From positions 372,001-436,000 of the forward strand of contig NZ_JAUOEL010000002.1 of assembly GCF_030540765.1 (NCBI RefSeq): a stretch of DNA of 64,000 bases. Direction: 5' to 3'. Source of the DNA: Flavivirga jejuensis (GTDB lineage: Bacteria; Bacteroidota; Bacteroidia; Flavobacteriales; Flavobacteriaceae). The position numbers and the translations under genes are program-made. The notes under the pieces were generated by a model. That model ran no database searches. It was given only the letters and a program-made list of their open reading frames with translations, and was not told the DNA's origin. The number at the start of each line of letters is the position of its first letter. The stretch's first letter is position 1. Shown here piece after piece: positions 1-64,000 of this stretch.

Positions 1-320
1 ATTCAATTCATCATTAAACCCTGAAGAATGGACAGCAAATATAAATCATGGACAAATCTAACCAGCCACACATAAACAACTAAAAAACAGCAATTTAAAC
101 TTTAAAAAACTAATAATCATTGCGTATATAAAAGAATTATTTCTACGTAAAATCAATATCTCACCTATCTATCTACATACAAAACAACATTAAATTTTTA
201 TAAAAGATGCGCCCCCTTCTTTGTTTGATTGAAATGAGAAAGTATTAAAGCGAAATGAGCAAATCGTTTTCTATTAGTTAACGCATATTTGTATCAACAA
301 AACTAACTAACAAATAAGTC
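1..320. other. intergenic region upstream of the TonB receptor gene
   Basis: There is no ORF with coding character here. The segment is very AT-rich and must hold the promoter of the receptor gene at 321, but I see no convincing Bacteroidota -33/-7 pair and do not place one. Confidence 0.5.
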
Positions 321-3300
321 ATGAAAAAAAACAATTCTAAAATCTTAACACTATTATTTTTGCTGCAATGCTTTATTGGTTTTGCACAAGAGCAAACAAT
401 AACAGGTAAGATTACTGATGAAAACAAGATGCCCTTGCCTGGCGTAAGTGTTATTGTAAAAGGCACTAATAATGGTACAACATCTAATTTTGATGGTGAA
501 TATACCATACAATTAAAAAATGACAGCAGTACGTTAGTTTTTTCTTATGTAGGTTATGAGGTAGTAGAGAAAACTACTTCGGGAAAAACCCGCATTAATA
601 TCCAAATGAAAGTTGATTCTGAATCTTTAGACGAAATACTACTTGTAGGAATACGTGGTGCACAAAGAAGTGCTGTAAAGCTAAAAAGAGAAGCTAAAAA
701 TGTTATTGAGGTTATTACACCAGAAGATGTTGGAAGTTTTTCAGATAGCAATGTAGCAGATGCTTTGCAAAGAGTTCCAAGTGTACAAATAGAAAGGAAT
801 GTTGATGATGCAGCTGGGGATAGAGTATCAATTAGAGGTTTGGGACCACAATTTGTTAGAGTTACAATGAATGGACGTGTCCCTATTTCTGGAGGTAATG
901 AAGGAAAATCAGATTTCCGAAAGTTTAACTTAAACGTTATTCCTACCGAAATTATTTCTCGTGCCAAAATTCATATGACATCTCAGGCCAAACATACTTC
1001 AACATCTCTTGGAGGAACCGTAGATTTTGAAACAATGAAGCCGTTAGATAAAAAGTACAAAAAAGGGAAAAATTATTTTGGTAGTATAAATGTAAGAACA
1101 ACTACTGATAGTGAATTCAAAGATATAGAATCAGCTTATAAAAATTCACCTAATTATAGAGTTTCTGCAGCCTTTGGAGGCAAGATAAAAGATAATTTAG
1201 GTATTATAGTTTCAGTAATTAATTCTGATGAAGCGTATGCAAAACAATCGGCTGCATTTAGAGGATATCGCTTTGTAGATTTACGAGAAGACACAAATAA
1301 TGATGGGACTTTTGATGTTGCAGATGGAGACCAACTTTACGAAGATATCTTAACCCCTGCAACTATTAATAATGTTTATATGAACGGTGTTAGAAAACGT
1401 CTTGCAGGAGCTACGGCAATTCAATGGAAAGTAAACGATAAATTAGAGTTTATAGCTGATTATGTTCTAACAAAATTAAATAGTGATTCAGATAGACAAA
1501 TGTTTCAGATAAGTTTAGCTCCTGGGGGTGCTAATGGAATATTAGGCGCTAATAACTTTTTTAGTCCAGGTAGTTTAGACCTTAACGGGAATAATTTGTT
1601 ACATATTAATGGAGCAGGTTCTCAATTAAACAGAGCTAATATTCAAAATAAAAATCAATTTTATGATAATCATGCTACCAATAATATTGCTGGGTTACGA
1701 ACAAAGATTAAAGCCTCAGATAGATTAAAAATTGATATAGACATGGCTTATTCTAATCTAAGTTTCTTCCAAAACCTAACTCAAATAACAACAAGATTAG
1801 ATGGCAGAGATTATGATAAAAACGCTTTTGGTATCGACCTTAGAGGAGAACTCCCCCAATATGGAATCCCAGAAGAGGCTTTTGATTCATCATTATTTAC
1901 GCTTCGACCTACAGCAAAAAGGCTTATAAACACTAAGGGCGACAATTATGCATCTAAATTAGATTTTGAGTATAAGCTAAGTAAAAACACAGACTTATTT
2001 TTTGGTGCTAGAGTAGCAACAACTGAATTTGAGGCTAGAGAAGCTAGCTTAAATTTTAGTGATTATACAGATGAACAAGAAGCATCAGTTTTTGAACTTA
2101 TAGGAAACAACTTAACTCCAGACGATTTTATGTACGGAGATATTGGTTTATCGCAATGGCTTCATACACCAGGACGAGAAGTTCTAGCCTTAACACCTGA
2201 GTATGCAGCCTTGGATGGAGGAAGCGCTTTTGATTTTGACACACCTTTAGAAGATGTAGTGTCTGACGAGGGTAACCTAAACTTAAGTAGAGCAAGATCT
2301 TATGGAGCCAAAGAAACATCGTATGCTAACTATATGCAAATTGATACAAAAATTAGAGTATTCAATATTCCTACATACTTAAATTTTGGTGTGAGAGCAA
2401 TTAGAACAGATAATACATCATGGGGATTTTCGGCAGTAAATCAATTTGATCCTCTTGATGAAGATGATGTTAGAGATGAAGAAGTAGATGGGGCGTTATT
2501 CCATAAGGTAAAAAACTCCAGGTGGGATGCATTACCTAGTTTTACTGCCAATTTTAACTTAAAAGATAATATTATATACCGTTGGAGTGTTTCCAGAGGA
2601 ATTGCAAGACCAGCTTATAGAAATTCAATACCAAGAAATTCTATCCGATATATAAATCCAGATTCTGAAATATTCAATCCCAATTCCCCAGATTATGTGG
2701 CTGATTTAGGTTCTAGTACAATAAGAGGAACTATTACAACAGGAAATCCTTTTATAAAACCTTATACTGCTTGGATGTTTGATAACACACTAGGAATATA
2801 TACTAAGAATGGAGGTTCTTTTACTGGAAGTGTTTTTTATAAAAGACTTGTAGATTATATAGGAAGGGTAACATTAATTAATCAAGCATACCCAGGAGAA
2901 GAAGAATTAGGGATAGCATTACCTGCTGGTCAAGAAGATTTATTGTTTGATATCTCTAAGACTACAAATATAACAAATGCTCAACTTTATGGTTTTTCAA
3001 TAGGATTTAATCAACATTTTACATTTTTACCAGGTTTTGCAAGTGGGTTTGGTTTAAGAGCTAATTACTCTTATGTAGGAAGTAATTTTGACGATGCTTT
3101 AGGAGATGCAACCAATGGTCTTCCTGGTTCATCGAAACATAGTTTTAATAGCGTTCTGTATTATCAAAAACATGGTATCTCTTTTAGATTTGCTGTTGCA
3201 CATAGAAGTAATTATTTAAGTAATTTAGGAGGTATAGGTAATACTCGAGCAGACGAAGCTCATTATACTGAAGGAACTACTAGATTTGGCTTAAACTTGC

Positions 3301-3455
3301 AATACAAAATCTCAAAAGCATTATCTATAAATGCTGGAGTTAGTGACATTACGGGAGAAGATAACCGAAGATATATTGGGGATGACACCAACAACCTAAA
3401 CTCTTATTATAGAAATAATCCTAATTGGAAATTTGGTTTGAGATACAAACTTTAA
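321..3455 (+). CDS. TonB-dependent receptor with carboxypeptidase-regulatory-like domain
   Basis: This is an outer-membrane active transporter of 1044 aa. Residues 1-22 form a signal peptide ending FIGFAQ. Residues about 26-105 form a CarboxypepD_reg-like domain (ITGKITDENKMPLPGVSVI). A TonB plug follows at about 120-260, with the motifs VADALQRVPSVQIER and IRGLGPQFVRVTMNGR. The rest is a 22-strand-type barrel ending in the aromatic strand WKFGLRYKL. The plug style resembles the TonB-Xanth-Caul group (TIGR01782) rather than SusC, and no SusD gene follows. The two genes downstream encode a fucosidase and a glycosidase-like protein, so the likely substrate is a fucose-containing oligosaccharide; that is inference from neighbours. 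The ATG at 321 gives a complete signal peptide. Confidence 0.93.
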   Translation: MKKNNSKILTLLFLLQCFIGFAQEQTITGKITDENKMPLPGVSVIVKGTNNGTTSNFDGEYTIQLKNDSSTLVFSYVGYEVVEKTTSGKTRINIQMKVDSESLDEILLVGIRGAQRSAVKLKREAKNVIEVITPEDVGSFSDSNVADALQRVPSVQIERNVDDAAGDRVSIRGLGPQFVRVTMNGRVPISGGNEGKSDFRKFNLNVIPTEIISRAKIHMTSQAKHTSTSLGGTVDFETMKPLDKKYKKGKNYFGSINVRTTTDSEFKDIESAYKNSPNYRVSAAFGGKIKDNLGIIVSVINSDEAYAKQSAAFRGYRFVDLREDTNNDGTFDVADGDQLYEDILTPATINNVYMNGVRKRLAGATAIQWKVNDKLEFIADYVLTKLNSDSDRQMFQISLAPGGANGILGANNFFSPGSLDLNGNNLLHINGAGSQLNRANIQNKNQFYDNHATNNIAGLRTKIKASDRLKIDIDMAYSNLSFFQNLTQITTRLDGRDYDKNAFGIDLRGELPQYGIPEEAFDSSLFTLRPTAKRLINTKGDNYASKLDFEYKLSKNTDLFFGARVATTEFEAREASLNFSDYTDEQEASVFELIGNNLTPDDFMYGDIGLSQWLHTPGREVLALTPEYAALDGGSAFDFDTPLEDVVSDEGNLNLSRARSYGAKETSYANYMQIDTKIRVFNIPTYLNFGVRAIRTDNTSWGFSAVNQFDPLDEDDVRDEEVDGALFHKVKNSRWDALPSFTANFNLKDNIIYRWSVSRGIARPAYRNSIPRNSIRYINPDSEIFNPNSPDYVADLGSSTIRGTITTGNPFIKPYTAWMFDNTLGIYTKNGGSFTGSVFYKRLVDYIGRVTLINQAYPGEEELGIALPAGQEDLLFDISKTTNITNAQLYGFSIGFNQHFTFLPGFASGFGLRANYSYVGSNFDDALGDATNGLPGSSKHSFNSVLYYQKHGISFRFAVAHRSNYLSNLGGIGNTRADEAHYTEGTTRFGLNLQYKISKALSINAGVSDITGEDNRRYIGDDTNNLNSYYRNNPNWKFGLRYKL

Positions 3456-3475
3456 TCTAGTAAAGATAGTATTAC

Positions 3476-3527
3476 TTATTCTTAAGAGTCATTAATCAAT
3501 AAATTTCAAAATGACTCTTAAGAATAA
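3476..3527 (+). terminator. long inverted repeat after the receptor gene, probable terminator
   Basis: An 18-bp near-perfect stem (TTATTCTTAAGAGTCATT and its complement) encloses a loop of about 16 nt just after the receptor stop codon. It could attenuate or end transcription before the fucosidase gene. A strong U-run is missing, so it may instead be a 3' stabilising hairpin. Confidence 0.5.
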
Positions 3528-3589
3528 ATAATTGACATGATAAAAATATTGACTTTTCAAAAATTTTAAAAATTAGTAATAGTACGCAT

Positions 3590-5395
3590 ATGTTCAACAA
3601 AAGATGTTTTATTTTTTCCATTTTAGCAATACTTGTTTGTAGTATAAACATACATTCTCAGGCTAAAAAGGAAAAAGGAATGGAAGAAATGTGGGGTGAA
3701 ACGAAAGTTTCGGTAGACGCTCTAAAAAATGGAAAAGGAAAATTCTTTGATGAGAGTAATTTCGGGATGTTTATCCATTGGGGACTATTTTCCAATCTAG
3801 GAGGCGTTTGGAATAATAAAACGTATTACGGTATTGGAGAATGGATTATGAACCCAAGAATGGCTGGTATTCCTGTTGAAGACTATAAACAAATAGCCAA
3901 AGATTTTAATCCTACCGAGTTTGACGCTAAAAAAATAGCTCAATTAGCTAAGGATGCTGGAATGAAATATATAATCATAACAAGTAAGCATCATGAAGGT
4001 TTTGCTATGTTTGACTCAAAAGTAAGTGATTTTGATATTGTAGATGCTACCCCTTTTGGAAGAGACCCTATGCATGAATTATCAAACGCTTGTCATGAAT
4101 TAGGTTTAGGCTTTGGATTCTATTATTCACACAATCAAGATTGGACAACCCCTGGAGGTACAAGAGGACCAAAATTAGACAAAAACGGAAAAACAGCTTC
4201 TTTTAAAGATTATTTCTACAATAAGTGCAAACCTCAAGTTAAAGAAATTTGTACCAACTATGGCGATATAGATTTTGTTTGGTTTGATACGCCTGGAGAT
4301 ATGAAAAAAAAGTATGTGGTAGAACTAGCAGCTATGGTAAGAGAACTACAACCTAAAGCTATGATGTGTAGCCGTGTTGGATACGGTTTAGGCGATTATG
4401 CAAGTGTTGGTGATATGGAGGTGCCTACAAAACGTATACAAGGTTTATGGGAGACTTGTGATACTAATAACGATTCATGGTCTTATGCTTGGTACGATAA
4501 TAATTTTAAAAGTCCAAAGGTTATAATTTCTCGATTAGTTGAAACCGTTGCAAGAGGTGGGTCTTACTTATTTAATGTCGGCCCAAATAATATGGGAACG
4601 GTACCAGAAATTGGAGCAGAATTTTTGAGAGAATCTGGAAAATGGCTGCAAAAATATCCGCAAGTCGTTTACGATGCGGGGCCTTCTCCTTGGGATTATA
4701 AGCTACCATGGGGCGATGTTACTACAAAAGAGAACTCCATGTATTTAGCAGTTTCAGAGTGGCCTACCGATGGAAAACTGTATTTACCAGGATTAAAAAC
4801 AGACATACAATCTGCTAAACTATTGAATCCAGAAGGAAAAAGTAAATCCATTACATTTAAACAAGAAAAAGATAAATGGGTTGTGTTTGATATTCCTTAT
4901 AGAGCACCAGAGAAATTGATTTCAATTATCGAATTAAAATTCAAAGATGGTAAAACAGTCGTGGTTAACGATGATGAATTAGGTGTTTATCCAAATAGTG
5001 AAACTGAATTAATTACAGAATTTGGCGAAGTAACAAACGCGGAACAAAAGAACCTGCGTTGGATGGAAAAATTTGGAGAATGGAAACATGCAAACCAGGT
5101 AGGTAATTGGGAAGAAAACAGTTCTGTGAAATGGAACGTTGATGTTCAAAAAGCTGGATATTATTATGCAAATCTTTGTTATGCTGGTACTGGAAGATTG
5201 GTTTGGAAAATAGCTACAAATGATGGTGTTACCATTCAAAACCAACAAGCTGCAACCGAGAAATACGTAAGCTACAATATGGGACTCTTAGAATTTAAAA
5301 AACCAGGTAAACATACAATTTCTGTATCATTAGTTGAAGGAGACAAAGTGAGTTCAAGTTTAAAATCGTTAATATTGACTCCTATGGATAATTAA
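3590..5395 (+). CDS. alpha-L-fucosidase, GH29 family
   Basis: A retaining exo-glycosidase that removes terminal alpha-L-fucose. Residues 1-24 are a signal peptide ending NIHSQA, so it acts in the periplasm or outside the cell. The GH29 barrel covers about 40-370, with FGMFIHWGLFS, TSKHHEGFAMFDS, the nucleophile strand DIDFVWFDTPGD (Asp near residue 232) and the barrel end GGSYLFNVGPNNMG. At 601 aa it is longer than a bare GH29 enzyme. The last 110 residues (WNVDVQKAGYYYANLCYAG) look like a carbohydrate-binding beta-sandwich. It lies 7 bp upstream of the next gene, so the two are co-transcribed, and it faces the sulfatase at 7121. Confidence 0.95.
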   Translation: MFNKRCFIFSILAILVCSINIHSQAKKEKGMEEMWGETKVSVDALKNGKGKFFDESNFGMFIHWGLFSNLGGVWNNKTYYGIGEWIMNPRMAGIPVEDYKQIAKDFNPTEFDAKKIAQLAKDAGMKYIIITSKHHEGFAMFDSKVSDFDIVDATPFGRDPMHELSNACHELGLGFGFYYSHNQDWTTPGGTRGPKLDKNGKTASFKDYFYNKCKPQVKEICTNYGDIDFVWFDTPGDMKKKYVVELAAMVRELQPKAMMCSRVGYGLGDYASVGDMEVPTKRIQGLWETCDTNNDSWSYAWYDNNFKSPKVIISRLVETVARGGSYLFNVGPNNMGTVPEIGAEFLRESGKWLQKYPQVVYDAGPSPWDYKLPWGDVTTKENSMYLAVSEWPTDGKLYLPGLKTDIQSAKLLNPEGKSKSITFKQEKDKWVVFDIPYRAPEKLISIIELKFKDGKTVVVNDDELGVYPNSETELITEFGEVTNAEQKNLRWMEKFGEWKHANQVGNWEENSSVKWNVDVQKAGYYYANLCYAGTGRLVWKIATNDGVTIQNQQAATEKYVSYNMGLLEFKKPGKHTISVSLVEGDKVSSSLKSLILTPMDN

Positions 5396-5402
5396 TAACC
5401 CC

Positions 5403-6554
5403 ATGCAAAATCGATCAATCATTTATTATATTCATGTCTTAGTATTTTTAATTTGTTATCAATCTATTGGGCAAACAAATAAAAAGTATCCTAAATTTAG
5501 TTGGGATAAAGTGCCTATAGCATTTCATTTTGGAAAAAAAGGTAGTTTAACTAATAGTGAAGCTAAATTTATTACCTCTCATTCAAACTTTATTGTCTTG
5601 GAGAAAGGACATGGATTACCTCAATATAAAAACACTGAAACAGGGATTGAGGAAACTGCAAAAAAGTTAAAAAAACTGAATCCCAATATAAAAGTTATTT
5701 TCTATTGGAATGCCTTTTTAGATTACCCTATGTATGAAGCTCATAATGTTTATGAAAATCATCCAGAATGGTGGTTAAAAACAAAGGATGATGCATATGA
5801 CCTAAAAAATGGAAACATCAGACGTTATGACCTTTCTAATCCAGAAGTTCGAAAATGGTGGATAGAAACAGCAAAAAAAGAAATTTTAAATGGCTCAACT
5901 GATGGGGTTTTTATGGATGCTTTTATTCAAGTAGCTAGTAAAGCTAATATAAAGCTTTGGGGTCAAGAAAAGTACGATGCTATTCAACAAGGTTTAAAAG
6001 ATTTAATTAAGGAAACAAGAACAGCATTAGGCAGCGATAAACTTATTGTTTATAATGGTATTCGCTCTATCCCAAATAATAACACAGGAAATAACTTCCC
6101 AGACCATACAGATGCCGTAATGATTGAACATTTTGGCATCCTGAAAAGTAACTCTAAAGAAAGTATGTTACAAGATATACAAGAAATGGAGAAAGCTGGA
6201 AAAACTGGTAAAATAGTAGTCTTTAAAGGATGGCCTGCTGAATATACTTGGATGGACAAAGATTTTATGGCAAAATCTTTAAAAGAAAAACAAAAGATTT
6301 CTAAAGAAAATATAACATTTCCCTTGGCTTCTTTTTTAGCTGGTGCTCAAGAAAATTCATATTTCATATATAATTGGGGATATCGTTTTAAACATGGTGC
6401 TACAAATTGGTATCCCGAATTTGATAAACCTTTAGGGAAGCCTTTACATGATATGAAAGTTAATGGTTGGCAATTAACACGAGATTTTGAACATGCTTCT
6501 ATTTGGGTTGATTTGGAAACTAAAGACGCCAAAATCGATTGGAAACAACCTTAA
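5403..6554 (+). CDS. secreted putative glycoside hydrolase (TIM-barrel type)
   Basis: A 383-aa protein with a signal peptide ending CYQSIGQ at about residue 23. Its motifs suit a TIM-barrel hydrolase: IKVIFYWNAFLDYPMYE, ENHPEWWLK, DLSNPEVRKWWIETAKKEI, and GVFMDAF, where an Asp follows a beta strand as in many glycosidases. It resembles the hypothetical-glycosidase (GHL) groups more than any characterised family, so the substrate is unknown. It follows the fucosidase by 7 bp, which suggests it works on the same glycan. Confidence 0.75.
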   Translation: MQNRSIIYYIHVLVFLICYQSIGQTNKKYPKFSWDKVPIAFHFGKKGSLTNSEAKFITSHSNFIVLEKGHGLPQYKNTETGIEETAKKLKKLNPNIKVIFYWNAFLDYPMYEAHNVYENHPEWWLKTKDDAYDLKNGNIRRYDLSNPEVRKWWIETAKKEILNGSTDGVFMDAFIQVASKANIKLWGQEKYDAIQQGLKDLIKETRTALGSDKLIVYNGIRSIPNNNTGNNFPDHTDAVMIEHFGILKSNSKESMLQDIQEMEKAGKTGKIVVFKGWPAEYTWMDKDFMAKSLKEKQKISKENITFPLASFLAGAQENSYFIYNWGYRFKHGATNWYPEFDKPLGKPLHDMKVNGWQLTRDFEHASIWVDLETKDAKIDWKQP

Positions 6555-6585
6555 TACAGTAAAAAAATCAAACTAATATTTTAAT

Positions 6586-6803
6586 AAAGAATTTCTTGAA
6601 ACCAACTATTCTCGGCAGAGCTATAGAAGTATTTCGCTGGTTTCATACCCAATCAAGTTGCCCACAAGGTTTTGACCTAAAAAGGTCAAAAACCAAAATT
6701 CTGTATTTTTCCTCTCCCAGAACTGCCAAAAAAGGTAGTTCTGACCTCTCCAAAAGAGACATCGGAAACCCCGACGCAGAGTCGAGCAATTCTTTAGATT
6801 TAA
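6586..6803. repeat. dispersed repeat R1, copy 1 (long form)
   Basis: It begins AAAGAATTTCTTGAAACCAA and ends GCAATTCTTTAGATTTAA, so the termini are inverted repeats. The same ends occur at 23582-23654 and 44365-44482 around a shorter, different middle. The interior here carries smaller palindromes. ORFs of about 70 aa drawn through it on both strands have no protein character. Confidence 0.65.
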
Positions 6804-6852
6804 GTTAAAGAAATACAAATTCAATAACGAAACCTCTCCTGCAGGAAGTTCA

Positions 6853-7015
6853 TAGTTTCGTTTTGGCAGACTAAAAAGTCTGCTTCGTTAAATATGGTAA
6901 AACTGAGTTGGTGTGAATTCGTGAAATTCGTGTCAAAAATTTTTAGAAGCTAAACGCGAAATGCACTAAAATACATCTTTTTAACTCCAAGTTGAGGCTA
7001 ATAAAAGGTATTAAA
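6853..7015 (+). repeat. dispersed repeat B, copy 1 (no central palindrome)
   Basis: It matches 40611-41185 (same strand) and 33341-33522 (opposite strand), sharing CGTTTTGGCAGACT, AATATGGTAAAACTGA, GTGTGAATTCGTGAAA and ATTTTTAGAAGCTAAA. This copy lacks the GCCGGC-centred palindrome of about 20 bp present in the other two, so it shows the element before that addition. Confidence 0.75.
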
Positions 7016-7120
7016 CTTTTAGAGCAAGCCCTAAACCCAATAATAAATAATAGGAATCGACTCAAGAGTCGAGGTATTAAACTAACTCTGCTTTTTAGTT
7101 TTCTAATATGGGTATGAAAT

Positions 7121-8539
7121 TTAGAGTTCCTTTCTTTCTTTTGAGAATAATTTTTTATTTGGTTTTTCAGGTAGCGTTTTTTTCCACTCCTTTATTTTAT
7201 TTTTTAGATCAGTAACTACAAGAACATTCCCTTCTTTAAGATCGTTTTTCTCATAAGTATCAGTTACAATATCATATAACTCTACATAGCTTAAATCATG
7301 ATTAGCTACCAACTTCCACCTTTGGTCTACAATAGCATAAGACGCCCAATGATCTGAATTTTCTTTGTTTACAGACCGACTAGCGCCTATTTTCCAAAAA
7401 AGAGGTTTTATACGCAACGGATAAGGTTCTCCAAAAAGCGTAGAGACTTGACTAATTCCATCTGGTTTATACGTTTCAGGTAATTTTACACCTGCTATTT
7501 CACAAAATGTAGGAAGTAAATCTACTGCAGACATAAGAGACACATTATCAACAACTCCAGCTTTTATTTTCCCAGGCCAACGCGCTATAAACGGTACGCC
7601 TATACCGCCTTCAAAAAGAGCTGCCTTATACCCTTTTCTTCCTCCTGTGATGCCTTTGGAACCAGCAATATTGTAACCAACACCAGTCGCTGTATCAAGG
7701 TATGTTTTTAGTTCAGTGACTGTAGTAGATCTTGCAGGTCCATTATCTGAACTAAAAATAACTAAGGTATTATCAGTCAAGTTTAAACGATCTAGTGCAT
7801 CCAAAACCTGCCCAATTCTATCATCAGCATGCGATAAAACAGATGCATAAATATTATCAGCTTCATTTAAATCTGGAAAACGCCATTGGTATTTTGGTAC
7901 GACATGGTGTGGTGTATGCGGTTCATGAACCCACAGATTAATAAAAAATGGTTTATTTTCCTTATTGCTTTTTTCTATGAAAGCCACTGTGTTATCAGCA
8001 TCTTTATAGTAAGGCATTTGTTCTCCAGAACAATTAAATGCGCCATAAGTATCATAACCATATCTATCTGGAGTAGGCGAATCTAAAACCATATTGTTAG
8101 AAATGTGCCACTTGCCAAAATGAGCCGTATTATAACCATTTTGTTGTAGCAACCTGGGTAATAACGTTATATCATAATCTAACCAATCGGGCATATTTCG
8201 TTTAGCATTACTTGATACCCATGCAAAATGCCCATCAATATTATGTCTTGCGGGAAATTGCCCTGTTATTACGCCTACCCTGCTTGGCGAACAAACACCA
8301 CTCGCAACCGTAAATCTTTGAAAATCGGTGCCTTCTTTTACAAGTCTATCAATATTTGGAGTTTTCACATAAGGATGACCATGTGCACTTAAATCTCCCC
8401 ACCCCCAATCATCTGCAAAGATGAAAACAATATTAGGTTTTGTTGCTTCAATAGGTTCTGGTTTTTTATCTATTGTTTCACAACTTGAGTTGGTTATCAA
8501 ACATGCAAAACATAAAACATAAAATTTAAAGACTTTCAT
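7121..8539 (-). CDS. S1-family sulfatase, lipoprotein
   Basis: A formylglycine-dependent sulfatase that removes sulfate esters from glycans. The lipoprotein signal ends LITNSSC, with Cys20 as the lipidated residue. The metal site NIVFIFADDWGWGD lies at residues 36-49. The signature GVCSPSRVGVITG places Cys83 as the residue matured to formylglycine, which needs an anaerobic or aerobic sulfatase-maturating enzyme elsewhere. Downstream motifs VIFSSDNGP and GGIGVPFIARWPGKI are typical of S1. Its length of 472 aa is normal. It converges with the fucosidase operon; together they suggest a sulfated fucose-rich substrate such as a fucan or fucoidan-type glycan (inference). Confidence 0.95.
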   Translation of the reverse strand: MKVFKFYVLCFACLITNSSCETIDKKPEPIEATKPNIVFIFADDWGWGDLSAHGHPYVKTPNIDRLVKEGTDFQRFTVASGVCSPSRVGVITGQFPARHNIDGHFAWVSSNAKRNMPDWLDYDITLLPRLLQQNGYNTAHFGKWHISNNMVLDSPTPDRYGYDTYGAFNCSGEQMPYYKDADNTVAFIEKSNKENKPFFINLWVHEPHTPHHVVPKYQWRFPDLNEADNIYASVLSHADDRIGQVLDALDRLNLTDNTLVIFSSDNGPARSTTVTELKTYLDTATGVGYNIAGSKGITGGRKGYKAALFEGGIGVPFIARWPGKIKAGVVDNVSLMSAVDLLPTFCEIAGVKLPETYKPDGISQVSTLFGEPYPLRIKPLFWKIGASRSVNKENSDHWASYAIVDQRWKLVANHDLSYVELYDIVTDTYEKNDLKEGNVLVVTDLKNKIKEWKKTLPEKPNKKLFSKERKEL

Positions 8540-8652
8540 AAAAAAATAATATTGAGTTTAGCTGGTATTTTGATCGTAAAAATATTTTATATTTAGTATA
8601 ATTTATTGCTTAAATAAGTTCTTTTGTTTCTCTTATCTACTTTTTAGTATAA

Positions 8653-8810
8653 TATATTTCCAGCATATTAAAAAACTATACAAAAAGAACTCTTCTCCAT
8701 AGCCAATTCCGACAGCTGAAGAAAATGTAGAATATTGGCCTCTCGGTATTCCAAAATCAATCACAAGATTTAAAAAATTTACACGCCAAACTTTTTCTGT
8801 TACAATAGTA
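8653..8810 (-). pseudogene. possible remnant of an outer-membrane beta-barrel gene
   Basis: Read on the minus strand, about 50 codons stay open without a start: VWRVNFLNLVIDFGIPRGQ followed by YSTFSSAVGIGYGEEFFLYS. The alternating aromatic/small pattern resembles barrel strands. The rest of 8540-9056 holds nothing I can identify beyond a GTCATTTCATCCACTT repeat also seen near 10.4 kb. Confidence 0.35.
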
Positions 8811-9056
8811 TTTTTTTTAGAGGTCTTACAGGATATTAGAATAAAACATCGTTGGGAAACTATAGATCAGGAATTTCTCCCTTTTTTCGGTTGTGATAAA
8901 TATTTTTCAAATTTATTGAGGACTATCCTTCTTTATTGAGTTTACTCTAACACGTCATTTCATCCACTTAAGATTTTTTTATCGGGTATCGACCTGACAA
9001 AACTTATTAACTATTGATAATACGAGAACTATATATAGAACTCATCTTAAATTTTT

Positions 9057-10103
9057 CTAATTACTATAATTAGCTAAGTACTTATTTAAGACACCCATTA
9101 CTATTATTAAAAATAAAACACTTATAAAAAAGAGCGGCATCTGGACTATTTTCTTAGAAGAAAAATCATTTATTAATATTCCTTTATTGGGGAATTCTGA
9201 AATCACATTGATTATATTTATTGTTTTTCCTTTATCTATGTTTAACTCGACTTTTTCATCTTTTAATTTTTTTATCTGATCGAATAGTTCAATTTCTGAT
9301 ATTTGCTCAATTTTGTTATCTGTCAAATTAATATTGGTAGTTCCTCCTTCTAGTTTTTGAGCTTCTAATATTTTAATCTCTTTGTAAAATGATTGTAAAT
9401 TCTTGATTTCTCTTTGCAGATCTCTTATCATGGTATCTTTAACTATTATATTATCATCATAAATTTTTTTCTGCAACTTGAAGTATTCATTATTCTGTAC
9501 AGCAGTAACAATTACTTTTTCACATTGTTTAGCAGCTTCAGGTTTCGTTGCTTCTATTTGGATTTCGTGAAATTCTGCATTAATATCATTAAATTTTTTT
9601 AGGTAGTCTTGGTAATCTATTTCCTTTAGTGTTATAGAGTCTAGATTTTCAATAAACTTGCTAAATTGTTTCATTTTTTGTATTTCATCTGAAAATGCAG
9701 CTATTTCTATATGCTTTACACTTTTTGCTATCTCTAAAGGAATATTTAACACCTCTGCTAGCTCCTTACTTTCTTGTTGTTTTGCCAGTTGATTATAAAA
9801 CTCTATGTAACTATACATTTGTTTCACACTATTAAAATTAGGATGAATAACCATAGTGGATTTATATAGCGGTACCGCTATATAATCCATATAGGCGCCA
9901 ACCCCAATCCCCAAAAAAAGTGCTAATAAAAACTTAAAAAAGTGATCTCTAAAGAACAGAAGAAAAAGTATAAAAAGATGGAATATTGTTTTTAAAATAA
10001 TAGCGATGCGTTTAAAAAAAACATTTATTGTATTGCCTATAAGTTTGAATAATTGGCCTAAATCGATTTCTTCCGAAGTATTAGTGTTTTCTTTTATATT
10101 CAT
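9057..10103 (-). CDS. Wzz/GNVR-like membrane protein with coiled coil
   Basis: A 348-aa protein with the layout of polysaccharide co-polymerases: a cytoplasmic N-terminus, a membrane segment near residues 50-75 (FLLALFLGIGVGAYMDY), a long periplasmic part rich in charged coiled coil (residues about 150-290), and a C-terminal membrane segment (MPLFFISVLFLIIVMGVL). In the first periplasmic stretch, YKSTMVIHPNFNSVKQMYSY is typical of Wzz domains. Such proteins set the chain length of O-antigen or exopolysaccharide. No polysaccharide genes are nearby, so the partner is unknown. Confidence 0.6.
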   Translation of the reverse strand: MNIKENTNTSEEIDLGQLFKLIGNTINVFFKRIAIILKTIFHLFILFLLFFRDHFFKFLLALFLGIGVGAYMDYIAVPLYKSTMVIHPNFNSVKQMYSYIEFYNQLAKQQESKELAEVLNIPLEIAKSVKHIEIAAFSDEIQKMKQFSKFIENLDSITLKEIDYQDYLKKFNDINAEFHEIQIEATKPEAAKQCEKVIVTAVQNNEYFKLQKKIYDDNIIVKDTMIRDLQREIKNLQSFYKEIKILEAQKLEGGTTNINLTDNKIEQISEIELFDQIKKLKDEKVELNIDKGKTINIINVISEFPNKGILINDFSSKKIVQMPLFFISVLFLIIVMGVLNKYLANYSN

Positions 10104-10752
10104 AGTAAATTGTTGAAATATTATATTATTTTTTTATATATACGTTGATGAGATTCTTCACCTTGTTACCATTGATGTTTTTTATAAATACTTAATTTAT
10201 AATCGATTGTCATTCAGAGAACAGCGAAGAATCTTTATAATTAATCTCTAAAGATTCTTCAGTCGTACCTCCTACCATTGACGTTATTTTTTAAGACGTT
10301 GTTTTTCATAACTTTAAAAATATTCGATCATGTGGATTCCTGCCTTCGCAGGAATGACAAAAAAACTACTAACCTGACCATACTCTATAACGTCATTTCC
10401 TCCACTTGATATTTTTTTTATCTCAGGTCTCTGAATGACACCCCTATTACGTCATTTCATCCGCTAGTTAAAATTTTTAACACAAATCTCTGAATGACAT
10501 ATTTAAATTTGATTTCACAAATTGCTTCGTTTCTCTGGCAATGACGGTTCTTTTGTTTTTTTAGCAATTCTCCTCTGCCCTTCCTAAATCATTAATTTGA
10601 TTTTACTACAGAATTTATATAGAGGTTGATATATGGATTCTTCACTGCATTCAAACAGCTTTTCTATTATACAGCATTTTCAAACTATTGACACTCACCT
10701 GCCAGATTCTAGGGCATTCTACTCATTGATGATATATTACTTTATTCCGTGC
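10104..10752. other. intergenic region with degraded REP-like repeats
   Basis: No gene is visible. It contains the palindrome TTCCTGCCTTCGCAGGAA near 10336 and several variants of ACGTCATTTCMTCCRCT followed by CTCTGAATGACA (10390, 10445), also seen near 8955. These are typical flavobacterial dispersed repeats. Confidence 0.5.
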
Positions 10753-11295
10753 TCACCATGACATAGATAGTACTATTGCTCCATTTTCTTGTAAAAGCGG
10801 ATTGTTGGTAATGAGTCCTTTTTTATAGCCGTTAGAATCTCCATAAAACTGATCTTTCTGGTCTTCCCTGAAGTCTGTCCATAGTCTTAGACCTATGTGA
10901 AATTGGGTTTTAGAATAAAATTTTGACAGTCTCATATCGAAACCTAAAGCTCCACCAACCATAGGAAAGGGGTTTGTTTCTCTCCAAATCAACCCCATCC
11001 GAAACCCACTATAGTACCTCACTACATTATTATTAAACAAATTAAAATTAATGCCTATTGTACCTATTAAATCTGTGTAAGCTACCTCAAACCCGTTGTA
11101 TGTTGAAGCCCCTATAGACGCATAGCCCCAGTGCATAATTTTTTGAATTTCGCCCCCTATCTGGAATCCATTATCGGTAATTGTTGGATCTATAAATACA
11201 CTTACTTGCGTATAATCTTTATCTATAAATTGAGCATTAGCTATTGTGCTAACTATTACTAATAATAATACTATTCTTTTTTTAAAATTCGTCAT
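10753..11295 (-). CDS. secreted small beta-barrel-like protein, unknown function
   Basis: A 180-aa protein whose signal peptide ends VSTIANAQ. The mature part alternates polar and hydrophobic residues with many Gly and aromatic positions (HWGYASIGASTYNGFEVAY, YYSGFRMGLIW), consistent with a small outer-membrane barrel, and ends on an aromatic residue (VLSMSW). I do not recognise the family. It lies upstream of no clear operon partner; a 77-bp gap separates it from the small membrane gene at 11372. Confidence 0.6.
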   Translation of the reverse strand: MTNFKKRIVLLLVIVSTIANAQFIDKDYTQVSVFIDPTITDNGFQIGGEIQKIMHWGYASIGASTYNGFEVAYTDLIGTIGINFNLFNNNVVRYYSGFRMGLIWRETNPFPMVGGALGFDMRLSKFYSKTQFHIGLRLWTDFREDQKDQFYGDSNGYKKGLITNNPLLQENGAIVLSMSW

Positions 11296-11371
11296 CTATC
11301 TCTTTTAATCTGATGTCTTCTATTAAGTCTAATCGTTTCATTCCTATCCTTTTTATTTATTACACTCATGT

Positions 11372-11614
11372 TTATAGCACTAGTAATCTTAGGATTATTA
11401 ACATTAATACTATTTGTAAGCTTATCATCATTATGAAAAGATAGTCAACACTTTTTTTATTTTTCATATTTTGTTTCTCTGATAGTTGGTTACCTATTAT
11501 ATATTCTTTATAATTCCTATTTTTTTCATTTCTTGAGTTAGGTTCAATTACCGCACAGTAAAACATTATTACCAGTATAATACCTACTAATATTCGTGTT
11601 ATTTCTATAATCAT
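11372..11614 (-). CDS. small protein with two membrane segments
   Basis: An 80-aa protein: N-terminal membrane helix (ITRILVGIILVIMFYCAV), a polar Asn/Lys-rich loop, then a second helix (YLFIMMISLQIVLMLIILRLLV). The family is unknown. Support for it being real comes from a decayed paralogue of the same layout at 11777-12064. Confidence 0.5.
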   Translation of the reverse strand: MIIEITRILVGIILVIMFYCAVIEPNSRNEKNRNYKEYIIGNQLSEKQNMKNKKSVDYLFIMMISLQIVLMLIILRLLVL

Positions 11615-11776
11615 TTTTTTGAAAATTTTGCTACTAAATTTCTTTTAGAAGCTATTTAAAAGTTTCTAGTTCTTTTTTTGCTCATAATTTAACAACTTAC
11701 ATTTTCAAGTTCATAATCAATTAGGATAGTTGTGATCTTTTCTATTTTTATTAAAAATCCCACGAATTAGATCACT

Positions 11777-12064
11777 TTATAGAATGCTTATCACAGCAAA
11801 AAACAAAACGTTATTTCTTATCTTATTACTTTTTTTATGAAATAAAGGAATAATGCAATTATAGCTCACAACTGTAAACAAGGATAGCATCAGCATCATG
11901 ATTACTAGAGAGCATAACGTTTTTATTTTTGGTGTTTTTATTTCATTTAATAAAGTATTTCTATCTTTTTTTTCATGGTTATTGTTATCCTCACGTTAAC
12001 TCACGCTAGCTATACATAAACCTCCAACAATAAGGGTGATTATTATATTTCTGATAATTTTCAT
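11777..12064 (-). pseudogene. small two-helix membrane protein with an in-frame stop
   Basis: Reading from the ATG at 12064 gives MKIIRNIIITLIVGGLCIAS, then VS and a TAA stop. The same frame continues open for 73 codons: REDNNNHEKKDRNTLLNEI, then a hydrophobic stretch around VIMMLMLSLFTVVSY. The arrangement (helix, Asn/Lys-rich polar loop, helix) parallels the intact gene at 11372-11614, so this looks like a paralogue killed by one nonsense mutation. Re-initiation downstream cannot be excluded. Confidence 0.5.
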
Positions 12065-12140
12065 ATTAAAAAAAAATTAATCTTATTGTTTTTCTGTTTG
12101 CATTATGTTTCCTTTTAATTACGCAGACTATACGTACTAC

Positions 12141-12947
12141 CTACTCATTTTTTTTGACTTCTTCTTTTAGACAATTCCAACGAATTGAATTTTTCAGGTT
12201 AAACAGCGGCACCGCATCTAAAATGTCGAGTTTGTATTTATTTGCTATTACTGGCCGAAAATTATTTAAGCCTTTTATATGCATCTTATTACCTACCACC
12301 TTAAAAATCTTGTCTACATTTATGATTACCGATCTATTAACCCTTAAAAAATTATTTGGTAAAATTTCTAGCATTGACTGTAGTGTTTCTCTTATTAAAT
12401 GTTTACCGTTACTTAAATAAATGGTGATATAATTACGGTCGCTCTCTAGACATAACACCTCTTTTAAATCGAATTTGATTAATGAATATCCTTCCTTTAA
12501 AAAAAAAGTCCCGTTATTATATCTCAATCCATTCTTTCTTTCTGAAGTCATACTCACCATACTATCTTGCGATCCCATCAGAACATTATTATTTTCACTA
12601 CTACCGATGAGTTTATCAAAATCTACAAAGGGTCTAAAAAACATCCGATATAAATCAATCTCCATTTGGCCCTTTTGAGTTTCGATATTTTGTGAAATAT
12701 TACTGTAAAAGATTATCTTAAATTTATATTGATGAAATAAATGATAGCATAACATATCGTCTCTAAACATCTCAAAAAAGCAATAATCAATCAGTATAAA
12801 ATCGTATTCATTATTCTGTTCAGACATCCACAAATCTTCCCAACTAAAAAAGACTTCACGTCTACGCACCCCACTTTTTCTTAAATCGTCCAACAGCGAT
12901 ATACAGTCTGACTTCTTTTTGGTTAAAATTGCTACTCTATCTTTCAT
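12141..12947 (-). CDS. LytTR DNA-binding regulator with a degenerate receiver-like domain
   Basis: A 268-aa protein. Residues about 1-110 look like a receiver that lost its phosphorylation site (YDFILIDYCFFEMF sits where the acceptor strand would be). Residues about 155-260 form a LytTR DNA-binding domain (DLKEVLCLESDRNYITIYL, LPNNFLRVNRSVIINVDKI). LytTR proteins bind direct repeats upstream of target promoters. No histidine kinase is adjacent. A motif shared with two other genes lies about 230-270 bp upstream (13177-13222). Confidence 0.85.
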   Translation of the reverse strand: MKDRVAILTKKKSDCISLLDDLRKSGVRRREVFFSWEDLWMSEQNNEYDFILIDYCFFEMFRDDMLCYHLFHQYKFKIIFYSNISQNIETQKGQMEIDLYRMFFRPFVDFDKLIGSSENNNVLMGSQDSMVSMTSERKNGLRYNNGTFFLKEGYSLIKFDLKEVLCLESDRNYITIYLSNGKHLIRETLQSMLEILPNNFLRVNRSVIINVDKIFKVVGNKMHIKGLNNFRPVIANKYKLDILDAVPLFNLKNSIRWNCLKEEVKKNE

Positions 12948-13801
12948 TAAAGTTTTTTTTAATACTTACCTCATCATTTTTAATAGCCATTTATACACGT
13001 TGCTCTAGCGATATTTTGCCCTACTTCAAAACCAATAAGCGTGTCGCTAGTTAGGGTTTTCGTTTGGCTTTTAACCGAAATACCTCACCCAACTAGATCC
13101 TTTATATTAAATCAAGACACGCCATTTTAAGTGAATTGCTATTAATTAATTTGTTTACAAAATTATCTTCATTGTATGTTATAAAACATAGATAATAGTC
13201 CATTTATCATGGATAATTTATTCTCTGGTTTTTATTTTAAGACTATTGACCTTTAACTTTATTAAGCACATCTCATCTATAACTCTCTCACCGTAATCGA
13301 TTTATTTACTAAATGCCAATAACTACTAATCAATCAAACCGAAAATCTAATTTTTAAAATTTAATTATGCTGCTACATTTTTTACTCTATCACTGTTTTT
13401 AAATTTTATTTTTTATGTATTGATTTAAGTATTTTTTTAATTGATCATGACTATAATCAGACTTATTAGCCCGAATATAATGGTGCATATTTGTACAAAC
13501 ACCACCAAATACAACAGGGGTAATAATGTTATTTTAACTAGTTTTTCAGAAGCTTTAAAGAAAGCCATTGGTATGTCATTTTTTTTCATATTTGTTTTAG
13601 GTAATTATTATATTTTACTCATGAGAAATTTGTACTACTTAATTATTATTACTGTACTATTTGGGTGGTATATAGGCTGCTCTCTAAATGGCCCCAAAAA
13701 CCTTAATCATTACTTGATTTTATCTTACTTATTTAAACCTACATTTATAAATAAGACAATATTGGAGCAACCTATACTCTCATTACCACCCACCCTAGTT
13801 T
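12948..13801. other. long intergenic region
   Basis: About 850 bp lie between two minus-strand genes. I see no gene with support; a plus-strand 131-codon reading frame at 13441 overlaps the end of the next gene and looks fortuitous. The only notable signal is the shared motif at 13177-13222. Confidence 0.5.
13177..13222 (-). promoter_or_regulatory. candidate shared regulatory motif, copy 1
   Basis: On the plus strand it contains ACATAGATAAT, then TATCATGGATAATTTATTCT. It closely matches 19706-19752 and, in a shorter form, 17292-17333. All three copies lie 100-270 bp upstream of minus-strand genes, two of which encode regulators. Confidence 0.35.
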
Positions 13802-14914
13802 CTATATATTTGTGTTTATTTGCCTCCATATATTGAGACTGTCTTTATATTTATAAACACGTACATAATTTATAGCTGGTGTTTGTTTATTATTACCTCT
13901 ATTTTTTTCATAGGCTCCTATGAGTATGATAGTACCATTACCCGACAAGCTTATATTATTAAACCCAGATACATCATACCCTGTTGTTTTACCATCTATA
14001 TCTGCGCCTTTCTGAATCCAGGTATTAGATCTATTTTGATAAGCACGTACATAACTATATCTTACGCCTTTATCATTGTTCATATATGCTCCTATAGCCA
14101 CAGTAGAGCCGTCACTAGACAAACTGACATTCCATCCTGAAAAATTACCAACTGATTCACCAACAATAGCATCACCTATTTGTAACCAGTTTCCTGACAC
14201 ATTTTTATATACACTTACATAGCCGGATGATCTTCCTCCTTGATGAGCGCCTATGGCTAGAACAGTCCCATTGTTAGACAAACTCACACTTGCCCCGAAA
14301 TAATCTTTTGTTGCTTTACCATTTATATTTTGCCCTACCTGAGTCCAGACTCCTGACCTATTTTTATAAACACGTACATGCCCAGATTTTGTACCGTTAC
14401 CGCTGTTGAGAACAGCACCTATAGCCACAATAGCACCATCACCAGATAAACTCACACTATAACCTGACCAATTTCCCTCTGCTTCGCCATCTATATCTGC
14501 ACCTACTTGTTTCCAAACTCCCGAATTATTTTTGTAAACACGTACATGCCCCGAATTTTTACCGTTATGACCATGGTTACGCTTAGCTCCTATAGCCACC
14601 GTAGTGCCATCATTAGACAAGCTTACACTGTAGCCAAACCAATCTCCTACCTTTTCTCCATTGATATCTGCACCTACTTGACTCCAAACTCCTGAATTAT
14701 TTTTGTAAACACGTACATGCCCAGATTTTGTACCGTTATCATTAGCATCATGAACTCCTATAGCCAAAGTTTTACTGTCATCAGACCAACTCATGCTATA
14801 ACTTGACAAATTACTTATTGCCTCGTTGGTATTAACGCTTATTTGAGCTTGACCATAACTAGCTAAACTTAACAGCCCAAAAAGGATTGCTTGTATATTT
14901 CTTAATTGTATCAA
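13802..14914 (-). CDS. secreted beta-propeller-like repeat protein
   Basis: A 370-aa protein with signal peptide ending SLASYGQAQ. It carries about six to seven repeats of about 50 residues built on SGHVRVYKNNSGVW, QVGADIDGE and VSLSNDGTTVAIGA, resembling FG-GAP/integrin-like propeller proteins found on flavobacterial surfaces. No T9SS sorting domain is visible at the end (YKDSLNIWRQINTNI), unlike the other surface proteins of the window, so it may be 3'-truncated. The upstream two-box motif (14971-15003) is shared with those genes. Confidence 0.75.
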   Translation of the reverse strand: MIQLRNIQAILFGLLSLASYGQAQISVNTNEAISNLSSYSMSWSDDSKTLAIGVHDANDNGTKSGHVRVYKNNSGVWSQVGADINGEKVGDWFGYSVSLSNDGTTVAIGAKRNHGHNGKNSGHVRVYKNNSGVWKQVGADIDGEAEGNWSGYSVSLSGDGAIVAIGAVLNSGNGTKSGHVRVYKNRSGVWTQVGQNINGKATKDYFGASVSLSNNGTVLAIGAHQGGRSSGYVSVYKNVSGNWLQIGDAIVGESVGNFSGWNVSLSSDGSTVAIGAYMNNDKGVRYSYVRAYQNRSNTWIQKGADIDGKTTGYDVSGFNNISLSGNGTIILIGAYEKNRGNNKQTPAINYVRVYKYKDSLNIWRQINTNI

Positions 14915-14970
14915 TTTCTTTTTCGGTTATAATTTCAAAGCGAAGATTCATCCTATTTGGCAGCTCTTCT

Positions 14971-15003
14971 AAAAAAAGTGCTGAAGCATGTTAAAATAGG
15001 GAC
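14971..15003 (-). promoter_or_regulatory. two-box upstream motif of surface-protein genes
   Basis: Plus-strand text AAAAAAAGTGCTGAA, then after about 11 nt AATAGGGACTAA. It lies 57-90 bp upstream of the propeller gene. See the matching finding for the other copies. The rest of 14915-15331 shows nothing else. Confidence 0.4.
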
Positions 15004-15331
15004 TAAAAAGAGGTTTTATGGGACTTGCTGGAACTGTTTTAACACGTGTATTTAACTTGTTTTGTGTGTTATAAAATTCATTTTGCATTTGAATTAATGA
15101 AAAATGAGTGGTTTTGCTGTGGTTTTTAATTTAGCCATGATACTGACTATCCATACATAGATTGCCACAGTCGTTCCTACTTCGCAATGACGTATGCTAG
15201 TCGTGTTTATACTTGTATTTATTTATAAAAAATGTTCTATGCATAAGTTATAGATATCCATTCCTAGATCCTTCAATTTGCAACAAATTTGCACTGTAAC
15301 AAAAATTTAAAAACATGAAAACAGTAATATT

Positions 15332-15957
15332 ATGAAACGTACAAAAAAAGAAACCATTGGATTATTGGTAACCATGAAAGCTAAACCCAGTAAAGAAAAA
15401 GAAGTTAAAGATTTTTTACTTAGTGGATTAGCGCTAGTAAGTAACGAACTTCAAACGGTGTCTTGGTTTGCCTTTAGGATAAACGAAAGCTCTTTTGGCA
15501 TATATGATACTTTTGAAGTAGAAGCAGGTAAACAAGCCCATTTAAAAGGCGACGTTGCAAAAGCTTTATTAGCACATGCTGATAATTTATTGGAAAGCTT
15601 TGATGTGAACGTGAGTATTAAACCCGTTAATATCATTGCTTCTCATCATAAACCTGGGACACAAAACAAAGGATTATTGGTTATTATAAACGCTAAAGCA
15701 GGTAAATCGCAGATGTAGAAAATTTTCTTCAAGTAGGTAAGCAATTGGTAAGTGATAAACCAGAAACCTTATCGTGGTATGCCATTAAGCTAGATAACAC
15801 AAAGTACGCTATATTTGATACTTTTGCGGAAGCTACTGGTAGAGATGCACACTTAACAGGAAAAATAGCAGCGGCTCTTTTGGAAAAAGCTCCTGCTATT
15901 CTAAAAGATTTTGAAGCCTCAGCTATTCAAAACATAGATATTTTGGCATCAAAATAA
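15332..15957 (+). pseudogene. duplicated antibiotic-biosynthesis-monooxygenase-like (ABM) protein, frameshifted
   Basis: Two tandem ferredoxin-like ABM domains in different frames. The first is open from ATG 15332 to a stop at 15718 (LLVTMKAKPSKEKEVKDFLL, TVSWFAFRINESSFGIYDTF). The second restarts the same pattern (KGLLVIINAKAGKS, then in the next frame ADVENFLQVGKQLVS and LSWYAIKLDNTKYAIFDTF) up to 15957. Inserting one base at about 15709 restores a single 208-residue ORF. ABM proteins are small oxygenases or detoxification factors of often unknown substrate. A sequencing error is possible, but there is no homopolymer at the break. Confidence 0.7.
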
Positions 15958-15975
15958 AATTAATTAAAGTATGAT

Positions 15976-16124
15976 GGCTCTAGTTTAAATTAGCGTTGTT
16001 CTTTGAGTCGCTTATATAGTAAGACCTTTCGAAGGTTGAAACTAAATTAAAGTCACAAGTTTTTAAATTTAGGGCTATTAAAAGTATAAAACTGAATTTA
16101 TCATAGCACAATTAAACTAGAGCC
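15976..16124. repeat. 149-bp MITE with terminal inverted repeats and 8-bp target duplication
   Basis: Ends are GGCTCTAGTTTAA and its exact complement TTAAACTAGAGCC (13 bp). The element is flanked on both sides by AGTATGAT (15968-15975 and 16125-16132), a perfect 8-bp target-site duplication. The interior has no ORF. It sits between the ABM gene and the AraC gene, both unbroken by it. Confidence 0.85.
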
Positions 16125-16187
16125 AGTATGATTAAAAAGACGCTTCTTAATTGATGCTCCTTTTTTGATATACGGATCTATAACTAA

Positions 16188-17066
16188 CTACAAAAGATTA
16201 GCTTGTGATTTTTCTAGTTTAGCGAAACCAACTGTTTTTCTATAAATATCTGGTGAAACGCCTACTTTCTTTTTAAAAAATCGGCTAAAATAAAACTCAT
16301 CTTCATACCCTAAAAACGTGGCTATTTGTTTTACAGGTTTTGAGGTTAAATAAAGCTCTCGCTTTGCAGCAATAATAATTCTATTAGTTATTAAACATGT
16401 AAGGGTTAGGTTTAGATATTTTTTAACCATTTTTGCTAAAGTTTTAGAACTTACGCATAACATATCTGCGTATTCTTGTGGTGCGTGTAGCTTGGAATAA
16501 TTACCTTCAATAGCATCTACTAAATTTTGCAAGACTTCTGATTGTCTATCTGCAAATTTTAGTACGGTATCTTTATCAAATTTCTTTTTCTGTCTCACAG
16601 ATTCAATAAGAAACACTTTTAAAAAAGCAACTAGCACTTCATGTTGTGCAATAGAATCTTTATCCATTTCCCTTAAAATTTGATCTATGAGATTAAAAAA
16701 CAATGCTTCTTCTGAGAGTTTAAAATAAGGTAAGCCATGAAAATTACCAAACAGCACGCCTTCTGTTTCAATTTCATTTTGATGGCGGTATGTACAAAAA
16801 AAATCGGGATGGAAATTTAATATAAAACCCGAGCACTCCCCTTTTGAGGTTATCATAAAAGGTTGATAAGGGGATAAACAAATCATATGATTTGCTTCGA
16901 GCTGATACTCTGAAAAGTCTACTTTTAAATTAAAGCTATTACTGCATAACAGAATAATAGAGTAGTAATTTTTTCGTTGTAAATGATCAAACTGGTTTAG
17001 ATTATTGAATCGTTCTAATCTAAATGCTAATTCATTATTTTGTTTATTAATAATAATTTGGGCCAT
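16188..17066 (-). CDS. AraC-family transcriptional regulator
   Basis: A 292-aa protein. The N-terminal part (residues 1-170) is a cupin-like sensor domain (YQLEANHMICLSPYQPFMI). The C-terminal part (about 185-285) is a double helix-turn-helix: EYADMLCVSSKTLAKMVKKY, then VKQIATFLGYEDEFYFSRFF and VGVSPDIYRK, the standard AraC signature. It converges with the ABM pseudogene. A regulatory-type motif lies about 230-270 bp upstream (17292-17333). Target genes are unknown. Confidence 0.92.
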   Translation of the reverse strand: MAQIIINKQNNELAFRLERFNNLNQFDHLQRKNYYSIILLCSNSFNLKVDFSEYQLEANHMICLSPYQPFMITSKGECSGFILNFHPDFFCTYRHQNEIETEGVLFGNFHGLPYFKLSEEALFFNLIDQILREMDKDSIAQHEVLVAFLKVFLIESVRQKKKFDKDTVLKFADRQSEVLQNLVDAIEGNYSKLHAPQEYADMLCVSSKTLAKMVKKYLNLTLTCLITNRIIIAAKRELYLTSKPVKQIATFLGYEDEFYFSRFFKKKVGVSPDIYRKTVGFAKLEKSQANLL

Positions 17067-17291
17067 GGTTATTTACTTTCTGGGAATTTTAGGTTTTTTT
17101 AAGCTGTAATCTACTTTTACTTTAGTTCTTGTTGGGGTGTCTTTTAATTTTCCCATTTCCTGCTAAGTTATTAGAGAGGGTTTTAGAAATTTTAGACGCA
17201 GCATTTAAACAATGCTATTTACTCAACGTTAAATATAAGGCAAAATTTCAATAATTGTGTTAAATTCTTACTCTCAAAACTATTTCTAATA

Positions 17292-17333
17292 TGTATTGTA
17301 AAACATGGATCATTTTCCATGGATAATTTTTAC
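17292..17333 (-). promoter_or_regulatory. candidate shared regulatory motif, copy 2
   Basis: The plus strand reads TGTATTGTAAAACATGGATC, then ATTTTCCATGGATAATTTTT. The centre CATGGATCATTTTCCATGG is an imperfect palindrome. It resembles 13177-13222 and 19706-19752. The remaining 17067-17543 contains no gene I can support. Confidence 0.4.
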
Positions 17334-17543
17334 TAAGTCGTTGTTTTGAGTTTTAATATAGGTGGAAATCTAAAGAGGTAATAATTGATATCGTCAACCT
17401 TAAAGTGTCTGCTTCTTAAAAGTGACATGATGACGAGTAAGCTACCTCGATGCAAGCATACAAAGCATTCAATAGGACATGTTTTTTTTAGATCTGAAGC
17501 AGCTTCGAGGGATTAAACCTTAACTAACCCTTATTTTTTAAAA

Positions 17544-17963
17544 TTATGCGATTCTCAAGATAGTCTCACATTTCTCCTTATTTAATAAATAGCTGTATTC
17601 GATTTTCATCTGAAAGGCTAATAAAACCAAATAAACTTTGAGTTCTTTTTCTTTATCACTCACTCCTATAGAAAATAGAATGTCCATGATTTTTTCGGAA
17701 AATATTGACGCTTCCTTTTTGATATCGGCAGTCATAAAATCCTCCCTATTAAGCAATTGTAAATTAAAAGCTCTTCTATAAGCATTGTACAAATTATTAA
17801 CAGAGAGCTTATTTAAAATTAATCGCTCCATCTCTGTTTGCTCTCTTTTACTATTAAACTGTAATTCCTTAGCTATATCCTCCTTATCTAGACCTTTATA
17901 TGTTAGACGTAAACAATTTAATTCTTTATCATTGAATAATTTTACTGTATGAGCTTGTATCAT
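17544..17963 (-). CDS. small LuxR-like helix-turn-helix protein
   Basis: A 139-aa protein. Residues about 8-60 resemble a LuxR/sigma-4 type HTH (LFNDKELNCLRLTYKGLDKE, DIAKELQFNSK). It is a paralogue of the gene just upstream, sharing the pattern of HTH, AFxLxxLxxxDF, and a short helical tail. It overlaps that gene by 4 bp (ATGA), so translation is coupled. Function unknown; it probably binds DNA, possibly as a heteromer with its neighbour. Confidence 0.6.
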   Translation of the reverse strand: MIQAHTVKLFNDKELNCLRLTYKGLDKEDIAKELQFNSKREQTEMERLILNKLSVNNLYNAYRRAFNLQLLNREDFMTADIKKEASIFSEKIMDILFSIGVSDKEKELKVYLVLLAFQMKIEYSYLLNKEKCETILRIA

Positions 17964-18367
17964 TTTAAAGTAATTTTTATTTTTTTTAGTGAACGCGTTA
18001 TAGAGTTATCAAAATCAAATAAAATATCCTTAGGAAGTTTATATCTAGAAGGTTTGCTTTTAAAATCATTAACTATTTTTGATGCATAATCTAGTGCTAT
18101 TTCTTTTATGGCTGGATCGATATAATCTCGTTCCTCTAAAATTCCAAGTTCAAATGCTTTTTGAATTAAAACAACCCAATCTTTAGTCTTAAATTTCTTT
18201 TTTAAAATCCTTTTTATATAGTCTAAATCTTTCTCTTCCATTTCAAGGAAATTTGAAATGTATTGATCATCATAATTAAGAACAAATAATCTCAAAAAAT
18301 ACCTTTCATTATTTGATAATTCAATACTGCTATTCTCATTTATTAATTCAATTGTGCTACACTCCAT
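17960..18367 (-). CDS. small LuxR-like helix-turn-helix protein, paralogue of its neighbour
   Basis: A 135-aa protein with an HTH-like region at about residues 16-60 (LSNNERYFLRLFVLNYDDQ, YISNFLEMEEKDLDYIKRIL), then KAFELGILEERDYIDP. It is the first gene of a two-gene unit, overlapping the second by 4 bp. No receiver or sensor domain is present. I do not recognise a named family. Confidence 0.6.
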   Translation of the reverse strand: MECSTIELINENSSIELSNNERYFLRLFVLNYDDQYISNFLEMEEKDLDYIKRILKKKFKTKDWVVLIQKAFELGILEERDYIDPAIKEIALDYASKIVNDFKSKPSRYKLPKDILFDFDNSITRSLKKIKITLK

Positions 18368-18477
18368 ATTTTTTTTATCTTAATATTTTACTAATTCCAT
18401 TATAAAATCAACATCTAACACTTTCACAATCGTAATTTTCTCTTATTATGAATATGCTCTAGCATGTATTTATCTCT

Positions 18478-18630
18478 TTAAATTTTGGTGTTAATTCTAT
18501 ATAAATCACCTTTACTATTTGTAGGCAATTCCTTTTTACAATTATTACAACTATATTCTTTTACATAAGACCTTACGTCTCGAGATACTTTGTAATCATG
18601 TCCAGATATCTTGCAATACATATTTCTCAT
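18478..18630 (-). CDS. DUF1660-like small metal-binding-type protein
   Basis: A 50-aa protein beginning MRNMYCKISGHDYKVSRDV, followed by YSCNNCKKELP. The Cys-x4-His and CxxC pairs suggest a zinc site. This layout fits the short prophage-type DUF1660 proteins common in Flavobacteriaceae. The ATG at 18630 gives the normal length. It suggests a mobile-element history for this stretch. Confidence 0.6.
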   Translation of the reverse strand: MRNMYCKISGHDYKVSRDVRSYVKEYSCNNCKKELPTNSKGDLYRINTKI

Positions 18631-19128
18631 TTTGTTTGTAACTTGTTTTCTTAAGGAGAGACTGTCAAAATATTTGAACTAAACCATGACTAGTTAAATT
18701 CACTAATCCTATAAAGTTATATTTCCTTCATATTTTTTTTAACTTAGGTTTACTAGCGTCAAAGGTTGATTCTTTATATAAATTATTCTAAAAAAAGTGC
18801 TAAACCAGATTTAAAGTGGGACGAATTGGTGTGTTTAGAGGATTTTGAAAAAACATTTTCTAGCTATTGGGGCTCTTTTTACCCTTAAAAGATTAAAGTC
18901 AATGTAATGTACCAGGTGTTTGGAACGGGTTTATTTGGATTCCTGCTCCTGTCCACAGAAGGGTAGATTCAGGGGAATAATACAGTTATGGAGAAGCTCA
19001 ATTGGTATATACCTCTAAAATGAAGGTGTTACCGCCTCAAGCATTCGTTCAAGATTATTAAGTTAAGAAGTTTTCAAACACAGTACCTGTTATATACATA
19101 CCTGTTTTCTTTGTAGAAAGTTGTCCAT
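18631..19128. other. intergenic region with decayed sequence
   Basis: No intact gene. A copy of the two-box motif (AAAAAAGTGCTAA, then AAAGTGGGACGAA) occurs at 18791-18824 but has no surface gene behind it, which suggests a lost gene. Confidence 0.4.
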
Positions 19129-19608
19129 TTATTTTTCAACTGGTAGGATAAGTGCCTCACCGGTCATTTTGATTGGGCCGATTTGAGTCTCACACTTTAC
19201 AAACCAATTACCATCGGGCAATTGCTTTACCCCATTAACCCAGAACCTTTGAACCAAATTCTTCTCTTCCTTCACTAATTCTGGTAAACGAATATTAAAA
19301 TTGGTGGGCCATATTTTAAATCTTTCATCACCCGGAGAATATTCAATGTTTTTGTAATAACAAAAATAAACATAGAGCAGCTTTTGACACTGAATTAATG
19401 GCGATAAAAAGATAAGATGGCTAGGACTGTTTATCATATCCGTGTAGTACTCTCGCGAAAACTCAACTTCAATATAGTTTTTAGCGCACCGGTATTCTTT
19501 AATAAATAATTTTTCACGAACATTCTTCTCTGGCATAATATTGAATGACAAATCATTAATGCTATCTTCCTTAATGACTTTTTCAAACGTTTCAGGTATT
19601 TCTCTCAT
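19129..19608 (-). CDS. hypothetical protein
   Basis: A 159-aa protein without signal peptide or membrane segment. The alternation of strands and the C-terminal GPIKMTGEALILPVEK could fit a small beta-rich or hotdog-like fold, but I do not recognise a family. A motif shared with two regulator genes lies about 100-145 bp upstream. Confidence 0.55.
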   Translation of the reverse strand: MREIPETFEKVIKEDSINDLSFNIMPEKNVREKLFIKEYRCAKNYIEVEFSREYYTDMINSPSHLIFLSPLIQCQKLLYVYFCYYKNIEYSPGDERFKIWPTNFNIRLPELVKEEKNLVQRFWVNGVKQLPDGNWFVKCETQIGPIKMTGEALILPVEK

Positions 19609-19705
19609 TATTTTGCCTTTTTATGTTAACCCTATTTTTATAAGGATTAATAATCGTTGTGATTTTTTTTAATTATTTACTCCCCACCCCAATATTACTT
19701 TAATC

Positions 19706-19752
19706 GTGTAAGCCTATACATAGACCATTCTCTATTTTTCATGGACATTTTT
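19706..19752 (-). promoter_or_regulatory. candidate shared regulatory motif, copy 3
   Basis: The plus strand contains ACATAGACCATTCTC then TTTTTCATGGACATTTTTTC. It aligns with 13177-13222 with a one-base length difference. Confidence 0.35.
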
Positions 19753-19772
19753 TCTGATTAGATCTTTTTTAA

Positions 19773-19815
19773 CAAAAAAAAACCCAAATAGGTACTGCTA
19801 CTTATTTAGATTCTT
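19773..19815 (-). terminator. probable terminator of the CotH surface-protein gene
   Basis: A hairpin around CCAAATAGGTACTGCTAC ends in an A-run on the plus strand, which is a U-run for the minus-strand transcript. A near-identical structure follows the gene fragment at 27514. Confidence 0.5.
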
Positions 19816-19839
19816 ATTGTACTAGTAAATTAAAATATA

Positions 19840-22800
19840 CTATTTTTTTATAATTTTTTTAGTTTGAATTTCTCCATCGGTACTTTCTATTTTTAAAATA
19901 TACATGCCAGAAGGTAAACTGCTCGCATCTAACTGGCTGCTAGTGGTACTACTTACTAATTCTTTTCCTAATGTACTATAAAGTTTGGCGTGTTTTAATT
20001 CTACACCAGATGTTGTAATAATATTTAATATATTGGTTACAGGATTAGGGCTTACACTTACAGCATCACTAAACACCTTATTATTAACAGATAAATTGCA
20101 ATTAGAAACAAAAGCAGAACCTGGAGACCCCTTAAAACATCCACTAAACCAAGCCGATGAATCACTAAGATCTTGCGTATATTGATCTAACTCTAATGTT
20201 CGTCCCGTATCATCTTCATTCAATGGCCAAGGGGCATCATCAGAATATTCAACTTCTACTACCAATTCATCATCGGCATTGTATAATCTAATGGCGTCAT
20301 CGGAGCCCAGTCCAAAATCAAAATCTCCCACCATATTGGTGACAGATGGATAATTTTCAATAAACTGTTCTGTATATCTGGCTACAACTAAATAGCCATC
20401 TGGCTGGATTTCAACTTGAGATTCAAAATCATAGCGATGGTCATCATCTGAATCTAAAAAATACCAGCCATCTAAATTTATTGTACTTGACGTTCCATTA
20501 TATATTTCAAACCAATCTGTTGTCTCAAAATCGTCACCATCTTTATAGTTTATTTCAGTTATAGTCACCTCTGTGAATGGTTCTGAAGACATTTCAAATT
20601 CTGCTATAAAACTTACTTCGGCAGATGCCCCTAAATCAACAGTGAAATCACTTTTGGTCTGGTCTGTAATCAAATCATTGGCTTGCCATCTAACAAATTG
20701 ATAACCAGGGTTTGGAATCGCCTCAATGGTAATTGGGACATCACTAAAATAATCACCATCCCAAGGATAGCTTTCTGGTGATATAGTGCTAATCTTAATG
20801 GTTCCATATCCTACAACGTCCAGATTCACCTCAACATCATTATTTAAACTGTAATGATCTCTTAAGTGTTCACGAAGATAAGTTTCTCTGGTGCTAAGCT
20901 CATTATTAAAATCTTCATGATTAGACTGGAATTTAGATACATCTCCACCATTCCATCTTTCATAATAAGCTGGAATTTCTGGCCATGCTTCATCAAACAT
21001 CTCAGTTTCTATTTTATCTAATTCCTCATAAGCATAACTTGTATTCATTAAATCGCACAGGCGATTAATAAAATGATGTTTATAATCATCATTTTGCATC
21101 AACATGTACCAGTAACCTGATGCATGCCACTGAGTTCCTAGGTTATTCATATATTCTATTTGGTCAAAGTCAGGACGGGTATCTAATCCATAAGGTGAAT
21201 TAACGTTGGTTGGCAAAAATGACCATTCTAAATCTATTAAGGCAAATTGCCAACGCATATCTGAACCTACACATCTCCAGGCTTTCATGTTATTTTGTGG
21301 CCAATCTTTATTGGTCATCCAAGTTTGAGCTGCCATATAATCGGTGTAATTATCCAGATCGAGAAATTCTCCAACGTCTTCTAAATAAGTAGCACTTGAA
21401 GTATCCATTGCTAAAAACTTGTTATAATCCTCAAAAAAGGGCTCTACAGAGCCTTCATTTGCCAAGACTGTTTGTGGTTGATTAAAAGCACTGATGCCTA
21501 CCAGATCCAATGAATCTGTATCCATGTTATAATTACTTTCTAAATAATCGGCGTTTATTTTTTCTCGTCCCTCATACATACCATAATACTCACCATTAAT
21601 AAATACAACAATAGGGCGGTATTCTGAGTAGAAATTATTTGTACCTTCTCCCATGCCTCTTACCTGGGCAGCATCCTTGTAAAGTAAATCTAAATATCGA
21701 TTACTGCCATTTCTCAGGTAAAGTGATGCATAATTATCGCGATTGGGGCGATTGGGGTGAAAACTATATTCTAAATCACCATCTCCATAAATACCGTTTC
21801 CTGGTTCTATACGAAAAGACGTCTGAGGTTCATGTCTACTTCCACCGAAGCCTCCATCTACTTGGATGCCTGCTTTTTGCTGAAATGCCAGTGTTCCATC
21901 TGGCTCAAAGTACTCGATGTAGCAAGGCTTGTTCCATGACTCCCAGAAATTGGTAAAAATCCCGTCATCATCATCAAATAAGTTACTGTTATCGGTCGTT
22001 ACAGATAAAACTGGAACCGAAAAAGTTTCATTGATAATATAAGTATTCGTATTTACGGGACTGGGCAATTTATCTACAGTACTAAATGCTCTTGCATTGA
22101 TAGTTGTTGAGTTTGTTAGTGTTATAGGTGTACCATTGTATAGTGGTGATGTTATAGTAGGTTCAGAACCATCTAATGTATATCTTACTTGGTCAACAGT
22201 ACTTGATGTACTGGTAATGGATACGTTGAGTGTACTAGTATGGTATCCAGCAGGCATGCTAAACAAAGGCATTTCTTCGTACCCATCCAAATAAGCTGTG
22301 GCATTGTTGTTAGTAGTTCCGGGTGTTGCACCTTCAAAAAATGCCAGTCCATCTATGCCATCTTTTTCTCTTCCAACAGAGAAATTTAATGTTTGGATAT
22401 CTACCGCCATAAAGTCAATCAATTCCTGAGAATCATTATATAAATAAACAATTTCTCCTTCGCTAGAAATCTTAAAATTAGTATGTAATTCTGTATCTCC
22501 ATCAATACCGACCCATACTGGAGACTCCGAAAAATAAGTATTATCACCATTAAAGGAAAATGAGAGATATGGGGAAAGACTTAAATCTGAGGATATATCT
22601 GATATATTATGTACTTCAATAGAGAATACATTTTCGCCCTCTTGTAACGCAGAGGCAAATATATTGGGATCAATTACAAATCCCTCTGGGTTTTCTCCAT
22701 TCGGCACAACTGCCTCATGAGTATCTGTGGCCGTACTGTTCCAAGTAGGTGTACCTGCTACATTGCTTCTACAAATTTCAATACCGTTAATATAAGCAAC

Positions 22801-23403
22801 AAATCCATCATCATAATCCACATGACATATTCCTGAAACTAATGCATTTAAATTGGTAACTATAAAGTGTTTTCTTACATAAGTAACTAAAGTTCCTGTA
22901 GGTAAAATTGTAGTATCATCGTCATCACCATATCCAAACCCTGCCGAACCTGTACTCCAAGACGAAGCATCAAAGGCTAATGTATTCCAATTGGCTGGAA
23001 CATTCGCATCTGGAATAATATAGCTAAAAATATCTGATGGAAGTATAGCCGATTCCCATTTTGATCCATGCTCTATAGTTCTATCCTTCCCTGAAGCAAA
23101 TATCAATACATGAGATTTTGGTGCCATCTCTAAATCGGGAAAAACCCACTTGGTAACTTTAGAGTTATTATCTGTAATAGACCAATCTTTAATATTTACG
23201 GTATTTTCGCCTGAATTGAATAATTCAATCCAATCTTCATTTTCATTGTCCTCATCAAATATTTGATCTAAATTTTTATTGGATGCTTCATTAATTAGTA
23301 TTTGAGAATTTCCAAGAAAACCAAGTGATATAAAAAAAGCCAATGCACTGGTTTTAATTTTACTCAAATTAAAAAAACTGGTCAATTTAAGGTTAAATGT
23401 CAT
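19840..23403 (-). CDS. T9SS-secreted CotH-kinase/lamin-tail surface protein
   Basis: A 1187-aa protein. It has a signal peptide, then a lamin-tail domain (residues about 32-110, ILINEASN, EDWIELFNSGENTVNIKDWS). A chitobiase C-terminal-type domain follows (about 378-455, VRYTLDGSEPTITSPLYNG). Next is a CotH-like kinase fold (about 465-830, YGMYEGREKINADYLE and WQFALIDLEWSF). A second lamin-tail domain covers about 955-1065 (DWFEIYNGTSSTINLDGWYF). A type A T9SS sorting domain ends the protein (VSPNPVTNILNI to EIQTKKIIKK). CotH-family proteins are atypical kinases; the surface versions in Bacteroidota have no settled role. The sorting domain predicts outer-membrane export and anchoring. Confidence 0.92.
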   Translation of the reverse strand: MTFNLKLTSFFNLSKIKTSALAFFISLGFLGNSQILINEASNKNLDQIFDEDNENEDWIELFNSGENTVNIKDWSITDNNSKVTKWVFPDLEMAPKSHVLIFASGKDRTIEHGSKWESAILPSDIFSYIIPDANVPANWNTLAFDASSWSTGSAGFGYGDDDDTTILPTGTLVTYVRKHFIVTNLNALVSGICHVDYDDGFVAYINGIEICRSNVAGTPTWNSTATDTHEAVVPNGENPEGFVIDPNIFASALQEGENVFSIEVHNISDISSDLSLSPYLSFSFNGDNTYFSESPVWVGIDGDTELHTNFKISSEGEIVYLYNDSQELIDFMAVDIQTLNFSVGREKDGIDGLAFFEGATPGTTNNNATAYLDGYEEMPLFSMPAGYHTSTLNVSITSTSSTVDQVRYTLDGSEPTITSPLYNGTPITLTNSTTINARAFSTVDKLPSPVNTNTYIINETFSVPVLSVTTDNSNLFDDDDGIFTNFWESWNKPCYIEYFEPDGTLAFQQKAGIQVDGGFGGSRHEPQTSFRIEPGNGIYGDGDLEYSFHPNRPNRDNYASLYLRNGSNRYLDLLYKDAAQVRGMGEGTNNFYSEYRPIVVFINGEYYGMYEGREKINADYLESNYNMDTDSLDLVGISAFNQPQTVLANEGSVEPFFEDYNKFLAMDTSSATYLEDVGEFLDLDNYTDYMAAQTWMTNKDWPQNNMKAWRCVGSDMRWQFALIDLEWSFLPTNVNSPYGLDTRPDFDQIEYMNNLGTQWHASGYWYMLMQNDDYKHHFINRLCDLMNTSYAYEELDKIETEMFDEAWPEIPAYYERWNGGDVSKFQSNHEDFNNELSTRETYLREHLRDHYSLNNDVEVNLDVVGYGTIKISTISPESYPWDGDYFSDVPITIEAIPNPGYQFVRWQANDLITDQTKSDFTVDLGASAEVSFIAEFEMSSEPFTEVTITEINYKDGDDFETTDWFEIYNGTSSTINLDGWYFLDSDDDHRYDFESQVEIQPDGYLVVARYTEQFIENYPSVTNMVGDFDFGLGSDDAIRLYNADDELVVEVEYSDDAPWPLNEDDTGRTLELDQYTQDLSDSSAWFSGCFKGSPGSAFVSNCNLSVNNKVFSDAVSVSPNPVTNILNIITTSGVELKHAKLYSTLGKELVSSTTSSQLDASSLPSGMYILKIESTDGEIQTKKIIKK

Positions 23404-23500
23404 ATGTGTTGTTTTAAGAAACTATTGAATGTAATAGCTTTAAATAGTTTTCTAGATTAATAATTAGTAGAAGTATCGTTTTTTACACAAAAAAAACTAA

Positions 23501-23532
23501 AAAAAGTGCTTAAAGCTCTCAAAATTGGGACG
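23501..23532 (-). promoter_or_regulatory. two-box upstream motif of surface-protein genes
   Basis: Plus strand AAAAAGTGCTTAA, then AAAATTGGGACGA, about 98-130 bp upstream of the CotH surface gene. This is the cleanest copy of the motif. Confidence 0.45.
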
Positions 23533-23581
23533 AGAAAAGGGTTAAGTGTTATTATGACATTAGAAACCTACAAATTTTAAT

Positions 23582-23654
23582 AAAAAATTTCTTGAAACCA
23601 ACTATCCTCGAGGCAGGCCCGAGGCAGAGCCTCGAGGAATTCTTTTTGATTAAA
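23582..23654. repeat. dispersed repeat R1, copy 2 (short form)
   Basis: It shares AATTTCTTGAAACCAACTAT and AGAGCCTCGAGGAATTCTTT with the copy at 44365-44482. The middle is a CCTCGAGGCAGG/CCTCGAGG palindrome. Confidence 0.65.
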
Positions 23655-23665
23655 ATTGAAAAGGA

Positions 23666-23830
23666 CTTAATACCATTTCCGACCTAAAATGACCCATTAA
23701 AATTTGCTCTTTTTCGCTTATACTTCAACATAAAATGTAGTCGTAACTAAGGCTATGATGACTGCATTTTCTTTTTTGCCTAAACAAAAAATAACTGCTT
23801 TTTATTTGAGTCGTTCTAAATCAGAACTGA
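23666..23830. repeat. dispersed repeat A, uninterrupted copy
   Basis: About 165 bp nearly identical to 33201-33551 (AATTTGCTCTTTTTCGCTTA, GCTATGATGACTGCATTTTC). Here the sequence runs CTTTTTATTTGAGTCG without a break; the second copy is split at this point by repeat B. Confidence 0.8.
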
Positions 23831-23861
23831 TATAAGAACTGTGTTTTTACCGATAATTTTC

Positions 23862-23895
23862 AAAAAAACCCAAACCGTGTTTTAGTTTGGGTTTT
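23862..23895 (-). terminator. rho-independent terminator
   Basis: Stem AAACCCAAAC / GTTTGGGTTT with a short loop and flanking A/T runs, downstream of the truncated surface-protein gene at 23957. An equivalent lies at 41288-41328. Confidence 0.75.
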
Positions 23896-23956
23896 ATAGA
23901 AAGCAAGCTTGTTTGTGTTATGAAACAAAAAAACAATTAAAATAACACTAAACAAG

Positions 23957-24469
23957 TCATTGCTTAACTATTTTTTTTATGGCTATTTGACCTTCTGTAT
24001 TTTCTATTTTTAAAATATACAATCCGGAAGGTAAGTTGTTAGTATCTATACTGGTACTCGTAGTGCTTAATACTTGTTTACCTATTATAGAATAAACTGA
24101 TGCGCTTTTTAACTCAAAACCAGCAGGACCATTAATAGTTAATAAACTCCTTACCGGATTAGGGCTTACATTTATAGCGCTACTAAACACCTCATTATCA
24201 ACAGATAGCGCTGGACATTCTGTAACTTCTGTTCCATTAATGGTCCAGCCTTTAGCAACAAGATTACTTACGGCAGTTGCCGCTGAATCATCATAATCAC
24301 CAACGTTGAGAATAAAGTTGGTTCCAGTTCCAAATGCTGTATTTCCATTATTTCCCCACCCTATAAGCGTGTTGGTATAGTCTGACTCTTTTCTATATCC
24401 TTTATAATAACTATGGATGCATTGGTACTTTTTCGATTCTTTATGATTTCCTCTATCATACGCTTCCAA
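23957..24469 (-). pseudogene. 5'-truncated T9SS surface protein fused to a repeat-derived start
   Basis: The 170-codon frame ends in a complete type A sorting domain (VSPNPVRSLLTINGPAGFEL to GQIAIKKIVKQ). It is preceded by a short BspA/DUF285-like tail (TNTLIGWGNNGN). The first about 33 codons (MEAYDRGNHKESKKYQCIH) are not part of this gene: the same DNA is found at 40380-40573 in front of an unrelated sequence. A repeat has therefore replaced the 5' part, including the signal peptide, so export is unlikely. Confidence 0.75.
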
Positions 24470-24575
24470 AAACGGTCTGAGGACAAAAATGATTATATGT
24501 TAAGCCTTTCATGTGGCTTATCTAAATATAGGTTCTATTGTTCTATAATAAAAACGTGTGTTGTTTGTTACCAAT
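24379..24575. repeat. dispersed repeat C, copy 1
   Basis: About 190 bp nearly identical to 40380-40573, from AGTCTGACTCTTTTCTATAT to AAAAACGTGTGTTGTT. On the minus strand it supplies an ATG and 30 codons that run in frame into the gene fragments beyond it in both copies. Confidence 0.8.
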
Positions 24576-24666
24576 GGATAGTTTTTAATCATCTCCTTTA
24601 GATATAATATAGAGATGATTGTTTTTTTGTTTTTTACCTAAATTTTGAAGAATTAAGGTTGAAGAA

Positions 24667-24870
24667 TTAAAACTTAATTTTAACTATTTTGTCTAAACTA
24701 TAAAATAAAAAGTGTTGATATGTATTATTACTATTATAATATGATATAAGTTCTAGTAATGTCTTACTATTTTCATCTTCTCCTAAATATCGGGATTTAA
24801 TAGCATCTGAACTTATGATGTTATCTTCCTCTAATAACGCTTTATGGCATTGGAGTAGTTTACCATACAC
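24667..24870 (-). pseudogene. tyrosine-recombinase fragment
   Basis: 67 codons matching residues about 75-120 of the integrase at 56671-57939: YGKLLQCHKALLEEDNIISS against YNKLLQCHKQLLEEDKIISS, then DAIKSRYLGEDENSKTL. Both the N-terminal arm domain and the catalytic domain are missing. It marks a former integrative element left of the present island. Confidence 0.85.
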
Positions 24871-24874
24871 TTGG

Positions 24875-24967
24875 TCTAATTTCCTTGCAAAATTTTCTAA
24901 ACTTATTTGCGACGGAATCCTTTATTTTAATGGTTGCAAATCGCTCTTTTTCGTATCCTTCATTCAT
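24875..24967 (-). pseudogene. 5' fragment of a ribbon-helix-helix protein
   Basis: From the ATG at 24967 the frame reads MNEGYEKERFATIKIKDSVA, then NKFRKFCKEI, the N-terminal pattern of small RHH proteins near mobilisation or integrase genes in Bacteroidota. It then runs into the integrase fragment in a different frame. A deletion has fused the two. Confidence 0.5.
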
Positions 24968-24973
24968 ATTTAG

Positions 24974-24997
24974 CATATATATATATATATATATATT
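24974..24997. repeat. AT dinucleotide microsatellite
   Basis: About eleven AT units join two unrelated gene fragments, the RHH remnant on the left and the GNAT remnant on the right. Confidence 0.8.
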
Positions 24998-25207
24998 GAT
25001 TTTACTGGGATAAAGAACTTTTTTAGTAAAAAACCCGTTTCTCCCTATTCTTTTAATTTTGCTGTAATTAATTGTGATGTAAGACATGAACGGTTTTATC
25101 AGTGCTATGGGTTTGAAAAAATAAATAGTACTGAAAATATATATTTGGATCAAATCTTGAAACCTAAATCTTCAACGTTTAAAATGTTCCGCGCTCTAAC
25201 TTCTTGA
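24995..25207 (+). pseudogene. 3' fragment of a GNAT-type acetyltransferase gene
   Basis: An open frame of 70 codons without a start codon: IDFTGIKNFFSKKP, then FAVINCDVRHERFYQCYGFE, ending MFRALTS and TGA. The VN..HERFYQ.YGF pattern is the classic end of a GNAT acetyl-CoA fold. The 5' half is lost at the AT microsatellite. Confidence 0.6.
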
Positions 25208-25271
25208 AATCAGATTCTCTTTTAAAAACACAGCTCTTTATATTTAATGTGACAAAACCCATGAGCTACGC

Positions 25272-25913
25272 TTACCCTTTTTTGTTTTCAATGGCATCAG
25301 CATTCCAAGATAATGAATAATCCTCATCTTTGAACAATTCCCCCAATCCTTTGAACTGTTTAAGCCGTAACACTTCATCTGCATCCATACCCAATGCCTC
25401 CATAATATTTGCAGAAGTCAACCCTTCGTCGGATAATATTTTTACGACCTCGCTTATTTCCGCAATCTGATGCCGTCCCCGAGCCCTATTATGCCGAATA
25501 GTAGCTATTATCCCTTCATAATCGGGTATCTCCAATATAACCACAGGTACTCTACGGTTCAATCTGTCCTTCAACTCCTTACTTCTTTTAATAAGCGTCC
25601 AACGGTGGTAACCATCTATCAAGATATAGCCTTGTTCCTTTTCAGCAGAAACCACCAAAGGCAAAGTTATTCCGTGATCGAGCATAGAACGGAGCAACAA
25701 TCGCTTTTCTGGAGCAGCCATTTTATTGGGATTGTAGGAGTTTGGTGAAATAGCCTTTATGGGTACCCATACCACTTTCGAAACAGGTTCTTTATAACCA
25801 CGGAACATCTCTAGCACATCGTCTATGAGCCCCTCCTTCTTTGCTTCAGGAATGGCACGGGTTTTACGAAGAAGCTTTAAAATATCTTGCTCTATACTCT
25901 TATTCTTATTCAT
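25272..25913 (-). CDS. ParB/sulfiredoxin-fold protein, IbrB-like
   Basis: A 213-aa protein with a ParB-type N-terminal domain at about residues 45-130 (AISPNSYNPNKMAAPEKRLL, LLRSMLDHGITLPLVVS, ILIDGYHRWTLIKRS) and a HTH-like region after it (EVVKILSDEGLTSANIMEAL). It overlaps the PAPS-reductase-like gene by one base (shared A of stop and start), so the two form a pair. In E. coli the IbrA/IbrB pair activates prophage-borne genes; the ParB domain is thought to bind DNA or a nucleotide. The role here is inferred from family only. Confidence 0.8.
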   Translation of the reverse strand: MNKNKSIEQDILKLLRKTRAIPEAKKEGLIDDVLEMFRGYKEPVSKVVWVPIKAISPNSYNPNKMAAPEKRLLLRSMLDHGITLPLVVSAEKEQGYILIDGYHRWTLIKRSKELKDRLNRRVPVVILEIPDYEGIIATIRHNRARGRHQIAEISEVVKILSDEGLTSANIMEALGMDADEVLRLKQFKGLGELFKDEDYSLSWNADAIENKKG

Positions 25914-27088
25914 TAAGCTGTCTTTTTTGCATATAAGGTTTCATAGGTTTTTTTAGTTTGGCAAAAGCCCAAACTACGGCACCACCAATCGTTTTTGATG
26001 ATACACTTACATATTCTTCTCCAAGATGGAAGCTTTCCTTTATTTTCTAATTTTAAGTTCCCCTGATCTGGAACGAGATCTATAGAAAACCCATTATTTC
26101 CCCACCATCTAAGAAAAGATTTTATTTTCCCTTCATAATGATTTCTACTGATTTCAGGCATGGATTCCAACAAAATATAAGTGTATTTTTTCCATGTTAG
26201 TCCCTCTGGCAAGACCACTTTGATTCGACCAAGAACAGCAGTATTACTGTAGACTGCTCCAAAATTAACGCCATGGACTCGTGCCACAACCTTACTCCAT
26301 GTTTCTGGCTCTATCTGATGATAATACGCCAAGCTTTGTCGTTGATCATCACCATAGGGCTGGCAAATACGCATTTTGTGAATGGACATGCCACATAAAT
26401 AAAAATAATCGTAGAGTTTATTGTATTTTAATTTTTCCTTACCGACATAACGCCAGATATCTTCGGTTCGCCAATCATAGATAGGGTAAGAGAATATCAA
26501 GTTTTCTGAAGCTTTACTCGCCCAATTTTTTCCACACCAACCATTGGTCGTTACCGAAAAAAAACGGCTTAAACTTTCATCAGACCGAATTCCTAGTAAA
26601 CAGGTACATAGTTCTCCGTCGGAAAACCAATTGCCCCATTGATACACAAAGTCCTCAAATTCCATCCCAAAGCGAAAAAAAGGATAATACGCAACGTCTG
26701 ATATGACCTGTGGGTGTTGTGGCATAGGGCGAATCCACACTTCCGATTGTTCTGGATCCCAACAGCGCCAGTGGGGTTGAAAAACACTAACAGAATTCCG
26801 AAGATTCAAAGGAAGACAAACCCAATGCAGGTTAATTTTTTCAGAATCAAGGCCAATCGCTTCTATATGCTTTATGGTCGTATCATATTGTCCCTCCAAA
26901 TCAACAAACAAGACATCTAATGGTAATCGGTTTTCAGATTCGGCTATTTCCAAAGCCAAATGCAACATAACCGTACTATCCTTCCCACCACTAAAGGCCA
27001 AATACAACTTTGGAATGGTATTAAAAATATCCAGTATACGGTTTTTAGCGGCGGTATAGACATTCTCCTCTAAATAGTTTTTAGGCAT
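25913..27088 (-). CDS. PAPS-reductase/PP-loop protein with DUF3440, IbrA-like
   Basis: A 391-aa protein. The PP-loop LYLAFSGGKDSTVML is at about residues 28-42, followed by VLFVDLEGQYDTTI, which is typical of PAPS-reductase-like ATP pyrophosphatases. The C-terminal half carries DUF3440-type motifs (YPIYDWRTEDIWRYVG, RICQPYGDDQRQSL, and the end SWRRICKCIIKNDWWCRSLG). This arrangement and the IbrB-like partner match IbrA. It has no sulfate-assimilation neighbours, so a metabolic role is unlikely. Its GC content is higher than its surroundings, suggesting separate acquisition. Confidence 0.82.
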   Translation of the reverse strand: MPKNYLEENVYTAAKNRILDIFNTIPKLYLAFSGGKDSTVMLHLALEIAESENRLPLDVLFVDLEGQYDTTIKHIEAIGLDSEKINLHWVCLPLNLRNSVSVFQPHWRCWDPEQSEVWIRPMPQHPQVISDVAYYPFFRFGMEFEDFVYQWGNWFSDGELCTCLLGIRSDESLSRFFSVTTNGWCGKNWASKASENLIFSYPIYDWRTEDIWRYVGKEKLKYNKLYDYFYLCGMSIHKMRICQPYGDDQRQSLAYYHQIEPETWSKVVARVHGVNFGAVYSNTAVLGRIKVVLPEGLTWKKYTYILLESMPEISRNHYEGKIKSFLRWWGNNGFSIDLVPDQGNLKLENKGKLPSWRRICKCIIKNDWWCRSLGFCQTKKTYETLYAKKTA

Positions 27089-27234
27089 TTTTTAATTTAT
27101 TAATGTTTAAAAGGATTCTTAAGTTTATTCTGGTATTTGTTGTAAAAAACCATGTAACGATTAAATTTTTGACCTAATGGTCGCAGCAATTACAATACAC
27201 TATACCTATAGATGCTAGTGTTGAGTTCAACTAT

Positions 27235-27322
27235 GTAGTAACCGTAAATCCAAATCCTGCTACATCTTGACCATAACTGGCAAACCCACTACTCTTAAAA
27301 GGAATTAGTAAATTACAATTCT
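27235..27322 (-). pseudogene. signal-peptide remnant of a lost secreted protein
   Basis: The minus-strand frame reads NCNLLIPFKSSGFASYGQDV, then AGFGFTVTT and a stop. SGFASYGQ resembles the signal-peptide end of the propeller gene (LASYGQAQ). A copy of the two-box motif lies just upstream at 27374-27404, as expected if a surface gene once stood here. Confidence 0.4.
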
Positions 27323-27373
27323 TTTATATATTGCTTTAAGTAAAGTAAAACTATAAATAAAAAACACCCAATA

Positions 27374-27404
27374 ATAAGTGCTTAAGTCTTAAAAAAATGG
27401 GATG
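27374..27404 (-). promoter_or_regulatory. two-box upstream motif of surface-protein genes
   Basis: Plus strand ATAAGTGCTTAAG then AAAAATGGGATGT. It now stands before the remnant at 27235-27322. Confidence 0.4.
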
Positions 27405-27477
27405 TAAGATGATATTTTTGGGATATTGAAAACGAAAAGGTTCTGTCGCATTAATTCATTTATAACTTTTTTTAATA

Positions 27478-27515
27478 AAAAAACCAAATAGGTACTGCTA
27501 CCCATTTGGATTCTT
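27478..27515 (-). terminator. probable terminator after a surface-protein gene fragment
   Basis: Hairpin CCAAATAGG...CCCATTTGG next to A/T runs, nearly identical to the one at 19773-19815. Confidence 0.55.
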
Positions 27516-28225
27516 ATTCTACTAGTAAATAAAATATACTATTTTTTATTATTTTTTTAGTTTGAATTTCTCCATCGGTACTTTCTATTTCTAAAATATA
27601 CATCCCAGAAGGTAAACTGCTCGCATCTAACTGGCTGCTAGTGGTACTTACTAATTCTTTTCCTACTATACTATAAAGTTTGGTGTGTTTTAATTCTACA
27701 CCAGATGCTGTAATAGTATTTAATATATTGGTTACAGGATTGGAGCTTACACTTATAGTGTTACTAAATACCTCATCATTAATAGATAGAAAGTAATAGT
27801 CAGTAAAATCTATTATCCCACCTACCCAATTAGAGGTATCACCAGTATCACCAATTGCTGATAAGGCGAAATTTTGTAATTCACCATGATAATTATTTCT
27901 AGAGTAATCAAGCAATGTGGCTTCATATGGATTGGCTTGATTGGCATTACCATGGTTAAAAGGATAATACGCTAATAATTCGTTATAATTATCTTCATTA
28001 GCTGTTAGTTTTGTATGCGCTTGAGCTTGAATTTCCTCTTCCCCTTTTGCATAATTCCAAATTCTGAACTCGTCTAAAGCACCTAAAAACCTTTATTTTC
28101 CGTCTTCTTTACTGACGAATCTCCAAGCTCCTAAGGTAAGATATGAAGTATTAGGAGATCTGTCAAAACTAAATAAGTTTGCTTGATGTGTACCTTGATT
28201 GAATGTAATATTAGTATGGTTTCGA
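27514..28225 (-). pseudogene. truncated LamG-domain T9SS surface protein
   Basis: The last 133 codons have a start-like ATG. The same frame stays open upstream to a TAA at about 28090 (ALDEFRIWNYAKGEEEIQAQ, LLAYYPFNHGNANQ), and beyond that stop continues as LamG sequence (SPNTSYLTLGAWRFVSKEDG). Compare ALDELRIWxxAKSQAEVQ in the gene at 41393. The end is a type A sorting domain almost identical to that of the CotH gene (GVELKHTKLYSIVGKELVS). It has lost its 5' end and gained a nonsense codon, and the stop is displaced into NSIFYLLVE. Confidence 0.8.
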
Positions 28226-28333
28226 TATTTTATTTTGATCAGAACTGGATAATGGAAGGATAGAATAAAACAGTTACTGCACTAGGAGGATATCCTTCAG
28301 TCGTCTATAAAACAAATTTTGTAAGTGATCTAT

Positions 28334-29281
28334 TTAGTTATTACTTAGAATTGGGTCGGTTAATTCATCCACAGGCGTAATCTTGGATTGTTTTTTTGAA
28401 TTAATAAGGTTAAACTTCAATATCACTTCATGATTTCCTCCGCTATAGTCTTTTACTGCTGTTATCGAACTATCATAGGCGTAGCCTGCCCGCACCGAAT
28501 CTGTTATCTTAAAAAACACCAATCCACTTATAGATTCTTTTAACCTATGGCTAATTCCAAACTCCAATGTATTATTCATATTCAATGTCCCACTTATATC
28601 CATCGACAAAGGAACACCACTCACCATTCTGGTTAATACAGAGGGGGTAAAAATCATATCATTCTTTAAAGAAAAATGGTACCCTGCACCTGCATAAAAA
28701 TGTAATTTATCTGTAGCCTCTGTTGCTATTCCCGATTCTTTTTCATATCGATTGGTTTTTAAAATCGCTGGAGCCGATACATTTACATAAAAATTGTCTC
28801 CCCTCAAATAGGCGCCAATCCCTATATTTGGGTTGAATTCGCTTATATTCTCGGTAAAGAGCGGATCGTTCTCAACTCCTGCCCTGGTCAAGTCTACCTG
28901 TACTAAAGAACCGCCCAATGCCTTAATCCCTAAAAAAAGATCTAGCGTTTCTGTTACCGGTACTTTATAAGAAAAATCAATAGTAACATCTATTTCTTTT
29001 AGTACAAACACACTACTATTAACAATTGAAAAACCCAGTCCAATTTTTTCGTTTATTGGTACACCCGCTGAAAAACTCTGGATTTCGGGCCCGCCTTCTA
29101 AACCTGCCCACTGGCTTCTAAAGTTGGATGTGAATTCTGGTGTTTCTCCAACCCCTGCATAGGCAGGGTTAATAACATTCATATTATAATTATACAGGGT
29201 ATAGGTTACATCTTGTTGTGCACGTACCTGTATGTAGCTCATTGAGATTACGATAAAACAATATAATTTAATTTTTTTCAT
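28334..29281 (-). CDS. PorP/SprF-family type IX secretion outer-membrane protein
   Basis: Start set at the ATG at 29281, which gives the clean signal peptide MKKIKLYCFIVISMSYIQVR-AQ; an upstream ATG adds 11 polar residues. The mature protein starts with the family hallmark TLYNYNMNVINPAYAG and FRSQWAGLEG, then forms a barrel of about 14 strands (length 315 aa, normal). PorP/SprF proteins pair with T9SS type B (gliding-associated) substrates and serve as their surface docking site. That fits the gene just upstream, which has a type B sorting domain. Confidence 0.93.
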   Translation of the reverse strand: MKKIKLYCFIVISMSYIQVRAQQDVTYTLYNYNMNVINPAYAGVGETPEFTSNFRSQWAGLEGGPEIQSFSAGVPINEKIGLGFSIVNSSVFVLKEIDVTIDFSYKVPVTETLDLFLGIKALGGSLVQVDLTRAGVENDPLFTENISEFNPNIGIGAYLRGDNFYVNVSAPAILKTNRYEKESGIATEATDKLHFYAGAGYHFSLKNDMIFTPSVLTRMVSGVPLSMDISGTLNMNNTLEFGISHRLKESISGLVFFKITDSVRAGYAYDSSITAVKDYSGGNHEVILKFNLINSKKQSKITPVDELTDPILSNN

Positions 29282-29389
29282 TTTATTATTTTTTATGAAA
29301 GCGGTTTTAACCAAAACCGCTTTCAGATAATGGAATGGATAATTTGTTCTGGAATTATGTGGTATTTTTTATTTGAAAAACACAAAGGA

Positions 29390-32300
29390 TTAATAATTGA
29401 TATATATCCATCCTCTTTTAGGAGCTATTCCCGATTCGTTTAAATTTATGATATACAGATAGGCCCCAACAGGCAATTTTTTAATGCTATTGCTGGTTTT
29501 ATTGGAGACCCCATTCCAGTCATTTCGATAACCATTGGCTTCATACACTGGTTCTCCCCATTGGTTGAATACCTGAACGGTATTGCTTGGATAATCCGCT
29601 ATGTTTTCTACCACCCAAGTATCCCCGATGCCATCTCCGTTAGGGGAGAAACCACCTGGTGCTACAACCTCGGTACCTCTAGCTGTTATCGTAACTATAG
29701 CTGTTCCTGTTGCTGGGTCCCCTGCAGTATTGATTACCGTAAGTGTTACGGCTACATTGCCCAGTTCTGAGAAGGTCATAATATCCAAGAACATGCTGTC
29801 AATACCGCCACAAGCATCAAAAGAGCCATTGTCTATCTCTTGAGCAGAAATGGTCGCTTGCCCATTGGCATCTAATGCTACGGTAATATCTTGAGTTACC
29901 ACCGTTGGCCCTACAACATCTTCTACGGTTACCTGGGCTGTTGCCGTATCTGAGTTATTATTTTCGTCTGTAACAGTAAGCGTAATGGTTACAGGCGTGC
30001 CCACATCGGCACAGCTAAAATCTGTTCTGTCTAAACTTAAAGTAACATTGTTACAGCCAGCTCCGGAACCATTATCGATATCATCAGCGGTAATAGATGC
30101 AAATCCATTAGCATCTAACTCCACAGTAATGTCCTGGGCAACGGCGAAGACCATACAGGCCCCGCCCTCCGTTACATTGACCGTCCACTCCTGTTCGGTG
30201 GTGGTGTCCCCCGCGGTCACCGTGTAGTTTACCGTATTGGTAAAGTTCTGGGCAACACCGCTTTCCGGATCGATGCCAGAGCCATCGGGAATGGTGATCG
30301 TGGGCACAAGTCCGTCCAGGTCTGTGCCATAGGGCATTATGATATTTATGGTATGGGCAACATAGTCGATCTCCGAATCCATAATCTGCCCGTTAAGGGT
30401 GAAGGAAAGGATATCCGTTGGTCTGACCACCGTTACCGTAAGGGCCGCACTGGCCACATTGCCAAGGGCATCTCTCACGTACAGGGTCTCTGTATTGTCC
30501 CCCAAATGGTCAAGGGTATACTCCTTGGTCGTTACAATACTTTCGGCTTCAAAAGCTTCAAAACTGTATTCCAGCTCTCCTTCTTCGCTGCAGTTGTCCA
30601 CGGCGCTATAGTCCAGATCATCCAAGTTGAGCGTGCCCGTGCCCCCTTCCAGGTATACGGTGTGATCGGTCACGGTGAGCTCCGGGGCCAGGTCGTCCCC
30701 CAGGGCATCTCCTTCAAACGTCCAACTATAGGTATCAATCAGCACTTGTCTGTGGGCATCCCCCTCACAGTCATATATCAAATTTTCCGCGCCCAGCGTA
30801 ATGTCCGTGGGGGTATTGCTTGCATCGGCCCATCCTTCCAAGGTGGCCCCATAGTTCGTTGCCGACATCCCGCTCAAGTCCAACATCAACTCCATATTGG
30901 TCACCTGGCCTATGTCCCAACTGCCCAGATCTTGGTCAAAGGCTGTGGCATTGTAGAACATGCCGGACATGTCCGTTACATTGCCCATCCTTTCCGCCCA
31001 ATCGCTCAGATCCTGATTGAAGATCGTACGTATATTATCATTGGGTCCGGCGATATTAAATATTTCAGTGCCACTAACTAGAACTAATGTCGCATTGGCA
31101 AACATGCCCTTCATGGTGGTGACCTTGCTGACATCCCAGTTACTGATGTCCCGGTTAAAGGCACTGGCTCCCTGAAACATAAAATACATGCTTTGGACGT
31201 TCCCCACGTTCCAATCGCTGATGTCCCCATTAAAGGACGGGGTATTGTGGAACATGAAACGCATTGTTTCCACATTGCCTGTCTTCCACTTGTCCATGTT
31301 CTCCCCTGTAAAGAACAACGCATTCTGGAACATGCCCCTCATGTTGGTGACTCTGCCCACATCCCAATCACCAATGTCCGTATTGAACTTAATGGCTCCA
31401 GCGAACATAAAAATCATTTGTTTCACTTCGGCCGTCTTTTCCGCCCAGTCGCCGATGCCGCCACCTGTAAAGGCACTCGCACCATCGAACATGGCCCCCA
31501 TATCGGTAACGTTGCTTACGTCCCAATCGCCGATGTAGTCAGGGTTGAAATTAGTGGCCCCATAAAACATGTGGGACATACTGTTGACATTGCTCATATC
31601 CCAGCTGTTGAAATCGGTCTCTGTCCCGGTGAGTGATTGAGCCCTATTGAACATGGAACTCATATCGGTGACATTTGCCAAATTGGGGGCATCCTTGGCC
31701 GTTACGTTCATCTTGGAGCACCCTTTAAAGGCATTCGCCATGCTTTCCCATTCTATAAAGCCCCACTGCTCTACGGTACGTATTTTCTCTATGTTTGCAT
31801 CATTTGCGTTGTTAAAATAAATGGCTGGAAAATCGCCACTAATGGTAACGGTATAGGTGCCTGCACTCTGATAAGTATGGGTGGCGGCGGCATTTTCAGT
31901 GGTGCTGTTGCCATCTCCCCAATCTACGGTATAGTTGTAAGTATAACTACCATCAATAGGTATGATAATCTCTAAACCTGTTGTTTCATCAACCTCCCAA
32001 GTAGTAATGAAAGAGCCTTGTGGCAGGGTAGTATAATCTTCAGTTTCTACAAAATTAGAAGTTTCACCATCTAACTCAAAACCCACCAATGTACCGTTAT
32101 GATTATTCCCTGACGCATCCACTACCTGAGTTATTAAGGTGTTATCTCCACCAGCTACACCTTCGTCAAAAGGATAATAAGCCAATAAGTTACCAAAGTT
32201 GTTTTCGCTACCATCTAATTTTGAGATCATCTGCCCTCGAATCTCATTTTGAGTTTTTGCATAGTTCCAAACTCTTAACTCATCCATGGCACCTGGAAAA

Positions 32301-32866
32301 TAATGCTGATAGGCGCCACTAAAAATTTTAAATGCACCTATTGTAAAGTAATCGGTCACAAAATCGCTAGTATCTAAACCCTTTACGCTATATGCCTCAA
32401 CTCCATCAACATATAAAAATATATTATTATCGGTTGAGTCATCACCAGGATATGCTTTCCTAACAAAGGCAACATGATGCCATGTATCATTATTCATGGT
32501 CGTGTTCGCTGGAGCATGATGATCTGTCCAACCTTGAACTGGATCCCATTCTGCGTATAGAAGTCGTCCTTTTTCAATATTAAACTCATATGAATATTTA
32601 TCTGCATCACCAGCCGCATCATTAGCCCAACTTGCTATAGCTAACCTACCACCTAATTCTGGGAATTTCACCCATACCTCTAAGGTAAATTCATTATTTC
32701 CATTAGGTAAAGAAAAATGGTCTCCTATTATATAAGAAAAATGGTCTCCTATTATATATGGGACTTGATTAAAATGTAAAGCGTTGTCGTTTTGAGCTAC
32801 AACAGATATACATACTAAGGCTAAGAGAAGTATGTATAATTTCTTTAAATAGTTCTTTTGTTTCAT
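29390..32866 (-). CDS. T9SS type B surface protein: LamG, BspA-like repeats, Ig-like domains
   Basis: A 1158-aa protein. It has a signal peptide ending SVVAQ, then LamG (residues about 25-235, LRVWNYAKTQNEIRGQM). A PKD-like segment follows (about 290-360, YTVDWGDGNSTTENA). Next are BspA/DUF285 repeats (about 375-690, xxFNxDISDWNVGNVxSMxxMF), then HYR/Ig-like domains (about 710-1060). A type B sorting domain ends it (APGGFSPNGDGIGDTWVVEN, VQVFNQWGEPVYE). The adjacent PorP/SprF gene is its expected partner. Residues about 362-912 are encoded by DNA of clearly higher GC than both flanks, so the gene is a recombination mosaic. Confidence 0.92.
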   Translation of the reverse strand: MKQKNYLKKLYILLLALVCISVVAQNDNALHFNQVPYIIGDHFSYIIGDHFSLPNGNNEFTLEVWVKFPELGGRLAIASWANDAAGDADKYSYEFNIEKGRLLYAEWDPVQGWTDHHAPANTTMNNDTWHHVAFVRKAYPGDDSTDNNIFLYVDGVEAYSVKGLDTSDFVTDYFTIGAFKIFSGAYQHYFPGAMDELRVWNYAKTQNEIRGQMISKLDGSENNFGNLLAYYPFDEGVAGGDNTLITQVVDASGNNHNGTLVGFELDGETSNFVETEDYTTLPQGSFITTWEVDETTGLEIIIPIDGSYTYNYTVDWGDGNSTTENAAATHTYQSAGTYTVTISGDFPAIYFNNANDANIEKIRTVEQWGFIEWESMANAFKGCSKMNVTAKDAPNLANVTDMSSMFNRAQSLTGTETDFNSWDMSNVNSMSHMFYGATNFNPDYIGDWDVSNVTDMGAMFDGASAFTGGGIGDWAEKTAEVKQMIFMFAGAIKFNTDIGDWDVGRVTNMRGMFQNALFFTGENMDKWKTGNVETMRFMFHNTPSFNGDISDWNVGNVQSMYFMFQGASAFNRDISNWDVSKVTTMKGMFANATLVLVSGTEIFNIAGPNDNIRTIFNQDLSDWAERMGNVTDMSGMFYNATAFDQDLGSWDIGQVTNMELMLDLSGMSATNYGATLEGWADASNTPTDITLGAENLIYDCEGDAHRQVLIDTYSWTFEGDALGDDLAPELTVTDHTVYLEGGTGTLNLDDLDYSAVDNCSEEGELEYSFEAFEAESIVTTKEYTLDHLGDNTETLYVRDALGNVASAALTVTVVRPTDILSFTLNGQIMDSEIDYVAHTINIIMPYGTDLDGLVPTITIPDGSGIDPESGVAQNFTNTVNYTVTAGDTTTEQEWTVNVTEGGACMVFAVAQDITVELDANGFASITADDIDNGSGAGCNNVTLSLDRTDFSCADVGTPVTITLTVTDENNNSDTATAQVTVEDVVGPTVVTQDITVALDANGQATISAQEIDNGSFDACGGIDSMFLDIMTFSELGNVAVTLTVINTAGDPATGTAIVTITARGTEVVAPGGFSPNGDGIGDTWVVENIADYPSNTVQVFNQWGEPVYEANGYRNDWNGVSNKTSNSIKKLPVGAYLYIINLNESGIAPKRGWIYINY
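32711..32758. repeat. 24-bp perfect tandem duplication near the start of the LamG gene
   Basis: Two copies of a 24-bp unit beginning AGAAAAATGGTCTCC duplicate the peptide SYIIGDHF in frame just after the signal peptide. Confidence 0.9.
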
Positions 32867-32940
32867 AGATTTAAAGTGTTTTTATTAAAGTCTAATATCA
32901 TCAATCAACAACATTAAATCATATATTATAGTTATTTTAA

Positions 32941-32972
32941 AAATTGTGCTTAACTCTATTAAATGAGGGATG
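32941..32972 (-). promoter_or_regulatory. two-box upstream motif of surface-protein genes
   Basis: Plus strand AAATTGTGCTTAA then AAATGAGGGATGA, 75-105 bp upstream of the LamG/BspA gene. Confidence 0.4.
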
Positions 32973-33200
32973 AATTTATAGATGTAAGGGATTTTATTAA
33001 ACTGGTTCTGGTGGTTGTGAGAGGGAATTCGCCTCATGAGGTGGTGATTATTTGGGCTTGCGTTTCTGTTTTTCTGCAGGTATTTTTTGGGCTACGCGCT
33101 AGTGCGGGACGCTCTGTAACCGCACAGAAATGACAAGGAGGAGATTACTATTAGCGGTTCGGGATGGCACTGGGTTACCCGTAGGACCCATAGGCATATG

Positions 33201-33551
33201 CTTATACCATTTCCAACCTAAAATTACTCATTAAAATTTGCTCTTTTTCGCTTATACTTCAAAATAAAATGTAATCGTAACTAAGGCTATGATGACTGCA
33301 TTTTCTTTTTTGCCTAAACAAAAAATAGCTGCTTTTTATTGATATCAACTGTAGTTAAAACTATGTACTTTAGTGCATTTTGCTTTTAGTTTCTAAAAAT
33401 TTTAGACACGAACTAGCCTGCCGGCTGGCAAGTTTCGCGAATTCACACGAATTCAGTTTTACCATATTTCACGAAGTAGACTTTCTGTCTGCCAAAACGA
33501 ACCTATGGACTTCCAGTCCATAATTTGAGCCATTCTAAATGAGAACTGGTA
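33201..33551. repeat. dispersed repeat A, copy interrupted by repeat B
   Basis: 33201-33340 and 33523-33551 together match the uninterrupted copy at 23666-23830. The break falls in CTTTTTATT / ATTTGAGCC. Between 32980 and 33200 there is no gene. Confidence 0.8.
33341..33522 (-). repeat. dispersed repeat B, copy 2 (182 bp, inserted in repeat A)
   Basis: Flanked by ATT on both sides (33338-33340, 33523-33525), a likely 3-bp target duplication. It contains the GCCGGC palindrome (TAGCCTGCCGGCTGGCAAG) that copy 1 lacks. Confidence 0.75.
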
Positions 33552-33754
33552 ACAGATGCTTTAAAAAAAATCAATCAATTACAAAATATAATCAATATTG
33601 AAAATAAACGTTTTATATGTATATTATTGGAATTATAATGACCTCAAAGTCGGGAGACTTTGCGAAGCGGGGTTTTTATTTTTCCCACATTTATAAAAAT
33701 AATCTAATTTATAGTTATACTTGATCATCTTTCAAAAGACTATCAAGATTATCA

Positions 33755-34000
33755 TTAAATTGGTTTTTCTGGAAAAAAGTCTTTTATAGAACAATCAAAT
33801 ATTTTGGCAATTTCATTTAGAATGGAAATATTGTATTTTGCTTTTTTTGAAGGGGCTTCAATATGGGCTATATATGAACTGTTTTTACCTAATTTGTTTG
33901 ATAGTTCCTCTTGAGTAATATTACGAGCTTCCCTCTCTTCTCTAACTTGGAAAATTACATATTTCTCTATTTCTAATAAGTTATCTTTCGACATATACAA
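33755..34000 (-). CDS. XRE-family helix-turn-helix regulator
   Basis: An 81-aa protein, almost entirely one XRE/Cro-C1 HTH (REERNITQEELSNKLGKN-type segment EARNITQEELSNKLGKNSSY, then IAHIEAPSKKAKYNISILNE). It is divergent from the structured RNA and sigma genes to its right. It stands in the same position as the 108-aa protein at 56221 relative to the second module, so it may repress that promoter (inference). Confidence 0.88.
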   Translation of the reverse strand: MYMSKDNLLEIEKYVIFQVREEREARNITQEELSNKLGKNSSYIAHIEAPSKKAKYNISILNEIAKIFDCSIKDFFPEKPI

Positions 34001-34097
34001 ATTCAGTCATTTTTTTCAAACTTATCAATGGACTATATACCATTATTTATTTTAATTTTATATATTTGAGCAAGAATTACATTAATAATGTAATTTT

Positions 34098-34277
34098 GCG
34101 ATTCTTCAAATCAAAATATTGAAGCATTCGCTTTGAATTTCGTCTTAGAAAACTGGTAATTTTAAAGGAACGAAATGATAAGTAATATGCTCACGTCTAT
34201 CTATGGGCGTGGGCTCACTTATTGTTCCTCGGTATACCAGTACCTCTAAGGCAGTAAGCTGAGTTCCACGCCTTTTT
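34098..34277 (+). ncRNA. structured leader RNA with attenuator-like fold, copy 1
   Basis: It lies 131 bp upstream of the HCKLG-protein and sigma genes, on their strand. Elements in order: hairpin GCGA...TTCGC (34098-34131); conserved box TAGAAAACTGGTAATTTT (34146-34163); long central hairpin closed by GGAAC/GTTCC with tip stem GCTCACG/CGTGGGC (34167-34228); box GGTATACCAGTACC (34231-34244), which can pair ACCAGT with ACTGGT; and CCACGCC followed by TTTTT (34266-34277). GGCGTGG of the central hairpin can alternatively pair with this last CCACGCC, giving a terminator-type hairpin. The copy at 55953-56126 has compensatory changes in several of these stems. I cannot assign it to a known family. 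Confidence 0.75.
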
Positions 34278-34407
34278 GTTTCCACTCATTAAGGCCTTAA
34301 TGGAGTGTTATCTCATTTTTAAGGAAACTTAAACGCTGTAAAATATTATAAAACAAGCATTTATAACTTTAAATAGTTATATGCCATTTTTTATTTAAAG
34401 TGGACTT

Positions 34408-34824
34408 GTGATGAGCAATCACAAGGATAAAGGAAAATCTAAAAAAACCGAATCCATGGAAAAAAACAATGTTAATGATTCTCGCGAAATTTTGATTTTA
34501 ACGCACAATGCCCTTTCAAATTCCCTTACGCTAATAATTAATCAAACATCCCTTAAAGAAAACGTAAAAAAACATTGTAAACTGGGCTTGAAAATATTTG
34601 GAATTCTTTTAGCAGATTTAAAATACCATACGGGTACTCATTTATTAATGGAGAAAGAATTTGATCTATTCTTTGCTCGCTTTCCTGCCAAATACCATAA
34701 CGAAAAAAGAGACAACAGAAAATGGATTTGTGTTTATACTGTAGCGAAACATATAGAATCTTGTATTAAAGCTAATGCGATTGTAAACACCCCAGAGAAT
34801 AAACCCGAAAACACCTTAATTTAA
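34408..34824 (+). CDS. small protein of unknown family, HCKLGLK motif, paired with sigma factor
   Basis: A 138-aa soluble, mostly helical protein. It is homologous to the 110-aa product at 55445-55777 through VKxHCKLGLKxxGI, LLxxKxFDxFFxxFP and a C-terminal KANxxVN. A polar 25-residue N-terminal extension is unique to this copy. It ends 4 bp before the sigma gene, so the two are co-transcribed. A possible role is regulation of that sigma factor, but there is no membrane segment or anti-sigma zinc motif, so this is only inference. Confidence 0.7.
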   Translation: MMSNHKDKGKSKKTESMEKNNVNDSREILILTHNALSNSLTLIINQTSLKENVKKHCKLGLKIFGILLADLKYHTGTHLLMEKEFDLFFARFPAKYHNEKRDNRKWICVYTVAKHIESCIKANAIVNTPENKPENTLI

Positions 34825-34828
34825 AATT

Positions 34829-35356
34829 ATGAGCGAGAAGAAAAAGGAGTTTAATAATAAGAGTTATAAACAGTTTTTCGAGAGTTTATATCCACAATTA
34901 TGTGTGTTTGGGTACAAGTACCTCAATGATTTGGATACCTCAAAAGACTTCGTTCAGGAGGTTTTTGTTAAAGTATGGGAAGATAACATTGCTTTTAAAA
35001 ATGAAAACCATGCCATAGGTTTTTTTTATTTAGCTGTTAAAAATAAATGTATCAATTATTTAAAAAGTAAACAGTATAAAGTAACAGAACGTTATGAGCT
35101 TACAAATCTGGAAGCTTTTGAAACAGAAGATTCTTATATGCCTGAAGCCGTCGTTATAGAAACCACAGCTGTTATAGATAAAGCCATTAGTAAGCTGCCA
35201 GAAAAGGCGGCTCAGGTTATTAGATTGAGTATCGAAGACTATACCAATAATGAGATAGCAGATGAGTTATCTATATCCATCAATACGGTCAAGGATCATA
35301 AAAAAGTAGCTTATCGAAAATTAAGAGACTTTCTTGGCTTTTTAAATATGAGTTAA
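34829..35356 (+). CDS. ECF-type RNA polymerase sigma factor
   Basis: A 175-aa protein with region 2 (LYPQLCVFGYKYLNDLDTSK, FVQEVFVKVWED) and region 4 (LPEKAAQVIRLSIEDYTNNE, IADELSISINTVKDHKKVAY). It is about 75% identical by eye to the sigma factor at 54897-55424. It is second in a two-gene unit after the HCKLG protein and the structured RNA. The usual flavobacterial partner genes (FecR, TonB receptor) are absent. Confidence 0.92.
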   Translation: MSEKKKEFNNKSYKQFFESLYPQLCVFGYKYLNDLDTSKDFVQEVFVKVWEDNIAFKNENHAIGFFYLAVKNKCINYLKSKQYKVTERYELTNLEAFETEDSYMPEAVVIETTAVIDKAISKLPEKAAQVIRLSIEDYTNNEIADELSISINTVKDHKKVAYRKLRDFLGFLNMS

Positions 35357-35829
35357 AGTATTATTACCAAACTACCAAAAAACGACTCAAAGATGGATAA
35401 GATTGCCTTTTTTATGCATCTTGTGTTTAGTTGAGACCGGAGACCAAAAAAATTCTCAAGCGGATATAACGACGTAATGTCTCCTCGAGCATTATCGAAA
35501 TATAAAATGTATTTTATATTGAAGATACCTAGCGAAGCTTAACGAAATGCTTTTAAAAACTAAGGTTTATAAGGTCTTCGACTACGCTCAGACTGACATT
35601 TTAGTCTTAACTTAATGCCATTGTCCGGCAGGCGGGCGCTCAGTATTAACTAAAGTCGAGAGGTTTTTTAAAAGGTCTCGACTTTAGCTTGTCTTGAACA
35701 CAGGTCGCTCCAAGGAGACTTATCAAAAAAAACCAAACCAGTGCTTGTTGGGCACCTGTTTGGATTTTTGTTGTAAGAACAATACGGATGTTATACCTAT
35801 TCTAAGTTTGTTTTAATTTAAAATTGGTA
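35357..35829. other. intergenic region with an inverted repeat
   Basis: CTAAAGTCGAGA/TCTCGACTTTAG forms a 12-bp stem at 35650-35687, a possible terminator for either direction. A degraded GTCTTCGACTACGCTCAGAC repeat lies near 35574. No gene is visible. Confidence 0.5.
35725..35770 (-). terminator. probable terminator of the LRR surface-protein gene
   Basis: Hairpin CCAAACCAGTGC...GGCACCTGTTTGG between A and T runs, just downstream of the LRR gene on the minus strand. Confidence 0.7.
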
Positions 35830-38800
35830 TTATTCTTTTATAATTTTTTTGGTTTGAATTTTCCCATCGGTGCTTTCTACTTTTACTATATACATTCCAG
35901 TTGGTAAACTACTGGCATCTATTTTGTTATTAAAAGAGCTCAATAATGCTTTCCCTAATAGGTTATAAACTTTGGCTTCTTTTAATTGAAAACCAGATGG
36001 TGTTACAATACTTAATGTATTTACCACGGGGTTGGGGCTTATGCGTATGGTTTCATTAAATAATAATTCATTATCAAGACTACTATCAATAACTGTAGCA
36101 ACATCAACATTTGTTTTAGTTTTGGTAGCTTTTCCTGTGCCACAATTGGTACTAAAACTTGCGGTAGCATCTATATTATTTGCCCAGTTGGCGTTGCTAT
36201 AAGCCACATTATCCACTTGTATACAGCTTAAATTGGGGTTGTCTGTGCCTATAAAATAATTCAAATTCGTATTATTACCATTGGCTACATTTAAGTATGT
36301 TAAATCATTACCATAACAATATAAACTTGTTAAAGCAGTGTTGTTTGATACATCCAAGCTTGTTAGATCATTATTATAACAATATAAAGTTGTTAAAGCT
36401 GTATTGGCAGAGACATCTAAACTTGTTAAAGCATTATTGTGACAGTGTAACTGTCTTAAAGCTGTATTGGCAGAGACATCTAAACTTGTTAAAGCATTAT
36501 TGTGACACAGTAAAAATATTAAAGCTGTATTGGCAGAGACATCTAAACTTGTTAAAGCAGTACTGTAACAATCTAACCTTGTTAAAGCTGTATTAGCAGA
36601 GACATCTAAACTTGTTAAAGCATTATTGTTACACAGTAAACTTTTTAAAGCTGTATTTGCAGAGACATCTAAACTTGTTAAAGCATTATTGTAACAAAAT
36701 AAATATTGTAAATATGTATTAGCAGAGACATCTAAACTTGTTAAAGCATTATTGTGACACAGTAAAAATGTTAAAGCTGTATTTGCAGAGACATCTAAAC
36801 TTGTTAAAGCATTATTGTCACAATATAACCTTGTTAAAGCTGTATTAGCAGAGACATCTAAACTTGTTAAAGAATTGCCACCGCAACTTAAAAATGTTAA
36901 AGCTGTATTGGCAGAGACATCTAAACTTGTTAAAGCATTATCGTAACAATATAAACTTGTTAAAGCTGTATTAGCAGAGACATCTAAACTTGTTAAATTA
37001 TTGCTATAACACTGTAATTCTTCAAGAGCCAAATTGCTGGCAACCTCTAAGCTGATTAAATTATTGTAATTGCAATATAAACGTGTAATATTAACAAAAG
37101 CCTCAATACCTGTTAGATCTGCTATGTTTTTAGATGAAACATCCATTGTTCCTGTAAAAGCGGCCGCTTCATTATAACTTATTTCTGTATCGTTATTGGG
37201 GTTTATGGCTGTGTTGGACAGCAAAGCGTTTTTAAAATTGACATCGGGGATGTACACTATAGGAGAACAATCGGTACTAAAACTTGCGGTGGTATCTATA
37301 TCATTTGCCCAGTTGGCGTTGCTATAGGTAACATCGTCCACTTGTATACAGCTTAAATTAGGGTTGTTTTCTGCGGTAAAAGTTATTAAATTAGTATTAT
37401 TGCCATTGGCAACGTTTAAACTTGTTAAAGCATTATTGGAACAATATAAACTTGTTAAAGCTGTATTTGCAGAGACATCTAAACTTGTTAAAGCATTATC
37501 GTAACATATTAACCTTGTTAAAGCTGTATTGGCAGAGACATCTAAACTTGTTAAATTATTGCTATTACACCGTAATTCTTCAAGAGCCAAATTGTTGGCA
37601 ACCTCTAAGCTGGTTAAATTATTGTAATTGCAATATAAACGTGTAATATTAACAAAAGCCTCAATACCTGTTAAATCTGCTATGTTATTAAATGAAACAT
37701 CCATTGTTCCTGTAAAAGCGACCGCTTCATTATAACTTATTTCTGTATCGTTATTGGTGTTTACGGCTGTGTTGGACAGCAAAGCGTTTTTAAAATTGAC
37801 ATCGGGGATGTACACTATAGGAGAACAATCGGTACTAAAACTTGCGGTGGTATCTATATCATTTGCCCAATTGGTGTTGCTATAGGTAACATCGTCCACT
37901 TGTATACAGCTTAAATTAGGGTTGTTTTCTGCGGTAAAAGTTATTAAATTAGTATTATTGCCATTGGCAACGTTTAAACTTGTTAAAGCATTATCGTCAC
38001 AATATAAACCTCTTAAAGCTGTATTGGCAGAGACATCTAAACTTGTTAAAGCATTATCGTCACAATATAACCTTGTTAAAGCTGTATTAGCAGAGACATC
38101 TAAACTTGTTAAAGCATTATTGTCACAATATAAAGTTGTTAAAGCTGTATTAGCAGAGACATCTAAACTTGTTAAAGCATTACCGTCACAATATAACCTT
38201 GTTAAAGCTGTATTAGCAGAGACATCTAAACTTGTTAAAGCATTATCGTAACAAAATAACCATGTTAAAGCTGTATTAGCAGAGACATCTAAACTTGTTA
38301 AAGCATTACCGTCACAATATAAATATATTAAAGCTGTATTAGCAGAGACATCTAAACTTGTTAAAGCATTACCGTCACAATATAAATCTCCTAAATATGT
38401 ATTAGCAGAGACATCTAAACTTGTTAAAGCATTATCGTAACAATATAACAATGTTAAAGCTGTATTAGCAGAGACATCTAAACTTGTTAAAGCATTATCG
38501 TCACAATATAAATATATTAAAGCTGTATTTTCAGATACATCTAAACTTGTTAAAGCATTGTCTCTACAATTTAAACCTGTAATATTAACAAAAGCCTCAA
38601 TACCTGTTAAATCTGCTATGTTATTAAATGAAACATCCATTGTTCCTGTAAAAGCGGCCGCTTCATTATAACTTATTTCTGTATCGTTATTGGTGTCTAC
38701 GGCTGTGTTGGACAGCAAAGCGTTTTTAAAATTGACATCGGGGATGTACACTATAGGAGAACAATCGGTACTAAAACTTGCGGTGGTATCTATATCATTT

Positions 38801-39885
38801 GCCCAATTGGTGTTGCTATAGGTAACATCGTCCACTTGTATACAGCTTAAATTAGGGTTGTTTTCTGCGGTAAAAGTTATTAAATTAGTATTATTGCCAT
38901 TGGCAACGTTTAAACTTGTTAAAGCATTATCGTCACAATATAAACCTCTTAAAGCTGTATTGGCAGAGACATCTAAACTTGTTAAATTATTGTTACCACA
39001 ATATAAACTTGTTAAAGCTGTATTAGCAGAGACATCTAAACTTGTTAAAGCATTAGAGTTACAACCTAATTCTGTTAAAGCTGTATTAGCAGAGACATCT
39101 AAACTTGTTAAAGCATTAGAGTTACAACCTAATTCTGTTAAAGCTGTATTAGCAGAGACATCTAAACTTGTTAAATCATTACCGTAACACTGTAAACTTA
39201 TTAAAGCTGTATTAGCAGAGACATCTAAACTTGTTAAATTATTAATCCAACAATCTAAACTTGTTAAAGCTGTATTAGCAGAGACATCTAAACTTGTTAA
39301 ATCATTACCGTAACACTGTAAACTTATTAAAGCTGTATTAGCAGAGACATCTAAACTTGTTAAAGGATTAATCCAACACTGTAAACTTATTAAAGCTGTA
39401 TTAGCAGAGACATCTAAACTTGTTAAAGCATTATTGGAACAATATAACCTTGTTAAAGCTGTATTAGCAGAGACATCTAAACTTGTTAAAGGATTATTGG
39501 AACAATATAACCTTGTTAAAGCTGTATTAGCAGAGACATCTAAACTTGTTAAAGCATTGTCTCTACAATATAAATGTGTAATATTAACAAAAGCCTCAAT
39601 ACCTGTTAGATCTGCTATGCCTTTACGTGAAACATCCATTGTTCCTGTAAAAGCGGCCGCTTCATTATAACTTATTTCAGTATCGTTATCGGTGTTTATG
39701 GTTGTGTTGGACAGCAAAGCGTTTTTAAAATTGACATCGGGAATGTTTACATAATTTGGACCTATAGCTTGTGCATTGGTGTGTGCAGCACTTACTATAA
39801 ATAGCAAAAATAACAAAGAGGCATTTTTAATGCCTTTTTTTAAGGTTTGCGCTGGAACCGCTCTGGGAGAATAATTTTTTTTCAT
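35830..39885 (-). CDS. T9SS-secreted leucine-rich-repeat surface protein
   Basis: A 1351-aa protein with a signal region to about residue 39 (FIVSAAHTNAQ). It is built from four cassettes. Each starts with an EF-hand-like/IAALTG-type unit (IPDVNFKNALLSNT, DTEISYNEAAAFTGTMDVS, IADLTGIEAFVNIT), followed by 3 to 13 repeats of 21 residues (TSLDVSANTALT-x-L-x-C-xx-NAL), and closes with NLSCIQVDDVTYSN...SFSTDCSP. The conserved L/C spacing indicates a beta-solenoid. The last 75 residues are a type A T9SS sorting domain (ISPNPVVNTLSI to KIQTKKIIKE). The role is probably adhesion or ligand binding at the surface. Confidence 0.93.
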   Translation of the reverse strand: MKKNYSPRAVPAQTLKKGIKNASLLFLLFIVSAAHTNAQAIGPNYVNIPDVNFKNALLSNTTINTDNDTEISYNEAAAFTGTMDVSRKGIADLTGIEAFVNITHLYCRDNALTSLDVSANTALTRLYCSNNPLTSLDVSANTALTRLYCSNNALTSLDVSANTALISLQCWINPLTSLDVSANTALISLQCYGNDLTSLDVSANTALTSLDCWINNLTSLDVSANTALISLQCYGNDLTSLDVSANTALTELGCNSNALTSLDVSANTALTELGCNSNALTSLDVSANTALTSLYCGNNNLTSLDVSANTALRGLYCDDNALTSLNVANGNNTNLITFTAENNPNLSCIQVDDVTYSNTNWANDIDTTASFSTDCSPIVYIPDVNFKNALLSNTAVDTNNDTEISYNEAAAFTGTMDVSFNNIADLTGIEAFVNITGLNCRDNALTSLDVSENTALIYLYCDDNALTSLDVSANTALTLLYCYDNALTSLDVSANTYLGDLYCDGNALTSLDVSANTALIYLYCDGNALTSLDVSANTALTWLFCYDNALTSLDVSANTALTRLYCDGNALTSLDVSANTALTTLYCDNNALTSLDVSANTALTRLYCDDNALTSLDVSANTALRGLYCDDNALTSLNVANGNNTNLITFTAENNPNLSCIQVDDVTYSNTNWANDIDTTASFSTDCSPIVYIPDVNFKNALLSNTAVNTNNDTEISYNEAVAFTGTMDVSFNNIADLTGIEAFVNITRLYCNYNNLTSLEVANNLALEELRCNSNNLTSLDVSANTALTRLICYDNALTSLDVSANTALTSLYCSNNALTSLNVANGNNTNLITFTAENNPNLSCIQVDDVTYSNANWANDIDTTASFSTDCSPIVYIPDVNFKNALLSNTAINPNNDTEISYNEAAAFTGTMDVSSKNIADLTGIEAFVNITRLYCNYNNLISLEVASNLALEELQCYSNNLTSLDVSANTALTSLYCYDNALTSLDVSANTALTFLSCGGNSLTSLDVSANTALTRLYCDNNALTSLDVSANTALTFLLCHNNALTSLDVSANTYLQYLFCYNNALTSLDVSANTALKSLLCNNNALTSLDVSANTALTRLDCYSTALTSLDVSANTALIFLLCHNNALTSLDVSANTALRQLHCHNNALTSLDVSANTALTTLYCYNNDLTSLDVSNNTALTSLYCYGNDLTYLNVANGNNTNLNYFIGTDNPNLSCIQVDNVAYSNANWANNIDATASFSTNCGTGKATKTKTNVDVATVIDSSLDNELLFNETIRISPNPVVNTLSIVTPSGFQLKEAKVYNLLGKALLSSFNNKIDASSLPTGMYIVKVESTDGKIQTKKIIKE
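36340..39580. repeat. 63-bp tandem repeat arrays inside the LRR gene
   Basis: The core GCAGAGACATCTAAACTTGT recurs every 63 bp dozens of times, in four blocks of different length. The variable positions cluster in a short window that encodes the residues around the conserved Cys. Larger units of about 1 kb (the EF-like cassette plus its array) are also duplicated almost exactly. Confidence 0.93.
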
Positions 39886-39943
39886 TCTTTTGTTTTGAAA
39901 TGGTTAGCTTCTAAAGTGCATTGTTTATATAAATTTTCATAAT

Positions 39944-39975
39944 ATAAGTGCTGTAATTGGCTAAATATGGGATGA
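39944..39975 (-). promoter_or_regulatory. two-box upstream motif of surface-protein genes
   Basis: Plus strand ATAAGTGCTGTAA then AAATATGGGATGA, 60-90 bp upstream of the LRR gene. The following 39976-40233 shows no gene. Confidence 0.42.
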
Positions 39976-40233
39976 AAAAAGGGAAAATGGGGATTATAGA
40001 AATTGGGTTTAACGATGTGCATTGTTAATGAAGAGCCTATCACAACAGTTCTAGAAGATACTTGATTGCCTAAAGAGCTGTTCCTAAAATGGTTTTCTGG
40101 AACGTTTCTGGTTAGGTTATCTCTTATCTGTTTCTTGGCCTTACCTATTATTAGTAAAAATAGATACTCGGAGAAGTTATTATAATACCTAAACTAACAA
40201 AGGGTGCTTCTTAATAGAGTTTAGATTTTAAGT

Positions 40234-40470
40234 TTAGTACTTTATGGTGAAATGTCCAATAATTTTATGCCCATCAATAGTTATTTCATACCAATAATCA
40301 TCCTCAAAATCACTCTCCTCCTGCTCTGGTTCAAATTGTTGTTCAAAATAAAGAATGCAATATGGTTCATTATTGGTAAAGTCTGACTCTTTTCTATATA
40401 CTTTATAATAACTATGGATGCATTGGTACTTTTTCGATTCTTTATGATTTCCTCTATCATACGCTTCCAA
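40234..40470 (-). CDS. 5'-replaced hypothetical gene fragment
   Basis: 78 codons. The first 31 (MEAYDRGNHKESKKYQCIHS onward) come from dispersed repeat C. The remainder (NNEPYCILYFEQQFEPEQEE, DYWYEITIDGHKIIGHFTIK) looks like the natural end of an unrelated small protein. It is the counterpart of the fusion at 23957-24469. Whether it is expressed is unknown. Confidence 0.4.
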   Translation of the reverse strand: MEAYDRGNHKESKKYQCIHSYYKVYRKESDFTNNEPYCILYFEQQFEPEQEESDFEDDYWYEITIDGHKIIGHFTIKY

Positions 40471-40573
40471 AAACGGTCTGAGGGCAAAAATGATTATATG
40501 TTAAGCCTTTCATGTGGCTTATCTAAATATAGGTTCTATTGTTCTATAATAAAAACGTGTGTTGTTACCAATT
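40380..40573. repeat. dispersed repeat C, copy 2
   Basis: Nearly identical over about 190 bp to 24379-24575. The only clear differences are a few substitutions and a 4-bp indel in GTGTTGTT(TGTT)ACC. Confidence 0.8.
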
Positions 40574-40610
40574 GGTTGAATTGTTGAATTGGTTTTAACT
40601 AAACCACTCC

Positions 40611-41185
40611 TATGGACTGGAAGTCCATAGGTTCGTTTTGGCAGACTGAAAGTCTGCTTCGTGAAATATGGTAAAACTGAATTCGTGTGAATTCGTGAAA
40701 CCTGCCAGCCGGCAGCTACGGTGTACCCACATCTTTTAAAGAAGGTTTCTATTTTATTATTTACTTTTAGTTCACAAATCTTATTTGATAAATAGGAGTT
40801 CATGAATCTTCGATTTCTTTGCTCGTCCAAAGAAAAGTAACAAACCTGCCTGCCGGCAGGCAGGAGAAAAGACGCCCCTTCGAAGGAATTTCTTCTCTCG
40901 CTGCGCTTAAGAAAAACCAAGAACAAAATTTCGCGCCGCCCCATCACAGCATCCAAGGCTATGCTCCTGGGTTTCGAAATTTTGTTCTTTATTCTTACGA
41001 AGGGTCTGGGCTTGCCCTATGGTCTGTTCTTAACGATTATTTTTGAGCCTTTAAAATTCCTACTCCAATATTTGTGGGTACACCGTAGCAGCCGGCAGGC
41101 TGGTTCGTGTCTAAAATTTTTAGAAGCTAAAAGCGACATGCAATAAAGTACATAGTTTTAACTCCATTTGAGACCAATAAAAGGG
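40611..41185 (+). repeat. dispersed repeat B, copy 3, split by a 373-bp insertion
   Basis: The left part (TATGGACTGGAAGTCCATAG to GCCAGCCGGCAG) and the right part (CAGCCGGCAGGCTGGTTCG to AGTACATAGTTTTAACT) join to give a copy matching 33341-33522. The element at 40716-41088 lies between. Confidence 0.8.
40716..41088. mobile_element. 373-bp non-coding insertion with 15-bp inverted ends and 10-bp target duplication
   Basis: Ends are CTACGGTGTACCCAC and the exact complement GTGGGTACACCGTAG. CAGCCGGCAG is duplicated at both sides (40706-40715 and 41089-41098), while the unoccupied copy at 33.4 kb has it once. Inside is another GCCGGC palindrome near 40846 and no plausible gene. This is a MITE-like element. 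Confidence 0.8.
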
Positions 41186-41287
41186 ATCTAAAAAATACAG
41201 TTTTTTAAAGTATCCGTTTTAAAAGCTATTAACCGAGAACTATTGAAAAGGTACTTAAATACTATCTTTCGTTTATTAATTTTCAAT

Positions 41288-41328
41288 AAAAAAACCCAAA
41301 CCGTATTTTACACGAGTTTGGGTTTTAT
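41288..41328 (-). terminator. rho-independent terminator
   Basis: Stem AAACCCAAAC/GTTTGGGTTT with flanking A/T runs, downstream of the LamG/BspA gene at 41393. Near-identical to 23862-23895. Confidence 0.75.
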
Positions 41329-41392
41329 AGCAAGCAATAAGTGGTTATTTATTATGAAACAACTTTAATATTTAATTTATAACACTTAAGTA

Positions 41393-44128
41393 TTATTGCT
41401 TAACAATTTTTTTAGTAGCTATTAGCCCTTCTATATTTTCAATTTTTAAAACATACAATCCGGTAGATAATTTGCTAGCATTTATTGTTGTACTGGTAGA
41501 GGTTAATACTTCTTTACCTAAAATGGTATACAGCGTAGCTTCTTTTAGCTCAAAACCAGCAGGCCCATTAATAGTTAACGTATTAGTTACTGGGTTATTT
41601 ACACTTATGGAGCTACTAAATACCTCATCAATAGATGCCGTTGCACATGAACCAGCATTCATTATGATAATATCCCAGCCCTTTGCTTCAAGGTCATCTA
41701 CGGCAGTTTCTGCAGAAGCAGTATAGTCAGAAACATGTAAGTCAAAGTCTGCATCTGGGGTATTATCATTATTTGCCCATCCTATAAGGGTGCTAGTAAT
41801 GTTAGCACAATCCATGCCTGTATTTGAAAGTGCCTGATCAAGATAAGTAGGTGAAGACATGCTAGCTAAGTTCCAGTTGCTAAGATCTGCATTGAAATTA
41901 GAAGCGTCACGAAACATACTCCCAAATTGTTGTACATTGCTCACATTCCAGCTATTAAAGTCGGTATTAGCTCCAGTAAGCCCACTTGCTTCTCGGAACA
42001 TACCCCACATATGTGTTACATTTAGTAAATTAGGAGCATCTGAAGCATATACATCCAGATTGCTACATCCTTCAAAGGCATCGCCCATCCATGACCATAG
42101 TATATTTCCCCACTGCTCTACGGTTTGAATCTTGTTCTGGTTGTCGGCGTCAATATTATTAAAATAAATAGCAGGGAACACACCTGTAATGGTTACAGTA
42201 TAGGTGTCTGCATTTGTGTAGGTATGGGTAAGCTCAGCATCATTAACATCATTTGTAACAATATCTGATGTACTATTATCGCCCCAGTCTACAGTAAAAT
42301 CATAATCATAATCACCATTAATAGGTATGGTTATGCTCTCGTTTGCAGTGGTAGTTTGCCAAGTAGTAATAAAAGGGACATCTCCAAAAAGAGACGCTAT
42401 AACAGGTGCTTCTACCCAGTTAGATGTAGAGCCATCTAAGGCAAAATTAACTAATGTCCCATTATGATTGTTCCCAGAATAATCAATCAATGTGGTTTCT
42501 AATGTATTGTCCTCATTGGCAGTACCTTGGTTAAAAGGGTAATACGCTAATAGATTATCTTCGCTACCTGATAATTTTGTTAACATCTGATTTTGAACTT
42601 CAGCCTGAGACTTTGCTACGCCCCAAATTCTTAATTCATCTAAGGTAGCTTTACCCTCTTGGTCATAGTCATCGTCTGTTAATGGCCATTTAAGAGCACC
42701 TAAGGTAAGAAAAAGGGTCTCAAATTCAGTTGTTTCGCTACTTATTGTGTCACTATGTTCTTGATTTCCATCAATGTAAAACGTTATATTAGTACCATCT
42801 TTAACAATAGCCGCATGATGCCATAAGTTATCTCGAGCAATCTCTTTACCACTAAGAATAGCTTTATAACTTGTATCATCCCACTTACTAAATTCTATTC
42901 CACTTTCGTTTATAGAAACCTCGTAGGCATAAGCAACAGATGCTTCACCAGACCATGTTAAAAGAGCTGTTCTAGCACTACCACTAGAGTCTTCTTCATC
43001 AGTTTTTATCCAAAATTCTATAGTAGCTTGATCTGGCATTGAAAAGTGATCTAGAATCGCATAATCATTTACTCCATCTAAATCTAAAGCATTGTCGTTC
43101 TCGGTGTCAACATTAAAATTAATAAAATCGTTTTCGGTAACGCCACTTACAAAGTTAGAGCCATTACCCGTTAGGGCAAAATTATCAGAGAATGTACCAT
43201 TACCTCCTACTTCGTTAGTTACTTCTGTTAAATTTGTGTTATCGTTACCTGCACTCCCTTCATTAAATTTATAATAAGCCACTAGATTACTATAATTATC
43301 TTCATCGCCTGTTAGCTGCTTATTCATTTGGGCATGAATTTGGGCTCTGCTTTTTGCATAATCCCAAATTCTAAGCTCATCTAATGTGGCATTAAGAAAA
43401 TGTTGAAAACCAATAGGACGTTGCGCTCCTATAGTAAAAAAATCAGTATCTGTAGAAAATACATTATTTTCCCATCTCACAGAACTATTACCATTATTTA
43501 AGTAATTTAATATTCCATACCACTGTCCATCCGTATAAATAATATATTTAGAGTAGTTAGTGTCATCTTCATCAATTTTTTTAGTGATGGCAATATGATG
43601 CCATTCATCGTTATTAAGTACTGGGTTTTCATAATTATCATCATCGATCTCGTCGGCCACTGTAGAAAAAGCACCGGAATTATAACTCCAAAAATCTCTG
43701 CTGTATTCTTGGCTATTATCCCATTCGCCATACACTATCTCACCATAGTCTGCATTGATATCATATGACCTAATACCATTGGTAGACGACGACCAAGTGA
43801 CTATAGCATTTTTTTGGCTTACAGAAATTTTTGGATGTTCCGTTGTACATTCAAAACAGTACCAATTACCTCCTACAAAATCTTCATCATCGTCAAGGTT
43901 ATCGGGAGTCCCGTTATCATTAAAAGTACCACCTTGAGGCGTCATATCGGTTTTAAACCAAAATTCTATAGTATATTCATCATAGCCAGGTAGGTTAAAA
44001 TGCTCGCCTATTACATAGTCATTGCTTCCATCAAAGTTTAATGCGTTACCAAATTGTGCATAAGAAGCTGCGTAAACCATTGAAAGTAAGATTATGCATA
44101 ATACTCTAAAAAAGTTTTTTTGTTTCAT
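41393..44128 (-). CDS. T9SS-secreted double-LamG, BspA-like surface protein
   Basis: A 911-aa protein. It has a signal peptide ending AASYAQ. Two LamG/concanavalin-like domains lie at about residues 25-290 and 345-560, each ending LDELRIWxxAKSxAxxxxQM. A PKD-like segment follows (about 585-660, YDFTVDWGDNSTS), then a few BspA/DUF285 repeats (about 665-745, FNSWNVSNVQQFGSMFRDAS). A type A sorting domain ends it (NPVTNTLTINGPAGFELKEA to IATKKIVKQ). Its tail nearly matches the truncated gene at 23957, so the two are recent paralogues. Probably a glycan-binding adhesin. Confidence 0.92.
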   Translation of the reverse strand: MKQKNFFRVLCIILLSMVYAASYAQFGNALNFDGSNDYVIGEHFNLPGYDEYTIEFWFKTDMTPQGGTFNDNGTPDNLDDDEDFVGGNWYCFECTTEHPKISVSQKNAIVTWSSSTNGIRSYDINADYGEIVYGEWDNSQEYSRDFWSYNSGAFSTVADEIDDDNYENPVLNNDEWHHIAITKKIDEDDTNYSKYIIYTDGQWYGILNYLNNGNSSVRWENNVFSTDTDFFTIGAQRPIGFQHFLNATLDELRIWDYAKSRAQIHAQMNKQLTGDEDNYSNLVAYYKFNEGSAGNDNTNLTEVTNEVGGNGTFSDNFALTGNGSNFVSGVTENDFINFNVDTENDNALDLDGVNDYAILDHFSMPDQATIEFWIKTDEEDSSGSARTALLTWSGEASVAYAYEVSINESGIEFSKWDDTSYKAILSGKEIARDNLWHHAAIVKDGTNITFYIDGNQEHSDTISSETTEFETLFLTLGALKWPLTDDDYDQEGKATLDELRIWGVAKSQAEVQNQMLTKLSGSEDNLLAYYPFNQGTANEDNTLETTLIDYSGNNHNGTLVNFALDGSTSNWVEAPVIASLFGDVPFITTWQTTTANESITIPINGDYDYDFTVDWGDNSTSDIVTNDVNDAELTHTYTNADTYTVTITGVFPAIYFNNIDADNQNKIQTVEQWGNILWSWMGDAFEGCSNLDVYASDAPNLLNVTHMWGMFREASGLTGANTDFNSWNVSNVQQFGSMFRDASNFNADLSNWNLASMSSPTYLDQALSNTGMDCANITSTLIGWANNDNTPDADFDLHVSDYTASAETAVDDLEAKGWDIIIMNAGSCATASIDEVFSSSISVNNPVTNTLTINGPAGFELKEATLYTILGKEVLTSTSTTINASKLSTGLYVLKIENIEGLIATKKIVKQ

Positions 44129-44195
44129 GGATTAAAATTTTTTTGTTAAAAAATCAATATTGTTTATAACAAAAAACATAAACTATTAATCCTTA

Positions 44196-44216
44196 CTAAA
44201 AAAAAAGGGATGAGTT
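44196..44216 (-). promoter_or_regulatory. partial two-box upstream motif
   Basis: Only the second box (AAAAAAAGGGATGA) is recognisable, about 70-90 bp upstream of the gene ending at 44128. Confidence 0.25.
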
Positions 44217-44364
44217 AAGCCCAAACTGGGAAGAACTATGTGTTTTTTGGGATTTTGTAATATTTGGTTTGTAATCTTTCTGTCATCCATCCTCTTGTTA
44301 TAATATAGACAGCATTAAATCTTTAGATTTTTACCTAAATTTTGAATAATTAAGTTTTAAGAAA

Positions 44365-44482
44365 TAAAGAATTTCTTGAAACCAACTATCCTCGAGGCAG
44401 TCCCGATAGCTATCGGGATTCGCGGGAATGACAATTTCAACGGAAACCCCGAGGCAGAGCCTCGAGGAATTCTTTTCGATTA
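44365..44482. repeat. dispersed repeat R1, copy 3 (with internal palindromes)
   Basis: Same termini as copies at 6586 and 23582. The middle carries CCCGATAGCTATCGGG, which the short copy lacks. Confidence 0.65.
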
Positions 44483-44558
44483 AAAGCTATTTAATCCAAT
44501 TGTAAAATGAAAAGTACTGACATCTATTAAAAATGGAATAAATGCTAAGTGTCGTTTC

Positions 44559-45377
44559 TCAATTATTACTCACGGTTTCACTTCGCTTTTGCTCAAATCG
44601 TTCCAATAAATTATTTAGAGTCTCGATTATTTTGCTCTCCACTACTCTAACATATATTTGTTTAGTGAATAACTTGGTATGACTTAAAAGTTTGGAGACC
44701 GCTTCTATAGGTACGCCATTGGACAACATAACCGTAGTCGCAAAAGTATGTCTGGCAACATGAAAGGAAACATTCTTCTGAATTCCGCTTGGTTTTGCAA
44801 TTTCCTTTAAATAAGTATTGGTTTTTTGATTGGAACTGATGGGTAATATATTTTTGGTAAATTCTATTTCTCTAGCTGTAAGATACTTTTGAAGTTTTCT
44901 CCAAGCTATGGGTAGAATCGATATTTTTACAAGCTCATCCGTTTTCTCTCGTTTGGTATAAATCCAATTATTGTTGTCTATACCCTTTACAATATTATCT
45001 TTTGTAAGTTCCTTGACATCTACATACGATAGTCCTGTATAACAGGAAAACACAAAATAGTCTTTTATTCGCTGTAGTCGGTCACTTTTAAAATCCGTAT
45101 TCTCCAATAGCTTATGTTCGAGCTTTAAATCTTGATAGCTTTTAAAAATACTGCTATTTACTTCTTCTAAATAGTTGTTAAGTATTCTAGCTTTTTGGTT
45201 AGTGCCTCTGGATCTTCCCTTATGCGCATCCCAATCCGATACGGGAACTTTTCGTTTTAAACTAATGGTTGCTCGTTTACCATTAACCGTAATTCTTACG
45301 TAAATCGAGGCTTGATGGTTTTTTGCTCTGGCTAAATCTGCCCAGAACAAAATGCTGAAAGTTGCTGTTGTTTTCAT
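44559..45377 (-). pseudogene. tyrosine recombinase with internal deletion
   Basis: 272 codons. The N-terminal arm-type domain (SIYVRITVNGKRATISLKRK) and most of the catalytic domain (CYTGLSYVDVKELT, HVARHTFATTVMLSNGVPIE, QIYVRVVESKI) match the integrase at 56671. About 150 residues, including the whole core-binding domain, are missing between YQDLKLEHKLLEN and TDFKSDRLQRIKD, still in frame. It lies directly left of the att copy at 45629, as the intact integrase lies left of the tRNA. It is unlikely to be active. Confidence 0.85.
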
Positions 45378-45570
45378 GATTTCGTCGTTTTTCTTAATAA
45401 TTGTTTTATTACCAGACGAAAGTCAAATCACTTTAAAGATACATTTATTCTACCAACTAATCATTCAATTTTAACAATTCGGTCAACACTTTTATTAAAA
45501 TGGATTTGTTATCCGATTTGTTGTCTTTTTTAACAGTATTTTTTATGCTCCTTTGATATCGTTAAAAATA

Positions 45571-45605
45571 AAAAAACCTGTTAATCATACGATTAACAGG
45601 TTTTT
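45571..45605 (-). terminator. hairpin copied with the tRNA 3' end
   Basis: AAACCTGTTAATC/GATTAACAGGTTT around ATAC. The equivalent follows the intact tRNA-Pro at 58107-58142, with base changes on both arms that keep pairing. Confidence 0.75.
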
Positions 45606-45628
45606 GATATAGATTGATACTCTATGTT

Positions 45629-45642
45629 GTCGGGGTGGCAGG
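45629..45642. other. attachment site: 14-bp copy of the tRNA-Pro 3' end
   Basis: GTCGGGGTGGCAGG is identical to 58165-58178, the 3' end of tRNA-Pro on the minus strand. The identity stops at once beyond it (CTTAACC instead of ATTCGAA), as expected for an att core. Confidence 0.8.
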
Positions 45643-46234
45643 CTTAACCACCACTTTATATCACACTATTATTCAGCTATTTATATTGTTTTCTTAAAAT
45701 ATGCACACCTATTTGTACACTAAAACTATAAAAAGAACTTTGAAGATATAATTTGATCTTCTTTGATGTTATAAAGATACAAATTATATGAATATTAATG
45801 AAAATAGCATTTTGACTGATTGTCAAAGCCCAGTATTTATGATATTGTAGTTAATTAAACCTATACTCAATCTTGTTTAATATTTCTAATGTTATTTACC
45901 ACCCTCCTGCTCCATTTTTTTGTATTTACTTATATAAAACACCGCATTATAATACAGTTAAAAATTCTAAAATACCAGAAACACAATATGCTGGTTACGA
46001 GTAATTTTTCAAAAAATAAAACCTCGTTTATTTTACAGGTATTATATAAAAGATATATATCCTATGTTTGAGTATATAAAGAACATGTGTTCTTTATACT
46101 ATTGTTGTAGGCAATTTGAGAGCAACATTTCTGTTGAACAAAAACTTTCATCAGAATTCAAGGGGTTTTCATTAATTATTGCTCAACATATTGCAAATAA
46201 TTATCATTGAACTTTAATTTGAAATCTATATAAA
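45643..46234. other. intergenic region at the left island end
   Basis: No gene I can support. A 60-codon plus-strand frame at 45889 has no protein character. Confidence 0.45.
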
Positions 46235-46766
46235 ATGAAAAAAATAATTATCACAGTATTAACCATATCTATTTTAACATCTTGTTCAAAAGACAAATTA
46301 ACTAAAGAAATGGCATTTGAAGTATTAAATAAAAGATTATAAATATGAATGTTTTGACAAACTCAATAGTTTTAGTAGTAGTTTCAACGGAAATGTCTGG
46401 GAAGAATTTGACGATAGATTAATTAATACTGAAAACATAAAAAAACTTGAAAAACTTCAAAATGAAGGATTTGTTCATTCAGTTAGTAATAAAGATAGAA
46501 GGCTCACATATAAATTGACGGAAAAAGGAAAGGTTTTTAAAAATAAAAAAAATAGAACTTTCCTACTTGGAAATGCAGAATTATTAGAAATTACAGGAAT
46601 AGCAGAAAATTCTGAAAAAGGTAGCGCTATAGTAAGATATAAGTATAAATGGTCACCTACACCATTTTATGAATTAAGAAAAGATAATGAATCCTGTAGT
46701 GTATTACCAAGTGAAGATGAAGTGGAATTTATAAAATTCGATACTGGTTGGCAAGTTAAAAAATAA
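46235..46766 (+). pseudogene. small lipoprotein gene with a frameshift
   Basis: MKKIIITVLTISILTSCSKD is a clear lipoprotein signal, followed by KLTKEMAFEVLNKRL and a stop. One base off, the sequence continues as YKYECFDKLNSFSSSFNG and RRLTYKLTEKGKVFKNKKNR up to FIKFDTGWQVKK at 46766. A single-base indel at about 46335 separates the halves. Family not recognised. The part NEGFVHSVSNKDRRLTYKLT resembles a winged-helix wing. Confidence 0.65.
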
Positions 46767-47053
46767 CTGCCCACAATATCCCGATAGCGCGGACTTATAA
46801 TCTTACGGGCACGGAAAACATTTCCGCGCCAGCGGGGGGTGTTTTGTAGTATTTTTTGAGTTGTGCAACAGCCACAATGTATAAAAATAATAGCCGAGAT
46901 AGTCGTAATTTTAAGAGTTGCAGTCCGCTTCAAAGTTTGTATAACTTGACAATATAGATGCCCACAATCGGCTACTATTCTGGCACTAGACGTTAAGGGC
47001 AAGGCAAGAAGCGCAGTGCACACAGTTATAGCATAATGACCAAAAATTAATGA
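46767..47053. other. cassette-type non-coding spacer before the CBASS operon
   Basis: Contains TGCCCACAAT, TTACGGGCACGGAAAA, TGAGTTGTGCAACAGCCACA and CACTAGACGTTAAGG. Segments of this style separate promoterless accessory genes in many Flavobacteriaceae and also occur at 51702-51827 and 52398-52592. Confidence 0.45.
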
Positions 47054-48178
47054 ATGTCAAAAACAAATATTCCAGAAAAGATAAAGGTACAGCTTTGGAC
47101 ATTGGCTGGAGGTAGATGTGAATATGCTGGTTGTAACAAAGCACTCTGGAGAGACGAGTTGACAATGGCCAAAATGAATAAAGCATATATAGCCCATATT
47201 GTTGCGGATAGTGCAGAAGGACCAAGAGGAAATTATCTTCGTTCTCCATTACTTGCAAAATCATTCAGCAATCTTATGCTGATGTGTGATGAACATCATC
47301 GATTAATTGATAAGGAAGATGTTCCTGGTCATACTGAAATCCTGCTTATTCAGATGAAAAAAGAACATGAAAAAAGAATTGAACTTTTGACATCTTTAAT
47401 TCCACAAAACAAGACACATCTTGTTTTTTATGGTTCTAATATTGGCAACCAAGACTCTGCTTTATGTTTTAAATCTTCAGCACAAGCTGTGTTACCAAAT
47501 AAATTCCCGAATGACAATTATGGTATTGAACTAGGAATAACAAATAGCATTATAAAAGATAAAGAAGATTTATTTTGGTCGCTGGAAACTGAAAATTTAA
47601 TAAGACAATTCCAAGAAAAGGTTGAACCCATTAAAACTCACAATGAAATTAAATCTTTTTCCCTTTTTGGTTTAGCTCCTCAACCATTGTTAATTAAGTT
47701 AGGAACACTTTTTACTGATTTATATGATGTAGATGTTTTTCAAAAACACAGAGAACCTTCTACTTGGAAATGGCAAAGTGAAAATAGTTTCACTGGGTTC
47801 AAATTAATTGAACCCGAAAACTATGATGGAATTCCTGTTCTAAATATTTCTTTAAGTGCAACTATTACAAATGACAGAATTGAAAAACTTTATAGTTCTA
47901 AAATTAGTATTTGGACAATTACGCACAATAAACCAGATAATGATTTCTTGAAATCTAAAACCATCTTATCTGAGTTTAGAAAAATTTGCAGACAATTTTT
48001 TGACATAGCAAAAGCTAAACATGGACAAGATAATGTGCTAAATGTTTTTCCTGCAATGCCAATTGCTGCATCAATTGAATTTGGTCGAATATGGATGCCT
48101 AAGGCAGACATGAACTTAATTATTTATGACCAAAATAAGGATAGAGATGGATTTTATAAAACAATCGAAATAAAATAA
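47054..48178 (+). CDS. cap5: CBASS effector: HNH endonuclease fused to SAVED domain (Cap5)
   Basis: A 374-aa protein. Residues 12-90 form an HNH nuclease: zinc Cys pair C22/C27, IAHIVADS with His48, then FSNLMLMCDEHHRLID with Asn73, Cys78 and His81/82. Residues about 150-374 match the SAVED sensor (LGLAPQPLLIKLGTLF-type segment LFGLAPQPLLIKLGTLFTD; FPAMPIAASIEFGRIWMPKA). In known Cap5 proteins, binding of a cyclic nucleotide by SAVED drives oligomerisation and unspecific degradation of double-stranded DNA, killing the infected cell. The CD-NTase gene starts 7 bp downstream, which confirms the assignment. Confidence 0.93.
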   Translation: MSKTNIPEKIKVQLWTLAGGRCEYAGCNKALWRDELTMAKMNKAYIAHIVADSAEGPRGNYLRSPLLAKSFSNLMLMCDEHHRLIDKEDVPGHTEILLIQMKKEHEKRIELLTSLIPQNKTHLVFYGSNIGNQDSALCFKSSAQAVLPNKFPNDNYGIELGITNSIIKDKEDLFWSLETENLIRQFQEKVEPIKTHNEIKSFSLFGLAPQPLLIKLGTLFTDLYDVDVFQKHREPSTWKWQSENSFTGFKLIEPENYDGIPVLNISLSATITNDRIEKLYSSKISIWTITHNKPDNDFLKSKTILSEFRKICRQFFDIAKAKHGQDNVLNVFPAMPIAASIEFGRIWMPKADMNLIIYDQNKDRDGFYKTIEIK

Positions 48179-48185
48179 TTACACT

Positions 48186-49445
48186 ATGCTCACAATAGAA
48201 CAAAAGGAACAATTCAATGAGGTATTAGAAACATTAGGAGGAAATCTTGATATATCAGAAACTCAATTTAATGCCGCTGTTACAAGCTATGAATCTGTTG
48301 GAACTTGGCTTTCAAAGGATGACTCAGAATTAGCACCATACAACCCAACAATAAAACCGCAAGGGTCGTTTATACTAGGCACTATTATAAAACCTATATC
48401 AGTTGACGATGATTTGGATATTGATTTGGTTTGTGAACTTAGCAAGAAGAATGATTCTTGGACGCAATTTGACCTGAAAAAAATTGTAGGAGACCAGCTT
48501 AAAGCTAATAAAAGAATAGATGACTTGTTAGATGAAGAAGGCAGACGATGTTGGACACTAAAATACCGCCAAGAATCAGATAATTTAAAGGAGAAATATC
48601 ATATGGATATTTTACCTGCTATCACAAGCGAAGGATATAATGTAATCTTGAATGAATCTTATGCAAAAGCTTTTAGTGCAGAAGAAGTCGATAAATTAGG
48701 TATTAGTATCACTGATAATAAAAGTGATAACTATTATAGTTCGAATACTCCTGAAGATTGGCATAAAAGTAATCCTTTTGGATATGCTCAATGGTTTTTT
48801 GCAAAAGCCTCTTTACAGCAAACTACAAAGCTGTTTTCTCTAAATGAATCAGTAAAGCCTGTACCTACTTTTCAAAAAGAGAGATTTCCTTTGCAGAGGG
48901 TTGTTCAAATTTTGAAAAGACATAGAGATATGTTTTACAAAGGTAAAAGCGAAGAAGAAAGAAAGAACAAACCAATTTCAATTATTATAACAACTTTAGC
49001 ATCTCACGCGTACAGAGGCGAAGTAAACATTATGGATGCACTTGGTAATGTAATTAGTACAATGTATGAGAATATCAAGGACTACAATCCAAATACTGGA
49101 GAGAAAGAAAAATGGGTTGAAAATCCTGTTAACAGTTTGGAAAACTTCGCTGATAAATGGAAGGAATTTCCAGAAAGACAAACTCATTTTTATAATTGGT
49201 TGAATGAAATAAAAAAAGATCTTAGCAACATAACTTCACAAGCAGAGAGAGGTTTAAGTTTTATTAATGAAGCAATGAACAGACCTTTTGGGGAGGAATT
49301 GATGACAAAGACTTTTAGCAATATAAAGAATAAGGGATTACTTTCATCCACGTCTACTTTTTTATCTGCTAATGTTAATAAAAGCATTGATACAGAATTG
49401 CCAAAAAAACTTCCCAAAACTAAAAGAGAAGGGTTTCAAAAATGA
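48186..49445 (+). CDS. CBASS cGAS/DncV-like nucleotidyltransferase (CD-NTase)
   Basis: A 419-aa protein. The nucleotidyltransferase motif reads PQGSFILGTIIKPI and then DDDLDIDLVCEL (GSF, DxD). The third acidic residue is in YHMDILPAI. The LDEEGRRCWTLKYR segment between them is usual for this clade. It makes a cyclic di- or trinucleotide upon infection; the exact product cannot be read from sequence. It overlaps cap2 by 4 bp (ATGA), and Cap2 is expected to conjugate its C-terminus, here ending KTKREGFQK, to cellular targets. Confidence 0.93.
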   Translation: MLTIEQKEQFNEVLETLGGNLDISETQFNAAVTSYESVGTWLSKDDSELAPYNPTIKPQGSFILGTIIKPISVDDDLDIDLVCELSKKNDSWTQFDLKKIVGDQLKANKRIDDLLDEEGRRCWTLKYRQESDNLKEKYHMDILPAITSEGYNVILNESYAKAFSAEEVDKLGISITDNKSDNYYSSNTPEDWHKSNPFGYAQWFFAKASLQQTTKLFSLNESVKPVPTFQKERFPLQRVVQILKRHRDMFYKGKSEEERKNKPISIIITTLASHAYRGEVNIMDALGNVISTMYENIKDYNPNTGEKEKWVENPVNSLENFADKWKEFPERQTHFYNWLNEIKKDLSNITSQAERGLSFINEAMNRPFGEELMTKTFSNIKNKGLLSSTSTFLSANVNKSIDTELPKKLPKTKREGFQK

Positions 49446-51238
49446 AATGGTGGGAAGATAAAAAACACATTTTTGCTAGGGAAAAATTGAGACTAAATAG
49501 TGAATGGAAATCAAATGATTTTGAATTCTTCATTCAAAAGGAATTACTTTGGCTATCTGGCACTTTATTCCTTCCAGCAAAAGTTGGCGGTTTTATCAAC
49601 TTTCCATTTGAATTAAAATATCCTCAAAATTATCCTTTTTCAGTTCCTTATATTTATCCAAAAGGTCGGGAAAAGGATTGGGTTGGAAACCATCAATTTA
49701 TTAGTACTGCTTTTTGCTTAGATATTAGGGACAAAACGTGGAATTCTTCACTATCAGCTGTTGATATTATTAAGAGTCTTGAAAAACTATTATTAGCAGC
49801 TTTAGATATGATTGAAAACAAATCAGGTAAACTCGATGTCTATGAAGAAACTGAACCAACAAAATTAGATAATACCAAAAGAACTATCCAATGCATAGTT
49901 CCATATCCTTTATCATTTCCTAATGGTTCTAATATTGGGAGTTTTACCTATCACAGTTCAATAGCTGATAATAGGGTAATTATAAGTCCGATATTACCAA
50001 AAGAAAAACCAGATAGTGATTATATTAAAAAGGCTTTTGAAAATGAGTACTTAAAAATATGGGGATTCAACCTCTTGTTTTCAAAAAATAAAGGAGTATG
50101 GATTAGAGTATCCCTAAATCACCTAAATTCAATTGTGTTTAAAGACAACCTAAATATATTCATTAAGTATTTAAGCAGTGAGAAAATTATATCGGTAGAG
50201 GAAATACAAAATCACATAGAGAAGGACAAGGTTAAACAAATTGTTTTTTTTACAAATAATAAAGCCGAATTGTATGCAGAAATCAATTATAAAGAAGGGG
50301 AAATTAAATATTTTGGATGCTATAACCCAGATTTAACTAAACTAAACTCAAGGGTACCTGATTCTCAAAAAGCTTCACTAATTAATACAAAAAAGGTAGC
50401 TATTATTGGATGCGGTTCTGCAGGGAGTGTTATTGCAGAGGAATTTGTGAAATCAGGTGTTTCAGAGTTGATACTAATTGATGATGAATATTTAACTGTA
50501 GAAAATGTAATAAGACATACATGTGGTATAGAAGATATTGGCTTAAAAAAAACTCAAGCTTTAAAGAATAAATTATATCAGATTAACCCTTTCATTAAGA
50601 TTGATTGTGTCAATACTAACATAATTACTATTCCAAGCCATGTTAGTGAGAAAATAAAGGGCGTTGATATAATTGTAAATGCAACAGCTGATATAGAAGA
50701 GGTCATCAATGAGTTTTGTTGGTTATATAAGATACCATCGCTTCATTCTAAAGTATATCCTATGGGTTACGGTGGGGAAATCCTAAGAATTATCCCCGAA
50801 ATAACTCCCTGTTTTGAATGTATGAATAATAAACTATCTAGGATATTAGAATCACAGGAAGGGTTTAACGATACACCTGACAGTAAGTTTATTAATTATA
50901 ACGAAACAGAAGAAGGGGAAATACTTCCAACACCTGCACTTAGTATTGATGCTAAATTTATCTCGCTTTTTACTGTTAAAATGGCTCTTGAGATTCTTCT
51001 TACTGATACCTTAGAGGTATTTAAATCAAAACCTAACATTATTTTATGGGGGAATGAAAAGAAATGGATTTTCAAAGAAGAATTTGCATGTGTTAAAGTA
51101 GATACATCCAAATTCATATCATATTCAAACTGCTTTGTTTGTTTTGGTAACAAGCAAATTGAGTCAGAACTTGGTTTAACTGAACAGGAAGTTTTAAATA
51201 TCACAAATGATACAATTATAAAGAATGACGAAGATTAA
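49442..51238 (+). CDS. cap2: CBASS Cap2, E2-E1 ubiquitin-conjugation-like fusion
   Basis: A 598-aa protein. The E2-like N-terminal domain (residues about 1-140) has FELKYPQNYPFSVPYIYP and the catalytic-type Cys92 in TAFCLDIRDKTW. The E1-like domain (from about 315) has the nucleotide loop VAIIGCGSAGSVIAEEF (Gly323), then LILIDDEYLTVENVIRH, ADIEEVINEFCW and CFECMN. In type II CBASS, Cap2 attaches the CD-NTase by its C-terminus to other molecules and so primes it. The gene overlaps both neighbours (4 bp upstream, 14 bp downstream). Confidence 0.94.
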   Translation: MKWWEDKKHIFAREKLRLNSEWKSNDFEFFIQKELLWLSGTLFLPAKVGGFINFPFELKYPQNYPFSVPYIYPKGREKDWVGNHQFISTAFCLDIRDKTWNSSLSAVDIIKSLEKLLLAALDMIENKSGKLDVYEETEPTKLDNTKRTIQCIVPYPLSFPNGSNIGSFTYHSSIADNRVIISPILPKEKPDSDYIKKAFENEYLKIWGFNLLFSKNKGVWIRVSLNHLNSIVFKDNLNIFIKYLSSEKIISVEEIQNHIEKDKVKQIVFFTNNKAELYAEINYKEGEIKYFGCYNPDLTKLNSRVPDSQKASLINTKKVAIIGCGSAGSVIAEEFVKSGVSELILIDDEYLTVENVIRHTCGIEDIGLKKTQALKNKLYQINPFIKIDCVNTNIITIPSHVSEKIKGVDIIVNATADIEEVINEFCWLYKIPSLHSKVYPMGYGGEILRIIPEITPCFECMNNKLSRILESQEGFNDTPDSKFINYNETEEGEILPTPALSIDAKFISLFTVKMALEILLTDTLEVFKSKPNIILWGNEKKWIFKEEFACVKVDTSKFISYSNCFVCFGNKQIESELGLTEQEVLNITNDTIIKNDED

Positions 51239-51701
51239 ATTTAAAGTTTCTCTTGAAGTTGAGGCTAAAATTGAGAGAGCTCTTAGAAAATCTGGTGATT
51301 TTGAAACGGGAGGAATACTAATTGGTAACAAAATCGAAGATAATAGTTTCGAAATAGTGGATGTTTCAGTTTCAAATGAAGATAACAAATACTCCATAGC
51401 TTCTTTTATTAGAGGAGTTAAGAAATCTGATATGCTTTTAAGGAAACACTATAAAAGAAAATCAGGTTATTATATTGGAGAATGGCATTCTCATCCCAAA
51501 TTTAGTCTATCACCAAGTCGTCAAGATATTGCAACTATGTTTGGTATTCTTGCTGATGATAATTATGGAGTCTCGTTTAGCATTCTCATAATTACCAAAA
51601 TGAATAATGATAAACTAGACTATCAGGGGTATTTTTTTCATGAAAATTTGAATGAAATAATTGTGCTAGAACAAAGCCCAGCCCCTAACAATGTGTCATA
51701 A
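51225..51701 (+). CDS. cap3: CBASS Cap3, JAMM-type isopeptidase
   Basis: A 158-aa protein with a complete JAMM site: glutamate in FETGGILIGN and the motif EWHSHPKFSLSPSRQD (HxH-x7-S-xx-D). Cap3 removes CD-NTase from its conjugates and so counters Cap2. The start overlaps cap2 by 14 bp, so translation is coupled. It is the last gene of the operon; a cassette-type spacer follows. Confidence 0.94.
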   Translation: MTKIKFKVSLEVEAKIERALRKSGDFETGGILIGNKIEDNSFEIVDVSVSNEDNKYSIASFIRGVKKSDMLLRKHYKRKSGYYIGEWHSHPKFSLSPSRQDIATMFGILADDNYGVSFSILIITKMNNDKLDYQGYFFHENLNEIIVLEQSPAPNNVS

Positions 51702-51827
51702 ATAATGCGGAAATAGTGGTATGTTTAAACGAATTAATAAACGGCAGTGTAATTTGATAGTTTAGAGCTTCGAAATCCCGCACTACTCATACACGAGTCG
51801 TTACCAACATTACGAAATAAAAATGGA
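51702..51827. other. cassette-type spacer after cap3
   Basis: Contains GATAGTTTAGAGCTTCGAAA and ends ACACGAGTCGTTACCAACAT just before the next gene. It shares GTTTAGAGCTT with the spacer at 52398-52592. Confidence 0.45.
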
Positions 51828-52397
51828 ATGAGTAAAAGAATAATTAAAGGATTAGATATTGAAGAATGTAGAATTTTGAAACATATAATTATTGTTGCCG
51901 ATAAAAATTATGGTGAAACAGCTATTGGAAATGTTTTTTATAAAAGAAAACTCTCTACTGATTACAATTTATTGAAACAAAAAAAAGAGGATGACAAATA
52001 TACAGGCAATAGAATTGAAAAGCTCCTAAAAGAGTATCCGCAACAAGAAAATTATCCGAATGATAGGATTGATGTAATTATATTAGAGGCAATTAAATAC
52101 AAATATCCTAAGTCTTATTTAAGAAATGATTTAATCATTTTTAATACGGATTTAGAAAAATTAGAAATTTTAAAGAATAAAAACAAAATTAATGGTAAAA
52201 TTTATTTTACTCCAAATATTACAGATTTATCAAATGTTTTTGCATACGTGGGAAAAACATTTGAATCACCTGAGATAGAAATAAATATATATAGCGATTA
52301 TCAAAATGAAATAAAAAATGAATATACTTTTTCTTCAAGTTATTTCTTAGATGAAAAACAGATATTGGATGAATTAGAATTAATTGAATTTGAATAA
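51828..52397 (+). CDS. hypothetical cassette protein
   Basis: A 189-aa soluble protein rich in Lys, Ile and Asn, with no signal peptide or recognisable motif. It stands alone between two cassette-type spacers and next to a CBASS operon, so a defence or toxin-type role is possible but unproven. The ATG at 51828 was kept; an ATG four bases upstream is followed at once by a stop. Confidence 0.55.
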   Translation: MSKRIIKGLDIEECRILKHIIIVADKNYGETAIGNVFYKRKLSTDYNLLKQKKEDDKYTGNRIEKLLKEYPQQENYPNDRIDVIILEAIKYKYPKSYLRNDLIIFNTDLEKLEILKNKNKINGKIYFTPNITDLSNVFAYVGKTFESPEIEINIYSDYQNEIKNEYTFSSSYFLDEKQILDELELIEFE

Positions 52398-52592
52398 AAA
52401 AGTGGCTAACAAAACTTATAATTAATACGGGTTTTGGTACTGAACCCAAAGTTTAGAGCTTAAAACGAAGTCCGCCAAATCTTTTTGATTTGGCTTTATA
52501 AAGAAAAAGATAAAACAAAATAAAAAGTTTTGGCTTAGTGCTTAATCGGAAAATCAGTAATTTTAATTCCCGTACTAACCATAGCCGAGACG
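52398..52592. other. cassette-type spacer with strong hairpin
   Basis: GGCTA...TACGGG at the left pairs with CCCGTA...TAGCC at the right (ends CCGTACTAACCATAGCCGAG). In the middle, GCCAAATC-TTTTT-GATTTGGC is a strong hairpin that could terminate both ways. Confidence 0.55.
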
Positions 52593-52628
52593 TTGAACAT
52601 ACAGAAAACGGAACATAATCGAAAATCA

Positions 52629-53516
52629 ATGATATTAGAAGAAGAAATAGAAACACAGATAAGTCTCTTTTTCGATTTGATAAATCATCCTCAAGTTCAA
52701 AATTATTATATAAAAGACCTTGAGAATTGGGATGCACTTTGTGCTTCACTTCATATAATTAGTGATCTTCAAAGACCAAAAAAAGAGTATTATTCATTGA
52801 AATCAATCAATTATCTTGAAACTATAGGGATAATTCAAACTATTTATATAGAACAAGACTCTGTTAATACCTTAAAGTATGCAATAACTGAACAGAATAA
52901 TAAAGGATTCTCTTTATCTGAATATAAAAAAATACGGAATATCAGAAATAAAGTTTTTGGACATCCTTCAGAGAAAAGAACAGGAAAAATTAAAACACGT
53001 CATTTTTTTGATATAAAGAATAGTGAAAAACAAATTGTCAAACACATTTTTTGGGGAACAGAAGCTGAAATTGAATCTGAAAATTTTACAATCTCTGATT
53101 TAATTACTAGTAACTCAAAAATAACTCTCACTTATCTCGAGGAAATCGGAAAGGAGTTAAAACTGAAATTTGAAAAAATAATGGCTAATTATAATATAAA
53201 ATTTGAATCTCTTTTCAAAAGTGGAACATATATATTTGAAAAACTTCTAACAAAAGAAAATGATAGAATAACTATTGAAACATATCATTCGATTGATGAA
53301 GATATTGAAAAAGTAAAACAAGGATTAAAGGAAAGAGATATTTTAGAAGAATACGAACAACAAATTGGGGTTTTAGAGTTTCTAAGCACAAAATTAAAAA
53401 ACCTTTTTGGTAATCAAACATATAAAAATATTGAATTTTATACTTATGCTTCGGTATTGAGAGATAAGATTACAGAACTCACAAAAGAGTTGAAAGAAGT
53501 AGATAAAATATTTTAA
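52629..53516 (+). CDS. hypothetical protein with HEPN-type R-N-x4-H motif
   Basis: The ATG at 52629 (295 aa) is preferred; an in-frame TTG at 52593 lies within the spacer. The all-helical sequence carries YKKIRNIRNKVFGHPSEK, where Arg106-Asn-x4-His112 is the active-site pattern of HEPN ribonucleases, found in many abortive-infection and toxin proteins. The remainder (KQGLKERDILEEYEQQIGVL, LRDKITELTKELKEV) is coiled-coil-like. No antitoxin is adjacent. The HEPN assignment rests on this motif and predicted helicity only. Confidence 0.6.
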   Translation: MILEEEIETQISLFFDLINHPQVQNYYIKDLENWDALCASLHIISDLQRPKKEYYSLKSINYLETIGIIQTIYIEQDSVNTLKYAITEQNNKGFSLSEYKKIRNIRNKVFGHPSEKRTGKIKTRHFFDIKNSEKQIVKHIFWGTEAEIESENFTISDLITSNSKITLTYLEEIGKELKLKFEKIMANYNIKFESLFKSGTYIFEKLLTKENDRITIETYHSIDEDIEKVKQGLKERDILEEYEQQIGVLEFLSTKLKNLFGNQTYKNIEFYTYASVLRDKITELTKELKEVDKIF

Positions 53517-53689
53517 ATAATAAAGTACAAAAGCCCAACAAAGAACTGAGTTAAAAAAAGTCCATTTTAAACCAATTTTTGGTCATATAGCATTCCTTAT
53601 TTGAGTTTTCCCTTGTAAAAAACTAATGATAAACATCGACTTAAATATCCAATAAAAAGTCCTTATGTAAAGTGTGTTTACAAAACTAA

Positions 53690-54366
53690 GCGGAAAAGCA
53701 AGAGGGTAACACGCATAGCGATGTTACTATTTTGTATTTAATTTATTTTCAATACCTTATACTTATATAATGAATTTTAATATTTCATTTTTTCGTAAAA
53801 AATGCTCTGACCCCAGTAAAATCAAGGAATTTTTTACTAAAAAATGAAATGTGTCATAAAAATTTGATGCGTTTTTCGATATATGCTACCGCACTCGCTT
53901 TTGGCTCGCTTGGTTCATTTTTAAAGCAATGGATTCTCCACGCTCAATTCAGAACCAATACAGAAAAACGTTTTAAAATCCAGCCTCTAAATCCATCACT
54001 TTAAAAACGGATTCTCTTTATGGAATAAATGACTTTTTAAATTCTGCGACCTTCGGGAGCAAACAAGAATGTGTCCACAGACACACATCTTGATTTCCAA
54101 TCCAATAGGCATAGAACTCAAATTTTAGATACGTCTTACCTTGAATGATTATTATCTGATTTTGAAATATTTTCTTTTAAGATACTTTTCATTATTTACA
54201 GCAAACTTTTTCAATGTTTACTTGTGTTTCGAAGGGATTTACAGTAAACTTTCATCTTTAAACTTATTGAGAAACCAATGAAACCTCTTTGTTTATAAGC
54301 CTTTTCCAAGAAAATGAATAACGTAACGTCGCTTTAGCACGTTACCCTCTTGCTATTCATTTCCGC
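53690..54366. repeat. 677-bp segment with about 38-bp inverted ends
   Basis: The left arm (53690-53727) carries GCAAGAGGGTAACACG and AGCGATGTTAC. The right arm (54323-54366) carries GTAACGTCGCT and GTTACCCTCTTGC. The arms pair over about 36 positions with mismatches. The inside has no ORF; it holds a small TGTGTCCACAGACACA hairpin near 54071. It could be a non-autonomous mobile element or a DNA/RNA structure. Confidence 0.65.
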
Positions 54367-54641
54367 CCGCACACGGTCGAAAACAAATACCTAGCCAAAA
54401 TATTAGCTTAAAGCATATATTCAGAGTAAAAGTGAAATTTTAAGAAAAAGAAAATACAGATTTTATTAAATGTGCAGTTCTTAAATTATTTAAAATTAGA
54501 TATTACTCAATACATCAGACATTAAAAATGATTTACTTATTATATCCAGAGTATTTTCCTTTTTTTTGATTTTTTTAGCCCCTCCTCCTCTAGGATACTG
54601 CGGAATGATCACAGTTCTTTAACTTGATTTACTTCCCATAG

Positions 54642-54794
54642 AGCCTTCGTATTACCTTTTTTTGATGCTTGATTTGATTCAATATTCAGGTTTGATAAGA
54701 CGTATAAAAAAGAGCGAGGCACGAGCCTGATTTATGCCGTAGTTCAAAACTGAATATTGTTGTTTTGCTATCAAAAAAAGGTAATGCGGAGGCT
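54642..54794. repeat. 153-bp long hairpin element
   Basis: 25-bp arms AGCCTTCGTATTACC...TTGAT and their complement differ at two positions only. Inside lies a second stem CAATATTCAG/CTGAATATTG. The whole could fold as one long hairpin. It lies about 100 bp downstream of the sigma gene. The stretch 54367-54641 shows no gene. Confidence 0.7.
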
Positions 54795-54896
54795 CGAAAA
54801 GTGGATTAAAATACTATGTAAAATTTAAAATAAAGGCAAATTAAATAAATATTTAAATCTTATTTTTTCATTCAATTTTTTTCTATGTAAAACAAG

Positions 54897-55424
54897 TTAT
54901 CTCGTTTTTAAAAAGTCAAGAAGCTTTCTTAATTTGTGATAGGCTACTTTTTTATGATCTTTGACCGTATTGATAGATATGGATAATTGCTCTGCGATCT
55001 CATTATTTGTAAAATCTTTTATACTCAATCTAATAACTTGAGCGGCTTTTTCTGGTAGTCCATTGATGGCGTTTTCTATAACAACGGTGGTTTCTAGAAC
55101 TACGGCTTCAGACATATAGAATTCTTCAGTGTCATAAGCCTCTAACTTTGCAAGCTCATAACACTCTGTAACCCTATAGGTCTTACTTTTTAAATAATTG
55201 AGGCATTTATTTTTTACAGCTTTATAAAAAAATCCAGTAGCATGGGTTTCATTTTTAAAAACGGTTTTAGATTCCCATACTTTAATAAAAACATCCTGAA
55301 CAACGTCTTTTGAGGTATCTAAATCATTGAGATACTTGTATGCAAACACACAAAGTTGCGGATACAAGCTTTCAAAATAGCTTTTATACTCCCTATGAGT
55401 GAAGTCTTTTCTATCCCCGCTCAT
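54897..55424 (-). CDS. ECF-type RNA polymerase sigma factor
   Basis: A 175-aa protein with region 2 (LYPQLCVFAYKYLNDLDTSK, VVQDVFIKVWESK) and region 4 (LPEKAAQVIRLSIKDFTNNE, IAEQLSISINTVKDHKKVAY). It is a close paralogue of the gene at 34829, at the same relative position after an HCKLG-type gene and the structured RNA. It may drive island genes, but no target promoter can be assigned. Confidence 0.92.
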   Translation of the reverse strand: MSGDRKDFTHREYKSYFESLYPQLCVFAYKYLNDLDTSKDVVQDVFIKVWESKTVFKNETHATGFFYKAVKNKCLNYLKSKTYRVTECYELAKLEAYDTEEFYMSEAVVLETTVVIENAINGLPEKAAQVIRLSIKDFTNNEIAEQLSISINTVKDHKKVAYHKLRKLLDFLKTR

Positions 55425-55444
55425 AATTTTAATTTTTTTTTAGG

Positions 55445-55777
55445 CTACCAACTAGCATTTACAACCTCATTTGCTTTAGCGCACAACACTAGATTGGTAA
55501 AAATCATATCAACAGGAATCAATTCCCTATTGTTAATATAATCCTTAGGAAAAAAGGAAAAGAACCCATCAAATTTTTTATTAAATAAAAGGGACATTCC
55601 CGAATTACAAGATAGACCAGTGTATATAATACCTATAACCTTTAAGCCCAATTTGCAATGTACTTTAACTTCATTAGTTAGGTTAGATCTGTTAAGCAAC
55701 TCGATTAAGAGGGGTTCAGCGACATAATATAGACGAGTCAAGCTATATGGAACAGTTGGAGTTTTAGAATTAGACAT
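55445..55777 (-). CDS. small HCKLGLK-motif protein paired with sigma factor
   Basis: A 110-aa protein homologous to 34408-34824: VKVHCKLGLKVIGIIYTGLS, LLFNKKFDGFFSFFPKDY, CAKANEVVN. It precedes the sigma gene by 20 bp and follows the RNA. The N-terminal extension of the other copy is absent, so the conserved core is about 90 residues. Function unknown. Confidence 0.7.
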   Translation of the reverse strand: MSNSKTPTVPYSLTRLYYVAEPLLIELLNRSNLTNEVKVHCKLGLKVIGIIYTGLSCNSGMSLLFNKKFDGFFSFFPKDYINNRELIPVDMIFTNLVLCAKANEVVNASW

Positions 55778-55952
55778 GAAATAGATTTTAAGATTTTACC
55801 AATAAACATATAACTGCGTACCAAAAGGCAGCAGGAAATAAAATAGTATTCCTATTTTAGATTAAATTATACGTATTTTATAATGATCAATAAAGTTGAA
55901 GTTGGCTTGAAAAATGAGATAAATAAATCTCAAAACCTTAATGTATAGACAC

Positions 55953-56126
55953 AAAAAAGCGTGAAACTCAACCTACCTGTTAGGGGTACTGGTATACCTT
56001 GCACCGATAAGAGAGCTCACGCCTAGGTCGCGAGCTAATCTACTTATCATCTCAGGTGCAAAATTACCAGTTTTCTAACAGAGAATCAAAGCGACAGCTT
56101 CAAATATTTTTAATACGAAGAATCGC
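55953..56126 (-). ncRNA. structured leader RNA with attenuator-like fold, copy 2
   Basis: On the minus strand: hairpin GCGA...TCGC (56126-56091); box TAGAAAACTGGTAATTTT (56077-56060); central hairpin closed by GCACC/GGTGC with tip stem GCTCGCG/CGTGAGC (56059-56001); box GGTATACCAGTACC (55998-55985); TCACGC followed by TTTTTT (55964-55953). Versus copy 1, GGAAC/GTTCC has become GCACC/GGTGC and GCGTGG/CCACGC has become GCGTGA/TCACGC, so base pairing is kept while sequence changes. The 110-aa gene starts 176 bp downstream. Confidence 0.75.
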
Positions 56127-56220
56127 AAATATATATAATCAAAAACAAACTTAATAAAAAAAAACTAAACTGGCACTATCGTGACAATGAAAATAAAAAA
56201 AATATTTTTCTTTTGTCTTT

Positions 56221-56547
56221 ATGTCAAAGAGTAAAAATAAAAAGAGTCATAAACAAGATGAATCTGGAAAAGTTTTTTTGTTGGATAAATTTGTTTGCAA
56301 CTATATTACAACTGAATGGCTTTCCGACGGAGCTTCCAATCTCTCTCACAGCAAAAAATACGGTGTACATCGACACATTTTAACCAAAATAAAAAAGGAA
56401 GATGGGTATAGAATCCCTTTATCTTCGCTTGCAATAATGTGCTTCTACAAGAAAATAGCTCTATCCGATTTTTTCAAAATGATTGAAAATAAATATGGTT
56501 CAAAAATTAATGATGATTTTGTAGTTAATACAAAAAAAGAAGAATAA
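56221..56547 (+). CDS. small helix-turn-helix-type protein, divergent from the sigma module
   Basis: A 108-aa protein. After a charged N-terminus, residues about 22-90 (LLDKFVCNYITTEWLSDGAS, then YGVHRHILTKIKKEDGYRIP) resemble a HTH of the XRE type found in flavobacterial regulators. It takes the same divergent place as the XRE gene at 33755. It may sense or repress the module promoter (inference). Confidence 0.6.
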   Translation: MSKSKNKKSHKQDESGKVFLLDKFVCNYITTEWLSDGASNLSHSKKYGVHRHILTKIKKEDGYRIPLSSLAIMCFYKKIALSDFFKMIENKYGSKINDDFVVNTKKEE

Positions 56548-56670
56548 AACATCTTTTTTATTTAGAACCTGTCACCATTAGTTTAAACTAATGATTTATG
56601 TTTTTACAATCCAATAAATCCTGTCTAATCAATCTCTAATATTCTATTGAAAGGAAATTCTATTTGAGTC

Positions 56671-57939
56671 TTAAAAATTGACCTTTTTGGCTTGCTCTTG
56701 AGATTGTTGCTTCTTGCTTTCAAATCGTATAAGTAGATTTTGTATATCCTCACTTATCTTGGTCTCTACTACCCTAGCATAAATTTGGGTTGTTGCGAGT
56801 TTGGTATGTCCCAATAGCTTGGATACCGTTTCTATAGGTACGCCATTGGAAAGCATGACGGTTGTTGCAAAGGTATGTCTGGCAACATGAAAAGAAATGT
56901 TCTTGTGGATACCACAAGCTTTCGCAATTTCTTTTAAATAAGTATTGGTCTTTTGATTGGAGCTTATGGGTAATACATTATTGGTTGTAAAATCTTTTTC
57001 TTGGATAACTTTATACTTTTCAAGTATTGCCCATGCTTTGGGGAGTATTGGTACTTTTACCTGTTCGTCCGTTTTTTCTCGTTTGGTATATATCCAATTA
57101 TTGCCGTCTATGCCCTTAACAATATTGCTTTCTGTAAGTTCTTTAACATCTACATAGGATAGCCCAGTATAACATGAAAACACAAAACAATCTTTGATTT
57201 TTTGTAGGCGGTCGCTTGTAAACTCTGTAGCTTCTAATAGGTGCAATTCTCTTTCTGTTAGGTATTCCCTGTCGTATTTGTTATATTTTAATTGAAATTG
57301 GCTAAATGGGTTTTTGTTCATCCATTCTAGTTTAATGGCTAGGTTTACCATTTTTTTAAAGCGCTCTAAATGTTTCATCACGCCATTATTGGATAATATC
57401 AATTGCTTTTTAGAATTTTTGTAGGTTCTCAGGTAGTGTTCAAAATCTGTGATGAATCTAAAATTTAATTGTTTCAAGTAAATATCCTTTACTCTTTTTT
57501 TCTTTTGTAAAAACTTCTGTAAGTATCTTTCTGTGGTATAATAATTCTTCATCGTTCCTGCTTTGAGAACGTGGATCATATTTCCATTGTGGTAAGTGAT
57601 TAATTCTTTTAAGGTCTTGCTGTTGTCATCTTCTCCCAAGTATCGGGACTTAATGGCGTCCGAGGATATGATTTTATCTTCTTCTAGGAGCTGTTTATGA
57701 CATTGGAGCAGTTTGTTATACACCTCATCTAAATAGGCGTTTAAAACTCTTATTTTTTCGGTATTACCCCTACCCTTTGTTTTTGTACTGTCCCATTCAT
57801 TTTGGGCAATACTTCTTTTTAAACTCATTTCTGCTCGTTTACCTTTTACAGTAATACGAACATAGATAGAAAGCTGATTGGGATTGCTTCTAGATTTTCT
57901 TGTAAAGAAAATAACAGCAAAAGTGCTTTTTGTTTTCAT
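56671..57939 (-). CDS. tyrosine recombinase (integrase) of the tRNA-Pro island
   Basis: A 422-aa protein of normal length. Arm-binding domain about 10-85 (LSIYVRITVKGKRAEMSLKR), core-binding domain about 110-215, catalytic domain about 225-405 with HVARHTFATTV (HxxR), LLGHTKLATTQIYARV (His and nucleophilic Tyr). Where most recombinases have the first catalytic Arg (TGLRY), this one reads CYTGLSYVDVKEL, as in IntDOT-like integrases of Bacteroidota that use Ser there. Its 5' end points to the tRNA-Pro, 226 bp away, as usual for tRNA-targeting islands. Confidence 0.94.
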   Translation of the reverse strand: MKTKSTFAVIFFTRKSRSNPNQLSIYVRITVKGKRAEMSLKRSIAQNEWDSTKTKGRGNTEKIRVLNAYLDEVYNKLLQCHKQLLEEDKIISSDAIKSRYLGEDDNSKTLKELITYHNGNMIHVLKAGTMKNYYTTERYLQKFLQKKKRVKDIYLKQLNFRFITDFEHYLRTYKNSKKQLILSNNGVMKHLERFKKMVNLAIKLEWMNKNPFSQFQLKYNKYDREYLTERELHLLEATEFTSDRLQKIKDCFVFSCYTGLSYVDVKELTESNIVKGIDGNNWIYTKREKTDEQVKVPILPKAWAILEKYKVIQEKDFTTNNVLPISSNQKTNTYLKEIAKACGIHKNISFHVARHTFATTVMLSNGVPIETVSKLLGHTKLATTQIYARVVETKISEDIQNLLIRFESKKQQSQEQAKKVNF

Positions 57940-58106
57940 AACTCATTGACTTTAGTTAAACAATAATTTGTTAAGCAGAAAGTCAAATCACACCCTAAAG
58001 TTCTTTAAAGTTAGCACATTTTTGGTAAACAATTGCACACCTAATTGCACACCTTTTATATGGGTTTAAATGGTATCATTTGATATCAAATAAAATGTGT
58101 AAAAAC

Positions 58107-58142
58107 AAAAAACACTGATAATCATACGATTAACAGTGTTTT
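58107..58142 (-). terminator. hairpin downstream of tRNA-Pro
   Basis: AACACTG-ATAATC / GATTAACAGTGTT around ATAC with a U-run for the minus-strand transcript. It would end the tRNA transcript. The counterpart at the left att is at 45571-45605. Confidence 0.75.
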
Positions 58143-58165
58143 GTTATTACCTATTACTAGGTTCG

Positions 58166-58240
58166 TCGGGGTGGCAGGATTCGAACCTGCGACCTCCGCG
58201 TCCCAAACGCGGCGCGATAACCGGGCTACGCTACACCCCG
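58166..58240 (-). tRNA. tRNA-Pro (TGG)
   Basis: The minus strand folds as a complete cloverleaf: acceptor CGGGGTG/CACCCCG, anticodon loop TTTGGGA with anticodon TGG, T-arm GGTTCGAATCC. CCA is not encoded. Its 3' end is the island attachment site and is regenerated intact here. Confidence 0.96.
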
Positions 58241-58272
58241 AATTGATTATCTAAATTTCTAAAAGAAATTTG

Positions 58273-58361
58273 CGGAGAGACAGGGATTCGAACCCTGGGT
58301 AAGTGTTTCCACCTACGACGATTTAGCAAACCGCTCCTTTCGGCCACTCAGGCACCTCTCC
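58273..58361 (-). tRNA. tRNA-Ser (GCT)
   Basis: An 89-nt class II tRNA with long variable arm. Acceptor GGAGAGG/TCTCTCC with discriminator G; anticodon GCT in TTTGCTAAA; T-arm GGTTCGAATCC. Confidence 0.95.
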
Positions 58362-58454
58362 AAATTTTATAAGAACTTTTCAACAAAATTGCGGTTGCAA
58401 ATGTACTAGATACTTATATATAACGCAACTATTTTATTTACTTTTTTATAATTT

Positions 58455-60503
58455 TTATTCTGGATATTCAATCCGCAAATGGTAAATATTTGCAAGCTTG
58501 TGTTTTAACACCTTTTTTATAGATTCAATCTCTTTAAAAGTAATATTTGCGTTCAAAAATTGCCCCTCTTCAATTTGCTTATTTATTATAGTTTCAACAA
58601 AAGCATCAATCTTAGTAGATGTGGGCTCTTTTAAACTCTTAGAAGCCGCTTCAATACTATCACACATCATTAATATAGCAGTTTCCTTACTAAATGGCTT
58701 TGGTCCGGGATAACTAAAATCTAACTTATCAACATCTTCAAAATCATTTTTTGCCTGCATATAAAAATAATAAACAACACTAGTACCATGGTGGGTACGT
58801 ATAAAATCTATAACTCTATCTGGTAAATTATTTTTTCTAGCGATCTCAATACCGTTTATAACATGATTTGTAATGATTCGAGCACTCTCTCTCGATGATA
58901 ATTCATCGTGTGGATTAATCCCTGTTGATTGGTTTTCTGTGAAATAAGTTGGATTTTTCATTTTTCCAATATCGTGATACAAAGCCCCTACCCTTACTAA
59001 CATGGCATTAGCACCTATTTCACTTGCCGAAGCCTCAGCAAGGTTTGCTACATTTAGAGAATGATGAAACGTTCCAGGTGATTTATTAGACAATTCTTTA
59101 AGCAATTTTGAATTAGTGTCTGATAATTCTAAAAGTGATACGTCTGAAACTAAACCAAAAAGCTTTTCATAAACATATATTAATGGTTGCACAAAAAGAG
59201 TTGCCAATCCACTTAAAATAAACCAAATAAATATTTCCCACTTTATAGTTTTCAAACTACCTTCATGAATAACGACAAATGCAAAATATGCTATAATATA
59301 AATAAGTGTTATTTGTCCTACCGAAATAAATAAATTAGCTCTTTTATATAATTCTGAAACAGTTAGCATTGTTACAATTCCTGCAATAATTTGAAGAAAC
59401 ATATACTCATAACTATTAGGGACAATAAATCCTATTAATAAGACCGTAAGCACATGTGCAAACAAACCCAATCTAGCATCAAAAAAAGCTTTAAATACCA
59501 AAGGCAAAATACAAATTGGAACAACATAAATGTACTTCGAATTATAGTTTACTACCAAGGTTGTAATAAATATTAATAAAGAAATATTAAAGAAAATAAA
59601 AGTAACCTTCGTATTATCCTCAAAGACACTTAATCTATACTTTCGTAAGAATAAAAGCAACATTAATAAAGTTAATGCAACCAATAATGTATATGCGAAT
59701 AGCACCCATATATAATTAGACTCGCTCCAAACTTGCGATTCGTATTCAGACTGTAATGATTTTAATTTTTGATATGTATCCCCTTCAACAACTTCCCCCT
59801 TAGAAACTATTAGTGTTTCCTTTGCAATACTCCCTCTGGCATAAGCAATTTTTCCAACTTCCTCTTCTAATACTTTAGCTGTAAACGATTTATCGAATGC
59901 TAAGTTGGGCTCTACTAAATCAAAAAACAAAGAAGTAAAATTTGTTTTATATTGAATCAGTCCATACTTGTTTAAAGAATTATCAATTACTTTTGAAACA
60001 GCATCTTGTTTAATTAAATGAGAAAAGAATCCATCTTCTTTTTTAACCCTTCCATCAAGTAACACTATGGCCTTATTATCCGAAAAATCATAATCCTCAC
60101 CTAAAACTCCAAATAAATACAACTCAGAAATAATAGCTTCCCCAGCCTTGTATAACTTTTTAGATACAGTCCTAGAAATAGAATCTGATATTATGTTTTT
60201 AAACTGATTTTTATATTCGGACTTTACTTTTACCTCTACAGTATTATCTAAATTAAAATACAGTACAGAATTATTGGTTAACACTTCTTTTTCAGAAGTA
60301 ATTTCTTCATCTGTTTTTTTTATAGCAAAATCAAAAGGAGCATATAAATTTTCAGATTGCCAAGGCTTTCCTTTTTCAAAATTATATTTAAATTTTCCGC
60401 TTTTGGGAAATAAATACACAATTAAAAAAGTGGTAGAAATAAATAACAACCCCTTATAAATTAAGGAGTGATTTCTATATAATTTATTTATAAAATCTTT
60501 CAT
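58455..60503 (-). CDS. 7TMR-HD family membrane phosphodiesterase (PgpH-like)
   Basis: Start taken at the ATG at 60503 (682 aa); the upstream ATG adds 16 residues before the natural signal-anchor. After one N-terminal membrane helix (YKGLLFISTTFLIVYLF) comes a large extracellular domain (7TMR-HDED, about 35-265), seven membrane helices (about 270-470), and a cytosolic HD domain with HHSLNVANLAEASASEIG, LYHDIGKMKNP and IRTHHGTSVVYYFY. Characterised relatives (PgpH) hydrolyse cyclic di-AMP. The gene belongs to the conserved backbone next to the tRNAs. Confidence 0.9.
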   Translation of the reverse strand: MKDFINKLYRNHSLIYKGLLFISTTFLIVYLFPKSGKFKYNFEKGKPWQSENLYAPFDFAIKKTDEEITSEKEVLTNNSVLYFNLDNTVEVKVKSEYKNQFKNIISDSISRTVSKKLYKAGEAIISELYLFGVLGEDYDFSDNKAIVLLDGRVKKEDGFFSHLIKQDAVSKVIDNSLNKYGLIQYKTNFTSLFFDLVEPNLAFDKSFTAKVLEEEVGKIAYARGSIAKETLIVSKGEVVEGDTYQKLKSLQSEYESQVWSESNYIWVLFAYTLLVALTLLMLLLFLRKYRLSVFEDNTKVTFIFFNISLLIFITTLVVNYNSKYIYVVPICILPLVFKAFFDARLGLFAHVLTVLLIGFIVPNSYEYMFLQIIAGIVTMLTVSELYKRANLFISVGQITLIYIIAYFAFVVIHEGSLKTIKWEIFIWFILSGLATLFVQPLIYVYEKLFGLVSDVSLLELSDTNSKLLKELSNKSPGTFHHSLNVANLAEASASEIGANAMLVRVGALYHDIGKMKNPTYFTENQSTGINPHDELSSRESARIITNHVINGIEIARKNNLPDRVIDFIRTHHGTSVVYYFYMQAKNDFEDVDKLDFSYPGPKPFSKETAILMMCDSIEAASKSLKEPTSTKIDAFVETIINKQIEEGQFLNANITFKEIESIKKVLKHKLANIYHLRIEYPE

Positions 60504-60785
60504 CAAAAAGGTTAATGGTCTCAAATGTAATAAAATTATAACGTTCTTCATTTTTATATGAACTCATATTACCTTTTTGTTGTTAACCGAAAATAAAATA
60601 ACATATATAAGGTGTGATATTTTTGTGAAACACAGATCTAAACATAAAAAGAGTAACGAAGTTATAGGTAAACTTTAGCTATTTTTAGGAAATAGAAAAA
60701 GTCAAGATGTATTTTCTATAAATGAATCATTCATATTTCTACTAAAAATCGTTATTTTCGCAAGTATAAACTAAACATCAAATTA

Positions 60786-61961
60786 ATGAATAAAGAAGTA
60801 GTTATTGTATCAGCTGTAAGAACTCCTATAGGTAGTTTTCTAGGTGCTCTATCCACTATTACTGCTCCAAAACTTGGAGCTATTGCTATTAAAGGAGCCT
60901 TAAATAAAATAAATTTAGATCCAAAACTAGTTGAAGAAGTTTTAATGGGCAATGTGGTACAAGCTGGAACAGGTCAAGCCCCCGCAAGACAAGCTGCTAT
61001 TTACGCAGGCATACCCAATACGGTTCCATGTACTACTATAAACAAAGTATGCGCCTCTGGAATGAAAGCTGTTATGCAAGCTGCCCAAACCATCGCTCTT
61101 GGCGATGCAGATATTGTTGTTGCTGGTGGTATGGAAAACATGAGTTTGATTCCTCATTATTTACATACTCGAACGGGTACTAAATTTGGACCAGCTTCGT
61201 TAATTGATGGAATGCAAAAAGATGGATTAGTAGATGCTTACGACCAAAATGCTATGGGAGTTTGTGCAGATGCATGTGCAACAGAATATAAATTCTCTAG
61301 AGAAGAACAAGATGCTTTTGCTATACAGTCTTATAATCGTTCTGCTGCAGCATGGGATGCTGGAAAATTTAACAATGAAGTTGTCCCAGTTGAAGTGCCT
61401 CAACGTCGTGGAGAACCAATTATAGTTAGCAAAGATGAAGAATTTACTAATGTGAAAATGGATAAAATTCCACAATTACGTGCAGCATTCACTAAAGAAG
61501 GAACAGTAACAGCCGCTAACGCCTCAACTATAAACGATGGTGCTGGCGCAATGATTTTAATGAGTAAAGAAAAAGCTAATGATTTAGGCTTAGTTCCTTT
61601 AGCAACTATAAAAGGTTATGCTGATGCCGCTCACGAGCCTGAATGGTTTACAACAGCTCCAGCAAAGGCATTACCTAAAGCTATAAATAAAGCTGGTATC
61701 AAACTTAGCGATATAGAATATTTTGAATTTAACGAAGCTTTCTCTGTAGTAGGATTAGCAAATATGAAAATCCTCGGATTGAATGATAGTAATGTAAACG
61801 TAAATGGAGGTGCTGTATCATTAGGACATCCATTAGGGTGCTCAGGTGTTAGAATTTTAATCACGTTATTAAACGTTTTAGAACAAAACAACGCTAAAAT
61901 TGGAGCTGCTGCTATTTGTAATGGAGGCGGTGGTGCTTCTGCAGTTGTAATAGAACGTTAA
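60786..61961 (+). CDS. acetyl-CoA C-acetyltransferase (thiolase)
   Basis: A 391-aa protein of normal thiolase length. It condenses or cleaves acyl-CoA, joining or releasing acetyl-CoA. The nucleophile Cys89 lies in INKVCASGMKAV; the catalytic His is in FNEAFSV and VNGGAVSLGHPLGCSG; the final Cys is in AICNGGGGASA. Biosynthetic (AtoB/PhaA) and degradative (FadA) roles cannot be told apart by sequence. It is monocistronic, with a 128-bp gap to the next gene. Confidence 0.95.
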   Translation: MNKEVVIVSAVRTPIGSFLGALSTITAPKLGAIAIKGALNKINLDPKLVEEVLMGNVVQAGTGQAPARQAAIYAGIPNTVPCTTINKVCASGMKAVMQAAQTIALGDADIVVAGGMENMSLIPHYLHTRTGTKFGPASLIDGMQKDGLVDAYDQNAMGVCADACATEYKFSREEQDAFAIQSYNRSAAAWDAGKFNNEVVPVEVPQRRGEPIIVSKDEEFTNVKMDKIPQLRAAFTKEGTVTAANASTINDGAGAMILMSKEKANDLGLVPLATIKGYADAAHEPEWFTTAPAKALPKAINKAGIKLSDIEYFEFNEAFSVVGLANMKILGLNDSNVNVNGGAVSLGHPLGCSGVRILITLLNVLEQNNAKIGAAAICNGGGGASAVVIER

Positions 61962-62088
61962 TCTTAAATATTTTTTACTGTTATTAATTTATTATGAAAT
62001 ACTTTTTAAAATTTTTATTCTGCAATCTGGTTTTCTCATTAATAATTGCATAAATAACTAATAGTAATGACTAATAGATAATAACGTT

Positions 62089-62838
62089 ATGCAATACGGA
62101 ATTTGTAATTTAAGCATTGTTCCTCTTAGAGATGAGCCTGCAGACACTAGTGAACTTGTATCACAAGTAATCTATGGCGAAATTTTTAAAGTCTTAGAAC
62201 AACGCAAAAACTGGAGTAAAATTCGTTTAGCATTTGATGCTTACGAAGGTTGGGTAGATAACAAACAATATCTCGAAATTACAGAAGAAGTTTACAAATC
62301 TTTAAATAAGGAAACTCCGAAACTCTCGGCAGACTTAGTAGAGTTTATAGAGGATAATAACAACCAATTACACCCTATTTTATTAGGCTCTACCTTAAAT
62401 GGACTGTCCCATTTAAATCATAAGTACGAAGGGCTTTTTTTTGAGGGTAAAAAAGCAAAAAGCAACATTGTTCAAACGGCATTTTCATATTTAAACACGC
62501 CATATCTTTGGGGTGGAAAAACACCATTTGGTATCGATTGCTCTGGCTTTACTCAAATGGTTTATAAATTAAACGGTTATAAAATATTAAGAGATGCATC
62601 ACAGCAAGCAACTCAGGGAGAAGCTTTAAGTTTTATTGAAGAAAGCGAACCTGGCGATTTAGCTTTTTTTGATAATAACGAAGGTGTTATAACCCATGTT
62701 GGTATTATAATGAAAGACAACTACGTTATACATGCACATGGAAAAGTTAGGATTGATAGATTAGACCACTCTGGTATTTATAATGTTGACAAAAAAACAC
62801 ATACCCATAAGTTACGTGTCATTAAAAAAGTAATCTAA
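62089..62838 (+). CDS. NlpC/P60 (C40) cysteine peptidase with SH3-like domains
   Basis: A 249-aa protein. Residues 1-115 form one or two bacterial SH3-like domains (IVPLRDEPADTSELVSQVIY, GWVDNKQYLEI). Residues about 125-249 form the C40 peptidase, with Cys in PFGIDCSGFTQMVYK, first His in VITHVGIIM and second in YVIHAHGKVR. Relatives such as YkfC cleave gamma-D-glutamyl-diamino acid bonds of peptidoglycan peptides. There is no signal peptide, so it probably acts in the cytosol in murein recycling (inference). Confidence 0.92.
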   Translation: MQYGICNLSIVPLRDEPADTSELVSQVIYGEIFKVLEQRKNWSKIRLAFDAYEGWVDNKQYLEITEEVYKSLNKETPKLSADLVEFIEDNNNQLHPILLGSTLNGLSHLNHKYEGLFFEGKKAKSNIVQTAFSYLNTPYLWGGKTPFGIDCSGFTQMVYKLNGYKILRDASQQATQGEALSFIEESEPGDLAFFDNNEGVITHVGIIMKDNYVIHAHGKVRIDRLDHSGIYNVDKKTHTHKLRVIKKVI

Positions 62839-62840
62839 TA

Positions 62841-62872
62841 AAAAAAGGAGCAAATTAAATTTGCTCCTTTTC
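62841..62872. terminator. bidirectional rho-independent terminator
   Basis: Perfect stem AAAAGGAGCAAATT/AATTTGCTCCTTTT between two convergent genes. Confidence 0.85.
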
Positions 62873-62893
62873 ATATATATTAAGTAATCGATA

Positions 62894-64000
62894 CTAGTTG
62901 CTACCTTCGGCTTCAAGAGTTTCAACCTTTCCTTTCAAATCTTTATACTTATCGGTTTCTCCAAGAATACTATAAATATTCATCAATGTTTTTGCTGCAC
63001 TAAGACTATTTGGATTAATCTCGAGTGCTTTAGATAAATAAGGTATAGCTTCTCTATAAAGGTTTTGACGTTTCTCTCTCAATTCATCATAACGCTTATT
63101 ATCAGCTCTAGAAGTTCCTAATCCATTCATTTCTTTAATTATAGATTCTTCTTTATTTAAAACTAAAGCCGCTAAATTTATATAGGCGTTTATATATTTT
63201 GGATCTAACTCTATTGCTTTTTCATAATACTGCATAGCTTCTGCAGACTGTTCAGATTCTGATGCTATAACACCTAAATTATATTGCAATTCAGGGTTAG
63301 TAGGATCCATTTGCGTTGCTTTCTCTAACAATTTTTTAAACTGCTCTGTATTGCCCATTTTATAATGAACGTTCGCTTCAGATAATATCAAATTAACATC
63401 ATTAGGACTTTCTGCTCTTGCTTCTTTCATAGCTGCAATTGCTTTTTCATTATCCCCTTTGTTAACATATATAAGCGCAACATTTTTTACAATTTCTGGC
63501 TTTTTTGATTCAGAAATACGTTCTATTGGTTTAATATGTGTTTTAGCTTTAACAGAAATATCTCGTAGATCTTTATTAGTAAAACTCTCTTCTTTTTGTG
63601 TTTCAACATTAGTTGCTAAATACTGTGTCGAAATACCTGTGTATCCTAATTTTTTAAGCTCTTCATAAAGTGTTAAAGCTCTGTCATACTCATTAACATT
63701 AACTGCTGTTGCTGCAGCATAATAAAGAAATACCGTATCTCTTGATACAACTCTATAAGATTTTTCAAAAAATTGAGACGCATTTGAATAATCTTTTTTC
63801 TCATAGGCACCATTGCCTTTTAATAATAGATTATTAGCTATATCTTGTTTTAATGTATTAACTTCTGCTGAGTATCCAATTTCAACTTTATTTAAACTTA
63901 CTAAAGCCTCATCTATTTCCTCTATGGTTCCTTTACCACCAGCATAGAGAGCTTCAGAAGTTAAATAATTAAACTTCGACTTAGCCTTAGCATCCATACT
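62894..64000 (-). CDS. tetratricopeptide-repeat protein, 5' end outside the window
   Basis: At least 367 residues. TPR units are visible at about 50-110 (ANNLLLKGNGAYEKKDYSNA, SQFFEKSYRV) and 190-290 (YVNKGDNEKAIAAMKEARAE, NLGVIASESEQSAEAMQYYE, LDPKYINAYINLAALVLNKE). The first in-frame ATG at 63997 is probably internal, because no signal peptide precedes and helix text starts at once (MDAKAKSKFNYLTSEALYAG). Flavobacterial homologues are exported scaffold proteins of about 430 aa. Role unknown beyond protein-protein contact. Confidence 0.85.
   Translation of the reverse strand, partial: SMDAKAKSKFNYLTSEALYAGGKGTIEEIDEALVSLNKVEIGYSAEVNTLKQDIANNLLLKGNGAYEKKDYSNASQFFEKSYRVVSRDTVFLYYAAATAVNVNEYDRALTLYEELKKLGYTGISTQYLATNVETQKEESFTNKDLRDISVKAKTHIKPIERISESKKPEIVKNVALIYVNKGDNEKAIAAMKEARAESPNDVNLILSEANVHYKMGNTEQFKKLLEKATQMDPTNPELQYNLGVIASESEQSAEAMQYYEKAIELDPKYINAYINLAALVLNKEESIIKEMNGLGTSRADNKRYDELREKRQNLYREAIPYLSKALEINPNSLSAAKTLMNIYSILGETDKYKDLKGKVETLEAEGSN

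Follow-up and report, generated by a model that had tools for sequence, protein, structure and literature searches.

What kind of element precedes the HCKLG-protein and sigma-factor unit of Flavivirga jejuensis, and how might it act on that unit? In the 64,000-nt stretch of contig NZ_JAUOEL010000002.1 analysed here (the window), the first-pass annotation had pointed to two copies of an RNA element sharing two boxes. Both copies and both boxes are found in the sequence, the second copy lying on the minus strand. The features concerned are as follows (the arm-swap test is explained below).

33755 to 34000, minus strand: divergent gene of a small HTH protein (Xre type; PF01381 HTH_3, E 1.2e-08, above cut-off)
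34091 to 34098, plus strand: TAnnTTTG, directly adjoining the element; -7 box recognised by the main Bacteroidetes sigma factor
34098 to ~34283, plus strand: element copy 1, beginning at the G of the TAnnTTTG box and ending with the U-run
34098 to 34131, plus strand: 5' hairpin H0 (GCGATTCTTC/GAAGCATTCGC), arm-swap z -5.9
34137-34142 with 34171-34176, plus strand: helix ALT (ATTTCG/CGAAAT), both-side changes at 5/6 pairs, arm-swap z -7.2
34142 to 34252, plus strand: long-hairpin fold overall, with helices P1, box helix, P2, P4 and P3
34142-34149/34245-34252, plus strand: P1, arm-swap z -26.5
34152-34158/34235-34241, plus strand: box helix
34166-34171/34224-34229, plus strand: P2, arm-swap z -20.3
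34177-34183/34217-34223, plus strand: P4
34189-34195/34208-34214, plus strand: P3
34207 to 34222, plus strand: switch strand GCGTGGGCTCACTTAT, 16 nt, matched by dCas12f guides of relatives, with a G before it at 34206
34255 to 34277, plus strand: terminator 3' arm, made up of the 3' box TAAGCTGAGTTCCACGCC (34255-34272) and the U-run (34273-34277)
34283 to 34320, plus strand: second hairpin (CACTCATTAAGGCCTTAATGGAGTG, 34283-34307) followed by TTATCTCATTTTT (from alignment and fold)
34411 to 34824, plus strand: HCKLG-protein gene, all-helical model (AlphaFold2 mean pLDDT 81.5)
34829 to 35356, plus strand: ECF sigma factor gene, Sig70_bacteroi1 type (TIGR02985, E 3.4e-36, 124.9 bits, just under the curated cut-off of 126.4)
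54897 to 55424, minus strand: ECF sigma factor gene of copy 2 (TIGR02985, E 2.8e-37, 128.5 bits, above cut-off)
55445 to 55777, minus strand: HCKLG-protein gene of copy 2
56126 to 55947, minus strand: element copy 2, beginning at the G of its TAnnTTTG box (covariance model R1, 174.1 bits)
56022 to 56007, minus strand: switch strand of copy 2, with a G before it at 56023; U-run at 55958-55953
56221 to 56547, plus strand: divergent gene of copy 2, weakly HTH-like (PF13443 HTH_26, E 0.07, below cut-off; in HTH-labelled clusters)

At the start of the element, TAnnTTTG stands at exactly that spot in 66 of 77 elements, compared with 53 of 22407 upstream background positions, and is named as a consensus in PMC9723704. 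Part of H0 may lie 5' of the transcript start. At the other end, the second hairpin and TTATCTCATTTTT are kept in most Flavivirga copies, as judged from the alignment.

Next, the copies and their spread were determined. A covariance model (R1) was built on 13 copies, ten from the own genome and three from F. amylovorans and F. aquimarina. Besides the two in the window there are others: with R1, the own genome (6.0 Mb, 33 contigs) scores 10 strong and 2 weak copies in all, most of which share the window layout. Variants occur among them, with the sigma gene truncated or missing in some, no HCKLG gene at the copy on contig C33 and a HCKLG fragment only at that on C31. The covariance-model search of Flavobacteriaceae proposed at first pass returned matches in 73/397 genomes and 60/237 genera. 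In a phylum-wide sample, which overlaps the Flavobacteriaceae set, 47/385 genomes and 24/167 genera have matches, other families and classes included. The family scan scored at most six candidates per genome under strict filters, so copy numbers are lower bounds.

The element had been described as a structured RNA outside the known families, and it does not belong to any Rfam family at the gathering cut-off. Rfam 15 returned two tRNAs alone across the whole window and nothing at the elements, and among 12 loci of relatives it returned tRNA and rteR only, both outside the element. Sub-threshold scores at elements were 23.4 bits for PyrG_leader (cut-off 65), 17.6 for AfaR (100) and 13.9 for Fungi_U3 (95). 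A 6S-type RNA was considered and rejected, with no 6S match at the element up to E 10 and a conserved terminator fold. Among the papers listed by searches of open-access literature, none describes the RNA family and none deals with dCas12f-sigma, a coverage too narrow to show absence from print.

How the element might work depends on one strand. For the switch strand GGCGTGGGCTCnCTTAT there are two possible sets of partners. Pairing with the upstream arms ATAAG and GCTCACG closes the long hairpin; the alternative is a box further downstream, TAAG plus GAGTTCCACGCC, which ends in a U-run. Compensatory changes keep both pairings. Those reported earlier between the two copies (GGAAC/GTTCC versus GCACC/GGTGC, and GCTCACG/CGTGGGC versus GCTCGCG/CGTGAGC) are seen as stated, and so is the 3' box, TTCCACGCC in copy 1 and TTTCACGCT in copy 2, with the U-run behind it. 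The alternative stem proposed at first pass also exists but is longer than claimed. Since the switch strand uses its CTTA to pair with the TAAG before the box, the terminator of copy 1 is formed by 34205-34225 with 34251-34273. The fold is better than in shuffled sequence, with a z of -4.80 in copy 1 and -4.81 in copy 2 (reached by 0/200 shuffles each). RNAalifold chose the terminator for the 13 copies, and the two window copies folded alone gave the long hairpin.

Covariation was then counted in alignment A4, comprising 74 elements (the 94 R1 matches minus the 20 lowest-scoring); no counts were taken from alignment A3, which was fitted to one fold. In the hairpin fold, 90.8% of cells are paired and 21 of 35 pairs show changes on both sides, with 27-43% paired in slid controls. 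The terminator together with helix ALT (ATCTCG/CGAGAT) is paired in 90.3% of cells, with both-side changes at 17 of 27 pairs and slid controls at 38-59%; for the terminator helix taken separately, the values are 90.0% across 21 pairs and both-side changes at 12. P2 is poorly aligned and reaches 68.4%. For each fold, none of 500 shuffles equalled the observed value in four of five measures, the covariation score among them, while the fifth, a count of further pair types, was equalled by 13 and 5 of the 500. At one terminator pair (columns 140/175), 24/74 elements carry changes on both sides; in the hairpin, column 140 faces a partner that is almost invariably G.

In the arm-swap test, which covered 70/74 A4 elements (four failed segmentation), the arms of an element pair better on average with each other than with foreign arms for all seven arm pairs, two of which overlap (0/5000 shuffles each). 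Mean values for own and foreign arms are -8.7 and -1.6 kcal/mol for P1, -8.7 and -3.1 for P2, and -22.2 and -20.9 for the terminator. Together with the covariation in 74 elements, this bears out the claim of two mutually exclusive folds, one a terminator, 5' of a regulatory unit; a significant Rfam hit and a lack of covariation in a wider alignment, both named beforehand as grounds for abandoning it, were not seen. The clearest support comes from whole-strand replacement, because shuffle and slide controls leave shared ancestry in. In 6 of 20 other-family loci, the whole strand is swapped to GCGTCC / GGACGC / GCGTCC and the three-way competition is retained. A word of at least 4 nt is common to the three strands in 71/74 main, 17/20 lower-scoring and 19/20 other-family elements, with region-shuffled means of 26.5, 7.8 and 8.3 (maximum 15 in the last group).

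As expected of an attenuator, the alignments thus point to two exclusive folds, each with compensatory change, under controls that leave shared ancestry in. A predicted terminator stem with a U-run likewise lies 5' of a codirectional gene, some copies (e.g. L112 and L132) having no U-run directly 3' of the box. The predicted energies of hairpin and terminator are close in copy 1 (-53.9 vs -51.7 kcal/mol). In copy 2 they are -59.7 and -43.4, the hairpin being 16 kcal/mol lower, and the hairpin fold is predicted to be favoured in 59/74 elements, with a median of 2.8 kcal/mol. A simple equilibrium switch is therefore not given.

The genes around the element indicate what it may control. For the HCKLG protein, neither Pfam nor NCBIfam gave a family at cut-off, a PDB fold search gave nothing at E<=0.001, and PADLOC did not hit that of copy 1. 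The copy 1 protein is 100% identical to a F. aquimarina protein, and the nearest named relatives found are Flavivirga species. A role of the HCKLG/sigma unit as the defining partner of the element, as taken at first pass, is not supported: HCKLG was found in 4/397 family genomes from two genera. Within 6 kb downstream, a codirectional SusC is found at 46/94 matches, compared with 13/94 for dCas12f and 14/94 for HCKLG; SusD is present in 41/94 and a sigma gene in 25/94. Outside the window the element lies mostly 5' of SusCD or sigma(RpoE)-dCas12f operons. TonB-plug receptor, SusD and FecR were each confirmed by Pfam on one representative. The element also occurs 5' of classical sigma and FecR units, at L087 (FecR by Pfam) and at L111 and L235 (by cluster or eye).

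On the upstream side, 72 of the first 77 matches have a divergent ORF of 65-180 aa close by, the set also used for the promoter-box and upstream-G counts. This ORF falls in HTH-labelled clusters in 71/77; outside the window these labels were given mostly by clustering, and of five divergent-gene cluster representatives one passes a Pfam HTH cut-off, three fall below it and one is without a match. Among lower-scoring elements, such an ORF is found at 3/17. The diverged form at L139-L153 and L155, also lower-scoring, lies directly 5' of varied single genes, several times between tandem genes, mostly without a divergent gene and with no promoter box by eye; this outlier group was assessed mostly by eye. 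In several of its members, a downstream GGAACTG can pair with the box CAGTTCC, giving a possible third fold.

One point missed by the first-pass annotation is that dCas12f guide RNAs of relatives match the switch strand. A sigma gene and the gene of a ~365-aa protein come after the element in 13 loci. The latter matches PDB 9n9c, 'Nuclease-deactivated Cas12f' (E 1.2e-194), and the adjoining sigma factor matches chain C, 'RpoE', of PDB 9n9q (E 7.2e-114). Full-length dCas12f is present in 16 family genomes, all of which carry the element, compared with 73/397 overall (P 4e-13). Five further genomes hold dCas12f fragments only, two of them with the element (G021 and G266), and 57/73 element-bearing genomes have no full-length dCas12f match. 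Shortly 3' of dCas12f, a scaffold running from GAGGGTGCTTGTACACCC to CATATACAAC is followed by the guide. The element itself was considered as the dCas12f guide RNA (scaffold plus guide), an idea that was rejected once separate scaffolds with guides had been found 3' of dCas12f.

In five genomes (G125, G094, G162, G134 and G322), one guide is GCGTGGGCTCTCTTAT, i.e. the switch strand. By script, 9/16 dCas12f genomes have a guide that matches the switch strand of its own genome at no fewer than 13 of 15 positions, compared with 3 of 5440 control windows. G257 is a tenth genome, through a second guide RNA with a degenerate scaffold that the filter of the script had removed. In the other six, the best guide reaches 7 to 11 of 15. 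The base 5' of the guide match is G in 77/77 elements, in agreement with the 5'-G motif beside the target that is a feature of dCas12f-sigma systems. With a guide matching the switch strand and the 5'-G in 10/16 genomes, the element appears to be a natural dCas12f-sigma target in such relatives. In G144, one guide and one diverged element both begin with GCGTGACAT (by eye), which suggests that guide and element may co-vary in trans. Several dCas12f genomes hold additional non-matching guides. Guide RNAs can also stand in tandem sets of 2 to 4, the guides differing within a set (L082:6161-6290, L131:6256-6850 and L175:6111-6510); several of these lack a match to the element, so that there may be further dCas12f targets.

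The guide does not explain why the switch strand is conserved, because genomes without dCas12f conserve the strand at least as well. Against the consensus guide, mean mismatches are 0.65 for 37 elements from genomes without dCas12f and 0.35 for the 17 of Flavivirga, compared with 1.04 for 23 elements from genomes with a dCas12f match, fragments included. The window's genome gave no dCas12f match with a query that matched 21/397 family genomes, a search run without a same-genome positive control. The guide pattern was found there at 11 sites, namely the 10 elements and a weak site without scaffold (C30:472), none being a matching guide. For the outlier group, a search of 12 genomes for its guide with up to three mismatches gave 12 sites, of which seven are elements and five lie elsewhere without a scaffold by eye.

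Based on these findings, the element is most likely an attenuator of the downstream operon. The fuller reading, in which a leader RNA carries a two-state terminator that dCas12f-sigma would bypass in dCas12f-bearing relatives, is the one favoured here as reasonably probable. The TAnnTTTG box would be where transcription starts, controlled by the divergent HTH regulator, and the balance between the folds would set whether polymerase stops near 34277 or reads through into the HCKLG and sigma genes. In dCas12f-sigma systems, initiation reportedly takes place downstream of the R-loop. In relatives with dCas12f, dCas12f-sigma would bind the DNA of the element and initiate 3' of the 5' arm of the terminator. 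Because a start past the R-loop would omit this arm, the RNA-guided transcript could not form the terminator and the operon would be read despite it. Candidates for the trigger in Flavivirga are HCKLG, the HTH protein or an unknown RNA.

An alternative is that the terminated transcript of ~180 nt is itself the product, a trans-acting small RNA whose free 3' box would, for example, pair with the guide RNA or with mRNAs. That box is largely single-stranded in the hairpin fold and complementary to the guide sequence, and in Flavivirga it is followed by a second hairpin whose end is U-rich. In Flavobacterium psychrophilum, the structured sRNA Rfp18 acts on protease mRNAs (PMC9723704). The codirectional SusC within 6 kb in 46/94 matches and the sigma gene in 25 argue for a cis role instead, and the box tracks the core of its own element, 12/21 terminator pairs being changed on both sides, which makes a trans-acting product unlikely. 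A small-molecule riboswitch, with the hairpin fold as aptamer and a ligand setting the terminator, would account for a compact conserved fold and an alternative terminator. It is somewhat less probable still, as no large invariant unpaired pocket is visible by eye apart from AAAA and TTTT stretches, the downstream genes vary widely (SusCD, dCas12f, HCKLG and assorted other proteins) and one genome holds ten strong copies.

It might also be that the DNA site alone matters, as a guide-RNA target or a recombination site, with the RNA folds a by-product. In favour of this, dCas12f of relatives has the core as a natural target, and among the outlier copies some are placed between tandem genes, two of them beside tyrosine-recombinase-like ORFs (by eye). 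A bare DNA site would hardly come with a 5' promoter box and, in most copies, a 3' U-run, nor with competing strands that covary with many G-U pairs, and 57/73 element genomes have no full-length dCas12f match; of the explanations weighed, this is the most improbable.

The attenuator reading can be set beside known systems. RNA-guided transcription by dCas12f-sigmaE has reportedly been described by Hoffmann, Sternberg and colleagues. As in these systems (PDB 9n9c, 9n9m, 9n9o and 9n9q), the element operons of relatives encode the same two proteins, and the guide RNAs have a G beside the target; unlike in them, no dCas12f or matching guide was found in the window's genome. Transcription attenuators and riboswitches are a class with intrinsic terminators. 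The element shares with them two exclusive folds, one a U-run terminator, placed after a promoter box and ahead of a regulatory gene. It differs in that the switch strand is at the same time a target of guide RNAs in relatives, and no ligand or leader peptide was identified. With 6S RNA, of which 6S-Flavo is a named form, it has in common a long bulged hairpin of ~180 nt, whereas an alternative terminator that is conserved, a copy number of ten in a single genome and the lack of a 6S match set it apart. Structured RNAs of Bacteroidetes are named in PMC9723704 (Flavo-1) and PMC6414381 (Bacteroid-trp, an attenuator); unlike these, the element has no match to any Rfam family at gathering level.

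RNA-guided transcription by dCas12f-sigma is already known; for the RNA family, neither Rfam nor the literature searched gave a match. It would be a large family outside Rfam spanning Bacteroidota, in which strands compete for one partner and undergo full compensatory replacement. In addition, dCas12f-sigma systems gain a concrete set of natural targets, together with the prediction that a terminator is bypassed by RNA-guided initiation. A wider picture can be put forward tentatively, with somewhat more doubt than confidence. A phylum-wide, multi-copy, two-state terminator RNA might control outer-membrane uptake operons, and dCas12f-sigma might have adopted the switching strand as its guide, one guide activating every copy by starts just past the 5' arm of the terminator. 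In Flavivirga, HCKLG and its own sigma factor might take that place by a different mechanism.

Several observations were made on the surroundings of the copies. Between them lies a CBASS-type defence operon (47054-51701), with a SAVED-HNH effector, a cyclase, E1-E2 and JAB according to PADLOC. Copy 2 adjoins an ORF that is a tyrosine recombinase by eye (56671-57939, minus strand), with two tRNA genes next to it (58166-58361), which suggests an integration site. Near the orphan C33 element, L036:3190-6766 contains two near-identical copies of an ORF, one of them truncated, of phosphopantetheinyl-transferase type by eye. Copy 1 is flanked by two large surface-type proteins (29390-32866 and 35830-39885, both minus strand, by eye), the second of which has many near-identical repeats of leucine-rich type, also by eye.
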